Below are positions 1-64,000 of a stretch of DNA of 64,000 bases, in pieces (positions within the stretch are counted from its first letter, which is position 1; every line of letters starts with the position of its first letter). The notes below the pieces were generated by a model. That model was not told where the DNA came from. It saw only the letters and a program-made list of their open reading frames with translations, and did not search any database. The DNA comes from Diogma glabrata (lineage: Eukaryota > Arthropoda > Insecta > Diptera > Cylindrotomidae), in assembly GCA_963693315.1 (NCBI GenBank), contig OY856188.1, forward strand, positions 196,062,379 through 196,126,378. The letters run 5' to 3'. The position numbers were made by a program, and so were the translations under genes.

Positions 1-513
1 AATCGTAAGAAAAAATCCATATTGAATTGCTGACTTTTTATTTCTCAATATCATAGCTGCATATGTTTACTTTAAAATTTGTGAAAAACAAAAAAAAAAA
101 AAGCCTACTTTTTGAGATATGAGCTTTGAAGTAAACCAAGGTTTTACGCGCCGCCTAGCGGAAAAGAGAAAAGTTATTAATTTTAAACTTACTTATTTCA
201 ATTATTCAATTATTTTCCTTTTTACTTGCAAAAATATACGTAAGTCGGATGAAATTTGTGGCACCTATTCACAAAACATTGCCACCATTACCAAAAACTA
301 CGTGAAAAAGCCTCAAAATTCAACCGCGCATAACTCCGATTCAGAGTACACAAAAAATAAAAGCAGAAATTACTTTTTTCCTTTCGTCAATACCAACAAA
401 ATATCAAAATTTCAGATTTTTAAAAAATAGTTGTTTTTTTTTCGATGTACATTTTCAAAATAATAGCCCAGATTATTTATTATATTGAATTAAAAGAAAA
501 TTATACAAATAAA
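1..513. other. AT-rich upstream flank of the prefoldin gene
   Basis: This is the 5' flank of the prefoldin gene. A 103-codon open frame at 119-430 (+) has no recognisable domain and a lysine/asparagine-rich, AT-driven composition, so I do not call it a gene. The last tens of bases before the ATG at 514 are the probable 5' UTR. No convincing promoter motif was found. Confidence 0.5.
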
Positions 514-1064
514 ATGGATAGTTCAGCAATACAAAAAAATCTTCAAGAAGAATTAGATCGTTTTAAATCTGCTCAAAAAGGTATTGAGAAAATTAGGAAT
601 CTTGTGTGGGAAATGCGTGCAGATTAATCATTTTTTTTTTATAATTCACGATTTTACAAAATTCGTTCAACAACGGCAACTATTAGATGGTCAATTAAAT
701 GAAAATAAAATTGTTTTGGATGAGTTAACACTTTTAGGAGAAACCAATAAGGTTCGTGATCGAATCTATTAAACCTTGACTTACAATTTTACATTAATTC
801 ATTTTTACTTAGGTCTATAAACTGTACGGTCAAGTTCTTGTAAAACAAGATCTTGAAGAAAGTCGACAGAATGTAAATAAACGTATTGATTACATAAATA
901 AAGAATTAAAACTTTATCAGGAATCATTGATCGCATTAGAAAAGAAGCAAGACAAACATCGTGAAAATTTACAAAAACTTCAACAACAATATCAAGTTGC
1001 TGTTAGTAGGGTAGCTATGTTCGTTCTGGCGCAAAAACACGGGTTATTTCTTATGAAGGTCTAA
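514..1064 (+). CDS. Pfdn6: Prefoldin subunit 6 (beta-type), multi-exon
   Basis: Prefoldin 6 is a small coiled-coil subunit of the cytosolic hexameric co-chaperone that passes unfolded actin and tubulin to the TRiC/CCT chaperonin. Seen: exon 1 starts at ATG 514 (MDSSAIQKNLQEELDRFK). Exon 2 (about 660-751) carries QLLDGQLNENKIVLDEL, the turn between the two helices. Exon 3 (813-1061) carries VYKLYGQVLVKQDLEESR, NVNKRIDYINKEL and a C-terminal heptad-rich helix. The second intron is clean: GT at 752, AG at 811-812. The order and motifs match fly prefoldin 6, normally about 125 residues. Odd points: no AG acceptor sits in the right frame before exon 2, so the first intron is unresolved. The C-terminus also runs on past the expected end (QYQVAV...) to TAA at 1062-1064, so there may be another splice donor near 1011. 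Identity is confident; the exact gene model is not. Confidence 0.8.
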
Positions 1065-1361
1065 TTTTTGCAAAAATGGATTCCTTTGAGCTTTTTCGGG
1101 TGGGTGTCTTGGGTATATAACTCAAATTGAGGGGTTTTTATGAGCTTTGGGTGGGTATCTCGAGTAAATAATCTAAACTGTATATTAAATCTATGATTTT
1201 TGACCCTCTAGTGGTCAATAGCGCAACTTGGGTATTGTTTGGGTTCAGTTTGTTTGTATTAAATTATTTTTATTTTGTTTTTTAAAATATTTTTGTTTTG
1301 TTTTTAAATCTTCTTTTATTTTTTTTTTTTTTTTTTTTTAATTTTTTTTTTTTTTTTTTAA

Positions 1362-1428
<67 letters not shown>

Positions 1429-2099
1429 TTTTTTTTTTTTTCCAAATTAAAATTTTATAAAATGTTTAAAAACTACCATGGAACCATTTGTGTTTATAAT
1501 GTGATATAAGAAGCATTGATGAAGGTTTTCTTCCTTCATATCATCATCTTCATCAAATTTCTATTAATTAATTAATTAATTTCTAAAATAAATTTTATTT
1601 TATCAAAACTATAATATTAAGATTAATTTAACTAAAACTATAAAACAACGGTTGTTAATTACAATTATAAAGATGTGTTGAATCAGCATAGTTGGAGTAA
1701 GTAGCTGCTTACATCTATTAAACATCTCTTTAATTGTGTTTATTTTTTACCATTGGATCACAAATGCTGATACACGCAAACAGTAGCACCGGATAACGAT
1801 AACAACGTCAACATTCCTAATCTCATAAAAGAATTGAAAATCAATAGAAGAAAATTAATAATTGTCACATAGTGTGCGAATGTTGTCATAAATATCTGAT
1901 GTTAAATGATTTCCCTCATATTTTCTCAAAGATTTTCTATTTGCCATGTGTGTTAAATTTTTCCTGCAATTTTACATAGCATTCCAAAAATAAATAATTT
2001 TCGAAAAAATATTTTACTATTTCGTGCAAATATATGTATTTTTATTTATGTAAATATTACAGAATCTTACTCGTACAAACAATCTTGTATGGAATTGAG
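1065..2099. other. AT-rich intergenic DNA with a poly-T minisatellite
   Basis: About 1 kb with no coding signal. At roughly 1311-1440 there is a nearly pure T tract broken at intervals by AA, giving a simple repeat of T(11-40)AA units. A short (TTAA)n stretch lies near 1563-1582. Nothing else is recognised. Confidence 0.7.
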
Positions 2100-2195
2100 G
2101 CATAAAGTATCTTTTTTGCTTTCAAGTGATTGTTTCTCTCGGCTAACGCCTCGAGCAACAATTTCACTCTCAAGCGGAAAAGACATACTTTATGC
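2100..2195. repeat. Imperfect palindrome (foldback)
   Basis: The left arm 2100-2134 begins GCATAAAGTAT. The right arm 2157-2195 ends with its complement TACTTTATGC. The arms pair over about 35 bp with a few mismatches. The loop, CTCTCGGCTAACGCCTCGAG, is more GC-rich than the surroundings. It resembles a small foldback element or a transposon end. No function is shown. Confidence 0.6.
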
Positions 2196-2386
2196 TCTTA
2201 ATGCATAAAATAGCTATTTTAAATTTAAAAATACAATAAACCGTAGAAATCACCAATTGCTCTCTCACATTCACTGAAATTTATGATTAACAAATAAACA
2301 TAAAAATTAAAAAAATTTGTTTTTCTCCGATAGACAGCAAATATAAATTTTGCAGACTTATTTCAGTCAGCAAAGTGGCACTTTTC

Positions 2387-2426
2387 CTGCCTAGGCAGCA
2401 AAGCAAGTACTTTGCTGCCTAGGCAG
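2387..2426. repeat. Perfect 17-bp inverted repeat with 6-bp spacer
   Basis: The arm CTGCCTAGGCAGCAAAG (2387-2403) is followed by the spacer CAAGTA and the exact complement CTTTGCTGCCTAGGCAG (2410-2426). Each arm also contains the 12-bp palindrome CTGCCTAGGCAG, so the structure can form a long hairpin or a pair of cruciforms. The same GGCAGCAAA word recurs in the inverted repeat at 2594-2688, which suggests one family of elements. Confidence 0.7.
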
Positions 2427-2593
2427 CAAAATAATTAGACTTCATAGAAATAAACAGATATTGCGATTAAAAAAAGAATTTTTTTAATCGATTTTTTTTT
2501 TCATTTTTAAAAGTTTGCTTTATTTTTAAAGTAATAATTATTAAATTACATATCATTGTAATTAATCGGAGAAAAAATTATATGTTCAACTCG

Positions 2594-2688
2594 GCAGCAA
2601 GGTAGATTGACTGCCTTGGCTGAATTCCTAGCCTCGCTCGCTCGGCTATGAACTATCAGCCGCGGCAGTCAATCTACTACTTTGCTGC
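2594..2688. repeat. Imperfect inverted repeat around a GC-richer loop
   Basis: The left arm 2594-2614 reads GCAGCAAGGTAGATTGACTG in part. The right arm 2664-2688 is its complement with a 3-bp difference in length. The loop (2615-2663) holds GCCTCGCTCGCTCGGCT. Together with 2100-2195 and 2387-2426 this makes three palindromes within 600 bp, immediately upstream of the broken ORF at 2732. Confidence 0.65.
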
Positions 2689-2731
2689 CTAGTTTCATTC
2701 AGTTTTTTGATGTTATCACACGACGTCTACA

Positions 2732-3132
2732 ATGCTAGCTGATCAAAAATCTTTTTATATTACATTAACAAGTAACAGCTCTCTGGATTTTTATCCGCAT
2801 AACACACTATCAAGATTTACTGTTAAACTTCCTTATTCACTTAACTTGAAGGGTGACGATCACGCAGAATGGTATATGGGTGTATCAAAATTTGCTTGCA
2901 CCTCTATAATGAAGAAACGCGGAAAAGATCCGACTATAACGTTTATTGCAGAACGAGGTAATACTGGTGTAGAAATATTAGATATATTAAGACAGTATCC
3001 AACTTTATTTGTTGAATCCAAGCGAATAAAAATAAACTTATAAATGTTAAAACAGAGAATAATGCCATTGAATTTATTGTTAATTTTGTAGTCATTGAAC
3101 CTGAAACGATATTTAAAATTAATATAATGTAA
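2732..3132 (+). pseudogene. Broken ORF resembling a Polinton/Maverick-type element protein
   Basis: The ORF starts at ATG 2732 and runs to a stop at 3043. It reads SFYITLTSNSSLDFYPHN, TLSRFTVKLPYSLNLKG and EWYMGVSKF. This pattern (FY-[IL]-TLxSNSS..., NTLSxFxVKLP, ...W-x-GVSxF) is one I associate with uncharacterised proteins of animal Polinton/Maverick and related viral-like elements. That link rests on memory and is uncertain. After 3010 the likely continuation shifts frame (AIEFIVNFVVIEPE at about 3061-3108) and stops near 3132, so this is a remnant. No other Polinton gene (polymerase B, integrase, capsid) is visible nearby. Confidence 0.35.
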
Positions 3133-3444
3133 AAAAAATAGAGTTTATGACAAACCATTTTCATTCCTCACAAATCCTTGAGCTTCGGATAAAATTACCA
3201 AAATGGTGTTATTTAAAAATGATAATGAAAATAACCAACCAACTACTGTATCAAATTTATTGTTGATGAAAATATTTGAATGAAATTCGTTTCATAAAAA
3301 CGTCGTAAACATTGTAATGTTATTAGAAAAAATTCTGAGTTGGTTTTGACATTTATCTAAATTTGAATGCAAACAGTAGTTTTGAATGTTGTTTTTATAA
3401 TCTTACGCATGGAGTCTCTATTAGTAAAGAAAAAGAATAATTTT

Positions 3445-4174
3445 TAGGTAGATTTCATATAAAAATCTACCTATTGCAATGACCGTCATCTCGGAATTTC
3501 GGAAAAATTTTGATGCCAAACGACTATATATGTAAAGCGGAGACGGAAAAACAAAAAAAAAAAAAATTATATATATATATATATAACGATATGAGGTATA
3601 ACGGAATTTAGCGGCACTCTCACGGTCGCATTTTTCGACCTAGACCAAAAATTTTTTCTGAGCGTGTTGCGGCAAACAATCTCTTGGATAAGTTCGACAA
3701 CTGGCCATATCCGGGTACAGGTTAAGAGTCTAGAGCCTTAAAACTGTCAAAAACAAAGCGTTATAACGGCCGTTTGGGGCAAAATATGGAAACAAAATTT
3801 ATAAATATTAATTATTTGAAAATATTTCTATCATTTTTTAAAAAGCCAGCCATCTGCAATAAAAGGTTCTTTAGCTATCTGCAATAAACTGTGTGAAGTA
3901 CAACGGCATTTAGCGGCACTTTCACGGCCGCATTTTTTCACTTACGCTAAAAATATTTTCTGGGTATGTTGCGGCAAACAGTCTCCTAAATATGTTTGAC
4001 AATTGCCCATATCGGGGTACAGATTAAGTGCCTAGAGCCCAAAAACTGTATAAAATAATGTTTATTTTTAAAGTTAGTTTAATACTTCTGTTTTTAATTA
4101 GTATTTTTTATAATGTAATCTGATAAATCCGATTCTAATTGCACACATAACTGTCTGATCCCGAAATCTACCTA
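3445..4174. repeat. Small element bounded by TAGGTAGATTT inverted ends
   Basis: The left end TAGGTAGATTT (3445-3455) is matched by AAATCTACCTA at 4164-4174, and a second AATCTACCTA lies at 3464-3473. Inside are two diverged direct copies of a roughly 155-bp unit (about 3594-3752 and 3895-4050). Both contain AGCGGCACT, TCACGG, GTTGCGGCAAACA and a 'CATATC-GGGTACAG' block. A short (AT)n tract lies at about 3567-3586. It is noncoding and looks like a non-autonomous element or MITE. No target duplication was established. Confidence 0.5.
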
Positions 4175-4574
4175 TTTCTAGCGGATATACCTGCCGCTCG
4201 GACTTTTTTTTTTTAGTTTTGTTTTATTATATGTATTTAATCTTTTTAGTAATACCTGCCAAAGTAGCCAAAGAAGTTTTACTTCAACCGTGTGTAAAGA
4301 TTACACGCACTCTTTTTTTCCAACCTATCTGTTTCTTTTGGTTCAGAAAATTTCTTCAAACCATTCTATTAAGCACTTCCTTCTTTTCAATAACACAGCC
4401 ACACAAAAATTTAAGATTTAAATAAAAAATCCTATGCAGTATACACATTTTTGTAGGAAATTTAATTCTCTACATAGCAGGACCTAAACATTTTTGGTCG
4501 AAAACGTATATTTCTGATATTTCTAAAAACTTGAAATTCTTCGTAACTAGTAAAAACATAAATGGTGAAAAAGC

Positions 4575-4770
4575 AGGGCTGCAAACCAAAACCAGAAAAC
4601 CATACAAAATCAGTAAAACCAAAACCATAACCACATTGTGAAAATGGTCAAAACCGAAAACAAAACCAAAACCACGTTTTAAAAATAATCAAAACCAAAA
4701 CCAGAATCGTAACCACATTCTAAAAATCATCACACCAAAACCGAAAAATCCGATATACATGGAAAAAATC
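4575..4770. repeat. AAAACCAAAACC low-complexity tract
   Basis: This is an imperfect short tandem repeat of A(3-4)CC units with interruptions, about 190 bp long. It has no coding sense. Confidence 0.7.
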
Positions 4771-5086
4771 GATTTAAATCCTGATTGTTTGAAACAAATC
4801 AGATTTTTATGCAACCCTGCTGCAAAATGTTGGGTATCACTATCACATCACATCACCTTCACCTATCGAATCGAAAATTTATTACATATCAATTTTTGTC
4901 CAACATACCGAAATCATCGGTTTTTGTGATAAATCATCGAAAATTCGAAGATCCAAACATTTTGCTGCTGGCTGTAACTCAACGTCAGCTTTTTTCAACT
5001 ACGGAAAAATACATTTGCAAAAAAATTGTAAATAACGCAAAATTATATGCATCGGCTTAAAATGTTATAAAACAAATAGCAGTATA

Positions 5087-5227
5087 CAGATGAAATTTGT
5101 GAAGGTAGTATTAATATGGCGCTTCAAAATCAGAAAAAGATTTAAATTAATATATTATTTGCACCTATATTCAAATTTTTTGGATTTTGAAGCCCCATAT
5201 TAACACCAGCTTCAAAAATTTCATCTG
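5087..5227. repeat. Foldback with about 52-bp arms
   Basis: The left arm (5087-5140) reads CAGATGAAATTTGTGAAGG, and the block TTAATATGGCGCTTCAAAAT follows within it. The right arm (5175-5227) is the complement with roughly 80-85% identity. The spacer is about 35 bp. The total of 141 bp fits a short foldback or MITE-like element. Confidence 0.65.
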
Positions 5228-5704
5228 CAGGTTCTGCAGTCCAAATTCAATATTTTGCAATTTGCAAATCAAACTCAACATTTTGCAAATCAAATTCAAT
5301 TCAATTTTTTGTTTTGTAAAAAAATGAATTTGATTAAAATAAATTTAAATTTTTTAGTTCGTCGTTGGTATCTTTTTGATATACTAAAAGTCTTGAAAAA
5401 TCTGAGTGTGCAAAATGCGTTTTTTTAGCCGCCATCTCGAAAAAACATCAAGCATTAAAACAGTCATGTTTGGTAACAAATTATCCGGTATTTCACACTG
5501 GAAAATAATATAATAACGGTTGTTAGAAGTAAAATGTTTCGTAGCCAGGCGGTGAGATATGTGCCCTCCCAAAATTACCCAAAGTACTGAAAATTCAAAG
5601 AAGTACGTAAAATTACCCAAAGGACTGAAACAAATATCAATAATTTTCAGAGTGATACAAAATTGAAGCACTTATAGCCAGCTGCAGTAAAGTATTACGG
5701 TCGG

Positions 5705-5880
5705 ATATACCAACATTTAAATTTAAAGAACACTGTTTGTTTTGTGGTCGCTTTATTACTGACAGTGAGAAACGGCCAAACGGGTTAAATCTGGCGTTAT
5801 GTTTCAAAAAAAATGTATGAAGGCGTGTAACATCAGAAATGATTGATTCTCAGCCATTGTGGTAGTAGTGGTAGATGTAC
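5705..5880 (+). pseudogene. Remnant of a CxxC-containing repeat-borne ORF
   Basis: One frame reads DIPTFKFKEHCLFCGRFI, then LNLALCFKKN, then a stop. Resuming in a shifted frame gives CNIRND. The order 'FKxHCLFCG ... C-N-x-R-N-D' resembles the start of a Cys-rich protein I have seen repeated in arthropod genomes, but I cannot name the family. The frameshift and stops mark it as dead. Confidence 0.3.
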
Positions 5881-8394
5881 GTGTCGACGTTATGGTGTGG
5901 AATGTACTCAGATATATCGTAACTAGTAGAGATTGAACAAATAGTGCACTGAAAGAAAGTGATTTAAAAGAATCTGAAGAAGGCTATTAGATTTAACTTA
6001 CACCTTATTTAAGATGCAAGATTGATGATGTATTGATTGATTGATTGCATTTTGTGTTATAAAACGCATTTTTATTAATAAAAATATGATTTTCAACACT
6101 GCATAAGTTTTCGGTTTTTCGACCAATATTAGGCTATTTTTTAAAACCAATATCATAATCGTTTTCAGCATGAAATTTTCCGTATAATGTGATACGACGT
6201 ATAATGTCAGACGATTTATGATTTTATGGACTTTTAGTATTCAAAAAGCTACCAACAACGAACTAAAAAATTCAACCCCTGTCTTTGTGGGAATTAGTTC
6301 CACCTATCACCTATTTTTGACATACATCTACTGGACTGCATACTGCTATTTTATTATAAAATTTTTCAACCGATTGCTGTTTATAAGACCTGTTTCAAAA
6401 CGACGAAAATTGACTCTTGCACTTTTACTTCTTACAAAAAGCGCAGCGCTGCAGTGCTTTAGAAGAGTTTACTTAAAAGTGCAAGTGGTTGGGTGAAAAA
6501 TATTGTTACGTTTTTCATAACCTCCTTCGAATTGGCCTTACTCTCAATTCGATAAACGCAATTCCGAATCTCTTCCGAGTTCGATCACTGATTGGTTAGC
6601 AAAAACACCAGGTTTTAATAAGTATTCAACTCCTTAATTGTTCAACAACAACAGGAAACAATACAGCAAACAATATTCCTAGCTAGAATATTCTTTCAAC
6701 AGCTTCAGAAACTCCAACGGTTTATTGTAAAAATTTCCAGTAACACAACGTTCCAAATAATACACAAATTATTTTTCTACTTAATAACACTTATAACTTT
6801 ATTTATAATAACTAATTTAAATATCACTTTAATAATTATATCTTCACTATCGCAGGCTTAAAATAACACAAACTCTTAATCTACAACAGATAATCGCTTT
6901 TATACAATTCTGCTTAAGTTCTAGAAAATTCGAGGTATCTCTTTAGAAACCTTGAGAAAACAGTAGAATATTCGATTTCTTCACGTTATGCTGACCTGAT
7001 TCATAAAATCATTCAATTTTATTTATTTTGTCGACCCAAGTTCCAAGAACAGGACAACAACAACAACATTATTCATTTCATTCATTTGTTGTAGTATTTT
7101 GTCGATTTGATTTTCCTGGAAGTGACCGTAATCGTCTAAATTTTTCTATAATGGTCTAGATTTTTCTGTAATCGTAATAATATTTAGGACGAAGCACACA
7201 CATATGGAATGCATATATTCTATAGCAGTCGTGGATAAAACAAATAGTTACTTCTGCTTATAGAGGCAATACAAAAGTTCATAAAAAACAAGAAATTAGA
7301 CTTCTTAGTTTCGGTAAAATAAAATCAAATCAAAACTCCATCAGTCAATCAAATCAACAAACTCTAAGGAAGAAATTGAGGAAGAAAGGACAAAATATTC
7401 AGAATTTTGAAAATATTTAAAATCCTTCAACCCCAAACAAAAAAAAACTCAAATCAAGTTTAATTTAAAAATAAATCAAAATAAATTTTAAACCAAAACA
7501 AAAACAAAAACACAAAATTGTTGTACAACTTAAAAAAGCTTTTTCAATGTTTATCTATAATGTTGTTGTTGTTTGTGTCTATTATTGAAAATTATGGCAA
7601 TTTTCCAAAGATGTGTTGTTTTTATAAAGTTGTTTTCTTCGTTGCTATAATAAATCATGAAAAACAGGAGAAAAAAAATGGAAAATACGGATAAAGTAAA
7701 CCAATTAATTTTCTTTTTTTTATTTATTTATCTAAAATAATAATAAAAACCGAATTCATGTTTTATTCCATAGATAGATATAGTAGATGTGAAACGCTTT
7801 TATTATAGTTTTTACAATGCTGCTGGTGTTGTTTTTGTTGTTTTGTTGTTGCCTTAGTTATTATTACTTTCACAGAAATAATATTCTACAATTTGTTGGT
7901 CTCAATTCACATAAGTAAACTTTTAATCATGTTAAAGCATAAAAAAAGCACAAACTAAAGATGTTTTATTATTGCATACGGATGTCAGTTTTGTTCATAT
8001 TTCTTTTTAGCTTTGTCTAATTGAAGTTGAATCGAAATTGAAATTGGAATTGGAACTGTAAAACCTTGTTCAAAATTATTGTTTTGTTGTTGTTTTTCAA
8101 TAGATAGGATATCATATTTATATTATAAGTTATTATCAGGGGATTTAAAAGCTTTTATTTTATATGCACTATTCTTAACTTTTCATTTATTTGTACTACA
8201 AAATATTTAGAATAATTTCAATGATAATTGTTTAACGATAATGACAGTCATGTATTAGAATCAAGATGGGGTTTAAGTTTTGTGTAACAACATATAATTA
8301 GGTTTTGATAGATAACATGTCAAAATAGTCAAAAAGACTTTTGTACCAAGATGCTTTTTGATAAACATTGCCTCCCGATATAATTGTTTCTTTA
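5881..8394. other. AT-rich DNA, possible old LTR remnant, simple repeats
   Basis: No convincing gene is present. A 92-codon frame at 6218-6496 (+) is hydrophobic but spans a hairpin (CTTGCACTTTTA near 6415 and its complement ending near 6485), so it is probably not coding. From about 6505 (TGTTACG...) to about 7060 the sequence has the feel of a degraded solo LTR, but I found no matching second end or target duplication. CAA/GTT-rich runs appear at 7055-7100, 7500-7570 and 7820-7860. Confidence 0.4.
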
Positions 8395-11035
8395 CAATCC
8401 TCTCTCTTTCGCTCTGGCATTTACATCCCATGGAGGGATTTTGCCGTCTGTGCAATAAATTGTTCGTGTGACCTTCCTCTCGAATGTTGATAGAATTCTA
8501 CAATCGGAGAAAGTCAGTGTCCAGTTTTCACTTCGAAATGTAAGCACAGGTTGGATTAATGCTTTGTAAAGTGTGAGTTTACACGACCGCGTAAGATGTT
8601 TTGAGTATGCGTAAAAACTCTGTATGCGGCATTTGACGATGTTATTACAAACCCGAGGTATTTGAAGTTTTCTACGAGTTCTACTTCATAGTCCTTCATA
8701 GTCGCCAGCATTCAGATTGCCGAGCGGTATGTTCCTGGATGTTGTTAGAAGTTTAGTCTTATCGGTGTTGATGCATAATCCAAGTCGTTTAGCATTTCTT
8801 TCAAGCTGAGAACGACTATCCTTAATATCGCTTGAACGACTATCCTTAATATCGTCCGAGAAGCGCAATTCATCTGCATAGCCATGAATTTGACTAGATT
8901 TGTTATATATGCAGTTTTGTGTCTCAATTCGGCTTTTTCTTATCGCGTACTCAAGCGCCAAATTAAATAGTACGGGCGCGAGTGCATCACCTTGTCGAAC
9001 ACCTGATGTTATATCAAAGGAGTCAGAAGCTTACCCTTCGATTACTATTCTACAATTTGATCCCGATGTTGTGAGTTTTCACAGAGGAACAAGTTCCCCT
9101 GGGATACTAAGGCATATGCGTGCGGACCAGAGGTTGTCGCCGATGATGCTATCATATGCTTGCTTGAAATAAATGTAGAGCTGGTGAATGCTGATGTTGT
9201 ACTCCCAACATTTTTCAAGAATCATCCTTAATGTAAAACCACACCTCAATGAAAACCACACTGATAGTCACCGATGATAGATTCGGCGAACGGGATAAGT
9301 TGAGCAAGTGCGACATTAGCTATTGTATTTTATATGCAGTGTTCAACAGTGCGATGCCACGATATTTCTCACACTTTAGGCGGTCACCTTTCTTATGTAG
9401 CGGAACAATGATAGCAGTTTTCCATTCTGCAAGTAGTTCATTTTAGTCCCAGATTGCAAGAATCAGATCGTATATACGTGAGACCAGAGCTGCTCCTCCA
9501 TTTTTAAATAGTTCTTCAGGGATTTCATCGTTACCTGGTGATTTACCATATTTTAATTTTTTGATGGCAGCTTCCACTTCTTCTATTGTTGGGTAAGGGA
9601 CAAAAATCTCTTCACTTGACGGAAGCAATTGCTCGAATAGGTTTTGCAAGTGGAATCGCCATACAGCCAGCACATCACGTTTATTTGTTGTAAACTTGTT
9701 GTTTCCATTTTTCATGGCTGTGGATCTTGAGTGGAAATCTTTTGTCAGATTCCGCGCAATGGCAAAGCATTCTTTCAAATTTCCATTAGCTGCATGGTTG
9801 TTTGATGTTTTTGACATAGCTCTTCAGGTTTCTTTTTACGTAGGAGTTTTGCTGAGGCTTTTCTGGTGCATAGATAATCAGTTTGGGAGCTTCGGGTGTT
9901 CTTTGTTAACCATTGTCCTCGCAGTTTTTGTTTGTGCTCAGCGCTTTTGCGGCACTCGTCAAACGTTATCAAACCATTCGTTATGTGATTTCGGTGGTCG
10001 TTTTCCGATTGTAGTTTGTGTCGTGGATATAATGGTTGATTAAAGCGTTTGTCATTCTTCTTGTATGTTTAATGGCATCTTAGATGGGATGTCATGCACT
10101 TCTATGCTTTGTGTTTCTATATCCTGATACCTATTCAGCGTTTCCGGATGTTTAAATGCTTCGACATTTCAGCGTACGGTCTCTTTGGCTTGTCTATTAA
10201 ATGTAGATGACAACTTGCACTTGTTCTTAAAGATGACAAGCATATGATCGGTGTCCATATCAGCACCTCTATATGATCGAAAGTGAGTTACACTTGTAGA
10301 GTGTCTCTTAGAAATTATGACATGATCGATTTGATTTTCAGTTCTTCCATCGTTTGATTTCCACGTTACATTGTGGAATCTCTTATGAGGAAAGAAAGTG
10401 CTAGAAATTACTAGATCATACATCACAGCCAGTTCAGCTGCGCGAAAGCCGTAATTGTTGCTGGTGTGATGCAAGCTGTTAGGGCCGATATGTGTTTTAA
10501 GTTCACCTACCACCTTATTGATGACTTCTTCGAGTTCTAGAAAGAAAAGGTCTTTAATGTCATCTGCTTTGTCTTCAGTAGGTGCATGAACATTGATGAT
10601 CGTTAAGTTAAATTTTTGTGTGCGGATTCTCATTATGCATATCCGCATATTAATTGGGCAAGTCGATAACATGTTGATTCACGCGACGATGTATGGGAAA
10701 GCCAACTCCAAATTCTCCTCCGTTTTGATGACCGCAATAGTAGAGAATGTATCCTTTTTTTGTTTGTGGATTCCACTACCTGGCCATCTTAGTTCTTGTA
10801 ATGCCACTATATCTAGTGGATAGCTATCGATTTGGTTTGTAAGTTTTAGTAGATCTCCTGGTCTTCTAAGGCTTAGCACGTTCCATGTTCCCATTTTTAA
10901 ATCGTAGTTCGGGTACAGTTTCAGAGGTCGTTCTTGAAATGAGTTCGAGATAATCCGAGGTCCATGTACAGAATTCATGACAAATAATTTTTTACGGAAA
11001 TGGGGTGGTAGCCATTCGCCCAACTCAAATCTTCA
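8395..11035 (-). pseudogene. RTE-type LINE (endonuclease + reverse transcriptase), decayed
   Basis: Read on the minus strand. The endonuclease starts near 11023 with MGTWNVLSLRRPGDLLKL and DIVALQELRWPGSG, the typical N-terminus of RTE-group proteins. It continues with INVHAPTEDK, NQIDHVIISKR and DTDHMLV (10672-10169). The RT follows: AAIKKLKYGKSPGNDEIP (about 9550), a region with the sense of '[15 protein letters not shown]' (about 9400), LRMILEKCWEYNISIHQLYI (about 9190), then FKQAYDSI, the primer-grip region and YADEL (about 8880). The C-terminus fades out near 8400. The normal element encodes one protein of about 1000 residues. Here the frame changes at least five times. The motif-A aspartate is replaced (IYFKQAYD instead of the usual IDFKQAYD), and the second motif-C aspartate is changed (YADE). 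It is therefore inactive. Confidence 0.85.
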
Positions 11036-11079
11036 TGAATAGGTTCGTTCTGTATCTTAAGGTCACCAGAAACAACCGT

Positions 11080-11315
11080 TTTACACGTTAATATAGCGAG
11101 CCGCTTGATCTAAGACAGACGCCCGCTCCAAGCCGCCCCTAATATGGAGAGCAGGCGCCTTTTACAGGTTTATATATCGAGTCGCTTGATCCAAGATAGA
11201 CTCCCGCTCCAAGCCACCCCTAACGTGGAGAACAGACGCTTTTTACCTGTTTATACAGCAAGCCGCTTGATACAAGACAGACGCCAGACCACCCCTAGCA
11301 TGGAGAACAGACGCT
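11080..11315. repeat. Three tandem copies of an 81-bp unit, last shortened
   Basis: The units start at 11080, 11161 and 11242, each with TTTACACG/TTTACAGG/TTTACCTG. Each goes on through GCCGCTTGAT, AAGACAGACGCC and CCACCCCTA to TGGAGAACAGACGC. The third unit lacks about 8 bp in its middle. The array lies just upstream of the endonuclease start of the minus-strand RTE element, where a 5' UTR repeat or promoter array would be expected. That role is inference. Confidence 0.75.
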
Positions 11316-14300
11316 TGAGTTGTATTGGTTTTATGGCGCCAATGACTCGCCATGGTGCAGAATCATTGAGTATAAGCAGTATTTACCCTGCCCCTCTCAA
11401 CTACACCAATATAATTCTGTTAGCGTTACCCAGGTAGCACGGCATGGACGTAGAATTTCGGATTTTCGCTACAATCGCTGTGGACGATATATTTATATAA
11501 CTTATAACTATAAATGCATTTTTATCATATTGTACGGTCCGATCCAGACGATCTGGTTTGTTTGTCGTTTACAGAGCTTTTACTTGCAAACCAATAAATT
11601 TAGAGGATGTGTGTGAGTTATACTAAAGGCCCACGTAATGCTTAAGCTCAAAAGGTATTATGCTACCACAAATATTATCTAAATACAAAGATGCCGTTTA
11701 ATAAAAAATTATTTTAACACTAATGGTTTTAATTGTAGCCCTCGCAGCGCACAAAAAGAAAATAGAAACAAATCTTTTCCATCCGTTTAGTTAGTCTTAA
11801 GGTTATTCAGAATCTCTATAATTGTTAACAGAAAACATATTCATCGAAAAAAAATTATATAAACACAAGGAATAGATTGATTGATTTCATGCATCCCTTA
11901 TTTGATTGCCTAAAGCGAAAACGATTTGTAAATACTTTTAAAAACAACGTTAGCAAATCAATTATTTACTAAAGTTTTACTATTTCTATTCATCTATTCT
12001 GAAACAAAATTTATTAAGCTCATTCCATTTTCTCTTTTTCACTGGACTCTACTTAATTACATTTCACTAAATAAATTAACATCCATAAATAGAACAACTT
12101 AACACACAACAATAAGAAGCAAGCAAAAGCACAAGAACAAGAAAACAAAAAACTTTGTCTTTTAGTTTCTCTTCGCTAAATTATAAAACAATTCATTCAA
12201 TCTTATTAATTTATTACACCCAATGTAAACTCACCATTAAACCAAACCCGAAGTAATAAAGAATAAGAACAAAACAATAAATCAAAAGAAAAACCCCGTA
12301 AAAATATTATTTTCAAAATATGAATACGGAAAATAGAGTAAAATGTGGAAAAATGTTTAGTTATGTTTCTTGTTGTTGGTGGGTTTGTTTGTTTGTTTGT
12401 TTGCTTGCTTCTGGTAAACTAAAATAAATTTGATTATTTTGATTTATTGGGTCAGCAGTTTGTTGCTTATTTCCATTTGTTATATAGAAAAACATCCGAA
12501 ATGAATTGTTTGTCTTGTTTCTTATGATTTATTTAATTTTTTTGTTCTATTTAAATGAAAAATTTAATTTGGTTAAAATATGTGCGGTGGGGTTATAACT
12601 TATAAGTTATGATAGAAAACTATAACCCATTTGTCCAATGTTGTTGCTAATCTATAGACAAATTCTAAAGAACAAATATTGTGCCACAACATTATTAAAA
12701 GCAATAAACTATCCCAATTTCCTTTAACTTCAGCAATAGTTTCACCAAAATATATCAATATTTCCTTTTGATTTAGCAACTAAAAAGTTTTCGTTACATA
12801 TCACATTTTCCAAAATAAACCCCAAACTTTTTCACATAAAAAAAGCTTCATAAAACTTTTTGAACCGTAAACATATTTAATCAAATATTTTTTGAGAAAT
12901 ACCTGCACAAAATTGTTCTAGTTTAAAATAGTTTGGTTTATTTTTGCTTGTTCCATTTTGATAAGAAAATACCACAAACATCCAATTATCTAGTTCTAAT
13001 TGGTGATACGAATGCAATAAATAAAAGTTTGGCAAAACTTTAAAGAAGAAAATTATAATAACTGTACTTTTGAACGATGAAATGAAACAGTGCTTGAGCA
13101 GAGTAAATTGTTTCAATAAGATTTGAAGTTGGTTTGTGAAATGATGTAAAGAAATATGGTCGAAACATATCAAATGGTTTTAAGGATCAAAAATTAATTT
13201 TTATGTTCACAAAGTTTGTGGGTTTTCTTGTTTAATTTAAAATTTCTAGAATATAAGTTTTGGTATATGAATTTCATGTGCTGTGATGGTGAACACGTTT
13301 CACATATTAAGTTTTGATTTCAATCAAATACAGACGGAAGAGTTAAGTAAGAAAGCAATTTTACTCACGTTTCATTCGTTTTTGTTTAATTTATGTTGGA
13401 GAGCTTAAACCAAACTAGTTTGTACAAGAAAAATTACGATGTACCACCAAAATTGTCAAATTGCAGCAATTCTTGCTAAGCACAAAACAGAAACTTAAAT
13501 AATAACTTCAAGATTAAAGTTCCATGATAAGGTCTCTTCAAAATAACAAGAACTTTTTAGCTTCATCACGTCCGTGACTGACTTTAATATATTACGTTCA
13601 TTACATTAGTGTCGCATTGGAATCATAGTTTACCTCGCAGTAGACGTTAATTTTTGAATTATTTCAGACTACAAACCGACTTTACGTTTGTGACCTATAT
13701 ATCATCACTTGTTTTAATAATGTCTTGTATATCTTGAGTTTGTGTTAGTTGAAACATGCAATGACTTAAGAAGGGGTTTAATCGAGCCGTCCTTTCAGTC
13801 AAGCTTTGATTTCAAATATTAAAAGGACTCAACACCCTTGATAATTTTTTCGCCGGCTCATCAAATCTTTTTTCTCAACCGCTCTGGAAAAAAATCCAAT
13901 TTCCCAATTGCCAATTGCAGACAAATTTGCCTATCACCCTTCTCAAGCGACTCAAAATTTCACTCCTTAAAGATTCACTTCGAAAAAGGATAAGGTGACC
14001 AGACCAGATCCCGATTTTTAACAGTTTGTCCCGCGTACCACGACATTTTAAAAATGTCTCGATTTTTGTAAAGAATGCATGAAAAGTCAGGCACAACCAG
14101 AGAACGTAAGAGAATTTATATGGTTCTAGAAAAAATCACAAAAGAAAATAAATGGTTAGGACTATTCCATCATTTTGAAACAAACCTTAATCCCAAAGAG
14201 ACAATTAAACAACAAAAATTGCGTTTCGCAATTACATTAAAACAAGCAATTCAAAAGCCTTGCGAGAATATACAGTTGTCAGAAACATGTTTCGGCTATT

Positions 14301-14336
14301 GATAAACAAAGAATAAAGACACTATGATTTAACGAA
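11316..14336. other. Long AT-rich stretch without a recognised gene
   Basis: No protein family was recognised on either strand. Open frames at 11320-11616, 12877-13173 and 14075-14302 have no recognisable domains. The last (LEKITKENKWLGL...) is the least random-looking and directly precedes a same-strand LINE fragment, so it could be more of that element. A GTTT simple repeat is present at about 12380-12410. Confidence 0.5.
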
Positions 14337-14680
14337 AGCAACGAAATTTGCCTAGCACCCAACGGGCTCTCTCTACAGTTTTTTAATGCCATTAAGAGAG
14401 TGCAAAATAATTTCACTGAATCGTCACTACCACCTTTAATTCATAATAATGTTCCCATAATAAACCCGAAAGAACAAGCTGATCTTCTTGGAAAACTTTT
14501 TTCTGAAAACTCTACTTTAACTGCGCCAAATTTCCAGCCAAAACCTTTTCTCAAAAATCGTACAAAGTAAGATTCTAAGATTCTCTTCCAAATAAATTCT
14601 AACAAGTCATCAGGCTCTGCTAATATCTCACTTTTAATATTGAAAACTTGTGTTAGAGAGCTAGGTAGACCCAATTCTCA
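14337..14680 (+). pseudogene. Daphne/CR1-like LINE fragment, RT linker region
   Basis: The frame reads SLPPLIHNNVPIINPKEQAD, LLGKLFSENSTL, then after a stop NKSSGSANISLLILKTCVREL. This is the linker before RT finger motif 1 in CR1/Daphne-type LINEs (family pattern '...PKEKANLFAxLFxxNSTL ... KSSGPDGIPxxVLKxCxPEL'). It lies on the plus strand, head to head with the minus-strand Daphne-like piece at 15060-16175, so the two cannot be one intact copy. At least one stop breaks the frame. Confidence 0.6.
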
Positions 14681-15059
14681 CAAAAATTTTCTAGCTATCG
14701 TACAAGGAATGTATGTTTCCTGACATGTAGAAGCTTGTTAGCGTTCAACTTGTATTACCACTTTTTTTTAAAAAATGACGACAACCCTATATAGCTGCAA
14801 GATGTGATGTTACGGCGGGGAAGAGCAACTTATTTCTTTAATTTAAAGCTTTATAACTGGGAGTGAATTTCGAGAAAATGTCAATGGATATAAAATCATT
14901 TATTTGTTCCTGCATGAAATACTATTCTCACATCTCACCCTATATCCTTTAAATTTCTAGACGCTGTCCAACGGAAAACCCTTAAATTTTTTTTTTTTTT
15001 AAAATAAAAAGTGTTGTGTTATAGAGTTTAGAATATGTGTCACAACAACACATAAATAC

Positions 15060-16175
15060 CTTTTAAGACCTAGGTCTAAACCTGGGTCCCACAACAAGTG
15101 GCGTTCTAAGGTGTTGATTAACGCTTTTTTAAACCTCTGTGGATTGAAGCCACCTGAGACAATGGATTCCGGCAAGCTATTCCATTTGTATGCAGTGCGG
15201 ACGAAGAAGTCTTTCTGCGATCTGCCAGTATGGCAGCGCGGGATCTCGACTGTTTGATTGGTTGCGGTAGCCGATTGCTAAGTGGAACAGGGGTAAGAAT
15301 AAGTTTAAGGCATGATGCCGCTGATTTCATCTGAGCACCACTGTTGGTGACGATATTTGTAAAAAACAGCTAGGTCAGCAACAGTGCGACGATGTTGTAG
15401 GGAATTAAGTTTTGATGTTAAATCTCGCTCAGCCACAATTCGTATAGACCGTTTTTGAACAGAGTCCAAGAGGGCCAAGATGGAAACAGAGGCAGCACCC
15501 CAAACTTGACAGCAGTACTCCATACAGGGACGAATATAGGACTTATAAACATGGAGCAATTGGTATGGATTGAAAAAATGTTTGCATCTATTTATGAGGC
15601 CGAGTTTTTTAGACGCGCTGTTTGCCATCGCCATTACATGATCGTTCCGGAGTAGGTCATTTGAAACTGTGACACCCAATAAACGAATGTTTTACATTCA
15701 CCTATTGGTTCATCACACATACTGAATGAAATATCTTTGGGGAACTTGGTCTTTAATCTGGAAACAATCAACAGCTGTGTTTTGGTAGAGTTGAAACTGA
15801 CCAGGTTTTGGTCACCCCAATCGGCGACTTTATTTAGGTCTTTATTCACGTTTATGGCAGCATCTCTCCGGGCGGGATTAATTCTTTCGTGCATTTTACC
15901 TTCTGAAGGAAGGGGCTCGAACGATTTGTGCAGAGTACTATCATCTGCAAGACTATTTATTGGGTTGCTGGTGATTTTCAACAATTCGTTGATATAAATC
16001 AAAAATAGGGTTGAGGACAATACTGAGCCTTGAGGTACACCAGCATTAATTACTTTAGACTGAGACGGATTTTTGTCTAAGGAGACCGAAATGTATCGGT
16101 TGGTTAGAAAATTTTGAAGTAGCTTCACAACATTGGGATGAAAATCATACGCAATGAGCTTGTTAATTAAGTTGG
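15060..16175 (-). pseudogene. Daphne/CR1-like LINE, RT C-terminal half (outer host of the nest)
   Basis: On the minus strand from 16175: LINKLIAYDFHP (thumb-side of motif A), GVPQGSVLSSTLFLIYI (motif B), SLADDSTLHKSF (motif C), INVNKDLNKVADWGDQNL, then GVTVSNDLLRNDHV. It continues with CMEYCCQVWGAAS, LLDSVQKRSIRIVAERDL and SLQHRRTVADLAVFYKYR, ending near 15060. Frame changes occur near 15690 and 15330. The protein is cut at 16175, where element A begins, and its N-terminal part continues at 35746. The family assignment (Daphne/Crack within CR1-like LINEs) is from motif memory. A second copy of the same family lies at 57150-58075. Confidence 0.85.
16172..16175 (+). repeat. Target site duplication TTGG, left copy (element A)
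   Basis: TTGG directly precedes the TGTAATG terminus of element A. The same four bases follow its other terminus (...ACAACA) at 35746-35749. Removing A plus one copy restores an open LINE frame across the site. Confidence 0.85.
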
Positions 16176-16503
16176 TGTAATGTTATTTGTACAACTTGTA
16201 TTCAACTTTATGTACCAACAGTGTTTGTGGTTCTTACCTGTGGATGGTTCTCAAGACGTTTTTATAAAACACTTATTATTATTTTTAAACTATTATTAAT
16301 TTATTGTTTATATAATTTTAATAATAGTTTTAATTATAATTTTTATTTATTTTTAAGTTAGAATTATTATTTATCTTGGTGAAGATTATCTTGAACTCGG
16401 ATTGAACTTGATATTAGAATTACTTAAAAATCAAATATTAAAACTAAAACTAAACTCGACTATTCTTTATTAAAACTCGAACTCAACTCAACTTAAAAAC
16501 TAA
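16176..16503 (-). repeat. Element A, partial LTR copy 1
   Basis: It begins TGTAATGTTATTTGTACAAC and matches the full copy at 18797 up to CTTAAAAACTAA (near 16503), then departs. It lacks the MITE found in copy 2: AAACTATTATTAAT is uninterrupted at about 16298, which shows the state before MITE insertion. Confidence 0.85.
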
Positions 16504-16513
16504 GTTATTAAAA

Positions 16514-17846
16514 TATGGAGGGTCTGAAATCTCACAGCTCTGAGATATCAAGACTTCGGTCTGGGTTAAGGGTTTGTATATAGTTTTCGGCAAAAAACTT
16601 TTATGAGGACATGGTTTTTAGTTTTGGGCAGCGATGTATATCAAACATAAGTCTTTGTTAAATTACAAGTATTTTTTATCTCTGTTTAAAAATTTATTAC
16701 GAAACTAACACGAAACATCAATACATTGCCCGAAAATTATAATCAAAATTCCAAAAATATTGCTAAACTAAATAAAATCAAACTTATTTCAAAATTCCAA
16801 AAATATTCCAAAAACTAGAATAAAATCAAATATTTAAACTTTTTCTAAATTCCGATAATATTCCAAAAATTCTTAAAAATTTAAACTTTTCCAATATTCT
16901 AAAAATATTGCAAAAATTATTACAAAATCAAAAATACAAACTTTTTCAAAATCCCAAAAATATTTCAAAAACTATAACAAATTCAAAAATTTCCATGTCC
17001 AATTTCATTTTCAATTACATTTGCGTCATACAAACAGCTACATTTTTTTTCCAAAAAATTGGCTAAAAAAATAAATGAAATCATTTATTGACACGCTTGA
17101 TATTATTTTTTTGACAAACTTAGAATTATGGCATTTCTCTATAATAATAATAAAATTTCATGTCATACAAACTATTAATTTTATTTTTTTCTAAAAATTG
17201 GGTAAAATATAAATAAAAACCTTGCTTTTGACACACTTGACAACATTTTTTTGACAAACTTATAATGCCATAAATCTCAATAATAATAATAAAATTTCAT
17301 TTCAAACAAACAATTTTATTTTTTTCCAAAAAATTTGGTAAAAAAATAAATAAAAACCTTGCTTTTGACACACTTGAAAACATTTTTTTGACAAACTTAT
17401 AATGCAATAATCTAGTTTTTGATCTCAGATGCCAATCCCTACCATCAAGATTTCTCCAAATTTAATGTTCCTACTCGTAATCACTTAAAATGAACGTTTT
17501 TCAAGCCAAAAATACGAAAATTTGCTATTTTTGACACACATAATGATTTTTTCGACTCACTTCCGGTACAGTTATGGAACACAGCGCCAAAAGGACGCTG
17601 TCCCTTGAGAATACCTATTTTTAGAAAAAAAAATTTTAAATCCCTCCAGCGGTTTTCCCTGCAGCGTAGGTAATGACGGACGGCCGGCAGGCCGGCCGGC
17701 CGACAGACAGACATACATTTTTTTTTTGCTTTTTTAGAATCAGTAGGTCCTAAAACGTCGAGAAATTGCAAAAAAATTGGAGGTAAGAATTTCACTTTGA
17801 GCTCATGAATGTAATACTTAGGTCTTTCAGACCGAAGTTAATTATA
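16514..17846 (+). repeat. Unclassified dispersed repeat X, copy 1
   Basis: About 1.3 kb, noncoding, with three zones. First, a 57-bp-period AT-rich array with ATTCCAAAAATATT units (about 16730-17010). Second, three roughly 110-bp units with TTGACACACTTGA, TTTGACAAACTTATAATGC and AATAATAATAAAATTTCAT (about 17090-17400). Third, a unique tail with CCTACCATCAAGATTTCTCC, a CCGGC-rich run (17679-17701) and AGAATCAGTAGGTCCTAAAA. An inverted copy lies at 38112-38990. The ends carry the complementary words ACTTCGGTCTG (about 16553) and CAGACCGAAGT (about 17829). TTATTAAAA occurs at both edges (16505 and 17847) and may be a 9-bp target duplication, though the bases are AT-simple. Confidence 0.65.
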
Positions 17847-17944
17847 TTATTAAAAAATTCGTCTTCCAGTCCATCATGCATTTCACCATTGTATTTCAGT
17901 ATATTTTTAACTCTGGTTGTTATCAAATTGTACTCTTCGTCTAA

Positions 17945-18334
17945 TTAGTTATTAAAACTAGGTACATCGGTTCCACTATTCGTCATTTTTAAATTTTTAT
18001 CGTCTTTTAATTTATTGTTCAAATTTCCGAGGGCAGCCATTTCCGAATTTACCATTTCTTTTAAATCTATATCTTCGTCCAGAGTTACCGACTCCAGATT
18101 AAGATTCTCTAAACTATTTGTTTTCTTTTTTATAACGGCTTCGCGTGATAAATCACGTACAATTTCGAATGCGTTATTTAATATATTTAAAGTAGAATTT
18201 GATGGCTTACCTTCTGAAATTTTGTGTGCTGCTTTATTTTTCCGACGGTCGTCAATGGATGAACTACAGGATAGATTTCGTTGTCTGGCTGAACTGCTTG
18301 CTTGCTTCGTTTTACTAGACTCTCCCTTAAACAT
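17945..18334 (-). CDS. Hypothetical 129-residue ORF of element A (gag N-terminus?)
   Basis: ATG at 18334, stop at 17945. The product is hydrophilic and rich in Ser, Lys, Asn and charged residues (MFKGESSKTKQASSSAR at the start, later SVTLDEDIDLKEMVNSEM). No known domain was recognised. Its position, some 460 bp inside the full A-LTR when read on the minus strand, is where a gag gene would begin, so a truncated gag leader is the best guess. Its frame ends just short of the boundary with repeat X. Nothing shows that it is expressed. Confidence 0.35.
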   Translation of the reverse strand: MFKGESSKTKQASSSARQRNLSCSSSIDDRRKNKAAHKISEGKPSNSTLNILNNAFEIVRDLSREAVIKKKTNSLENLNLESVTLDEDIDLKEMVNSEMAALGNLNNKLKDDKNLKMTNSGTDVPSFNN

Positions 18335-18796
18335 TTGTTAAATAAAACTATTAAGCTGCTTTCAGTTTTTTTTTATATTTTCTCTGCATTCCTTTGCTGA
18401 ATGATAACTTTTTAATTACTAAACATGTAATATTTTTACAATTTGCATGAGTAACGATGCAAAAATATTGTTGATATCTGCTTGGAAATTATAATAGAAC
18501 TTCCTTGTGAATTTGTATAGAAAATAAATTTTTCAACGAAGAATGAAGATGAAGATTTTTGTTACAAGAGTATTTTTACTGATAACTACTTGATATTTTA
18601 CAAAATTTGTTTGACTGTTTCTATATTTTTAAACTTTTAATTTGTTCCTGGATGATAATTTTTAAACTTTTTCATAACACTATTTAACTGTTTTAAATTG
18701 TTCTATTAATCTATTATATTTAAATTACTAAAATTATTGATTTGGTTTTAATTCGAACCACTTTAGAACCACAGGTTAATACCGGCCGCACCAAAT

Positions 18797-19964
18797 TGTA
18801 ATGTTATTTGTACAAGTTGTATTCAACTTTATGTACCAACCGTGTTTGTGGTTCCTTACCTGTGGATGGTTCTTTGAACTTTTAACTAAAACACTTATTA
18901 TTAGTTTTAAACTACCCGGGTAGGAACTGCCAATGTTAAACAATGGGCCAACCTCGGGCCTGTATTGGCGGTTTTAGTCTGGGCCAGTTGTAAATGCCTA
19001 TACTGGACCAAGATTCAGTTTATTGTATTACACGTACGAAGATTCAAATAAAAAATTGAAGATTTTAAGTGTTACCAGTTCATATTTTTCTGGCAGCGGA
19101 GATCGTGAGGGTGGAAGACGCCTTCGTTAAAACTTTTATAAAAAATTAACTTAACTTAACTTGAAATTTAAATAAAAATTATGATTATATTTAATTTATT
19201 GTATTTTTGTATTAAAAAAATTAGTATTTGATAAATTGGTTTGCCAGGCTTGACCCTATTCTGATTTGCCAGACTTTGCCCAAGTTTGATTTGCCACACT
19301 TGGCCCAAGTCTGGTTTGCCAGTCTTGGCCCCAAGACATCATCCCAAGCTTGGGCCAAGCTTGGGCCGTTTGAAAATATTAAGCCTGACCCAATCCCCAA
19401 AATCTGTGGCGCGAGCTTGGCCCAGGCTTGGCCCATTAGCTAATTCTTACCCGGGTATTATTAATTTATTTTTTTATATAATTTTAATTATAATATAACT
19501 TTTATTATAAGTTTTGTTTAAGTTAGAATTTTTATTTATCTTGGTGAGGATCACTTGAACTCGGATTGAACTTGAAATTAGAATTACTTAAAAATCAACT
19601 ATTAAAACTAAAACTTAGCTCGACTATTCTTTATTAAAACTCGAACTCAAGTCAACTTAAAAACTAAAATCCTATCATTTATAATATTTAATTTATCCAA
19701 AATCAACATAAATTATTTGGCCTAATTTTAATTGAAAATCGAAACATTCAAAACACTATTCTTGCAAGTCAAATAAAATTATTTAAATATTTCGATTTGT
19801 GCAATTATTTTGATGAATGCAATTTTCGCATAATTGACAATTTAATGAATTTAATTTAATCTATTAATTTTGTTGATTTTGAATAATTTAAATTTTTAAG
19901 TAATTTCTTAACCTATATTGTTACTAACTAAATCTATTATAAACCAAAGGAGATTTATACAACA
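18797..19964 (-). repeat. Element A, full LTR copy 2 (carries a MITE)
   Basis: From TGTAATGTTATTTGTACAAG to ...GATTTATACAACA, 1168 bp. Without the 541-bp MITE and its TA duplication the LTR is about 625 bp. Its left flank read on the minus strand is ATTTGGTGCGGCCGG, a plausible place for a primer-binding site. Its right flank is not TTGG, so this copy is internal to the integrated structure. Confidence 0.8.
18915..19455 (+). mobile_element. MITE-like element, CCCGGGTA termini, TA target
   Basis: A 541-bp insertion in LTR copy 2. The left end is CCCGGGTAGGAA and the right end, read inward, is CCCGGGTAAGAA. It is flanked by TA on both sides (18913-18914 and 19456-19457), and LTR copy 1 preserves the empty site. 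TA duplication with short inverted ends suggests the Tc1/mariner superfamily, but no transposase is present. The right half holds degenerate repeats of 'TTTGCCAGxCTTGGCCCAAG', which open several short frames that are not genes. A second copy lies at 62937-63268. Confidence 0.8.
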
Positions 19965-20458
19965 CTATTCCGTTAGGCGTTTTAAATTTTTTAGCAAGGA
20001 CCTCACGTATTACGTCCTCCGTGGTCACTTCGTCCCTATGTTTGACTTCTAATATTGTCTGGTTCTAAGTTTTTACTTCCGCTTCTGCTCCCACTACTCT
20101 CTCTATTTGCTCTTGGAAGACTGAAATTGGTCCTGCATATCTTCTTATTTGTATCTCCAGCAATAGGTCCCCTTTACCTCTTTGCCTTATGTGAGTAACT
20201 TTTTCTCCTAGCTCCGTCAAATCATTTGCCTTCACTTTTTTAAATATCTCTTCATGTGTGAGCGAGCTTGTTTTTTATCAGAAGAGCATCTGGTTTGCAG
20301 AAATGTCCACGTTGTATTTTTGACGCTTTTTTACTCTTTTTCTTCGTTTTTCTACTTACTTGCTATGGTATTTCGTCCGTGGCTGCGGCTTTTGTTTTGG
20401 TCGCCATTTGTGTCCGCTATAGAAGGGGTGCCATATCTTTCACACTCAATTCATATGG
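19965..20458 (-). pseudogene. Gag/ORF1-like fragment of a retroelement, interrupted by element B
   Basis: On the minus strand the frame reads VKANDLTELGEKVTHIRQRG, then GDLLLEIQIRRYAGPISVF, EAEVK, a stop, and ILEVKHRDEVTTEDVIREVL. This matches the pre-zinc-knuckle region of ORF1/Gag proteins of R1/jockey-like LINEs (family pattern 'IRxxxxGxLLLEL ... xVxIRDLDExTTxEEVxEAL'). The N-terminal side (MATKTKAAATDEIP...) holds stops. The sequence continues across element B at 35372-35560 (..RDERVRYGATEAKYQSGF..). The fragment abuts the full A-LTR at 19964, so it may belong to A or to a separate LINE captured in A. Confidence 0.5.
20455..20458 (+). repeat. Target site duplication ATGG, left copy (element B)
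   Basis: ATGG immediately precedes the TGTAATGG start of the 5' LTR of B and recurs at 35368-35371 immediately after the ...CATTACA end of the 3' LTR. Confidence 0.9.
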
Positions 20459-21812
20459 TGTAATGGATAGTCTGGGATAACGTAGTATATTATGGTCGCA
20501 GTTTCCTTAGTTGTTGTTCCTTATATTAATCTGTACCACTTGTAATAGATTCTCATCCCTTCGTCATCAATAGTCATATTTCATGTAGTTTCCTTAACCC
20601 ATAGTTTCCTTATATTTCTCAAAATCTACTAAATCTGCAATAGCCGGACAAACGTATGGGAGAAAGAAAATTACACTAATTACCTAGAATTATTTATTCA
20701 TTGATATAACACAATATTGGTTAATTTGAATTAATTAATAATTTTCCTTAATCATCATCCGTATAATCACTAAAAATTAATCAGAATTTAATCTTACAAC
20801 GCACTAAAATTGACGCGCGTTGTGCTTCCATTCGATTGTCCTCGCCTTACTACTTGAGTTTGAACTTTTTTTTGTTTCAAAACACAAACCGTAATGAAAT
20901 AACGAAATTCTCAAAACCTCACAACAGCTACGTGTATTTTGTTCCCAATCGTCAACATACAACGAATTACTATTTCTGCTTGGTTAAACATTTGATTTGT
21001 CTTTGTATGAGTGTTTTGCTTTAAACAATCCTTCCGTGATTGATCTGAACTTCACGGTATTGATATTGCAGAATGTAGTTATTAAATGTCTAAACATCAC
21101 TACATTGATCGAATCTGTATTTGATTCATTTTGAATTCAATTATACGTGTTATGAATGTGTCGGAAATATTGGGGATCCCAACCTTATTTTTAGTACAAT
21201 ATTATCAAGTAGCAAACGGTTTTGTGAACTATAATAAGTTCCCAATAATTTGAAAATCTGATGTAAATTAATTATCTCTCATCTAAATACTTTATTCGAG
21301 TTATTGCGAGATTAAAAATTTGACTATATAATGAGCACGGTAACTTATTCTCTCGCTGAGTTCAATTAGCGATTCACATAGTACTCGCGCAATCTATTAC
21401 ATTCGCATTATGTTGTTGCATTTTTGACGTTCAAGTCAAAAATTCTAATTATCCGTGCGGGACATGGATATCGTTTTTCTGATTCATGTGCGATTTTTTT
21501 CAATTTGTTCAGTGTTAGTTGTTATAGCTTAAATAAAATTTTATTGTGTGATTTAGTGTAATTAGGGAGACTTGCTACCTCTAATATTAAATAATACAAC
21601 CATTGTGCAAGTGGATCTGCTGAGGTTGAGATAGCGGTAGAATTAGCGGAAAGCGGTTTGTTTAGAATGCCGTGATTAAAAAGGTAAAGAATCATGTATA
21701 ATTGCTTGTCTCATAGTAAATTAGAACAAACAAATTGAAAATTGCTCAGTGAACGAAACTGAACATACCTAGATGTTTCGTAATAAATTTGACACAAATA
21801 ATATTAGTGAAA

Positions 21813-22225
21813 ACCTGTAAATTCTTGTATGCTTGTTAGTAAATGTAAATACTAATTTATTTAGTGAAAAGAACTGTAAATTTTGTTATGATTCATAGTA
21901 AATGCATGTAGTAATTTATTTAGTGAAAAGAACTGTAAATTCTGTTATAATTCATAGTAAATGTAAATAGTAATTCATTTAGTGAAAAGAACTGTAAATT
22001 TTGTTATGATTCATAGTAAATGCATGTAGTAATTTATTTAGTGAAAAGAACTGTAAATTCTGTTATAATTCATAGTAAATGTAAATAGTAATTCATTTAG
22101 TGAAAAGAACTGTAAATTCTGTTATGATTCATAGTAAATATAAATAGTGATTGATTTAGTGAAAAGAACTGTAAGTTCTGTTATGATTCATAGTAAATGT
22201 ATATATGAAAGTTGTCTGGTGAGCA
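21813..22225 (+). repeat. 59-bp tandem array inside the 5' LTR of B, about 7 units
   Basis: Units of about 59 bp begin AACTGTAAATT and contain GATTCATAGTAAATG and TTATTTAGTGAAAAG. Units 2-5 alternate between two variants (TTTTGTTATGATT/GCATGTAG and TCTGTTATAATT/GTAAATAG), so a two-unit block was itself duplicated. The same array is at 33277-33689 in the 3' LTR. A regulatory (enhancer or termination) role is possible but not shown. Confidence 0.85.
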
Positions 22226-22689
22226 ACCGTAAATTCATGCTTGATTAATAGTATAAGTAAAATATTACTAGTTCCATAAAATCAACTAATAAACCTGTAA
22301 TTTAGTGTTTGTTCAGAAATAATTTAAAAAACAAGGGGAATCAGACGAAAACGGCTCTGGTTCAGTACAAGATTGTAAATTGTTACTTGTTTAGAATATC
22401 GTTAAATTAATGCTTGATTGAATAATAAAAAGAAGAGAATAATAACTGTTTTGATTATCGCCTTGGTCGATAGGGAATACGAAAAGTTGAAAGTATTGAG
22501 GGCGGGAGCGAAAGAATCAACCTAAAGGAAATTTGAATTTATCTATGGGTATCTTCAACACGCCATTTGAATCAAATTTTTGCTACTAATGCCATATCTT
22601 ATACCTATTTCAACGCAACCTTCCTGGAAGTGTCTTTGTTATTACTGCCATATTGATATAGAGTTTTTTTTGGTTATTGCCACCGTATA

Positions 22690-23310
22690 GCAACGCATTA
22701 TTTATATACCGTTCTTGCTGATAATATCGTATTTTCTACACAACATTTTTACCAAATTTTGGCTATTACAACTGATTATTTATATACCAGTTTTTTTTTG
22801 CTGATACTATCGTATTTTCAACGCGACATTTTTACAATATTTTGGGATATTGCAACTGATTATTTATATAAAATTTTTGCTGATATTATCGTATTTTCAA
22901 CGCAACATTTTTACAATCTTTTGGGATATTGCCACAGATTATTTATGTAAACTCTTTGCTGATATTATCGTATTTTCAACGCAGCATTTTTACAAAATTT
23001 CGGAATATTGCAACTGATTAATTATATAAAGTTTTTGCTGATATTATCGTAATTTTCAACGCAACATTTTTACAAAATTTTGGAATATTGCAACTGATTA
23101 ATTATATAAAGTTTTTGCTGATATTATCGTAATTTTCAACGCAACATTTTTACAATATTTTGGGATATTGCAACTGATTATTTATATACAATTTTTGTTG
23201 ATATCATCGTATTTTCAACGCAGCATTTTTACAAAATTTCGGAATATTGCAACTGATTAATTATATACAATTTTTGCTGATACTGACATATTTTCAACTC
23301 CATATTTACA
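22690..23310 (+). repeat. About 79-bp tandem array inside the 5' LTR of B, about 7-8 units
   Basis: Units contain TGCTGATATTATCGTATTTT, CAACGCAACATTTTTACAA and ATATTGCAACTGATTA. The first copies (from about 22610) are more diverged than the later ones. Open frames that run through this array arise from the repeat unit. The matching array in the 3' LTR is at about 34154-34774. Confidence 0.85.
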
Positions 23311-23906
23311 CCAACTGGTTTGCTATTGCTGCCGAACTGACCACGCACCAGTGGATTATCCGTTCATTTATTTTTGTAATACCATACCTGTTGGATGAAT
23401 CATCACTGATGGAGGGCTAAGGCCGAAGGACTTGGACGACTGGAGGATTAATCATGGGGTGAGTGGACTTGTTTTATTATCTTTATTTTTTTTGTTGTCT
23501 AACGTAAAAGTGGGAATGTGTGTGAGAGGGCGAGTCAGTGATTGAATGCCCGGGTGAATGTTGGTATGTGTGAAGTGTGAATGTGTGGGCGAACGATAGT
23601 ATGCGTGAAGTGTGAGTGTGTGAGCGTCTGAGAGTGATTGTGGGGGGGGTTGGACGTGTGGATCGTGGGTCTTTCGCCAATGGGGTCGCCAGAGTCTCCT
23701 TTTTCACACTTGTATTATTTTTTTTCTCATTTCTGCAAATTCTCGTAAATAGCGTACATTTCTGTATTTGTGCTGAAGTAGCAGGGTTACTTTATCGTTC
23801 CCATGGGCTGAAGCTAGTTTGGGGCTTGAAAATCAATCTCGCTAGGTACGCTTCCTGCTATGTCCTTCTCATTGGTTCGCCACTGAGAAAGCGCTTCATT
23901 ACAAAT

Positions 23907-23925
23907 TGGCGCCCAACGTGGGGCT
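23907..23925 (+). promoter_or_regulatory. Primer-binding site for lysine tRNA (element B)
   Basis: TGGCGCCCAACGTGGGGCT lies 3 bp after the end of the 5' LTR. It is complementary to the CCA-tailed 3' end of the fly lysine tRNA (CUU anticodon), whose T-arm/acceptor sequence I recall as ...AGCCCCACGTTGGGCG-CCA: 19 of 19 bases. The tRNA primes minus-strand DNA synthesis here. Confidence 0.85.
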
Positions 23926-26064
23926 TCTCTAAGGGTCCCTACAGCAATGTTGGACTCTGGAGGAGTCCCTTCAAATTACAAAAAACTTTGAAAAAAAAAA
24001 TTTTTGTTAAATTTTTTTTTTCTTCTTTTAAATTTTCATTATCCACCATATAATAGTTAGAGGCTCTGGCGGCGTAGAAGCAATTCCCTGCTTCATACGC
24101 GCAGGAGCAAAGGAAGTCTGAGATCCCTCAGACTTTTCTTTGATGGGGAGTTGCGTCCCTACGCCTCCAGCAATGTTTCTCCCTTTTGTTTTTTTTGATA
24201 ACGCAGGGGTGGGAATATTTCTTAGGAAGTATTCCCAATGGGCATTACAACCCCACGGACCCTAGTTACGGGCTGGGTTTCTGGCGATGTCACGAGGGCC
24301 GAAGGTGATTCAGGTGCCAGACCTAGACTGACGCGTATTGGTGTATACGCCAATTCTCGTCCGAGTCTGGTCACCTGGTCAGGCTTCGGGTTCGTGGTGT
24401 CCTCAGAGTCCAGTCCGAACTGATATTGTCTAATTGTTAGAGTCCCCTCCCGACAATATTGGTTTCCTATGGCCTGAGTGTTTCGGTTCCCCATGGATAA
24501 TACTAGGGGACATTTTCCAAAGTAGCCCGATCAGCTACTGAGGGAAAATGCCCGCTCAGCTTTTATGCCGTGGTCGACTGGATCCACTCAGGTCATAGCA
24601 CCTCGCCCGTATGTGTTGGTGGTGTGGATCGCAGTTGGCGGGTGTTGATGATCGAATGGTGGTCCAGAGGATTTATCTTCTGGCCATCCCGTCAACACTT
24701 GTCAGCTGGGTGAAACCCCATCAGCACATACCCCAACTTATTCCTTTCCCACCCTACCTTTCCCATCCTTTTACATCCCCTCTTCTCCCCTGTTCCTGTC
24801 TGATTTCCCATCCTTTAACGTAGTATATTTTAAACTTTTCTTTGGTCCCAAACTAACAAAACTAACAAAAAATTTAATTAAAAACTATAAACAACAAAAC
24901 ATTTAATGAAAGACCGGCGATCACCACTTCCAACCCAGGTGTGGTGAACTCCCCCCTTGATTGGTCCGTCCGTCCATCGTCTGTAAATAAATAAATATAA
25001 ATAAATAAATAAATAAATATTTATTAAAAAAATAAATAAATAAATATTCATACATAAAAATTATAATAACTAAATAAACATTCATACAAAAAAAAAAGGC
25101 TATACTAAATAAATAAATGTTTATATAAAAATAAATGAATAAATATTTATATAAAAGAAAAAAAAATATAAATAAATAAATAACTCAATTTGCTGATAAT
25201 ATTAGGTATTAATTGTTGCTTTCTCTCAAAATTGTAGGATCCACCTAAATATATAAAAAAAAGGGAAATATTGAAATCAAGATATCCAATCATATAGGAA
25301 ATACTATTTACCTAGAAGACATCAAATTATAAAGAAAAAAAAAAAATTTATACTATTTACCGAGAATACATCAAATTATCAATATTACAACCTACCACCA
25401 GGACAACAACTCAGCTATAGTATTTTTGTTTGTTTTAAATTTAAGTCGTATTAGTACTTTTTTTATTCTTGTGTTCCTTAATGCATGGTAGATTTTAAGT
25501 TTGATATAAATCAATTTTTTTTTGTTATTATCGGTTGAAATTATTAATTTCTCCGCCCCCACCGGAGGGATATATCTGCACTCATTTAGCATTTCCTAGT
25601 AGTTCGAGTGACCTGTTGACCTATTGGGTCTGGAACAGTTTATATTATTGCCATCTTCTGCCATATTCTTAGTATACTTATTTTCTCTCACAGTACAATT
25701 TTTACCTTGTTTGGTCAAATCAAATACAAGCATCAGCCAGGATAGTTTTTTTTTGTGTGTTACACGCTCGGCTGTTGTCAGATTAACATTTTTTTTTAAA
25801 GCAAAAATTATAATTGTCGAATTGGAGGAAAATATTGCGCAGCTGTTTGAGGTTTGAAACGCTAAACTTCCATATAATTTTTTTTAAATTCTGCCTTAAA
25901 ATATTCAAAGTAATCAAATATTGGAATAAAGTAATCTTTTCTGTTGATAATTAAAATTGTTTATTTGGATTCAAAGTTCACATCGATAGTGTAATAATTT
26001 TCGTTTCGCTCTCCATATACGTGCATTTATTGATCTGGTCCTGTGCGGCGGTTTGAGATTCATA
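23926..26064 (+). other. Long untranslated leader of element B
   Basis: A 2.1-kb stretch between primer site and gag. It includes a GC-richer part (24060-24800) and an (AAAT)n/(AAATA)n simple repeat at about 24984-25190. Short frames at 24222-24494 (-), 24238-24423 (+), 25392-25592 (-) and 25624-25857 (+) have no domain. Packaging and dimerisation signals would be expected here, but none can be pointed to. Confidence 0.6.
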
Positions 26065-27627
26065 ATGTCTGCCGCTGATAAGATTGACGTTCTGGATAGG
26101 TCCAGCTCTTGTGCTGTTTGTCAACACGAAATAGTGCCGGCCGACGTAAAACTTCTCACTCGGTGTAACCACCTCTTTCATGACATCTGCCTCAACGACT
26201 GGTTGTTGCAGAATCGCACCTGCCCAATTTGTCGAGCCGCTTGTGAGCGTGCAGAATTACAAAGGTTACCCCGAGGGATGGATAAATCTAATGATACTGT
26301 GGTACCACCTCCACCGAGACCTGTGACTCGCTCTATTACCGCAGGTTGGCCACGTCGTCCTAGTATTGGAAAGCAACACTCTTCCACTCCCTTGGCAAAC
26401 CAACTCCCACGACCTAGACTCGCCGATGAAGTGCGAGTGAATATAGCTCAACGATCTCCCATATATGGTGCCGCTGCAGCGGAAGATCACGGTTTTCAGG
26501 AAGCGGTAAATGCACACATCGATCAGGAAGTTTCGAGAATTAATCACTCAATGATGCAATCACGTGCTCCAGCACCTGAAGTGTTGTTACCTCTAGCACC
26601 AATTGCAGTATCACCCACCACCCCGCGTCATCCATCGGTTCATTCAAATTATACGCCAGTAAATGCGTTTGTGCAAAATAATGTACCAGTACCACCAATG
26701 TTTGCTGAACCTCATCCTGCTCTTGCTCCAGCTAGAATACGAACACATCTCGATCAGCACTCTACCACAGTTAGAAATTGGAACGTAACGTTCTCAGGCA
26801 GACCCGATGGTCTGGATGTTGAAGCATTCATCTTCAGGATAGAGCGGCTGACAGAGATGTGTTTAAATAGCGATTTTTCTATTGTTACCCGTTGTCTGTA
26901 CCTGTTGTTCACCGATCGAGCAGCTGATTGGTTCTGGAGATATTTTCGCCAGAACCGACAGCTTATTTGGACTGACTTATGTCATGCTCTGCGAATAGAA
27001 TTTCGGGACCGGCAGACGGACGAAGAGATAAAGGAGCGGATGAGGGCCAGGAAACAGCGGCCCACTGAATTGTTTGACGAATTCTTACAATCAATTTATC
27101 GACTGGCGGATAAACTTCGAGTACCGATGTCGGACGCAGAGTTATTATCCTTGATACGCAACAATTTACGATTGGAAATTAGGAGGGAACTACTTTATGT
27201 CACCGTTTATGGTCTGGAACATCTGCGCCAGCTCTGCCGTGATCGCGAAAAATTATGGGCCGAGTCAATAATCAGACCGCGAGATTATATCAGTAGACCA
27301 TCTAGACCGGTGTCAGAAGTAGACTTGGTTAGTGAATTCTCACAAATTCAAATTAGCGAAATGCCAACTGAATCGCTACCAATTGCATCCAACGAACTCG
27401 CGGCAATACAGCCCGCCCCTAATATGAGACGAATAACCAGTTCAACTATTTGTTGGAACTGTAAACGACCTGGTCACCGGTGGCACGATTGTCGTGAATC
27501 ACAGCGTTTGTTTTGTTGGGGATGTGGGAAGGATGATGTATTGTGTCCTAATTGTGAAAATTGTCGGGGAAACCGAAGGGGGGGCCAGAATCCCAACACC
27601 TTTTCTCGCTCCCAGGACACCTCTTAG
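26065..27627 (+). CDS. Gag with N-terminal RING-H2 finger (element B)
   Basis: Gag builds the virus-like particle and packages element RNA. The first ATG is at 26065 (MSAADKIDVLDRSSS), giving 520 residues. The frame is open upstream only through codons without ATG. Domains in order: a RING-H2 finger at residues 16-56, with C16-x2-C19, C34-x-H36-x2-H39-x2-C42 and C53-x2-C56 (RCNHLFHDIC and CPIC are textbook); a Pro-rich linker to about 235; a Ty3/gypsy Gag core at about 235-400 (NVTFSGRPDGLDVEAFIFRI, then DRAADWFWRYF, then ELFDEFLQSIYRLAD). Next come a CCHC zinc knuckle at about 462-476 (CWNCKRPGHRWHDC) and a second Cys cluster (CWGC...CPNC..C). All eight RING ligands are present, so E3 ubiquitin ligase activity is plausible but unproven. 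The 3' end overlaps pol by 67 nt in the -1 frame. Confidence 0.9.
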   Translation: MSAADKIDVLDRSSSCAVCQHEIVPADVKLLTRCNHLFHDICLNDWLLQNRTCPICRAACERAELQRLPRGMDKSNDTVVPPPPRPVTRSITAGWPRRPSIGKQHSSTPLANQLPRPRLADEVRVNIAQRSPIYGAAAAEDHGFQEAVNAHIDQEVSRINHSMMQSRAPAPEVLLPLAPIAVSPTTPRHPSVHSNYTPVNAFVQNNVPVPPMFAEPHPALAPARIRTHLDQHSTTVRNWNVTFSGRPDGLDVEAFIFRIERLTEMCLNSDFSIVTRCLYLLFTDRAADWFWRYFRQNRQLIWTDLCHALRIEFRDRQTDEEIKERMRARKQRPTELFDEFLQSIYRLADKLRVPMSDAELLSLIRNNLRLEIRRELLYVTVYGLEHLRQLCRDREKLWAESIIRPRDYISRPSRPVSEVDLVSEFSQIQISEMPTESLPIASNELAAIQPAPNMRRITSSTICWNCKRPGHRWHDCRESQRLFCWGCGKDDVLCPNCENCRGNRRGGQNPNTFSRSQDTS

Positions 27628-30600
27628 ACTCATCTGAGCCTAAAAATAGTTTGTCTCCTGATCCTTCAAATATTTCATCAACTAGTCCCAATAACCTATT
27701 AGTGCACAATACAATGTTGAACCGAGCTTCAACATCCAATTTGATAGAACACTCTTGGAATACTCTACCTGTAAGTATTTCAAACAGAGACGAAACAGAT
27801 AATAATTCCATTATCGTCACCCCTGAAACACCGATTACAAATGCGACTTTTAATGATTTGGTACCCACTCATGATACTGATATGAAATTATTGAAACGAA
27901 CACCCGTTCATACTGAACCACCTCCATTATGGACCAAAAACAAATCGTTCCAACAACGATTGAACGAATACCTGAAGGTGCGCTCAAACATATTTGTCGA
28001 TTCATTATCATCTTTGAAACTTCCATCGCGCTCTGCGCTCCGTTCTCGTATTTATTGGCAACAACGGCATTTGTTTAAAACTAAAACCATTTCCTCTATT
28101 GTGAAATTGGCCAACGATGTGAGATCTTATGCCACAGTGTCAATATTGGGTAAACAACATACTGGACTGTTGGATAGTGGAGCGTCCTTGACTGTAATTG
28201 GTGGTGATTTTGCTAAAGAAATCGTACAGACTCCAGACCTTCTGACTTATTCGTCTGCCGTAGTTCGTACTGCCGATGGCCAAAGACAGAAGATCTTGGG
28301 GTTTGTAAAAACAAAGATTGCATTTATGAACCAAGTCAGAACCCTGGACGTCTTCATTATCCCGTCTTTGACTCAAAATCTATATCTAGGTATAGATTTC
28401 TTTAACGCTTTTGGTTTGTTTAACCCGATATTTAACTTACCTACATTTTCGACTACGGAGTCAGGAATTTCAGAATTGTCTATGGACAATCAAGCACGTC
28501 TACAAAACACTATTCAGCTTCTACCATCATTTTCAAAAATGGGTCTGGGTCGAACACATTTGTTGGAACACGTTATTGATGTGGGGACTGCAGCTCCCAT
28601 CAAGCAACGACACTATCCAATTTCGCCCGCCATTGAGAAACTGATGGGAGAAGAACTGGATAGGATGTTATCTCTGGGTATTATAGAGGTTTCTAACAGT
28701 CCTTGGTCGAGTCCCGTGGTCTTAATTCGCAAACCTGGGAAGAATCGTCTTTGTTTGGATAGTAGAAAGGTCAATACAGTTACTAAGAAGGATGCTTACC
28801 CCCTCCCACAGATAGATGGAATCTTGAGTCGGCTGCCACAAAGTAATTTCATCTCCAGTTTGGATCTGAAAGACGCTTTCTGGCAGATACCGTTAGAAAA
28901 ACACTCCCGAGAGAAAACTGCTTTTACGGTCCCAGGGCGGCCATTGTATCAGTTCGTAAGAATGCCTTTCGGACTGTGCAATGCGCCGCAAACAATGACC
29001 AAATTGATGGACCAAGTAATTCCTCCACATCTCAAGTCGTGCGTCTTCGTATACTTGGATGATCTTCTAATAGTTACAGATACCTTTGAGGCCCATCTGA
29101 AACTGTTAGAAGATATCTCCCAGTGTCTTAGACGTGCGAACTTGACGATAAACGTGGAAAAAAGTAAGTTTCTCTTGCCGGATGTAAAATATTTGGGATA
29201 TGTAGTGGGAGGTGGTAAGCTAAAAATTGATCCTGATAAAACGCAAGCTATTTCTGAATTTCCTACACCGCGTACGTCCAAACAGATTCGACGATTCCTG
29301 GGTATGGCGGGTTATTATCGCCGTTTTATATCCGATTTCTCTGCTATGTCCTCTCCTATATCAGATTTGTTGAAGAAAAATTCTAATAAATTCGTATGGA
29401 CACCAGAAGCTGAGATAGCATTTATAAATCTCAAAAATGCTCTCATATCAGCACCAGTCCTCATAAACCCCGACTATACTAAACCTTTTACTCTCCAGTG
29501 CGACGCTAGTAATGACGGTATAGGCTGTGTATTACTTCAGCGTGACATGGACGGTATGGAACATCCCATAGCGTACATGTCCAAGAAACTAAATTCTGCG
29601 CAACGCAATTACTCAACTAGTGAGAAAGAGTGTCTAGCCGCCGTACTGGGAGTAAAGAAATTTAGAGCGTATGTCGAGGGTCAGGCCTTTAAGATCATAA
29701 CTGACCATGCTTCATTAAGATGGTTAATGCAACAAAAAGACCTTTCTGGTCGATTGGCTCGTTGGAGCTTGAAATTGCAGGGTTACGTCTTTGATATTGA
29801 GTACCGAAAAGGAAAATTAAATACTGTTCCTGACACTCTATCAAGACGTGACTCTGTCGACATCATTTCTGAACTATGTCCAGTGCCTGAATTAGATCTT
29901 AATTCCCCTTTCTTCAACACTTCTCGATATTTGGAGTTGGTAAATCTGGTTACCGAAGCAGACGGTACATTGCCTGATCTGAAAGTAATTTCTGGTCGGG
30001 TTTATAAACGATTGGCTTGTCTAGATCTTGATATTCCTTCAGAGGGTGAGGTCTGGAAATTGTGGTTACCTGAGGAATACACTGACGAGTGTATTGCAAG
30101 GGCCCACAATCCTCCTACCTCATCTCATGGAGGTCTAGCAAAAACCTTGTATAACATTCGTAAATTTTACTATTGGCCTCGTATGTATACCCAGGTTAAA
30201 TCTTACATAGGAAATTGTAAGACCTGTAAAGAAATCAAAGCGACTAATGTTCCACTTCGTGCTCCCATGGTGTCCCAAATGAAAACAGAACGAGTTGGAC
30301 AGCGATTATATATCGATATTCTTGGCCCTTATCCTCGTTCAAAGGCCGGGAATATCGCTATCCTTGTAGTATTAGATCATGTTACTAAATATCCATTTTT
30401 ATTTCCTTTACGGAAGCTAACCGCTGAACCAATTTGTCATCTATTGGCTACCAATGTCTTTCACGTATTTGGTTGTCCCGAAGTTATTGTGTCCGATAAT
30501 GGGACGCAGTTTAAGTCTAAACTATTTGGAGATTTCTTGGCGAAGCACGGAGTGAAACATACATTACTAGCGCTATATTCACCTCAAGCTAACGCTTCGG

Positions 30601-31130
30601 AACGGGTAAATAGAAGTGTTTTATCTGGTATTAGAGCCTATTTAAAGGAGGAACATTCTAAATGGGATATGCACTTGAGCGAGATCGCTTGTGCACTACG
30701 TTGTTCCCTGCATCAAACACTGAAATGTTCCCCATATTACGCAATGTTTGGAATACCTATGGTGACTCATGGTTCGTCCTATGAACTGCTGAGACGATTG
30801 AATAGTCTTCATGATCCAGGTGAAACGATTCTGCGACCTGATTATCTTAATAAGATTCGAATTCGAATTCTTGATTTAACTGCCGAGGCATTTGTCAAAA
30901 GTGCTGAAAGATACAATTTACGAGCTCGAGTAACTTTGTTTAAACCAGGTGATACGGTGTTCCGAAGGAACTTTATCTTGAGTGACGCCGATAAGAAGTT
31001 ATCTGCTAAACTTGCACAGAAGTTTATTGAGACCAGAGTAATAAGGTTGGTAGGTGGTTCCGCCTACGAACTGGAGGACCTGGTTTCTAAACGTAGAGGT
31101 GTTTATCACTCCAAGGACATTCGTGCCTAA
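27561..31130 (+). CDS. Pol polyprotein: protease, RT, RNase H, integrase (element B)
   Basis: Translated by frameshift from gag; about 1180 residues, no internal stop. Protease: GLLDSGASLTVIGG (about residue 200). RT: LDSRKVNTVTKKDAYPLPQI, SSLDLKDAFWQIPL (motif A), FGLCNAPQTM (motif B), FVYLDDLLIV (motif C, YLDD, about 498). RNase H: LQCDASNDGIGCVLLQ, YSTSEKECLA, ITDHASLRWLM. Integrase: an HHCC zinc finger (HNPP...SHGG...NCKTCK, about 848-890), then the DDE core with D in YIDILGP, D in VSDNGTQF and E in NASERVNRS. The C-terminus has a GPY/F-like segment (AQKFIETRVIRLVGGSAYEL). All catalytic residues I can check are present. There is no chromodomain and no downstream env. Confidence 0.95.
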   Translation: MSGKPKGGPESQHLFSLPGHLLDSSEPKNSLSPDPSNISSTSPNNLLVHNTMLNRASTSNLIEHSWNTLPVSISNRDETDNNSIIVTPETPITNATFNDLVPTHDTDMKLLKRTPVHTEPPPLWTKNKSFQQRLNEYLKVRSNIFVDSLSSLKLPSRSALRSRIYWQQRHLFKTKTISSIVKLANDVRSYATVSILGKQHTGLLDSGASLTVIGGDFAKEIVQTPDLLTYSSAVVRTADGQRQKILGFVKTKIAFMNQVRTLDVFIIPSLTQNLYLGIDFFNAFGLFNPIFNLPTFSTTESGISELSMDNQARLQNTIQLLPSFSKMGLGRTHLLEHVIDVGTAAPIKQRHYPISPAIEKLMGEELDRMLSLGIIEVSNSPWSSPVVLIRKPGKNRLCLDSRKVNTVTKKDAYPLPQIDGILSRLPQSNFISSLDLKDAFWQIPLEKHSREKTAFTVPGRPLYQFVRMPFGLCNAPQTMTKLMDQVIPPHLKSCVFVYLDDLLIVTDTFEAHLKLLEDISQCLRRANLTINVEKSKFLLPDVKYLGYVVGGGKLKIDPDKTQAISEFPTPRTSKQIRRFLGMAGYYRRFISDFSAMSSPISDLLKKNSNKFVWTPEAEIAFINLKNALISAPVLINPDYTKPFTLQCDASNDGIGCVLLQRDMDGMEHPIAYMSKKLNSAQRNYSTSEKECLAAVLGVKKFRAYVEGQAFKIITDHASLRWLMQQKDLSGRLARWSLKLQGYVFDIEYRKGKLNTVPDTLSRRDSVDIISELCPVPELDLNSPFFNTSRYLELVNLVTEADGTLPDLKVISGRVYKRLACLDLDIPSEGEVWKLWLPEEYTDECIARAHNPPTSSHGGLAKTLYNIRKFYYWPRMYTQVKSYIGNCKTCKEIKATNVPLRAPMVSQMKTERVGQRLYIDILGPYPRSKAGNIAILVVLDHVTKYPFLFPLRKLTAEPICHLLATNVFHVFGCPEVIVSDNGTQFKSKLFGDFLAKHGVKHTLLALYSPQANASERVNRSVLSGIRAYLKEEHSKWDMHLSEIACALRCSLHQTLKCSPYYAMFGIPMVTHGSSYELLRRLNSLHDPGETILRPDYLNKIRIRILDLTAEAFVKSAERYNLRARVTLFKPGDTVFRRNFILSDADKKLSAKLAQKFIETRVIRLVGGSAYELEDLVSKRRGVYHSKDIRA
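27579..27585 (+). promoter_or_regulatory. Candidate -1 ribosomal frameshift site G_GGG_GGC
   Basis: In the gag frame the bases read G GGG GGC, which fits the X XXY YYZ slippery pattern, within a run of seven G. A -1 slip here moves ribosomes exactly from gag into the pol frame, 43 nt before the gag stop. The pol frame has no ATG near its 5' end (first in-frame ATG near 27714), so it must be made as a fusion. A downstream pseudoknot was not identified. Confidence 0.7.
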
Positions 31131-31922
31131 CATCGGCAATAATTTTTTTCTGCCAGTATGATAGTAACTTACGTGCGTGTTTCACCGCCATGGTAAGTCA
31201 AGACTATCGACGACCATAAAGTATGAGGGTAGTTTCATCTTGAATTCACAGTTCAGCGAGTGTGTATCAACTTTGGTGTTCGGGTCTTGGTTCAAAATTT
31301 TTTTTGTGTAGACTATTTGCCAGCGAAAATACCGTGATCGAATGTATTGAATGTGGCTCAATTAGTTGCTTTGAACCTATGTGAACGGCTTTTTTTCTCA
31401 GCCTTCAGAGTCACTGGGACGGAAGCGTACAACAGTGTGGCCCGGCTAGCTCAGTCGGAGAAGTATGAGACTCGTGTTAGTTCAGGTGTGGGTTGCGAGC
31501 CTGCATAACGCAAAGACGAAATTGTGTCGGACGTTTCATTAAAGGAGTCGGTCCAATGGTGTTTTTTTTTCTTTTCGATCTATAGCAGATTGAATAAATT
31601 TTTTTTGTGACTTTAGAGTCTCGGGAACCCCCAGATCTGCCCGAAATTGGGTCTGGAAGAAGTTAGTTATCCACCGCTTGCAATAGAGTAGAATACTGAT
31701 TTTATCGATACCCCTCCCAAAAGTTTTTTATATTTTTAGATACTTTGTTACTTTGTTTCTGCTAAGACTGAGTTCGTAATACTGATCGCATTGATTGCTA
31801 ATCTGTGGTACGTCGAGGTGCTTCACCAAGCTAATATGTATATACAAGGTCTATTGGCGATCAGCCTATGCCTTTTTCAACTTCCTTTTGGTCGTAGGTG
31901 TTCGTCCAAAAAGCACTTGTTC
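31131..31922 (+). other. 3' internal noncoding region of element B
   Basis: It lies between the pol stop and the 3' LTR, 792 bp, with no ORF of note. It holds the tRNA-like segment at 31440-31512. The bases just before the LTR (...CGTCCAAAAAGCACTTGTTC) contain no clear polypurine tract, which is unusual, since plus-strand DNA synthesis normally starts from one. Confidence 0.6.
31440..31512 (+). pseudogene. Lysine tRNA-derived sequence inside element B
   Basis: GCCCGGCTAGCTCAGTCGG matches the 5' half of the fly lysine tRNA (acceptor strand, D-arm and A box) without mismatch. ATGAGACTC follows as in the anticodon stem. The anticodon loop is scrambled (CGTGTTAGTTC). The T-arm reads GTGGGTTGCGAGCCTGCA, a B box with a one-base insertion. 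The acceptor 3' strand is degraded (TAACGC). It cannot fold as a working tRNA. It corresponds to the tRNA matched by the element's own primer site. Confidence 0.75.
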
Positions 31923-34900
31923 TGTAATGGATAGTCTGGGATAACGTAGTATATTATGGTCGCAGTTTCCTTAGTTGTTGTTCCTTATATTAATCTGTAC
32001 CACTTGTAATAGATTCTCATCCCTTCGTCATCAATAGTCATATTTCATGTAGTTTCCTTAACCCATAGTTTCCTTATATTTCTCAAAATCTACTAAATCT
32101 GCAATAGCCGGACAAACGTATGGGAGAAAGAAAATTACACTAATTACCTAGAATTATTTATTCATTGATATAACACAATATTGGTTAATTTGAATTAATT
32201 AATAATTTTCCTTAATCATCATCCGTATAATCACTAAAAATTAATCAGAATTTAATCTTACAACGCACTAAAATTGACGCGCGTTGTGCTTCCATTCGAT
32301 TGTCCTCGCCTTACTACTTGAGTTTGAACTTTTTTTTGTTTCAAAACACAAACCGTAATGAAATAACGAAATTCTCAAAACCTCACAACAGCTACGTGTA
32401 TTTTGTTCCCAATCGTCAACATACAACGAATTACTATTTCTGCTTGGTTAAACATTTGATTTGTCTTTGTATGAGTGTTTTGCTTTAAACAATCCTTCCG
32501 TGATTGATCTGAACTTCACGGTATTGATATTGCAGAATGTAGTTATTAAATGTCTAAACATCACTACATTGATCGAATCTGTATTTGATTCATTTTGAAT
32601 TCAATTATACGTGTTATGAATGTGTCGGAAATATTGGGGATCCCAACCTTATTTTTAGTACAATATTATCAAGTAGCAAACGGTTTTGTGAACTATAATA
32701 AGTTCCCAATAATTTGAAAATCTGATGTAAATTAATTATCTCTCATCTAAATACTTTATTCGAGTTATTGCGAGATTAAAAATTTGACTATATAATGAGC
32801 ACGGTAACTTATTCTCTCGCTGAGTTCAATTAGCGATTCACATAGTACTCGCGCAATCTATTACATTCGCATTATGTTGTTGCATTTTTGACGTTCAAGT
32901 CAAAAATTCTAATTATCCGTGCGGGACATGGATATCGTTTTTCTGATTCATGTGCGATTTTTTTCAATTTGTTCAGTGTTAGTTGTTATAGCTTAAATAA
33001 AATTTTATTGTGTGATTTAGTGTAATTAGGGAGACTTGCTACCTCTAATATTAAATAATACAACCATTGTGCAAGTGGATCTGCTGAGGTTGAGATAGCG
33101 GTAGAATTAGCGGAAAGCGGTTTGTTTAGAATGCCGTGATTAAAAAGGTAAAGAATCATGTATAATTGCTTGTCTCATAGTAAATTAGAACAAACAAATT
33201 GAAAATTGCTCAGTGAACGAAACTGAACATACCTAGATGTTTCGTAATAAATTTGACACAAATAATATTAGTGAAAACCTGTAAATTCTTGTATGCTTGT
33301 TAGTAAATGTAAATACTAATTTATTTAGTGAAAAGAACTGTAAATTTTGTTATGATTCATAGTAAATGCATGTAGTAATTTATTTAGTGAAAAGAACTGT
33401 AAATTCTGTTATAATTCATAGTAAATGTAAATAGTAATTCATTTAGTGAAAAGAACTGTAAATTTTGTTATGATTCATAGTAAATGCATGTAGTAATTTA
33501 TTTAGTGAAAAGAACTGTAAATTCTGTTATAATTCATAGTAAATGTAAATAGTAATTCATTTAGTGAAAAGAACTGTAAATTCTGTTATGATTCATAGTA
33601 AATATAAATAGTGATTGATTTAGTGAAAAGAACTGTAAGTTCTGTTATGATTCATAGTAAATGTATATATGAAAGTTGTCTGGTGAGCAACCGTAAATTC
33701 ATGCTTGATTAATAGTATAAGTAAAATATTACTAGTTCCATAAAATCAACTAATAAACCTGTAATTTAGTGTTTGTTCAGAAATAATTTAAAAAACAAGG
33801 GGAATCAGACGAAAACGGCTCTGGTTCAGTACAAGATTGTAAATTGTTACTTGTTTAGAATATCGTTAAATTAATGCTTGATTGAATAATAAAAAGAAGA
33901 GAATAATAACTGTTTTGATTATCGCCTTGGTCGATAGGGAATACGAAAAGTTGAAAGTATTGAGGGCGGGAGCGAAAGAATCAACCTAAAGGAAATTTGA
34001 ATTTATCTATGGGTATCTTCAACACGCCATTTGAATCAAATTTTTGCTACTAATGCCATATCTTATACCTATTTCAACGCAACCTTCCTGGAAGTGTCTT
34101 TGTTATTACTGCCATATTGATATAGAGTTTTTTTTGGTTATTGCCACCGTATAGCAACGCATTATTTATATACCGTTCTTGCTGATAATATCGTATTTTC
34201 TACACAACATTTTTACCAAATTTTGGCTATTACAACTGATTATTTATATACCAGTTTTTTTTTGCTGATACTATCGTATTTTCAACGCGACATTTTTACA
34301 ATATTTTGGGATATTGCAACTGATTATTTATATAAAATTTTTGCTGATATTATCGTATTTTCAACGCAACATTTTTACAATCTTTTGGGATATTGCCACA
34401 GATTATTTATGTAAACTCTTTGCTGATATTATCGTATTTTCAACGCAGCATTTTTACAAAATTTCGGAATATTGCAACTGATTAATTATATAAAGTTTTT
34501 GCTGATATTATCGTAATTTTCAACGCAACATTTTTACAAAATTTTGGAATATTGCAACTGATTAATTATATAAAGTTTTTGCTGATATTATCGTAATTTT
34601 CAACGCAACATTTTTACAATATTTTGGGATATTGCAACTGATTATTTATATACAATTTTTGTTGATATCATCGTATTTTCAACGCAGCATTTTTACAAAA
34701 TTTCGGAATATTGCAACTGATTAATTATATACAATTTTTGCTGATACTGACATATTTTCAACTCCATATTTACACCAACTGGTTTGCTATTGCTGCCGAA
34801 CTGACCACGCACCAGTGGATTATCCGTTCATTTATTTTTGTAATACCATACCTGTTGGATGAATCATCACTGATGGAGGGCTAAGGCCGAAGGACTTGGA

Positions 34901-35367
34901 CGACTGGAGGATTAATCATGGGGTGAGTGGACTTGTTTTATTATCTTTATTTTTTTTGTTGTCTAACGTAAAAGTGGGAATGTGTGTGAAAGGGCGAGTC
35001 AGTGATTGAATGCCCGGGTGAATGTTGGTATGTGTGAAGTGTGAATGTGTGGGCGAACGATAGTATGCGTGAAGTGTGAGTGTGTGAGCGTCTGAGAGTG
35101 ATTGTGGGGGGGGTTGGACGTGTGGATCGTGGGTCTTTCGCCAATGGGGTCGCCAGAGTCTCCTTTTTCACACTTGTATTATTTTTTTTCTCATTTCTGC
35201 AAATTCTCGTAAATAGCGTACATTTCTGTATTTGTGCTGAAGTAGCAGGGTTACTTTATCGTTCCCATGGGCTGAAGCTAGTTTGGGGCTTGAAAATCAA
35301 TCTCGCTAGGTACGCTTCCTGCTATGTCCTTCTCATTGGTTCGCCACTGAGAAAGCGCTTCATTACA
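31923..35367 (+). repeat. Element B 3' LTR, 3445 bp
   Basis: Same length as and nearly base-for-base identical to 20459-23903. The visible difference is GAAAGGGCGAG (near 34988) against GAGAGGGCGAG in the 5' copy. It ends CATTACA at 35367 and is followed by the ATGG duplication at 35368-35371. Confidence 0.92.
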
Positions 35368-35371
35368 ATGG

Positions 35372-35574
35372 TTATGAGTAGATTTTTTCCTCCGCGAGTC
35401 CAATACTGAGCTTTACATTTGTTGGACATTGGACCGTGTTGTGGTGGACATTGAACTTTGGTTTTAAGAAACTCACCAGCTCTGTTATTTTTTCACCTAA
35501 GAGAATTCAAGAATCCACTTTGGTATTTTGCTTCAGTTGCTCCATATCTGACCCTTTCGTCTCGCATAATTAAC
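35372..35574 (-). pseudogene. Continuation of the gag-like fragment beyond element B
   Basis: On the minus strand MRDERVRYGATEAKYQSGF runs toward the B insertion site and, with B and one ATGG removed, continues into the sequence at 20458 and below. It has stops and no domain by itself. Its other edge meets partial A-LTR copy 3 near 35575. Confidence 0.4.
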
Positions 35575-35749
35575 AATTTAATGAATTTAATTATTTATGC
35601 AATTTTTCGCATAATTGACAATTTAATGAATTTAATTTTATTTATTAATTTTGTTGATTTTGGATAATATAAATTTTTAAGTAATTTCTTAAGCTATATT
35701 ATTACTAACTAAATCTATTATAAACCAAAGGAAATTTATACAACATTGG
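35575..35749 (-). repeat. Element A, partial LTR copy 3 and TTGG duplication
   Basis: About 170 bp matching the last part of LTR copy 2: CGCATAATTGACAATTTAAT, then TAAGTAATTTCTTAA, then ACTAAATCTATTATAAACC and ATTTATACAACA ending at 35745. TTGG follows at 35746-35749, matching 16172-16175. The CGCATAATT..AATTTAAT segment is duplicated at the truncated edge. Confidence 0.8.
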
Positions 35750-36090
35750 CATGCCAAACTCGATCGAATGCCTTGGAGATGTCTTAAGCGATAACGTATG
35801 TTTCACCACTTTTATCAAGTATGCTGTTCCAACAATGCGCTACATAGTTTAATAGATCGGTAGTTGATCTTTTGTTTTGAAAACCGTTTTGGCTGTCGGC
35901 TATTAAATGATTTGCAATTGATTTGAAATTGATTGGCAATTCAAATCTTACCAACGAGCATGATTCGATACAGTTTTGAAGAAATGTCGTTGATTTGACG
36001 ATATTTTACAAATACATTATGAATCAGTACTCTTCTGAGGAGATCAAATCAATACTAACTAAACCTGTTACTTTTTCTCGATCCACCAGA
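35746..36090 (-). pseudogene. Daphne/CR1-like LINE, RT N-terminal part (other side of the nest)
   Basis: On the minus strand INFKSIANHLIADSQNGFQN, KRSTTDLLNYVAHCWNS, then after one stop DISKAFDRVWHA (RT motif A) leads into the TTGG site. Without the 19.6-kb insertion the frame reads ...AFDRVWHA-NLINKLIAYDFHP..., passing straight into 16175 and below. The N-terminal side fades after about 36090. Confidence 0.85.
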
Positions 36091-37560
36091 ATATCAGCCA
36101 TGGTCCACCAATTCACAATTCATATACATATAACAACAAAATGTAGAACTGTGGCCTTTTACCGTGTTTTTTAACAGAGTTTCTCATCTTTGAAATTCCT
36201 TATACTTGTGGATTTTACCGGATAATTTTAATACCCAAGTTGTTAAAGTCCATGAAGACCAATCAAGACCAAGACCACTAAACATGTCGCACTACGTATA
36301 AAAAAATCCATAATGAACTAAAAATGGTGGAAGCCGCACTTTTCTTACTAAGAACTAATACTCCTGGACGCTCTTTTTCTACGGTAAATAAAATGTGAAC
36401 ATCAGAAAATCACAATTAAGTGTTGAAACATTAAAAGTCATTTTATGTGTGGAATATAATTTAACAAATTCTTGTGAAACATTTCATTATCTTTTAAACA
36501 ACGACAGCAATCTACTAAAAAAAATCAGAGTTTGAAACGCTCCTTAAATCACTCCTTTACTCTGTTCTTTTAGAGCGTTAATTTAAAAAAATGATAACAC
36601 TCCCAAATACAGAAATTAAAATAATTAAATATTGTTCTCACACATAAATTGAAATAAATATTTGTTTTCAAATACTCAACCATTTTCTTTTTGCATCAAA
36701 TTTGATGCTTTCCAGCGTAAAAAATAAATAATTTTTATGAATGTTTTGTTCAGTTATGCATGTATTGTTAGAAAAATAAATAAAAAGGGTGACGAAAAGG
36801 TACTAATTTCATCATTTGTAAATTGAATGGAAAAGAAAAATATAATATACTCCTAAGAAGTGAAATCGAAAAAACAAATACTTCACTCTTACGAGTAAGA
36901 ACGATAGTGACTTTATAAACATTTTAATTTATGAATAAGATTCTGAGGAGCAAAATGAGTGCTCGAATAAAATAAAATTCATGATTTACACGATCGACGC
37001 TAAAGCCGATCATTTTTTATTGACTTTATACTTGGAATACAAATAGTAAAGGTGAAATTAAAAATAACGATCTTTTGTGAAAAATTTTAAAGTGTTTAGT
37101 TTGAAATCAAGGTGGTCTGAGATGAGGTGGTATCAACAGTTTTATATGTCTTGAAAAGGTAATTGACTATGTAGTCTATCGATAAAAAATACATAGTAAA
37201 ATTTTTTATTACACTATTAAAAATATTAAGAAATAAATTCTCTAAAGGTGTGTCGTAGATCAAGCATTTTTTTAAAAAAAATTCCCATAATATGAAAGTT
37301 CTAACCTTACTCTAAAACACTAAAATTTAATTCAACGTTTTGTGTTCTACAGAGATTAATTTTTAGAGATATGCATCTTACATCAAATACTTTTAGTTTA
37401 GATGCAATGCGTGATCTGTACGACCGACGGACGGCAAGCACGGCTCACTCGATATCAACGGTTTTATGTTTGTTGGAAAGTTGACTGTCCTATTAGCCAT
37501 CCACAGTGTAACAGTGTAAATATTTTGCTTACACTGTTACTAATAAAAATACTATGAAAT
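36091..37560. other. AT-rich DNA with a diverged pair of repeats
   Basis: No gene is recognised. Two diverged copies of a roughly 140-bp unit lie at about 37120-37260 and 37445-37590. They share GATATCAACGGTTTTATGT-like sequence, a short (C/T)ACACTGTTAC/TTACACTATTA block and ATGAAATAAATTTTTAAAG. Confidence 0.5.
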
Positions 37561-37569
37561 AAATTTTTA

Positions 37570-37920
37570 AAGATGGCGCAGGTAAAAATCTGCTAAAACC
37601 TTAACCAACGATGACAATATCACCCGCAAACGCGATCATATGTACTGAGCTTAATGACAAGACATTGTTGTTAGTTGGTAGTTATAGATGATTGTCTTAA
37701 GCCAAAGTCAACTGTAAACTTTGCCATAATTCGTGTTCTATTTATGCACAGTATTAAGGGTCCATTAAGTAGAGACAGGTAGAGAGGTATGTTGAACTCT
37801 CGATATTTTTCCAAAATCATTCTTATCGATAAAAATACATCGGTAGCGATACCTCAGTCTTGCCAGAAATTACACTGATATACTCGGAACAAAGGTTCAG
37901 TAAAAGGATTGATTTTGGCT
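37570..37920 (-). pseudogene. RTE-like LINE scrap
   Basis: On the minus strand SIRMILEKYREFNIPLY (compare LRMILEKCWEYNISIHQLY in the RTE element at about 9190) and, in another frame, VHMIAFAGDIVIVG, a decayed RT motif C (normally ADDI). The region between the motifs is shortened. It is a second, much older RTE-type fragment. Confidence 0.5.
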
Positions 37921-38111
37921 AGGAAACAGGACTTGCAACCGTCTTGTTTTAAACGGTATTATAATTGACTAAAATTGGATTATTTTTGTGGAATGAAGTA
38001 CACACAGCAAAGATGAAACTTTGATTTCAGAAATGATACATACTTTCCATATCATGAGATGGCATGGCAAAAATTATTACATCGGTTTTTAAAACACCCA
38101 AGTATTGCATT

Positions 38112-38990
38112 CATGAGCCAAAAGTGAAATTCTTACTCCTACTTTTTTGGCATTTCTCAACGTTTTAGGACCTACTGATTCTAAAAAAGCAAAAAAAAAA
38201 TGTATGTCTTTCTGCCGTCCGATTGGCAGATTCTAAAAATAGGTTTACTCAATGGGAATAGCCGAAAGGATGATGTGTTCGATAACTGTACCGGAAGTGT
38301 GTCAAAAAAATCGTCAAGTGTATCAAAACAAGGAAATTTGCATATTTTTTGCTTAAAAGACGTTCATTTTAAGTGATTACGAATAGAAACATTGAATTTG
38401 GAGAAATCTTGATGGTCGGGATTGGTATGTGAGACCAAAAACTAGATTATTGCATTATAAGTTTATCAAAAAAATGTTCTCTCGTGTGTTAAAAGAAAGA
38501 TTTTAATTTATTATTTTACCCAATTTTTGTGAAAAAAAATAAAATTAATTATTTGTGAAATGAAATTTTATTATTATGTTTGAGAATTATGGCATTATAA
38601 GTTTGTCAAAAAAATAATTTCAAATGTGTCAAGGAATGATTTTCATGACGTATATGTAACATGAAAATTTTTGAATTTGTCATAGTTTTCGAAATATTTT
38701 TGGAATTTTGAAAAAAGTTTGTATTTTGGATTTTGTAATAATTTTGGCAATATATTTAGAATTTTGAAAAAAGTTTTAATATTTGATTTTGTTATAATTT
38801 TTGCAATATTTTTAGAATTTTGAAAAAAATTGAATTTTTGAATTTGTGAATTTTATATATATAGTTTTAGAATTTTGAAAAAAGTTTCAAGTTTTGATTT
38901 TGTAAGTATTTTTGGAATTATTTTAGAATTTTGAAAAATTTTAAATTTATGATTTTATTATAATTTTTGGGATTTTGAAAAAGTTTTAAT
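38112..38990 (-). repeat. Unclassified dispersed repeat X, copy 2 (inverted)
   Basis: The reverse complement of the 3' two-thirds of repeat X at 16514-17846. It begins GAGCCAAAAGTGAAATTCTT, then TAGGACCTACTGATTCTAAA, GATGGTCGGGATTGGTATG and AATGAAATTTTATTATTAT. It ends in the ATTTTTGGAATTTTGAAAAA 57-bp-period array. The GC-rich (CCGGC) run of copy 1 is lost. Confidence 0.7.
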
Positions 38991-39049
38991 TTTTTTTTAA
39001 TTAATTTTTTTTATTTTGCACATACTAAAGCGCAACTCTTAATGGCAAA

Positions 39050-39400
39050 AATTTCAAACTAAAGCTGCATATGTTAGAATTGGTTTTATAATACTTTGGT
39101 GCAACCATAGTATCATTTTTGGGCTAAGACCCCATATTTTCCCAACAGGTTTGTTCATGTGAAGAAAACTTTGTTTGCCTTATCGGAAATATATTTCAGG
39201 TGTGAGTTCCAGGTTAGTTGGCTATCCAGGATCACACCCAAATATCTAACCTCTTTTGATGTTTGTATTGGATCGCCGTTTAGAACAAGAGAAATGAAAT
39301 TAAAGTTTAACCTGTTTGTAAAAACGACAATTCTTCTTTTTTGGGGGTTGATCGGCAGTCCCAATCTGTTGCACCACTTTGATACAAGATTTATTTATTT
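39050..39400 (-). pseudogene. LINE RT C-terminal fragment (I/Ingi-type style)
   Basis: The frame reads WCNRLGLPINPQKRRIVVF, VLNGDPIQTSKEVRYLGVIL and DSQLTWNSHLKYISDKA, then a broken 'TCWENMGS ... YYGCTKVL'. 'GLxINPxKTxIVxF ... KYLGVxLDxxLTWxxH' is the region after RT motif D in I-, R1- and jockey-type LINEs. It is truncated at both ends and not part of the LINE that begins at 39467. Confidence 0.6.
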
Positions 39401-39466
39401 GTTTATTTTTTATGTAAAACTACAGAACTTGTGTCCCTAATGATCTACAATTATATAAAATTTAAT

Positions 39467-41450
39467 TTATTTTAAACTCAAATTAATAAAATTATTTTTT
39501 AAAATACATTTGAACCTGTTTTTGGACATGCCAAACTCAAACAACTCATAAAACTCATTAAAGTTTGACGAGATAACGTTAATAGGCTCTTGACAGCCAT
39601 AATTAGTACGGTGAAAGTTTAATGATAAGAATAAGCGAGTTCTGAGATTTCTGGAAGGAACATAAAAATTGAGTCCTTCCAAAAGACAAGGGGACTGCAC
39701 TCTGTTTTCGAGGAGATCTGCAACAAACAAGGCTCCAGTAATATGTCTCCGGTACTCCAATGACTCCAAATTAAAATTGACACACTGGACAGTATAAGGT
39801 GGAAGAGTTTTCCTGTTTTCCCAATTTGCAACATTGTGGTTAAAATTGAACAACCTGAATTTACCGACAAGATAGAAAAAAAATTTTTTTTGGACTCGTT
39901 CAATTCTTTTAATATCTGTAATATGAACAGAACTCCATACTGTTACAGCATATTCTAAATTACATCTAACATAGCATGTATATATACGCAGTAATGTGAT
40001 TAGGCATTTAAATTCTCTACCCACCCTGAAAAGAAAACCCAACATGGATAAAGATTTGGCCACTATTTTATCAATATGTAGATTGAATGACATTTGAAAG
40101 TCAAAGTGTACTCCTAAATCACAAATTTCAGATACTCTAATTAAAATAGTGTTTAAAAGTTTGTAGGGATAATATATAGGAGCATAGTTTCTATGATAAG
40201 ACATCACTTTACACTTAGTTACATTTAGCTGAAGCATGTTTGTTTCACACCATAGCTGAAACTTATTCAGATCATCTTGAAGACTTATGCAATCATCAAG
40301 AGTTTTTATAGTATAGTACAATTTTATATCATCAGCATATATAAGAACTTTGCAGAATTTAAAAACATTGACAACATCATTAATACATAAAATGAATAAT
40401 AGCGGTCCAATATGCGACCCTTGAGGAACACCTGAGTGCACAGATATATTAGTACACCTTAACCCATTTATCTTAACAGTTTGGGTTCTATTTGATAAGT
40501 AAGATTGAATCCACCTAATAAAATTATCATCTAAGCCATACTGGTGTAGACTGTCAAGGATCACAATATGGTTTATATAATCAAAAGCTTTACTAAAGTC
40601 AGTATAAATGACTTCCAGTTGAACCTTTGATTCCACAACCTTTATTGCAGCACCAGTAAACTCCATTAAGTTTGTAGAAGTAGATTTGCCTTTGCAAAAC
40701 CCATGCTGATGAACGGAAATCATTTCTTTACATTTATCAAAAAGATAATCAGTTACAATACTTTCAAATAATTTTGGAATAGCAGACAAAACAGAGATTC
40801 CTCTATAATTTGTCACATCTGAACGGGATCCAGACTTAAAAATTGGTATAATATCTGAAATTTTCCATTTAGTTGGAAAAATTTCAGAAGAAAGGGATAA
40901 ATTAAATAAAACAGATAAAGGTTAAGACAAAAGATGACTATAATCTTTTAAAAAACTTACAGGAATGCCGTCAGGACCACACCCTTCTTTAAGAGACATA
41001 ATCACATTAACGATTTGAGCCGAAGAAATTGTTGGTACAGATACAATTGGAAAAGTATTGGAATTCCTAGTAGAATTGAATTGGGATGTGTTACTGTCCA
41101 GTTTATATACGTTTTGAAAATACTTTGCAAATAACTCACACATATCATTAGTATTATTTGCAGTTTCACTGTCAAACCGCATTTTTGATGGAATAACTGA
41201 GGTTTTGCGTTTTGAGTTGACAAATTTCCATAGTTTCTTAGGGTTGGTATTAATCTCAAACTCCACATTTGACAGGTAATTCCTATACGCATCAAGTTGC
41301 TTTTTATCAAATTCACCTTTAAGCTTACGAAAAACATTTTTATCCGCAGATAGTTTCGATTTTAAAAATTTTTTACTTGCTTTATTTTTACGATTACGCA
41401 AATTTATTAAACTTCTGTTAAATCATGGAGGATAGTTATTATTGAAGTTA
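39467..41450 (-). pseudogene. LINE ORF2, RT part
   Basis: Starts (minus strand) with YNFNNNYPP-stop-FNRSLI, a TGG-to-TGA change in the usual PPWF motif. Then NRKNKASKKFLKSK and LKEGCGPDGIPVSFLKDYSH (41401-40922). A broken stretch follows around 40920-40816, then a clean frame: VTNYRGISVLSAIPKLFE, HQHGFCKGKSTSTNLMEF, VIYTDFSKAFDYINH (motif A), HSGVPQGSHIGPLLFI (motif B), VLIYADDIKLYY (motif C) and the C-terminal region to 39467. All RT catalytic aspartates are present. The protein is separated from its endonuclease by the insertion at 41444-43253. Confidence 0.8.
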
Positions 41451-42529
41451 TACTTCTTTGCGCTCGTTGTAAATATTTTGATGGGGTGTTAAACGAGAAA
41501 CCGCGTCACGCTGTTTCAAGTTATATTTTAACCTTTATGCTGTATGGTAATAAAGACGAAATTAGTAAATCAACCTTATGCTGTAAGGTAATAAAGACGA
41601 AATTACTAAATCAATCATATTTTATAATAATAAAACATTATTCGCTTAGTTATCTTTGATCAATTTTTTTTTTCACTTTTCGGAATTATCATTAAAATGA
41701 ATAGTTAATGTATAATGTGACAAACAAATGTGTACATTTATATGAAAATTATGTTAAATTATTTTTTAACAAATACATATTTCTAATTTACAACAAATAT
41801 GTTCTTATGGTTTGCAATTATATAAAATATGTACATATTTCTATGCATTAGCACCAATACGATACATATAAGCATTGCTTATATATGATTAAACAAACCT
41901 GCTTGCATTAGCAGAACTGCCCTCACATGTTCCAAAAATTGGAAATTGTCGTTTCTTTTCCTCTTCTTAGAAACATTGATGAACCAAGAATTTGCATTTG
42001 AACCTTAGTACCGAAGAAAAAGATTATGAACAATATCAAAGTTACAGATTTAAAGTGTTTTACTTATTGAGTGATATATGCTTCTCCATTACTTTCAAAA
42101 CTATTATTGTTATTGCAAGGGATCTATAAAATGTATGCAAATATGTTAACATATGTTGTGATTTGACTGTTTTAATAATAATATATGTCTGAATTTACAA
42201 ATGAAATTAGTCTTATTATTATTTTTTCCAATTTTTGTTTTAAGTTGTGGGAAGGAATGTCGAAATAAGACGATGACCATAAAGCAATAAAACCCATTAA
42301 ACGAAAATATTCACTAAAAATGGTGGTACTTTTTAATCGGCCGGCGTATGCATCAATGGAGTAGAGTATTGCAGACAATCGATAAAATATATTTGCAAAT
42401 TGCAATACGACCCTCTTCAGAACAGCAAAATATCTGGATTGATAAATGATTATAAGTCTACATGAAATAGGACGCTAAACCAATAGCAATGAACCAGTGT
42501 ACCTATATTTTGTATGACGAGTACGGTGG

Positions 42530-42640
42530 CTTCGGAGTAAGTAATTGACAATTGTGACATCCAATAAACAAATATATTTACGCTCACCTAATTGTTCGTT
42601 ACACATTGAATTATTTGAATCAAATCTTTGGAATAAAATT
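42530..42640 (-). pseudogene. Third Daphne-like LINE scrap
   Basis: The plus-strand words GAGTAAGTAATTGACAATTG, TGTGACATCCAATAAACAAA and GTTCGTTACACATTGAATTA line up with 15650-15735 and with 57705-57785 of the two longer Daphne-like copies. It is about 100 bp with no usable frame. Confidence 0.6.
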
Positions 42641-42984
42641 TTAACTTTTTTCTAACCCTAATCTTTTGCCATCTACATTTATAAAAATTATTTAATTATT
42701 ATTTGCCTGTCAATGTGTTTTAATTTTAACATACATTTAATATGTAAATTTATCTATAGCTTTAGAGACATTTACTTAATGGCTTTTGCTGACTGCAAAA
42801 TGATACTATTACATTTTTTCAAACTTTTTATATATTACTAATAAAATAAGTTAAATTAAATGACATTACAAAAAACTATCGGACAATTTACTCAAAAAAA
42901 AAGCAGTTTTCAACCACTTTATCTGGGAGCATGGGCATCGCCGTGCGGGTGTACCTTCTAGTAATTAATAACTATACGTTCTTA

Positions 42985-43190
42985 TACTTTTTGAATAATA
43001 ATTTTTTTTTCGAATAATATTTTTTTTTATTTATTTTTTGAATAATATGTTTCTTTTTTTTATATTTTTTTTTTTTGAATAATATTTTTTTTTTTGCATA
43101 ATATTTTTTTCTTTTGAATAATATTTTTTTTCTTGAATAACATTTTTTTTTTGAATAATATTTTTGTTTTTTTTTTAGTTATTTTTTTTA
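42985..43190. repeat. GAATAATATTTTTTTTT low-complexity array
   Basis: About ten imperfect units of GAATAATAT followed by 7-12 T. It is next to the right inverted end of the insertion and a short GTCT/GTGT tract. Confidence 0.8.
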
Positions 43191-43239
43191 ATGTATCCTA
43201 TCTGTCTGTCTGTGTGCGTGTGTGCGAGCAAATGGGCAA

Positions 43240-44229
43240 AGAAGTATAACTTCCACCGTCTGGTCCGACGCAGACCCTACTTTTTTTATCAACAACGATA
43301 GGAACAAATTTTTCAATACCCTCATATAAAATGTTATAAAAAGAACCAACTTTTCCATCTAGATCAGAGTGCGCAAAAAGTATATCCCAGTCAATGTTAG
43401 CCAAAAACAGATTCAATTGAATTTTGTCACTTTTTTTAAAATTAAACATACACAAATTATCATTTTTCTTATTATAAGCCTGAAAATCTTCGACTTTCAA
43501 TTGAATTTCATAAGATTTATGATTAAGATCATTACGAACAAACGGATTTAGTGATTCTAAGACAATACACAAGTTAACATCTTTTGTAAAAACCAGATCT
43601 AAAAATCTATCATAAAAGTTACTTATACTATTAATTTGAACCAAATCACAAGCTAAAATTGAGTCAATACAATGAGACTCGATAGTAGTTTTAACGTTAA
43701 CGGGCAGCAAACTTCCATTTTCAGCTACATCATCTTTTATCCATCTTACTTGCGATAGATTAAAATCACCAAGCAATAAAACATTATCATTAAAATTACA
43801 TTTTGATGTAATCTCGGTGATGCAAATACAATAGAGAACATATTTTTCAAGCGGAAGCGATGGAGGAACATAAATTCCAAATACAAATATTAATTTCGAA
43901 TTGAAATTCAATTTAACACATACAAGTTCAATGTTGTAATTACTAGTATCCACTAATTCACTGCTAATGGATTTATGTACAGCAATTAATACGCCACCTC
44001 CTGATGATTTATTACTATTGAATGAGTTTCTATCACAACGGTATACTAGATAATCAGATGAGAAGAATTCCGCACTATTTACAGATGGGTGAAACCAAGT
44101 TTCCAGTAAGACATACGCCGACAAACAATTCGATAACAAAAATCTTTGAAATTCACTGGCTTTTGATGACATTCCATTAACATTTTGAAAATAAACAGTT
44201 AAATTTTGTACAATTGGAACAGTTGGCAT
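43240..44229 (-). pseudogene. LINE ORF2, APE-type endonuclease part
   Basis: ATG at 44229 (MPTVPIVQNLTVYFQNVNGM). Apurinic-endonuclease motifs: N in YFQNVNGM, E in LLETWFH, Y/D in FGIYVPPS and VLLLGDFNL (catalytic GDFN), then LDLVFTKD and a DLNHKSYEI segment where an S-D-H motif is usual (here LNHK). The frame ends in the insertion after KFVPIVVDKKS. The last residues (CVGPDGGSYTS...) come from inserted sequence. The start overlaps the ORF1 stop as TAATG, which suggests termination-reinitiation. Confidence 0.8.
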
Positions 44230-45194
44230 TATCTGTTTTTTATACTGGTTAGAGGCAATCTTGGAAAATTTACATGACTTCTAGCTCTTATTTCAAATTC
44301 CTTTACCAAAACACCTGGTGGCCACAATGATAAATCGGTCAGTCTTGTAAAGTCTTCATTTTTTAAACCCAACTTGAAAGAAGAGTAAGATGGTGACGAA
44401 TCTTGTTGCGAACGCGACTTTATATTAAGAACTTTTACATCAACAACCTTTAATTTATCGTTAATAAATTTCTTGATGTGATCAATTGATGTATCAGGCG
44501 CGATTCTAGATAGAAATAACCATTTAATTGGCGGAACAGTATTTAACGTAATCTCCTCCTCATTAATGTTAATACCAACAGCATTAGGCTGATTTAATTT
44601 ATCAGGTGTTGCATTATTATTTTTACTCGAAGCGATGTTAATTTTAGCACGAGACTGACCAGAGTTAGTTGGTAAATTAGCAGAATTATTCGTTTCTGAA
44701 GAAAGTGAAAGTGTTGGAGTTTGTTCCAAAGTAGCATTTACTGTTGTAGTCGATGACCTAGGTGTTGCTATCCTATCCGTTTGATTCTTCAGAGCTTCTG
44801 GTAAATACGTTTTCCCTTGAACAGCAGCTTTCGAGACAGATCGTGTTGCACGACGATCATCACCAACAGTATCTTTATCTCTAATATGATGATTTTTATC
44901 AATTTGGCATGAGAAATCATTTTCCATACTCTTGAGCATCTTATCAACGACAGTATACAAATTATTGACACTATTCTTACAATCAGAACAGAACCAATTC
45001 AATCCAGCGATACCGTCCGTTATTATTTTTATAGCTTTCTTAACATCATTGGGAAATTTCATTAACAGTTTATTTGCACTGGCAGCAGCACAATTGTAGC
45101 TAATAATTTTGCTACACATAAATCCACTGCAAGAGAAAAACCATTCATCAACTACAATTACATCACAGTCAAAACACTTTTTTTCGATTGACAT
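44229..45194 (-). CDS. LINE ORF1 with N-terminal PHD-like zinc finger
   Basis: ATG at 45194; 321 residues, uninterrupted. The N-terminus has a C4HC3-like series: CFDC, CSGFMC, YNCAAAS and, after a helix, WFCSDC, resembling the PHD-type finger found in ORF1 of CR1-group LINEs. A Ser/Thr/Asn-rich linker follows (about 110-210). The C-terminal part (PPIKWLFLSRIAPDTSIDHI...VKVLNIKSRSQ...FKLGLKN) looks like an RRM-type fold, as expected of an RNA-binding ORF1. It ends in ...SIKNR with TAA sharing its last two bases with the ORF2 ATG. Confidence 0.8.
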   Translation of the reverse strand: MSIEKKCFDCDVIVVDEWFFSCSGFMCSKIISYNCAAASANKLLMKFPNDVKKAIKIITDGIAGLNWFCSDCKNSVNNLYTVVDKMLKSMENDFSCQIDKNHHIRDKDTVGDDRRATRSVSKAAVQGKTYLPEALKNQTDRIATPRSSTTTVNATLEQTPTLSLSSETNNSANLPTNSGQSRAKINIASSKNNNATPDKLNQPNAVGININEEEITLNTVPPIKWLFLSRIAPDTSIDHIKKFINDKLKVVDVKVLNIKSRSQQDSSPSYSSFKLGLKNEDFTRLTDLSLWPPGVLVKEFEIRARSHVNFPRLPLTSIKNR

Positions 45195-45240
45195 TATACA
45201 GTTTTTTAATTAACTTGATTTAAAATTACGAAAATTTAAT

Positions 45241-45455
45241 AATTTAACTTTACTATGTACTGTTAAGATAAAATAAAATCGATGAGGGCTTATACTTTCA
45301 AACCGGATTAAAAAAATTATAAATTATAAATTGTCACAAACATAAAACTTTAAAAACTTAATGACTAAATTTTTTTTTAAACCATTATCAAGAATAGTCT
45401 TTGAATAATTCATATACAAGAAACAAAACTATAATACTTATAGATTAACTTAACA
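45241..45455. other. AT-rich spacer, probable 5' UTR of the minus-strand LINE
   Basis: A short AT-rich sequence between the ORF1 start of one LINE and the truncated 3' end of the next. Nothing is recognised. Confidence 0.4.
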
Positions 45456-46855
45456 TCAAAAGATTAAGAGCTGTCTGGGTTCGACCAGCGACAATGGAGT
45501 CATTTTTCTCTCTATCCATGACTGTCAAGTCGTCGGCATAGCCTACAGTGTTGAAGCTGGAATCATTTAGCTTGGTGAGGAGATTATCAGCCACCATTAG
45601 TCAAAGCTGTAGAGAGAGCATATCCCCTTGCGGACAGCCTCTAGATGCAGTAATAGTTGGTGAATAATCACCTAGGGTAGCCGTTATCTTCCGACTCTGT
45701 AGCATCTTGATAATCCACGCAATGATATGCGAGTTTATATTTGCGGCCGTTTCAATGATAGCATTGAAGCGGACATTTTCAAAGGTTCCTTTTATGTCCA
45801 TAAATGTACATACAAGTGCCTCCTTGTAGTTTAGAGTGCTCTCAATTTCTTTCACCATTTTGTGCAACGCCGTTTCAGTAAATTTCCCAGTCTTATAGCC
45901 GTGCTGGCTAGAGTTGAGAGGGTTTGGTTTAAGACATACATGACGGATGTAAAAGTGCAACATCTTTTCCATTGTTTTTAATAGAAAAGATGTATGACTT
46001 ATAGGTCTGTATGATTTGGCTTTATTTGGTTTTTTTCCTGGCTTAGGTATAAAAACCACTTTAGTTTCTTGCCATATCTGAGGAATGTAAGCAAGGCGAA
46101 AGCTTACTCTGAACAAACCCATGAGATATGGAAGGATAATTGTTAGATCCTTTTGCAGAAATACCGGAATAATTCCATCCCCTCCCGGAGATTTATACGA
46201 ACAGAAAGATTCTATAGCCCATCTCGCTTTTTTGGGGGTGAAAATTGTGTTGGCTAAATGATCTGCAGGACTTTTAGTTGAAGGATCTAAAAGATGTACG
46301 TCTTCATTGACATTATCTTCCGTGCTCCATTCTATTGAGTCCGGAAAGTGAGTTTGAAGTAAAGTATCTAGTGTCTCAACGCAGCTTGTGGTATACGTAT
46401 TATTTGGTTGGCAGATTGAGTCTAGAAGATTTGTGACATCTATTTTTGGAGTCGAGCTGCAGCAGGTAGATTTTCTATCGTATTGCAGAGTTCTTTCCAG
46501 CTATTCCTTTTTGATTGTCTGATTTCTTTATTATAATTGGTTAGAGCTACTGGTACTCTATCCAATTATTTGTTGTTTTTGCTCTGTTAAAGAGCTTACG
46601 AACTTTGTTCCTTTTCCTCTCCAAGTTACCATTCCAGCAAGATACATCTCTGTACCTTTTGGATTGAGTTATTAGAGTATTGAGGTTATATGCTTCAGTG
46701 ATAATTTCTTGTAAATTATTTGCTGCAGAGTCAAGCTCAAATGTGGAGTTGATGCTGAAGCAAATATTTACATTATTATGAAGATATGTTGTGTAAAGTT
46801 CTGTAATGGGTCTGGATGTTGCGAATGAGCTTCACCCAGGGTCCTATACTTCACT
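45456..46855 (-). pseudogene. LOA/R1-like LINE, linker and RT part
   Basis: On the minus strand: QSKRYRDVSCWNGNLERKR (linker, about 46650), FCSYKSPGGDGIIPVFLQK (about 46190), then IPQIWQETKVVFIPKPGK, SYRPISHTSFLLKTMEKML and HGYKTGKFTETALHKMV. Motif A is decayed (FMDIKGTFENVR); motif B is RGCPQGDMLS; and after a frame shift VGYADDLTVMD (motif C) appears at about 45530. It is cut off at about 45456. 'QHxYxxGKSTETALH ... FLDIEGAF' and 'GYADD' point to LOA/R1-type LINEs. Several frame breaks. Confidence 0.75.
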
Positions 46856-48060
46856 TACACTTACTCACTAGTTAGTGAGTTAAGGTCTTACCTGACCTTT
46901 TTATGTCTGCTTTTCTCTACTTTTCTTTGGTTGATAATAAAAAACTTTATTTCGATATAAACTTCTTGTGATATCTCGAGTAAGAAACACAATTTTCACT
47001 ACTAAATTTTTTTTAATAATATTTTGAGTTTTTTCTTGATTTGAATTTTCTTTAGACACTAAACACTTCCAACACTTGGTTATGATTTTTCGGAACAAAA
47101 AATTTATCGCGTGGACCGGGGATTTTGAATTATACTAACTGACACGTTCTTTGAATTTCTTCTGGGTTTAATAATAAACTAAATTTTATTAGCCAATCAA
47201 AAACTTATAATTTAATTATTTGTTTTTTTATAAAAAAAATGTAATTTTTGGTTAGTTGACAATCATGTAAACAAAATTATTTTATTATATTTGTGTTAAT
47301 TTTTAGTTTCTTCGATTATAAAATTTCGTAATTTCCGTTTTACATTGGAAATTAATTGGAATTTGTTTTATTTGGTTTTGAATATTTTTGATTGACATAG
47401 GTTTTTTGATACAAAGTTACACGGATTTTTGTGTTTGTTGTAATTTTGGAGGAAATATCGTTTAACGAGTTTTAAAAATTTGCTTTTGAAATTTGTTTAT
47501 TGGTGAATATTATTCGAATTGGACTTAGAGTGGTCTATTGAAATTTTTCGATATTGTATGAAAATGTATACATTTTAGACATTGTTGCTTAGCATGTTTG
47601 CTTTGAATTAGTATAAATTGCTGAAATTGGGTTTTGGGTGGTTAATGGAAAATTTTGATACACATGGTATCAAGACATTGTTGCTAAGTTTGTTTATTTA
47701 GAATTTATTTCATGTGATGATGAAATAATGGATTTTATGCTGCAGTTAGGTTTTTAGGAAGTTTTTGGAAAATTTCCGATGTAGAATAAATGTTTTCAAA
47801 CATTGTTGCGGAATTTATTATGGAAATAGCTGAAATTGAGTTTTGGATATGTTTATGGAAATTTTTGGATATAGTTTCATATAATGTATATATGTACATT
47901 GATTTAAGACATTGTTATATCGTTTGTTTGTTGAATGGTTTCTCTAGATGATGAAATAATGGATTTTGTGGTGAAAATGGGTTTTGGGTGGTTTATGAGA
48001 TTGGTTGATTTGATTTGGTTATGAAATGTGGTTATTTTACTACATTGTGTAGTTTAGGAG
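46856..48060. repeat. AT-rich insertion with a tandem array inside the LOA-like LINE
   Basis: It separates the endonuclease from the RT linker of the minus-strand LINE. Between about 47520 and 48005 it holds four to five diverged units (roughly 110-150 bp) sharing GACATTGTTGC, GCTGAAATTGGGTTTTGG, GGTTAATGGAAAATTTT and GATGATGAAATAATGGATTT. Near its left edge is CTCACTAGTTAGTGAG, a 7-bp-arm palindrome. It is noncoding and the element type is unknown. Confidence 0.5.
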
Positions 48061-48715
48061 ATCTATTGACTTATATGTATATTCCTAGTTTAGGAATACT
48101 ACAGTTCCCTGTTGGTTTTTCTCGAGTTTCTAAAGTACTGGGTGCTCTTCGGGTAGTGTTCTATGTTGAAACATATATAAGCATGATCAGACAAAGAAGC
48201 TTCCTTCGAAACAGGCCAGTTCTTAAGATGGTTAGTAGCGTTTATGTTAGTTAAGGTAAGGTCAAGGAAGTCACCTTTGATTGCGTTTCTAAAGGTAGGC
48301 TCACTACCTTTGTTTGCAATAAACATATTGTTTGTATACAAAAATTGAAGCAGACGCTCGCCTTTTGTGTAAATGTTACTACTGCCCCACACGGTGTGAT
48401 GAGCGTTAGCATTACACGCTATTATGAGGTTATAGTATTTATTGTTGCAATACTTGTTGAGTTTCTCTACCACTTCTGGTGGTGTTTCGTCCTCATCCCC
48501 CATGAAGTATGCAGAAGCTATAATGAATTTAGCAGATCCACCTTGAGGGAGATGAATTATGAGGTTATTATAAGGTTATAGTGGTTATTATTGCAATACT
48601 TGATGAGTTTCTATCTGGAGCGTTGTAAGATCTCTGCAGATAAATTCATTCAATGGAAATATTTTCAGATGTTGGTTGGAAAGAATCGCGGTTCTCGGTC
48701 TTTCCACATCTGAGA
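48061..48715 (-). pseudogene. LOA/R1-like LINE, endonuclease part
   Basis: On the minus strand: ERPRTAILSNQHLKIFPLNE (about 48690), then EVVEKLNKYCNNKYYNLII, ACNANAHHTVWGSSN (the endonuclease 'D-x-N-A-H-H-x-x-W-G-S' motif with D replaced by N), GSEPTFRNAIKGDFLDLTL and EASLSDHAYICFNI. An imperfect duplication of about 48 bp (48422-48468 and 48565-48612) disrupts the N-terminal half. It is the upstream half of the RT at 45456-46855. Confidence 0.75.
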
Positions 48716-49595
48716 AATATTCTCTTAATTTGATCGTATTATTGCTATATAGTATATAATCTTACTCATAAATGTTGTTTAAACCCAAAAAAACTAACTA
48801 ATAACTCAACAAGTCAAATAAAAGTTTTACTATATAAAATAACCGTTCCTCATAAAATATAAGCATGAAAAACAGTTTTATTTCCCTATAACTCATGAAC
48901 ACAACACAAAACAACAAAGACAACTATGATCCTCCTTAAAAAAAAAACAAAAATTCTAATTTAATTTGACCTCTAACTACGTACTCTAGTGAAAAACATA
49001 AAACGGTTTTTCCACAATATTTCATCCTGTTGATGAAGATAATAATAACTGAACTGAAAAAAAAAATAAAACAAAAAACTAAAATATTCCAAAAATTTGG
49101 AGCTTTTTAAAACTTTTTTTTTGTTCGTTAAAATAATATAAAAGCACTGAAGACAATAACCAAAATAGTTTTCCGTTTTTATTTTTAACCTATTTTTCCC
49201 ATTTTTTCCGGAGATATATACATTTTTTTTAAATCTAAAGTTCTATGAAAGAGAAGACAAATGCAATTGTTGCAATAAAAAAAATTATGTAAAAGGAAAA
49301 TATGATTTTTCCCGAATGATAAATTACAATTTTTCCTATTATCTGTTTTTTGTGTGTTTTTCGTATATGTAATTTTTGAGAAAATGAAATAACAGAAAAA
49401 GGAAAATATAAAAGAGAAATATTCCGCTTTCCGGTTAAAAAGTTGTATATTTGGTTTTTGTTGTTGTGTGTGAGATTGGTATAAACCTAAAGTTAGTTCT
49501 TCAGTTTATTGTTTTACGTTACGGTTGTAGTTATTTGGAAGAAGTTATTATAATTAATAAATAAATCTAGCTAGGCAGTCACCAGACCGTAATAA
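48716..49595. other. AT-rich DNA, nothing recognised
   Basis: No gene, RNA or repeat structure was recognised. There are A- and T-runs only. Confidence 0.5.
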
Positions 49596-49599
49596 TTTT

Positions 49600-50115
49600 T
49601 TTTATTGAAAGATAGGCATGTTTTTTAATAATAATAAAATATAAATTAATATCTCTGAATATCCGAAGATACCATGCCAACTACAATTAGGATTGTAAAT
49701 TATGTTTGATTTGATTTTAAAATTTTGGGGATTAAAATTATCAGGAAAATTCCACGCCAGGTAAGGAATTCCAAGAGCGCGAGGCTCGATAGTTAAAAAA
49801 ATCATGGTGAAAGGCTACAGTTCTACACTTTGTTATTCAAGCCGTAAAAGGATGGAGCACTTCTGCAGGTCTGGTAAGACGCAAGAATAATGCAGACTTC
49901 AGTCAAATTGATTTGATCCCTCAGAAACCCTTTCATTCATAATCGTCAAATCAGTTACATTTTCCCTGTGCTGCAATGAATCAAGTTACTTAGTAAGATG
50001 AGAGCTAAAAAACAATATAATAGCTCTTTGTTGCACAGCAAAAAGACATTTTAAACTTGTTAGGTACGCTCCACCCCCATATATGAGAACACTACACCAT
50101 GCATGGATGGATAAA
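49600..50115 (-). pseudogene. CR1-like LINE C-terminal scrap
   Basis: On the minus strand HAWCSVLIYGGGAYLTSL, AVQQRAIILFFSSHLT, a stop, then LDSLQHRENVTDLTIMNER. This matches the post-RT region 'EYCSxxWGGA...LxxxQxRAIRL...LxSLxHRRxVxDLxxxYK' of CR1/Daphne-type LINEs. The remainder (to about 49600) is open over 67 codons without clear homology. Confidence 0.5.
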
Positions 50116-51253
50116 TGACTTGTGGAACAAAAGAAGATTTTCTTTTTGATTTAAAATGAATAAATTATTAATTTTTTTTCTTTTTTAATTTAAACTGTCA
50201 ATGTTATTGCTAAAAATTTTTGACATTTTATTTAAATTCATTTCATTTTGTAATTATCTTTAAACTATTTTTTTAATTTTACATTTGTTTAATATTTTAA
50301 AAATTATAATACTTGATAATGCCACAATAAGGCGAAATATTGTAATTAATTAAAAAAACTAATAATTAATTAAATTAAAAATCAATGATTAAATAAAAAA
50401 TAGGCGTATTTAAAATAGGTGTATTTAAATTTTTTTTTTTCAAAAAATCAATGCATAGATTTATAGAACATAAACAAAAATAAATAAACTAGGTATGCAT
50501 TACAATAAAAACATTAAAACAAACTTAAAAAGTTGGACAAGCGAATATAACTCGCTCGTGTATTGTATATCATATTCTAGCAGAATAGTTTGTGGCAAAC
50601 GAACGCACAAGTCGATTCAAAGAGGTGAGCGCGCCTTTAAATTTATGTAAACAACAATAACGGTAAAGATGCCTCACGCTAATTGGTGGCAAATAAATTT
50701 TTTCTAGAGCAATTTATGTTCTTTGTCGTATTGTGTTTTTATAAACATCCGTCGCATGGTTTTCACTGAATTAGACGTGTGTCTAGCACGTCCATTTTTT
50801 GTAAATCGTTAAAAAATAATGTTAATAAATATTAATAATTTTGGGGGCAGGACAAAATTTTCACATTTTTGAAAATGAGTCGAAAACTGTGTTCTCGAAA
50901 ATTACAAAAAATCGTTTTGAACTACAAAAAATCACCTTTCATATGACACCCCATTGTCAATGTCAAAAATATTTTTTTTTTAATTTCTACCCTCAACTCA
51001 AAAAGAACATTTGACAAGAACATTTATAACAAGAAAAAAAAGTTTACATTTTTTTATGCAAATCTAATTTTTACCCCCCACTTGACATGATCAAAAATAA
51101 TTTTTTCGAAATTTCTATTCTCAATCCCCATTCAAAGAACATTTGAAATTATAACAATCAAAAAAAATTTAAACAATTTCACATTTTCGACAATAGGTCG
51201 CAAAATGTACTTCCGAAAATTAAAAAAAAAAAATTTTCAAAGTATCTTCTCTA
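50116..51253. other. AT-rich DNA with two diverged repeats
   Basis: No gene. About 50860-51030 and 51040-51240 look like two diverged copies of one unit, sharing TTCACATTTTxGA, AATTTCTAxxCTCAA and AAAGAACATTTGA words. They lie immediately left of the long inverted repeat. Confidence 0.4.
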
Positions 51254-51660
51254 CACCAGAACCTCGCCCCTTTTGCTTGATGATTACTACTACTACTATT
51301 TTATACTTCATGGGGTGCCCGTTCGAGTCCGACAACTTTTGTACCTGCCATTTCCTCGACTTGGCCCTTTTTCGTTCTGAAAACTCCGAAAAAGGCCGAT
51401 TGCCTGGGATCTTGTAAATTTGCTACGAGAGTTTTGTTTTTTATTGTTTTGTTAAATTAATTTTAGACCACCTTATAATTAAAAAACCAAATTGTGGTAG
51501 CAAATTTACAAGATCCCAGGCATTTCGGAGGTTGTCGAACAAAAACGCGGCCGAATCGTGGAAAATGGCAGGTACAAAAGTTGTCGGACTCGCCAAGGAC
51601 AGGAACTGTACGAAGCATAAAATCAATAGTAATTTTCAAATGAAAGGGGCGAGGGCCTGG
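51254..51660. repeat. Long inverted repeat, about 165-bp arms, 73-bp loop
   Basis: The left arm (51254-51425) contains CCTCGCCCC, GAGTCCGACAACTTTTGTAC, CTGCCATTT and GCCTGGGATCTTGTAAATTT. The right arm (51499-51660) is its complement in the same order with indels, roughly 75-80% by eye. The loop is AT-rich. It could be a foldback element. If transcribed it would form a long hairpin of the type processed into endogenous siRNAs. No target duplication was found. Confidence 0.75.
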
Positions 51661-51973
51661 TAACTACTTTCAGGTCTCAACCTCTTTCAAATAAAGTTTT
51701 AAACCGCTATAGTTTGGGTTCAATTATACAATTTCCTACAACCGTGAACTTTTTTTCTTTTGTAATGTTCGAAGTTAGTGGGAAGAGAACCGGAAAAAAC
51801 ACACGTTTTCGGTAATAACTTAAAAAATTTAAACCGTTGGACTTTTATAAAAAAAAATGATTGAATCTTGTCCAAGGGAATCTCTTATTTATCACACAAT
51901 AAAATTAAAATCATGTAACAAATGCATGACGAAAATAATTTAACAGAACAAAAATAAGTTAACAAAAATTATA

Positions 51974-51987
51974 TAAATTAAAATACA
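51974..51987 (+). repeat. Target site duplication, left copy (jockey-type LINE)
   Basis: TAAATTAAAATACA occurs here and again at 56313-56326, immediately outside the two ends of the element. 14 of 14 bases are identical. Confidence 0.85.
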
Positions 51988-52173
51988 GGCATTCGATATT
52001 CGGTGTTTGCGAAGTAAACATCAAATTATCAAGTTATAATCAAATTTTTTCAATATTAAAATTTCTAACTGTGTTTTATTTTTTGTTTGGATTTGTTGTT
52101 AGTTATAAATTCAAATCAAATTAAAGTTAAACATTGAAATATAAATTGATTGTTTTGTGATTATTGTGTGGGG

Positions 52174-53424
52174 ATGCTCACAAATAAAAGAACTATACGT
52201 CGCCAGATGCGTAGCCTCCCTAGGAGCTCGCTCAGCAGCATTAAACAGATGAGTCAAGGCATTAAAATGAGTGACATCCCAACAGTAAACAGGTATGCAG
52301 GTTTACCGCCTAACGTTAATTTATCAAAATATGCAAAAACATCGCAAACTAGTTCTCCGTATGGTGAAAGTTCTAGAAAACCTGTAGAAAAAATTCCTCC
52401 AATAATTACAAAATCTCCCTCAACGGAGATTCATAAAACTATGAAGGAACTAAATATTTCAAAATATAATATACAAATAATGTCAATTGGCATAAAAATA
52501 CTTACATATAGCCTATCAGACTATAACAAAATTTTTACTAAATTAAAAGAACATAACAATGGTATGTTCTCATATACGCTTGAGGAAAATCGTTTTGTTA
52601 AATTTTTACTATGTGGGCTCCATGATATGGATACAAATGAAGTTAAGAAAAGCCTCGAGAATAGTGGCCTGAGTCCTGTTAATGTTTGGAAAACTATTCC
52701 TAAAAAATATCGTCGAAACAGTGAAGATGCCCTTTATTTTGTTGCTTTCAAAAAGGGATCAATGTCTCTGAACCAATTAAAAAATATTAGATTTGTTAAT
52801 AACACAGTGTGCAGATGGGAAATTTGTCGATCCACCAGCAAAGGTCCTCTCCAATGTTATAAATGTAAAATGTATGGTCATGGAGCGAACGCATGCTACA
52901 TGAAGCCAAAATGTAATTTCTGTGGTGGAGATGAACAAATTGATGATATGGAGTGTCCTTTACAAAACGATATTACTAAACATGTTTGCTGTAATTGTAG
53001 TGGAAATCATACATCTAACTCTATAATTTGTCCAGAAAGAGAAAAATACATTCAAATAAAAAATCATCTGAATCTAAAAAATAAGTTGAGTCGACCTTCA
53101 AATCAACCAACGTTTTCATTTCAACAACAGGATTTTCCTATTCTTCCTTCAATACCTCATCAAAACAACAATAAAAATTTTAATAATAATAATAATAATT
53201 TTGTTAACAAAAAAATGCAGTTCAGTACAGTGGTTCAAACAAATGCAATCAATCATGAAAATTCAATTAATATTAATTCAGATAGCACAAATGATTTGTT
53301 TGCACCACATGAGTTATTACAAATTCTCAAAGAACTTGTTTCAGGACTTCGGGGGTGCCATTCCAAAGAAGAACAATTTGATGTTATGGCTAATATTGCT
53401 ATTAAATATGTCTGTTATCCATAA
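52174..53424 (+). CDS. Jockey-type ORF1 (Gag, PRE_C2HC + CCHC knuckles)
   Basis: Nucleic-acid-binding Gag of jockey-clade LINEs. The first ATG in frame is at 52174 (MLTNKRTIRRQMRSLPRSS); the frame is open upstream but only through non-ATG codons. Residues about 135-230 form the PRE_C2HC-type region (RFVKFLLCGLHDMDTNEVKK, SGLSPVNVWKTIPKKYRR, RWEICRSTSKGPLQC). Zinc knuckles follow: CYKCKMYGHGANAC, CNFCGG... and CCNCSGNHTSNSIIC. An Asn-rich stretch (NNNKNFNNNNNNF, about 53165-53205) precedes the C-terminus. The frame is intact to TAA at 53422-53424. Confidence 0.88.
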   Translation: MLTNKRTIRRQMRSLPRSSLSSIKQMSQGIKMSDIPTVNRYAGLPPNVNLSKYAKTSQTSSPYGESSRKPVEKIPPIITKSPSTEIHKTMKELNISKYNIQIMSIGIKILTYSLSDYNKIFTKLKEHNNGMFSYTLEENRFVKFLLCGLHDMDTNEVKKSLENSGLSPVNVWKTIPKKYRRNSEDALYFVAFKKGSMSLNQLKNIRFVNNTVCRWEICRSTSKGPLQCYKCKMYGHGANACYMKPKCNFCGGDEQIDDMECPLQNDITKHVCCNCSGNHTSNSIICPEREKYIQIKNHLNLKNKLSRPSNQPTFSFQQQDFPILPSIPHQNNNKNFNNNNNNFVNKKMQFSTVVQTNAINHENSININSDSTNDLFAPHELLQILKELVSGLRGCHSKEEQFDVMANIAIKYVCYP

Positions 53425-53439
53425 TTCTTTAAAAATTTG

Positions 53440-56070
53440 TGTGTAGAACGCGTACGGTATAAAAAATAAAAAATTTGAGGTAATTCAGTTTTTAGATAAT
53501 TTTAATATTGATATATTACTTATTAGTGAAACGCATTTAAAGCCTTCTATTTCATTTTCGATTCCTAATTTTCGATTTTATCGTAATGATAGAGAAAATA
53601 TTCGCAGGGGTGGTGTTGGTATTCTTATAAAAGATTGCATTAAACATTCGCTTCTTCCTGACCTTAAATTAAATTGTATAGAATCCCTGGGTATTAATAT
53701 AATAAGTAGTGATAATAATCAACTTAAAATATTTTCTTAAAATATTTTCTGTTTATTGTTCATATTCGAATTCTGAGCATCTCAGAAATGATTTTATAAA
53801 AATTTGTAGTGGTAATATTCCTTACCTAATTGGTGGTGATTTAAATTGTAAGCATCCTAACTGGTTTTGTCCTAGAACTAACCGCGGTGGTCGAACTTTA
53901 TATGATTATTCTATTAACTCTGATTGTGTTGTTATCGCTCCCCAAGATCCTACCCACTATAGTCCTGCTGGAGTCCCTAGTATTATTGACATATTTTTAA
54001 CAAACAACCTCCAGTTGATATCCGAAGTTAACACCATTCAAGCACTCTGCTCCGATCATCTGCCAGTCCTCTGTTCAATAGTATTTAATAATCAAGTAGA
54101 TCATTGCCATCGTAAATACTTTAACTATAAAAATGCTAATTGGAGCATTTATCAGAATCATATTTCATCTGAAATTGAAAATTTAAATTTAAGTTCAATT
54201 CATACTATTTCAGATGTCAACGTTGCAGTCGATTTTTTGACAGCATCCATTTCTTCAGCTCGTGATCTATCCGTACCGCTTGTGCCTGTTCTTCCAACTG
54301 ATAAATTGTTATTATCTGATCAAGTGTTAAGTTTTATCAGACACCGAAATTCGCTTAGAAGATCTTACCTCAGAAGTCGCCTTTCTCACATTAAAACCTC
54401 AATAAACTTGCTAAATAGAATTATTAAATATCATATAAATATTCTTTATAATCAAAAATGGCAAACGAAGCTTGAATGCTTGGATAATGGTTCAAGAAAC
54501 TTCTGGAAAACAACTAAACATTTTAAAAACCATCGCAAGTCCATACCACCATTAGTTACTCCCAACACTGGAAATCGAATTTTCTTAAATACAGAAAAAG
54601 CACAAGTATTGGCTGATGTCTTCCTTGACGCTCATCAAATTCCAAACTCCAATATTGTAATTGAAGAACAAGTGAATGGCTTTTGCACTAATTTCAATAA
54701 TTTGGATAACAATGCTCCAATTTCTGAAATTCGCCCTTCTGAAATTTCTGATATTTTGAAATTCCTTCCAAGGCTCAAAGCTCCAGGTGTAGATAATATT
54801 CCATTTTTTTCCATCTTCCTGAAAGTGGAATCCATTTTCTTAAGATAATGTTCGAGTGCTGCTTGAAGCTAGGTTATTTCCCAATTCAATGGAAAAAAGC
54901 TAAAATTACTCCTTTTTAAAGCCTGGCAAAGACCCCCCTCTTGCTACAAGCTACAGACCTATTAGTCTTCTTTGTACATTGGGAAAACTCTTTGAGCAGA
55001 TTATCAAAAGAAGAATGGAAGAGTTCATAACTGACAATCAAATAATTATAAACGAGCAATTTGGTTTTAGATCTGGGCACTCTACAGTTCATCAAATCCA
55101 TCGTGTAGTCAATCATATTAAATCTAATAGATATTCGCTAAAATCTACTGGAATGATATTATTAGACCTTGAACGAGCCTTTGATAAAGTTTGGCAAGAC
55201 GCAGTCTGCTATAAATTATTTATATATGGATTTCCAAAATTTTTAATTAAAATCATAAAATCGTTCTTAACTGATAGAACATTTTTTGTCCAGATTTTTG
55301 ATTCCATGTCCTCTATACTTAGCATTCCAGCTGGGGTTCCTCAGGGTGCCGTATTGAGTCCTTTGCTATTTTGTTTATTCATCAATGATATTCCAAGAGA
55401 TAGTGAATGTAAATTATCATTATTTGCTGATGACACTGCAATATTTGTGTCAGATGAGCTGGCGGTATCTATTATCAATAAGCTTCAATTGTACCTCACT
55501 AAAATTCTCGAATTTTTTAAAAACTGAAAACTTAGTATTAACATATCAAAATGTGAAGCCATTTATTTTACTAGGTGTAGAGCATCCCGTAAACTTCCAC
55601 AACAACCTTTTCTGATTCAAAACTCTTCTTTGGAATGGAAACCTTCAACTAAATATTTAGGAATTTATTTGGATAAATCATTAACATTTAAGACACACGT
55701 CACTCAAATACAACAAAAATGTAATGCACTGTTCAAAAGTCTATATCCTCTACTCAACAGAAATAGTAAACTGAATAGTCATAATAAGACACTAATTTAC
55801 AAGTGTGTGATTCTTAATATCATACTTTATGGTGCACCAATTTGGTGGGATATTGCTTTGTGTCATAAAAAGAAATTTCAAATTATTCAAAACAAATTTC
55901 TAAAAACTATATATAAACGCCCTAGACGTTATAGCACTTTAAGACTGCACAACGAATTAAATATAAAGCTTGTCAATGTAGTTGCTAGAGAAGCTAATGA
56001 TAGATATATAAATAAATTAAATTGTATTGAAAATGAATTAATAAATGCAATTAGCTTTACTACCGCTTAA
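53440..56070 (+). pseudogene. Jockey-type ORF2 (endonuclease + RT), frame-broken
   Basis: Endonuclease: FLDNFNIDILLISETHLKP, RGGVGILIK, then after a shift near 53735 YLIGGDLNCKHPNWFCP, SIIDIFLTNN and ALCSDHLPVL. RT: RLKAPGVDNIP (54771), shift near 54830, [12 protein letters not shown] region (shift near 54920), [26 protein letters not shown] (motif A), [13 protein letters not shown] (motif B), [10 protein letters not shown] (motif C). A TGA replaces Trp at 55525-55527 (KN-stop-KLSINISK), followed by STKYLGIYLDKSLTFKTHV and a jockey-type C-terminus ending at 56070. Catalytic residues survive, but at least four lesions prevent one product. Confidence 0.85.
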
Positions 56071-56326
56071 TTTTTGCAACGTAGCTTTTAAGTTTAGATT
56101 TAAGTAGGTTAGGTAAATATAAGTTTTTTATTAGTTACTAAGCAGACTGAACTGCATTTGAAAATATAAACATTCTTTTTCACTTATTTTTCGCAATACT
56201 CATACTAATTAATTTCATCTGTTGTAAAGCTTACTATTAAAAGCTGATCTCAGTAAACTATTAAATGTATACAACTGTATTATAAAATTTAAAGTCAATA
56301 AAGGATTATTATTAAATTAAAATACA

Positions 56327-57140
56327 TAAGCCTACATTAAGTATAATATGATGTTGATCCACTTGAAATCCATTAAAATGGGTAGCATCTTCAGTAAATC
56401 CACTAACAGTCCACTTGAACAGTCCTTTCCCCCTCACCAATTTTTCAAACATTGAAAATAACTCATATTTTCCATATTCAAGTAAACCCGGATGCGTTTG
56501 CAGTTCATTTTTCATATCAATGTTTCATCAGGAGCTGATACGTTTGAGTAACTAAAATAGCACCTTGTTTTGATACAATTTTTCAAAAACTAAGATATGC
56601 AATTGTTAATGCAAATTTCATTATAAATGACTGACATGATGACAAACAAAATAGTAGTTCAATGATCTTGATTACATTATTTATTCTCATGATATTTGCA
56701 AAAGAAGATTTTCAGTTTTGTGAAAACCACTAAAAAACTAAAGAACCGATTTCGGTAGAAAAGAACTGGGCTCTAAATTACACTAAAATGCATTGATTGT
56801 GACCATTTCTGTTGAATTTGGGTCATTCATTGGTGAGGAAGCATTGGACCAATTTTTGTTCACATGCAACGATACACACACATACCTACACACATACACA
56901 CACATACAGACTGCCAGCTAAGAAAAGCCTAAAAAGCTTCAGGAGGTCTTGAATGGTAAAGATATTATAAAAATGCCCATTTTGAAAGCTGACCCAAAAA
57001 CAATATCTTTCCATATCGAGAAGAGGTTTTGCAAGAGGTATTGCATACCTACGCATTCCAACTCTTAAATAGATATTTTCATCGGGTTTGTAAGAACGAA
57101 ACATTCGTGGATCAAAATTCATACTTCAAATCTTTTAAGA
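56327..57140 (-). other. Unrecognised open frames next to the jockey insertion
   Basis: Two minus-strand frames, 56515-56312 (MKNELQTHPGLLEYGKYELF...) and 57122-56886 (MNFDPRMFRSYKPDENIYLR...VGMRRYAIPLAKPL), have balanced, protein-like composition for such AT-rich DNA. They could be exons or repeat-borne ORFs. I recognise neither. The first runs into the jockey insertion site. A (CA)n tract lies at 56870-56915. Confidence 0.25.
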
Positions 57141-57149
57141 CCTACGTCC

Positions 57150-58075
57150 CAGCACAACATGCGTCTTGAAGTGTTGGTGGACGTTTTTTTTTTGTGGATT
57201 AAAGTGGATTGAAGGCACTCGAGACTATTGATTCGGGCAAAGCATTCCATTTTTACGATGTACGCACAAAGAAATCCCTTTGCATTTTATTACTATGACA
57301 GTGAGTAATCTCGACAGTCCGACCACCTGCACAAACCAATTGACGAGTCAAATGGGGAAAAATATATGTCTGAGGTATTAAGGACCAGATTTCATCCAAG
57401 CACTGCTGGTGACGATATTTATAAAAAACAACGAGATCAGCAACAGTGCGACGACGTTGTAGGGAATCAAGATTTAATGTTAAATTTCGATCACCAACAA
57501 TTCGTATAGCGCGTTTTTGAACAGAGTCCAAAAGAGCTAGGATAGTAACAAATGCAGCGCACCAAGCTTGACAACAATACTCCATACAAGGACGAATATA
57601 GGACTTATAACTGTGGAGTAATTGATACGAAGTAAAATATTTTTTACATCTATTGAGGAGACCGAGTTTTCTTGACGCGCTCTTTGCCATTATATGATCG
57701 TTCCAGAGTAAGTCATTGGATATTGTGACTCCCAATAAACGAATGCTTTCACATTCGTCTATTTGGTCATTACACATATTGATTGAAATATCGTTGGGAA
57801 ACTCGGTTTTTGATCTGGAAGCAATCAATAGCTGTATTTTGGTGGAATTAAAATTGACCAAAATTTTTGTCACCCCAATCGGCGACTTTTTTTAGGTCCT
57901 CGTTTACATTTATGGCAGCGTCTCCCCGGACGGGATTTATTTATTCATGCATTTAACCCTTTGAAGATAGGGGGACGAATGACTTGTGCAGTGTACTATC
58001 ATCTGCAAAACTATTTATTGGGTTACTGGTGATTTGCAACAGTTCGTTGATGTAAATTTAAAAAAATGTGGGAGA
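57150..58075 (-). pseudogene. Daphne/CR1-like LINE, second long copy (RT C-terminal half)
   Basis: On the minus strand: INSFADDSTLHKSFVPL (about 57990, with stops), VADWGDKNF, then a clean frame 57873-57253: GVTISNDLLWNDHIMAKSA, CMEYCCQAWCAAFVTI, LLDSVQKRAIRIVGDRNL and SLQRRRTVADLVVFYKYR. It aligns segment by segment with 15060-16060, the same family as the outer host LINE of the nest. It is 5'-truncated at about 58075, as is common for LINEs. Confidence 0.85.
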
Positions 58076-60793
58076 TTGCATCAATTATCTCGTAAACTGT
58101 AAATCCTAAGTTTAAGATGTATGTAAATCTAACCTGTCCAAATAAGATGACAGGCTAAAAAATAAAATGAGTTGTTTTTGATTGTTTTACAGACCTGCGA
58201 ATTGAGGTCTTTAAGAAAATAATTGAAGTGAAAACTTCTTTAGGCGCGTTGTGTGATTTTGTATGGGGATAAATTTATATATTTAAATTATCGTCACGCC
58301 AATTTATTTAATTATAAAATACCTATATTCGGTCGTAACGTTTCAAATTGCATTATGGATATCACGGTCGACTGAGGTTCTGTAGGTCGAGAGCTTAATT
58401 CTTGGAGTAGTACATTTTTTTATTGTTTTTTTTTTATTTTTATTAAATACCAATAAAATTATTGTTTTTTAACTCATGAGTTCATAAACATCATAAAAAT
58501 TTCTTTTCACGAATTTTAAATTGATCGATAATGTAGTTTTTTAAAGTTATTGCTACTGTCTTTTTTCGTTTCGTTCAAACTATTATCATTTCGATATTAA
58601 CATGAAAGTTAATTATTTTTTTGGAAGGCAGTACTGAAAACAATAAAATATTGGTTTTCCCATCATTATTTTCCATAATTTCATTCCCGTGAAATAAAAT
58701 AAGAATAATTAAAACTACTATTTTAAATATGAGTTGACATTTTCATCACAAGAGATTGATTTAAACAGAGTTTAAGGCTGCGGACAATTTACGGTATTTA
58801 GATTTATCGATAGTGTAGTTTTTTAAGGTTATTGCTATTGTCTTTAGCACAGTGTGACGTCAATAGGAAGTAAAATTTAGAATGGATTCAGGAGATTTTT
58901 ACAACATCTCAATATCTTCTTCAGTTTTTAAAAGAAATGTTTTGGCTGTATTCTAAACCAAAACTTATTTGAAACTTATTTGTGTAGACTTACTTATTTA
59001 AATAAGTAACCTAAAGTGATGACTTATTTGCAATTTTTTTTTCATAGAAAAATTTAATTTGGTTTGTCAGTGTCAAATATTTTTTTGTTTTTATTTTCTT
59101 GAATGATTTTAAGGAATAAAACTTCTTTTTCGATCCGTAATAAAATAATTATAATAATTTAAAACGAAGAAAATAGTTTTGAAAACTCTTTAATTGATCA
59201 AATTAAATAAATCGTTTTAATTAAATTTATTTTCGAATGTGATTTCATGCTGCTGTCAAATTAAGTATGCTAAATCATTTAGAATAGCTTTTAAATGCTT
59301 ATTTAAAATGGCGGTGACTAATCAAGTCTACATAAATAAGTTTCAAATAAGTCATCGTTTAGAATGCAGCCCCAGTGGCTATTCTGTTTTTTATACTTTT
59401 TGTGTTTGTTTCCTTTTTTCATTTTTTTCTGTTGATAATTGTTGTACTATTTTTGAAGTGAAAACATTTTTAGGCGCGCTATGCGATTTTGTATGGGAAA
59501 AATTTTATATATTCGAGTCATCATCACGCTAGATCAAGGTGCGTTCAATTTGACTAAAACAACTGAAAAAACAAAAAACAATTGCATTCAATTTTTTAGT
59601 TGTATCAGTTGCTTCAGTCAAATCGAACACGGCATCTTAAATATAAAATAAATATTAAAAAAGAGTGAGATAAATTGCAACAATTTGTTATTTTCTTTTT
59701 TCTTATACTCATTTTTTTGATTTATAATTTGTTTTTTTTTTCTTTTTTATTGAATGTTATTTTTTTCGGTTTAAGTGTGGTATAGTAAGTAAATATTTAA
59801 TTGTATTTTTAAGTAAAATAAAAAAAAATTGTTTTATCATATTTGATTTGTGTGTTTTCCTTTATACTGTTTAATAAAGAAAACGTGATTGATAATACGA
59901 ATAACCTATATATTGTTGAAATTAATGATAATATATGATAAAAAATTTTACTCTCGTTCTCTTGATTCATATTTTGTTTTTTTTTTTTAATTTGTTGTTT
60001 TTCTCATTAAATAACAGTGTAGAAGCGTGGTAAAGTAAGTAAAGATTTTGTTGTATTTAGACGATAAAAACACAGCTATTTCACAGTTTTAAGATTTCAC
60101 TTCTGTCGGAAGTCCTCAAGACTGCCTTCTTTTTTTTACCGAGTAAAGTTTAGAGTATCGTATGAAAGGGCTCTACTTCCTATAAAATTTATTTTTGAAT
60201 TTAACACCACACTGTTTTTGGTATTATTTTGAATAGTAGCATTCTTTAATGTTTTCGAGAAAAGTCTTGTGGGTAATGATAAAGGGCAAAAACATCCATT
60301 AAAACCCAGTCAAGTGGGATGTCGTTTGAAAGATAACTTAATTTCAATAACAATTTTGTAGTGCACACTTCTTAAATTATTGTCGAAAAGTAAAATTGAG
60401 GGTTAGGAAAGAAGCAATTTGGGTGTAGTAGTTTAACGTCTTCCATATTTTATTTTCCTTTATTATATTAGCTAGTTTCTACTTATAATTCCAGCGTATA
60501 ACGTTGCCCTTTTGACACGCGATATTAATTTTTTTGGTGGAGGTATGGAGCCTTGCAGTGCATGTCCTTACCTCAATTTCCTTTTGTTTCTCTTACAGTA
60601 ACACAATAATAAACTGGTAAACACAAAACACACAACCACTAGTAGTCTCAAAATCGAAGAAAATCCCCTTACTATTTCTGCCCAAGCCTTCATTCAACTA
60701 CTTCCAAAAGTAACTAAAAAATTAATTAAAATAATAAATAAAAAGTTCCAAATATTTGATTAAGACATTATAATTAATTATTATTAGGCATAT

Positions 60794-60801
<8 letters not shown>
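58076..60801. other. AT-rich DNA with two short dispersed repeats
   Basis: No gene is recognised. A unit with GTGAAAAC, TTTAGGCGCG, GCGATTTTGTATGGG, TTTTATATATT and TCATCACGC occurs at 58228-58300 and 59457-59530. A second unit (TCGATAxTGTAGTTTTTTAA, then GTTATTGCTA) occurs at about 58522-58565 and 58805-58845. A 97-codon frame at 59239-59532 covers one of these repeats and is not supported. Confidence 0.5.

Positions 60802-60882
<81 letters not shown>
60802..60882. repeat. (TA)n microsatellite, 81 bp
   Basis: An uninterrupted TA/AT dinucleotide tract about 40 units long, bordered by CATACATAC-type steps on the left. Confidence 0.95.
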
Positions 60883-60885
<3 letters not shown>

Positions 60886-62936
60886 TAATTAAAATAAACT
60901 CTTATCTTCGATTCCAATCGTCCCAATTTTTGGGACACAAGCTGCATGGTTTCTCCCAATTTAGCACCTAAGATGTTATTTCTTCAATTTTCCAAACTTA
61001 AAGAGACCCTTCTCTCCATCATCAATTTCATTTACAGTCTCGTTTCCTAATTTCCCCAATTCATTATATCCGGCAAAATGTTTTTAAAATCATGTCTTGC
61101 ATGATGTACATATGAAATATTCCAGACATTTTCTGTTCTAATTTATAATTTCCCTTTATTTTTATTGAAATTAGCAAATACGTATGGTTACGGTGGATGT
61201 TTTTTTCTTTAAAACTTTTATTCCTACAGGCATTTGATATTCTTCATTATCGATTTCCTCTTTACTTTTTTTAAATCAGTTTTACAAAAGATCAGCTGGT
61301 GTATATGAATGTATATATAGATGTTACATGTATTGGTTTTAATTATTTTGTCTTTCAATTTATTTATTTTTATTTTATTTTTTCTGAATTATTTTATTTT
61401 ATGCTAATTACAACTAATACAATATATATATAATCAATACAACAATTAAATTTACGAATAAAATGTGATCTTCAATGAAATAAATTTAAATCTATCTTAA
61501 TATAATACAAGCATTACCGTATTTTTAATTTTTACGTTAAAACATAAACAATTGTTATTTTACTAATTACAACATTTGCCTTTTATTTTTATTGAATGAA
61601 ATTTGATAATAGAAAATTCACTTCTTAATTGAAAACGACACAACAAATAATTCTGATTTGATTTGAAATTCAATGTTTCTAATAAAAAAATTCTCCAGCA
61701 AGCGCTTATGGTAGTTTATCAAAATAAAATAAATCGTCTTCCAGTGTAAAAACACTAAACTGTAACTATTCATCAATATTTTTAAAAGTATAAATTAATA
61801 AAACTGTACTATATTTTTTTAATTTTTACTCTATAATTGGTGACCCTAAAGTGATATAAAGGGATTGTGTTTTTTTTCGTAAACAATAATCGGCCTTTTG
61901 TCTAGACCTAGTTAAATATAAGTTATTAGAACACCTCTTTTCCAAGTCGTCTGATGTCACTAGTTCAGATAGGGTATACTTTAAAACTCAAACTTTTACT
62001 CACCAAATGCAAACAAGCTCACTTATAATTCCTTAAAATTTGATCCCTTTCAAATGGTTACTGATATCAAATCAAATCAAATATCAAATTTCAAAACTCG
62101 CAATTTTTCCAAACTTTTTTTAAAGTATTTGTTTAACAAATGAAAATTGCATATATGTTTTTCTCCCATTTGCCATACAATCATTCAAATCTTTTTTCAA
62201 ATATTTATTTTATTGAAAAATTTTCCATTTGTTTTCAATTTGCAATTTTCATTCTACATTTGTTTCGTTCGACTTAAAGTTTATATTATAATTTTGTTAT
62301 AAAGCTTTTTAGTTTTTTTTTTCATACAAAAAAAAAAGGTTTTTCTCAATGTTTTGTTTTATTTTTTCAATCTTTCAATTGTAGAAGATTTTATGTTCTA
62401 CTTGTTTGTGTGTTTTTTTATTTTTTCAAAATAAAAGAATAAATTGATTTTTTTCTTAACAATTTTCGTAAGAATTTTTTTTTTTCTATTATTTCTTTTT
62501 GGATAGACCAACAACTGTGTTCTGAAAAGTTTGTTAGGATTTGTTTTATATATCATTTAAATAGAAAATTTCTTCTACAAAATAACAACAGAAAATAGTT
62601 TTTAGATTAGAGTTGAACCAAGCTAACATAATAATATATCTATATATGCTGGTTTTAATGGTGATGTGATGAAAAATAAACTTGTGATCTTTTTTATGGT
62701 TATGTTATCAAACTAGTTTAGTTTGTATTTCAATTGTTGGTTGAAAATTAAATTTGTTCAGAAATGAGAAAATTGCCATCTGCTGGTCAAAAAATTTTAA
62801 TATGCGTTTTCTAATGAATGGAAAGAAACTTTTACCAATCAATACCCTGAGACCAGAGTTGGACAAAATACTGTTTTTTTTTTATTTAAAACAGTTTTTT
62901 ATTTATTTGTTTTCAATATGTTTTATACTACAATGA
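60883..62936. other. AT-rich DNA, nothing recognised
   Basis: No gene or structured repeat was recognised on either strand. There are T-runs and short (AT)n tracts only. Confidence 0.5.
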
Positions 62937-63268
62937 AACCAGGCAAACCAGGCTTGGGCCAAGTCTGGCAAATAAAACTTGGGCCAGGTCTGCCAAACCA
63001 ATTTTTTTCCAGACCTCCTTTAAATGTATGGAAAGAGGTTGTGGAAAGAGTAATATATATAAGAATAAAAAATAAACATAATATGGCTTGCACATGTTTA
63101 CAATGAGTTATACTGGTGAATAACGCATAATATAATAATCTGAATCATGGTTCAGTCTAGGCATTTACAACTGGCCCAGACTGAAACTAAACTTAGCTAG
63201 TCAAGGCCTGGCTCGCCAATACAGGCCCGATATTGGGTCGTTGTTTATTATTGGCAGCTCCTACCCGG
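62937..63268 (-). mobile_element. Second copy of the CCCGGGTA MITE, truncated
   Basis: In inverted orientation to 18915-19455. The right edge reads TTGGCAGCTCCTACCCGG (complement of CCGGGTAGGAGCTGCCAA). Inward it shares GGGCCTGTATTGGCG, GTCTGGGCCAGTTGTAAATG and CCTAGACTGAACC-type sequence. The left part keeps only a few of the GCTTGGGCCAAG repeats, and the terminal CCCGGGTAAGAA is missing, so this end is lost. Confidence 0.75.
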
Positions 63269-64000
63269 AAATTATGCGATCTATATTTATGTTCTAAGTC
63301 TCGAATGAACTGAAAAGATTATGGAAAATATGTAAAAAATTTGATTAAATAAAAAAATTGAGTTTCCGGCGATTGTAAATTACGGATCGGATTACCATAA
63401 GAATATTGCTTAACTTTATTTCGCATTTTAGTCCAAATAAATTGGAATCTACACAAGAAGAACGATACTGAATTTACGCAATGAATTTGGTTTTTGCATC
63501 ACAATTGACTGCCAAAAAACTCATTCGCTCAGGCTGCGTTCATTTGATTGCATTTTATGCAAAGTATTTGCGACTGTTTTTAAATTTGATAAACGTTCTG
63601 AGTCGTTTTTACCAAGTCCATGTTAGCCATCTGCAAAAAATGTTAAATTAAGTCAATGAGATATGTAACCTAGTTTTACAAATCTCATACCAAATCGCCA
63701 ATTTGCTTTTCAAAATTAGGTTGTTCCTTTTCACATATTGGCGAATTTCACGTGCTCCTTCATCGAACGTCTGTCGGCAATCGAATACCAGTCTTTAAAA
63801 CAAAAGTTTTTAAAGCAAACCAACTTTACCTGAGACGATAAGCTTTTTTTATTGTTTTTACTTTAAACAGTTTTGGAAATAAAATCACGAACGTCATAAG
63901 TTAAGCAATTCGATTAAGGTTAAATACAGAAATGTTCGCCAAACCCCAACCCAGCCCCCTACATAAACACCGATTACCATAAAAAGGTTAAATTATTTCC
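63269..64000. other. Intergenic DNA, nothing recognised
   Basis: Slightly less AT-rich than the DNA to its left, but no frame, RNA or repeat is recognised. Confidence 0.5.

Follow-up and report, generated by a model that had tools for sequence, protein, structure and literature searches.

A RING domain in the Gag protein of a gypsy retrotransposon has been in print since 2013. The accessible parts of that report (PMC3630058) describe Isis-like, an element of the Osvaldo lineage of Gypsy from Calliphora vicina, as encoding a RING in its 531-amino-acid Gag, and they assign a RING to Osvaldo of Drosophila buzzatii as well and none to Isis. The same report also labels a Pao element with a RING, in a supplement legend, and PMC12910113 names a RING domain in a figure legend about elements of D. 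virilis, whereas the available portions of PMC12992720, PMC7334843 and PMC5408442 mention Osvaldo and not a RING in its Gag. The RING-Gag architecture is thus not new, and we reject the novelty proposed in the first-pass annotation of the DNA considered here, whose author had known of no standard insect gypsy family with a Gag that begins with a RING. Our search for functional studies of RINGs in retrotransposon Gags returned none from the open-licence literature in PMC, a collection that leaves most subscription papers outside its coverage.

Other relatives in the Osvaldo lineage are the Osvaldo-like elements of the mosquito Culex quinquefasciatus. The accessible part of the report on these elements (PMC3286476) takes long LTRs, of 997-2055 bp, as a mark of the lineage and calls the tRNA-Lys primer binding site invariant, and its Osvaldo rows give a 4-bp target-site duplication in 17 of 20 cases and two ORFs in 12 of 20. 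The word RING is absent from its main text.

The element of interest is a whole LTR retrotransposon of 14.9 kb, with both ends present, that lies inside the window, by which we mean the entire 64,000-nucleotide stretch of Diogma glabrata DNA that was analysed. Its 5' LTR (20459..23903, plus strand; TGTAAT...ATTACA) and 3' LTR (31923..35367, plus strand) are both 3445 bp long and differ by a single mismatch over that length, as judged by self-BLAST and direct comparison, which indicates a recent insertion. Matching copies of ATGG flank the two ends (20455..20458 and 35368..35371) and constitute a 4-bp target-site duplication, as in the Osvaldo lineage. The LTRs are longer than the published Osvaldo-lineage LTRs with which they were compared, and this great length is probably due in part to two internal tandem arrays (21804-22261 and 22686-23310, with periods of ~59 bp and ~79 bp) that are repeated in the 3' LTR. 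The primer binding site, TGGCGCCCAACGTGGGGC (23907..23924, plus strand), begins 3 bases past the 5' LTR and is a single exact match in the window where 0 are expected by chance; we take it to be the complement of the 3' end of tRNA-Lys. Neither of two pattern sites sampled for the host tRNA-Lys (n=2) proved to hold a tRNA gene.

The gag ORF encodes 520 amino acids (26065..27627, plus strand; ATG at 26065), and an open pol frame for protease, RT, RNase H and integrase follows in the -1 frame relative to gag (27558..31130, plus strand). The Pfam matches in pol are arranged as gag-asp_proteas, RVT_1, RNase H, H2C2 and rve, which is the Ty3/gypsy domain order, with the protease match (pol residues 193-283; E 8.7e-6) at 26.7 bits falling slightly below its cut-off of 28.2. 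Between pol and the 3' LTR, the ORF list of the window holds no frame of at least 80 amino acids.

On the basis of LTR length, target-site duplication, ORFs and the apparent tRNA-Lys primer binding site, the element very probably belongs to the Osvaldo lineage of Ty3/gypsy. Compared by description with the accessible account of Isis-like (PMC3630058), it shares a RING in Gag, a CCHC motif, a separate pol ORF, long LTRs and a 4-bp target-site duplication. The Isis-like Gag has 531 amino acids versus 520 here, the LTRs are 2577/2574 bp versus 3445 bp, and the element is 10,995 bp long versus 14.9 kb; Isis-like is said to be without env, and the element here has no ORF of at least 80 amino acids after pol. 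Osvaldo of D. buzzatii likewise has a RING in Gag (PMC3630058, accessible parts) and uses a tRNA-Lys primer (PMC3286476, likewise), the counterpart of the apparent tRNA-Lys site here. Isis of D. buzzatii, which is placed alongside Osvaldo in the Osvaldo/Ulysses gypsy group (PMC3630058, PMC5408442; accessible parts), is unlike the present element in that its RING is reported absent and an env gene present (PMC3630058). The LTRs of the C. quinquefasciatus elements, at ~1-2 kb, are shorter than those described here (PMC3286476, accessible part).

Several other features of the window and the genome are recorded here as separate observations. A stretch between pol and the 3' LTR (31440-31511) resembles tRNA-Lys by eye, with parts like box A and box B, and neither ARAGORN nor Rfam made a call on it; the accessible part of PMC3286476 describes a Culex Osvaldo-like element with a tRNA-Lys sequence inserted at its primer binding site. 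A 15-mer from the primer site has 1262 exact copies on both strands of the genome (0 for the reversed control), some of which precede listed gag matches by a few kb, so that a very large group of elements may be recognisable by this site. Pieces resembling non-LTR elements lie at 39467-45194 (minus strand) and 52150-54848 (plus strand), and include an RT frame (39467-40816) and an endonuclease frame under the Pfam cut-off (43198-44229); the ORFs at 44229-45194, which has a cysteine-rich start, and 52150-53424 gave no Pfam match.

The first-pass annotation had read a C3H2C3 RING-H2 finger at the start of Gag, and this reading stands. The eight ligands C16, C19, C34, H36, H39, C42, C53 and C56 are all present in the translation of residues 1-57 (26065-26235), with the finger itself occupying 26110..26232 (plus strand), and the RING continues in one unbroken frame into a gypsy-type Gag core and CCHC knuckle up to the TAG at 27625-27627. 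These Gag residues score 40.7 bits with Pfam zf-RING_2 (cut-off 27.3; E 2.9e-10) and 34.9 with zf-rbx1 (cut-off 31), and the Pfam E-values rule out a chance motif. When compared by phmmer with solved structures, the RING has top matches that include Arkadia, RNF126 and RNF38 (E 4e-10 to 6e-9). From known RINGs, we take V18, W46 and P54 to be E2-contact residues and R57 (26233-26235, plus strand) to be the linchpin; so assigned, all four are in place in this Gag, as far as its sequence can indicate.

The RING is followed by a linker (residues 63-228; 26251..26748, plus strand), modelled mostly at low pLDDT, and by a capsid region (residues 229-420; 26749..27324, plus strand) in which residues 281-368 match Retrotrans_gag at 33.2 (cut-off 24.1). 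The CCHC zinc knuckle (residues 463-476; 27451..27492, plus strand) has the spacing C-x2-C-x4-H-x4-C and a Pfam score of 14.2, below the cut-off of 20.8, and none of its ligands varies across the 22 aligned Gags. Equally invariant in those 22 is a four-cysteine motif, C484/C487/C497/C500 (27514..27564, plus strand), which is a possible second zinc site.

A RING fold is also predicted for the N-terminus of Gag. The AlphaFold2 model has block-mean pLDDT values of 70-89 across residues 11-70, and structure prediction from near-identical copies reached a mean pLDDT of only 32. The modelled RING matches RNF38 (rmsd 1.1 over 51 columns; Foldseek E 1.5e-3) and the RNF165 of a UbcH5b~Ub complex (rmsd 0.9 over 48), so that RINGs solved with an E2 are among its structural matches, and the modelled capsid region has a dArc capsid-like fold. 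In its C3H2C3 ligands, E2-face residues and predicted fold, the finger is therefore like those of the RING-H2 E3 ligases Arkadia, RNF38, RNF126 and RNF165; unlike them, it is fused to a capsid protein and is a putative ligase.

The RING is complete and under amino-acid constraint among copies of the element. A search of the same genome yielded 6649 candidates, and each of the best-scoring 83 spans Gag residues 2-509 at 93% identity or higher, RING included, in a sample where copies broken off before the RING would be under-represented; an internal stop occurs in three of the 83 and in none of the other 80. In the 28 of these that were read, the window's own copy among them, the eight zinc ligands and V18, W46, P54 and R57 are invariant. 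Copies lacking the RING or varying in its ligands, either of which would have told against the first-pass reading, are thus absent from these samples. Among the 28, pN/pS is lowest of four regions in the RING (0.066), followed by the capsid region (CA; 0.118), the NC region (0.154) and the linker (0.238). Codons that vary silently and codons that vary in amino acid number 20 and 4 in the RING versus 121 and 101 in the rest of Gag (Fisher one-sided p 0.005; p 0.037 for RING versus CA codon counts), with the caveat that the copies share kinship and all of these values are therefore descriptive.

Many divergent Gag families in the genome, alignable with one another, have a RING at the same place. 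When 150 of 1695 candidates from a genome search with the RING profile were scored, many top matches proved to lie in repeated open frames of ~440-580 amino acids. Twenty representatives were fetched and one that was mostly masked (L070) was dropped; all 19 that remained have a RING followed by a CCHC motif and by further ORFs, and 17 of them show an RT-type YxDD motif. Clustering of the RING-plus-CCHC Gags at 80% identity gave 16 families, the window's included. Each of the remaining 15 shares 31.9-38.6% identity with the window Gag and can be aligned along its length, and when ten of the 15 were compared with Pfam, all ten passed the zf-RING_2 cut-off and nine of ten that of Retrotrans_gag. 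The RT regions of 11 sister loci with intact frames, from the 19, are 69.5-77.3% identical to that of the window. Given that RING, linker, capsid and knuckles occur in one order in 16 of 16 families, a common origin of the RING-Gag is the simplest reading. The architecture is evidently widespread here, but since a RING was the means of finding these families, the frequency of RING-less relatives cannot be read off from them.

W46 is found in 16 of the 16 families, position 18 is V, I or L in 16 of 16 and P54 is present in 15 of 16; the 15 sister families were picked by RING profile and ligand pattern, so the constancy of their ligands reflects that selection, and the ranking favours W and P. 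The linchpin position is R or K in 9 of 16 families and Q in the other 7.

In 19 of 19 representatives, the next ORF overlaps gag in the -1 frame. In the overlap of the window's element, the heptamer GGGAAAC (27567..27573, plus strand), which has the form X XXY YYZ in the gag frame, is a probable -1 frameshift site, and a second heptamer, GGGGGGC, lies 12 bases beyond it. TTTAAAC, GGGAAAC or AAATTTT in the gag frame occurs in the overlap of 13 of the 19 sister loci, L063 has only TTTTTTT, L074 has only CCCAAAA, near the gag stop, and four (L060, L061, L064 and L066) have no perfect heptamer in the overlap. This pattern suggests that a -1 ribosomal frameshift site has been conserved while its heptamer switched type from family to family. 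As a side observation, L013 and L014 have an extra G in a G7 run near the end of gag relative to the window, which joins gag and pol in a single frame of 1713 amino acids.

Homologues in other public assemblies were recovered when the RING was left out of the query. The complete window Gag, used as a protein query, matched none of 7991 candidates, and a profile of 22 Gags gave five matches (two RNF38 proteins, one putative E3, an 'unnamed protein product' and a nameless 544-aa protein), for none of which Retrotrans_gag is listed; RING words probably took up the list of candidates. A RING-free profile of the Gag core, which makes for a non-circular test of RING presence, found six Gag relatives among 4179 candidates. 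The three longest (488-540 aa) are annotated with both Retrotrans_gag and a RING. The three shorter relatives (242-292 aa) have no RING annotation and no RING that could be discerned by eye in their letters; all start with M, and they may be fragments, products of internal starts or true RING-less Gags.

A fusion private to one copy, whether by capture of a host gene or by an assembly artefact, would also place a RING in front of a Gag. We found no evidence in its support, and the RING in 83 of 83 scored copies, the 15 further RING-Gag families, the three homologues from other assemblies and the published case (PMC3630058, accessible parts) together lead us to reject this explanation as exceedingly improbable. 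We are close to certain of the RING-Gag architecture and its conservation.

To sample Gag loci by their capsid, 20 of 150 scored Retrotrans_gag matches were picked by ORF length (494-581 aa). A RING is at the expected place in 16, all of which belong to the window's family or its close kin (RING region 73-100% identical), and no RING is there in the other four (L095, L096, L106 and L107). Of six further Retrotrans_gag loci for which partial sequence was read, one, the close relative L081, has a RING, and the fetched pieces of the other five have none. One of these five, L082, has 32% identity across 168 aa of Gag core (E 1e-25), and shows no RING slightly further upstream or downstream in the three plus-strand frames. 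With none in the pieces read of nine Retrotrans_gag loci, a RING seems not to be general to gypsy Gags.

The RING appears capable of E2 binding, and we regard the chances of its being an active E3 as evenly balanced. Our preferred reading, in which we have moderate confidence, is that a recently inserted Osvaldo-type Ty3/gypsy element carries an old, inherited RING that would serve as a capsid-tethered E3 acting mostly on Gag and its neighbours. The RING would fold and bind a UbcH5-type E2 through V18, W46 and P54, with R57 as the linchpin, and when Gag assembles, the capsid domain would cluster many RINGs into a multivalent E3. Many RING E3s gain activity upon dimerising or clustering, which makes the capsid lattice a plausible switch, and the ligase might accordingly be off in free Gag and on in the particle. 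Its substrates would be Gag itself, on which the nearest lysines would lie, and proteins held at the particle, and the attached ubiquitin may tune particle assembly, trafficking or turnover. That Gag is the main substrate is a tentative proposal, and somewhat doubtful.

The main rival to an E3 is a structural or targeting zinc module, comparable to a matrix domain, that would dimerise or bind membrane, host protein or RNA and, in most of the lineage, would not act as a ligase. When read, the three long distant RING-Gags keep C3H2C3 and have F, C or V in place of the E2-contact Trp, so the E2-contact and linchpin pattern of the window's RING is not reproduced in them and the zinc fold is evidently kept more widely than the canonical E2 face. 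Together with the 7 of 16 families in which the zinc ligands are kept and the linchpin residue is Q, this speaks for such a module and against a uniform E3 role, as far as residues can tell. However, zinc binding alone needs no Trp, and W46 is present throughout the 28 copies read and the 16 families (in a RING-profile ranking that favours W); the modelled fold, moreover, matches RINGs solved with an E2. On this evidence, we view a purely structural role as possible but rather unlikely.

Another reading, along a line raised in the first-pass annotation, is an antagonist, by which assembled Gag would ubiquitinate a host silencing or restriction factor and so bring about its degradation. Two observations would suit such a role: among the four regions, pN/pS peaks in the linker, which could be a substrate-binding part, and Gags are only 32-39% identical between families when the RT regions compared are 69.5-77.3% identical. 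Disordered linkers evolve fast anyway, however, none of the four regions has a pN/pS above 1 and no substrate is known, and we consider the antagonist improbable.

A capsid-tethered E3, as we prefer to read the RING, would have an analogue on the opposite side of the conflict in TRIM5alpha, a RING protein of the host whose clustering is templated by the capsid. Until now, RINGs in Gag have been recorded as annotation. What is added here is that the RING is the most constrained of four Gag regions among copies and recurs at one position in 16 divergent Gag families of a single genome, and this constraint and recurrence make it directly testable whether a transposon carries its own ubiquitin ligase into its capsid. 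It is conceivable, if speculative, that a whole successful gypsy lineage has a particle-coupled E3, with RINGs activated by capsid assembly and family-specific substrates reached through the fast-evolving linker. If this were true, ubiquitin signalling would be built into the replication particle of a retrotransposon.
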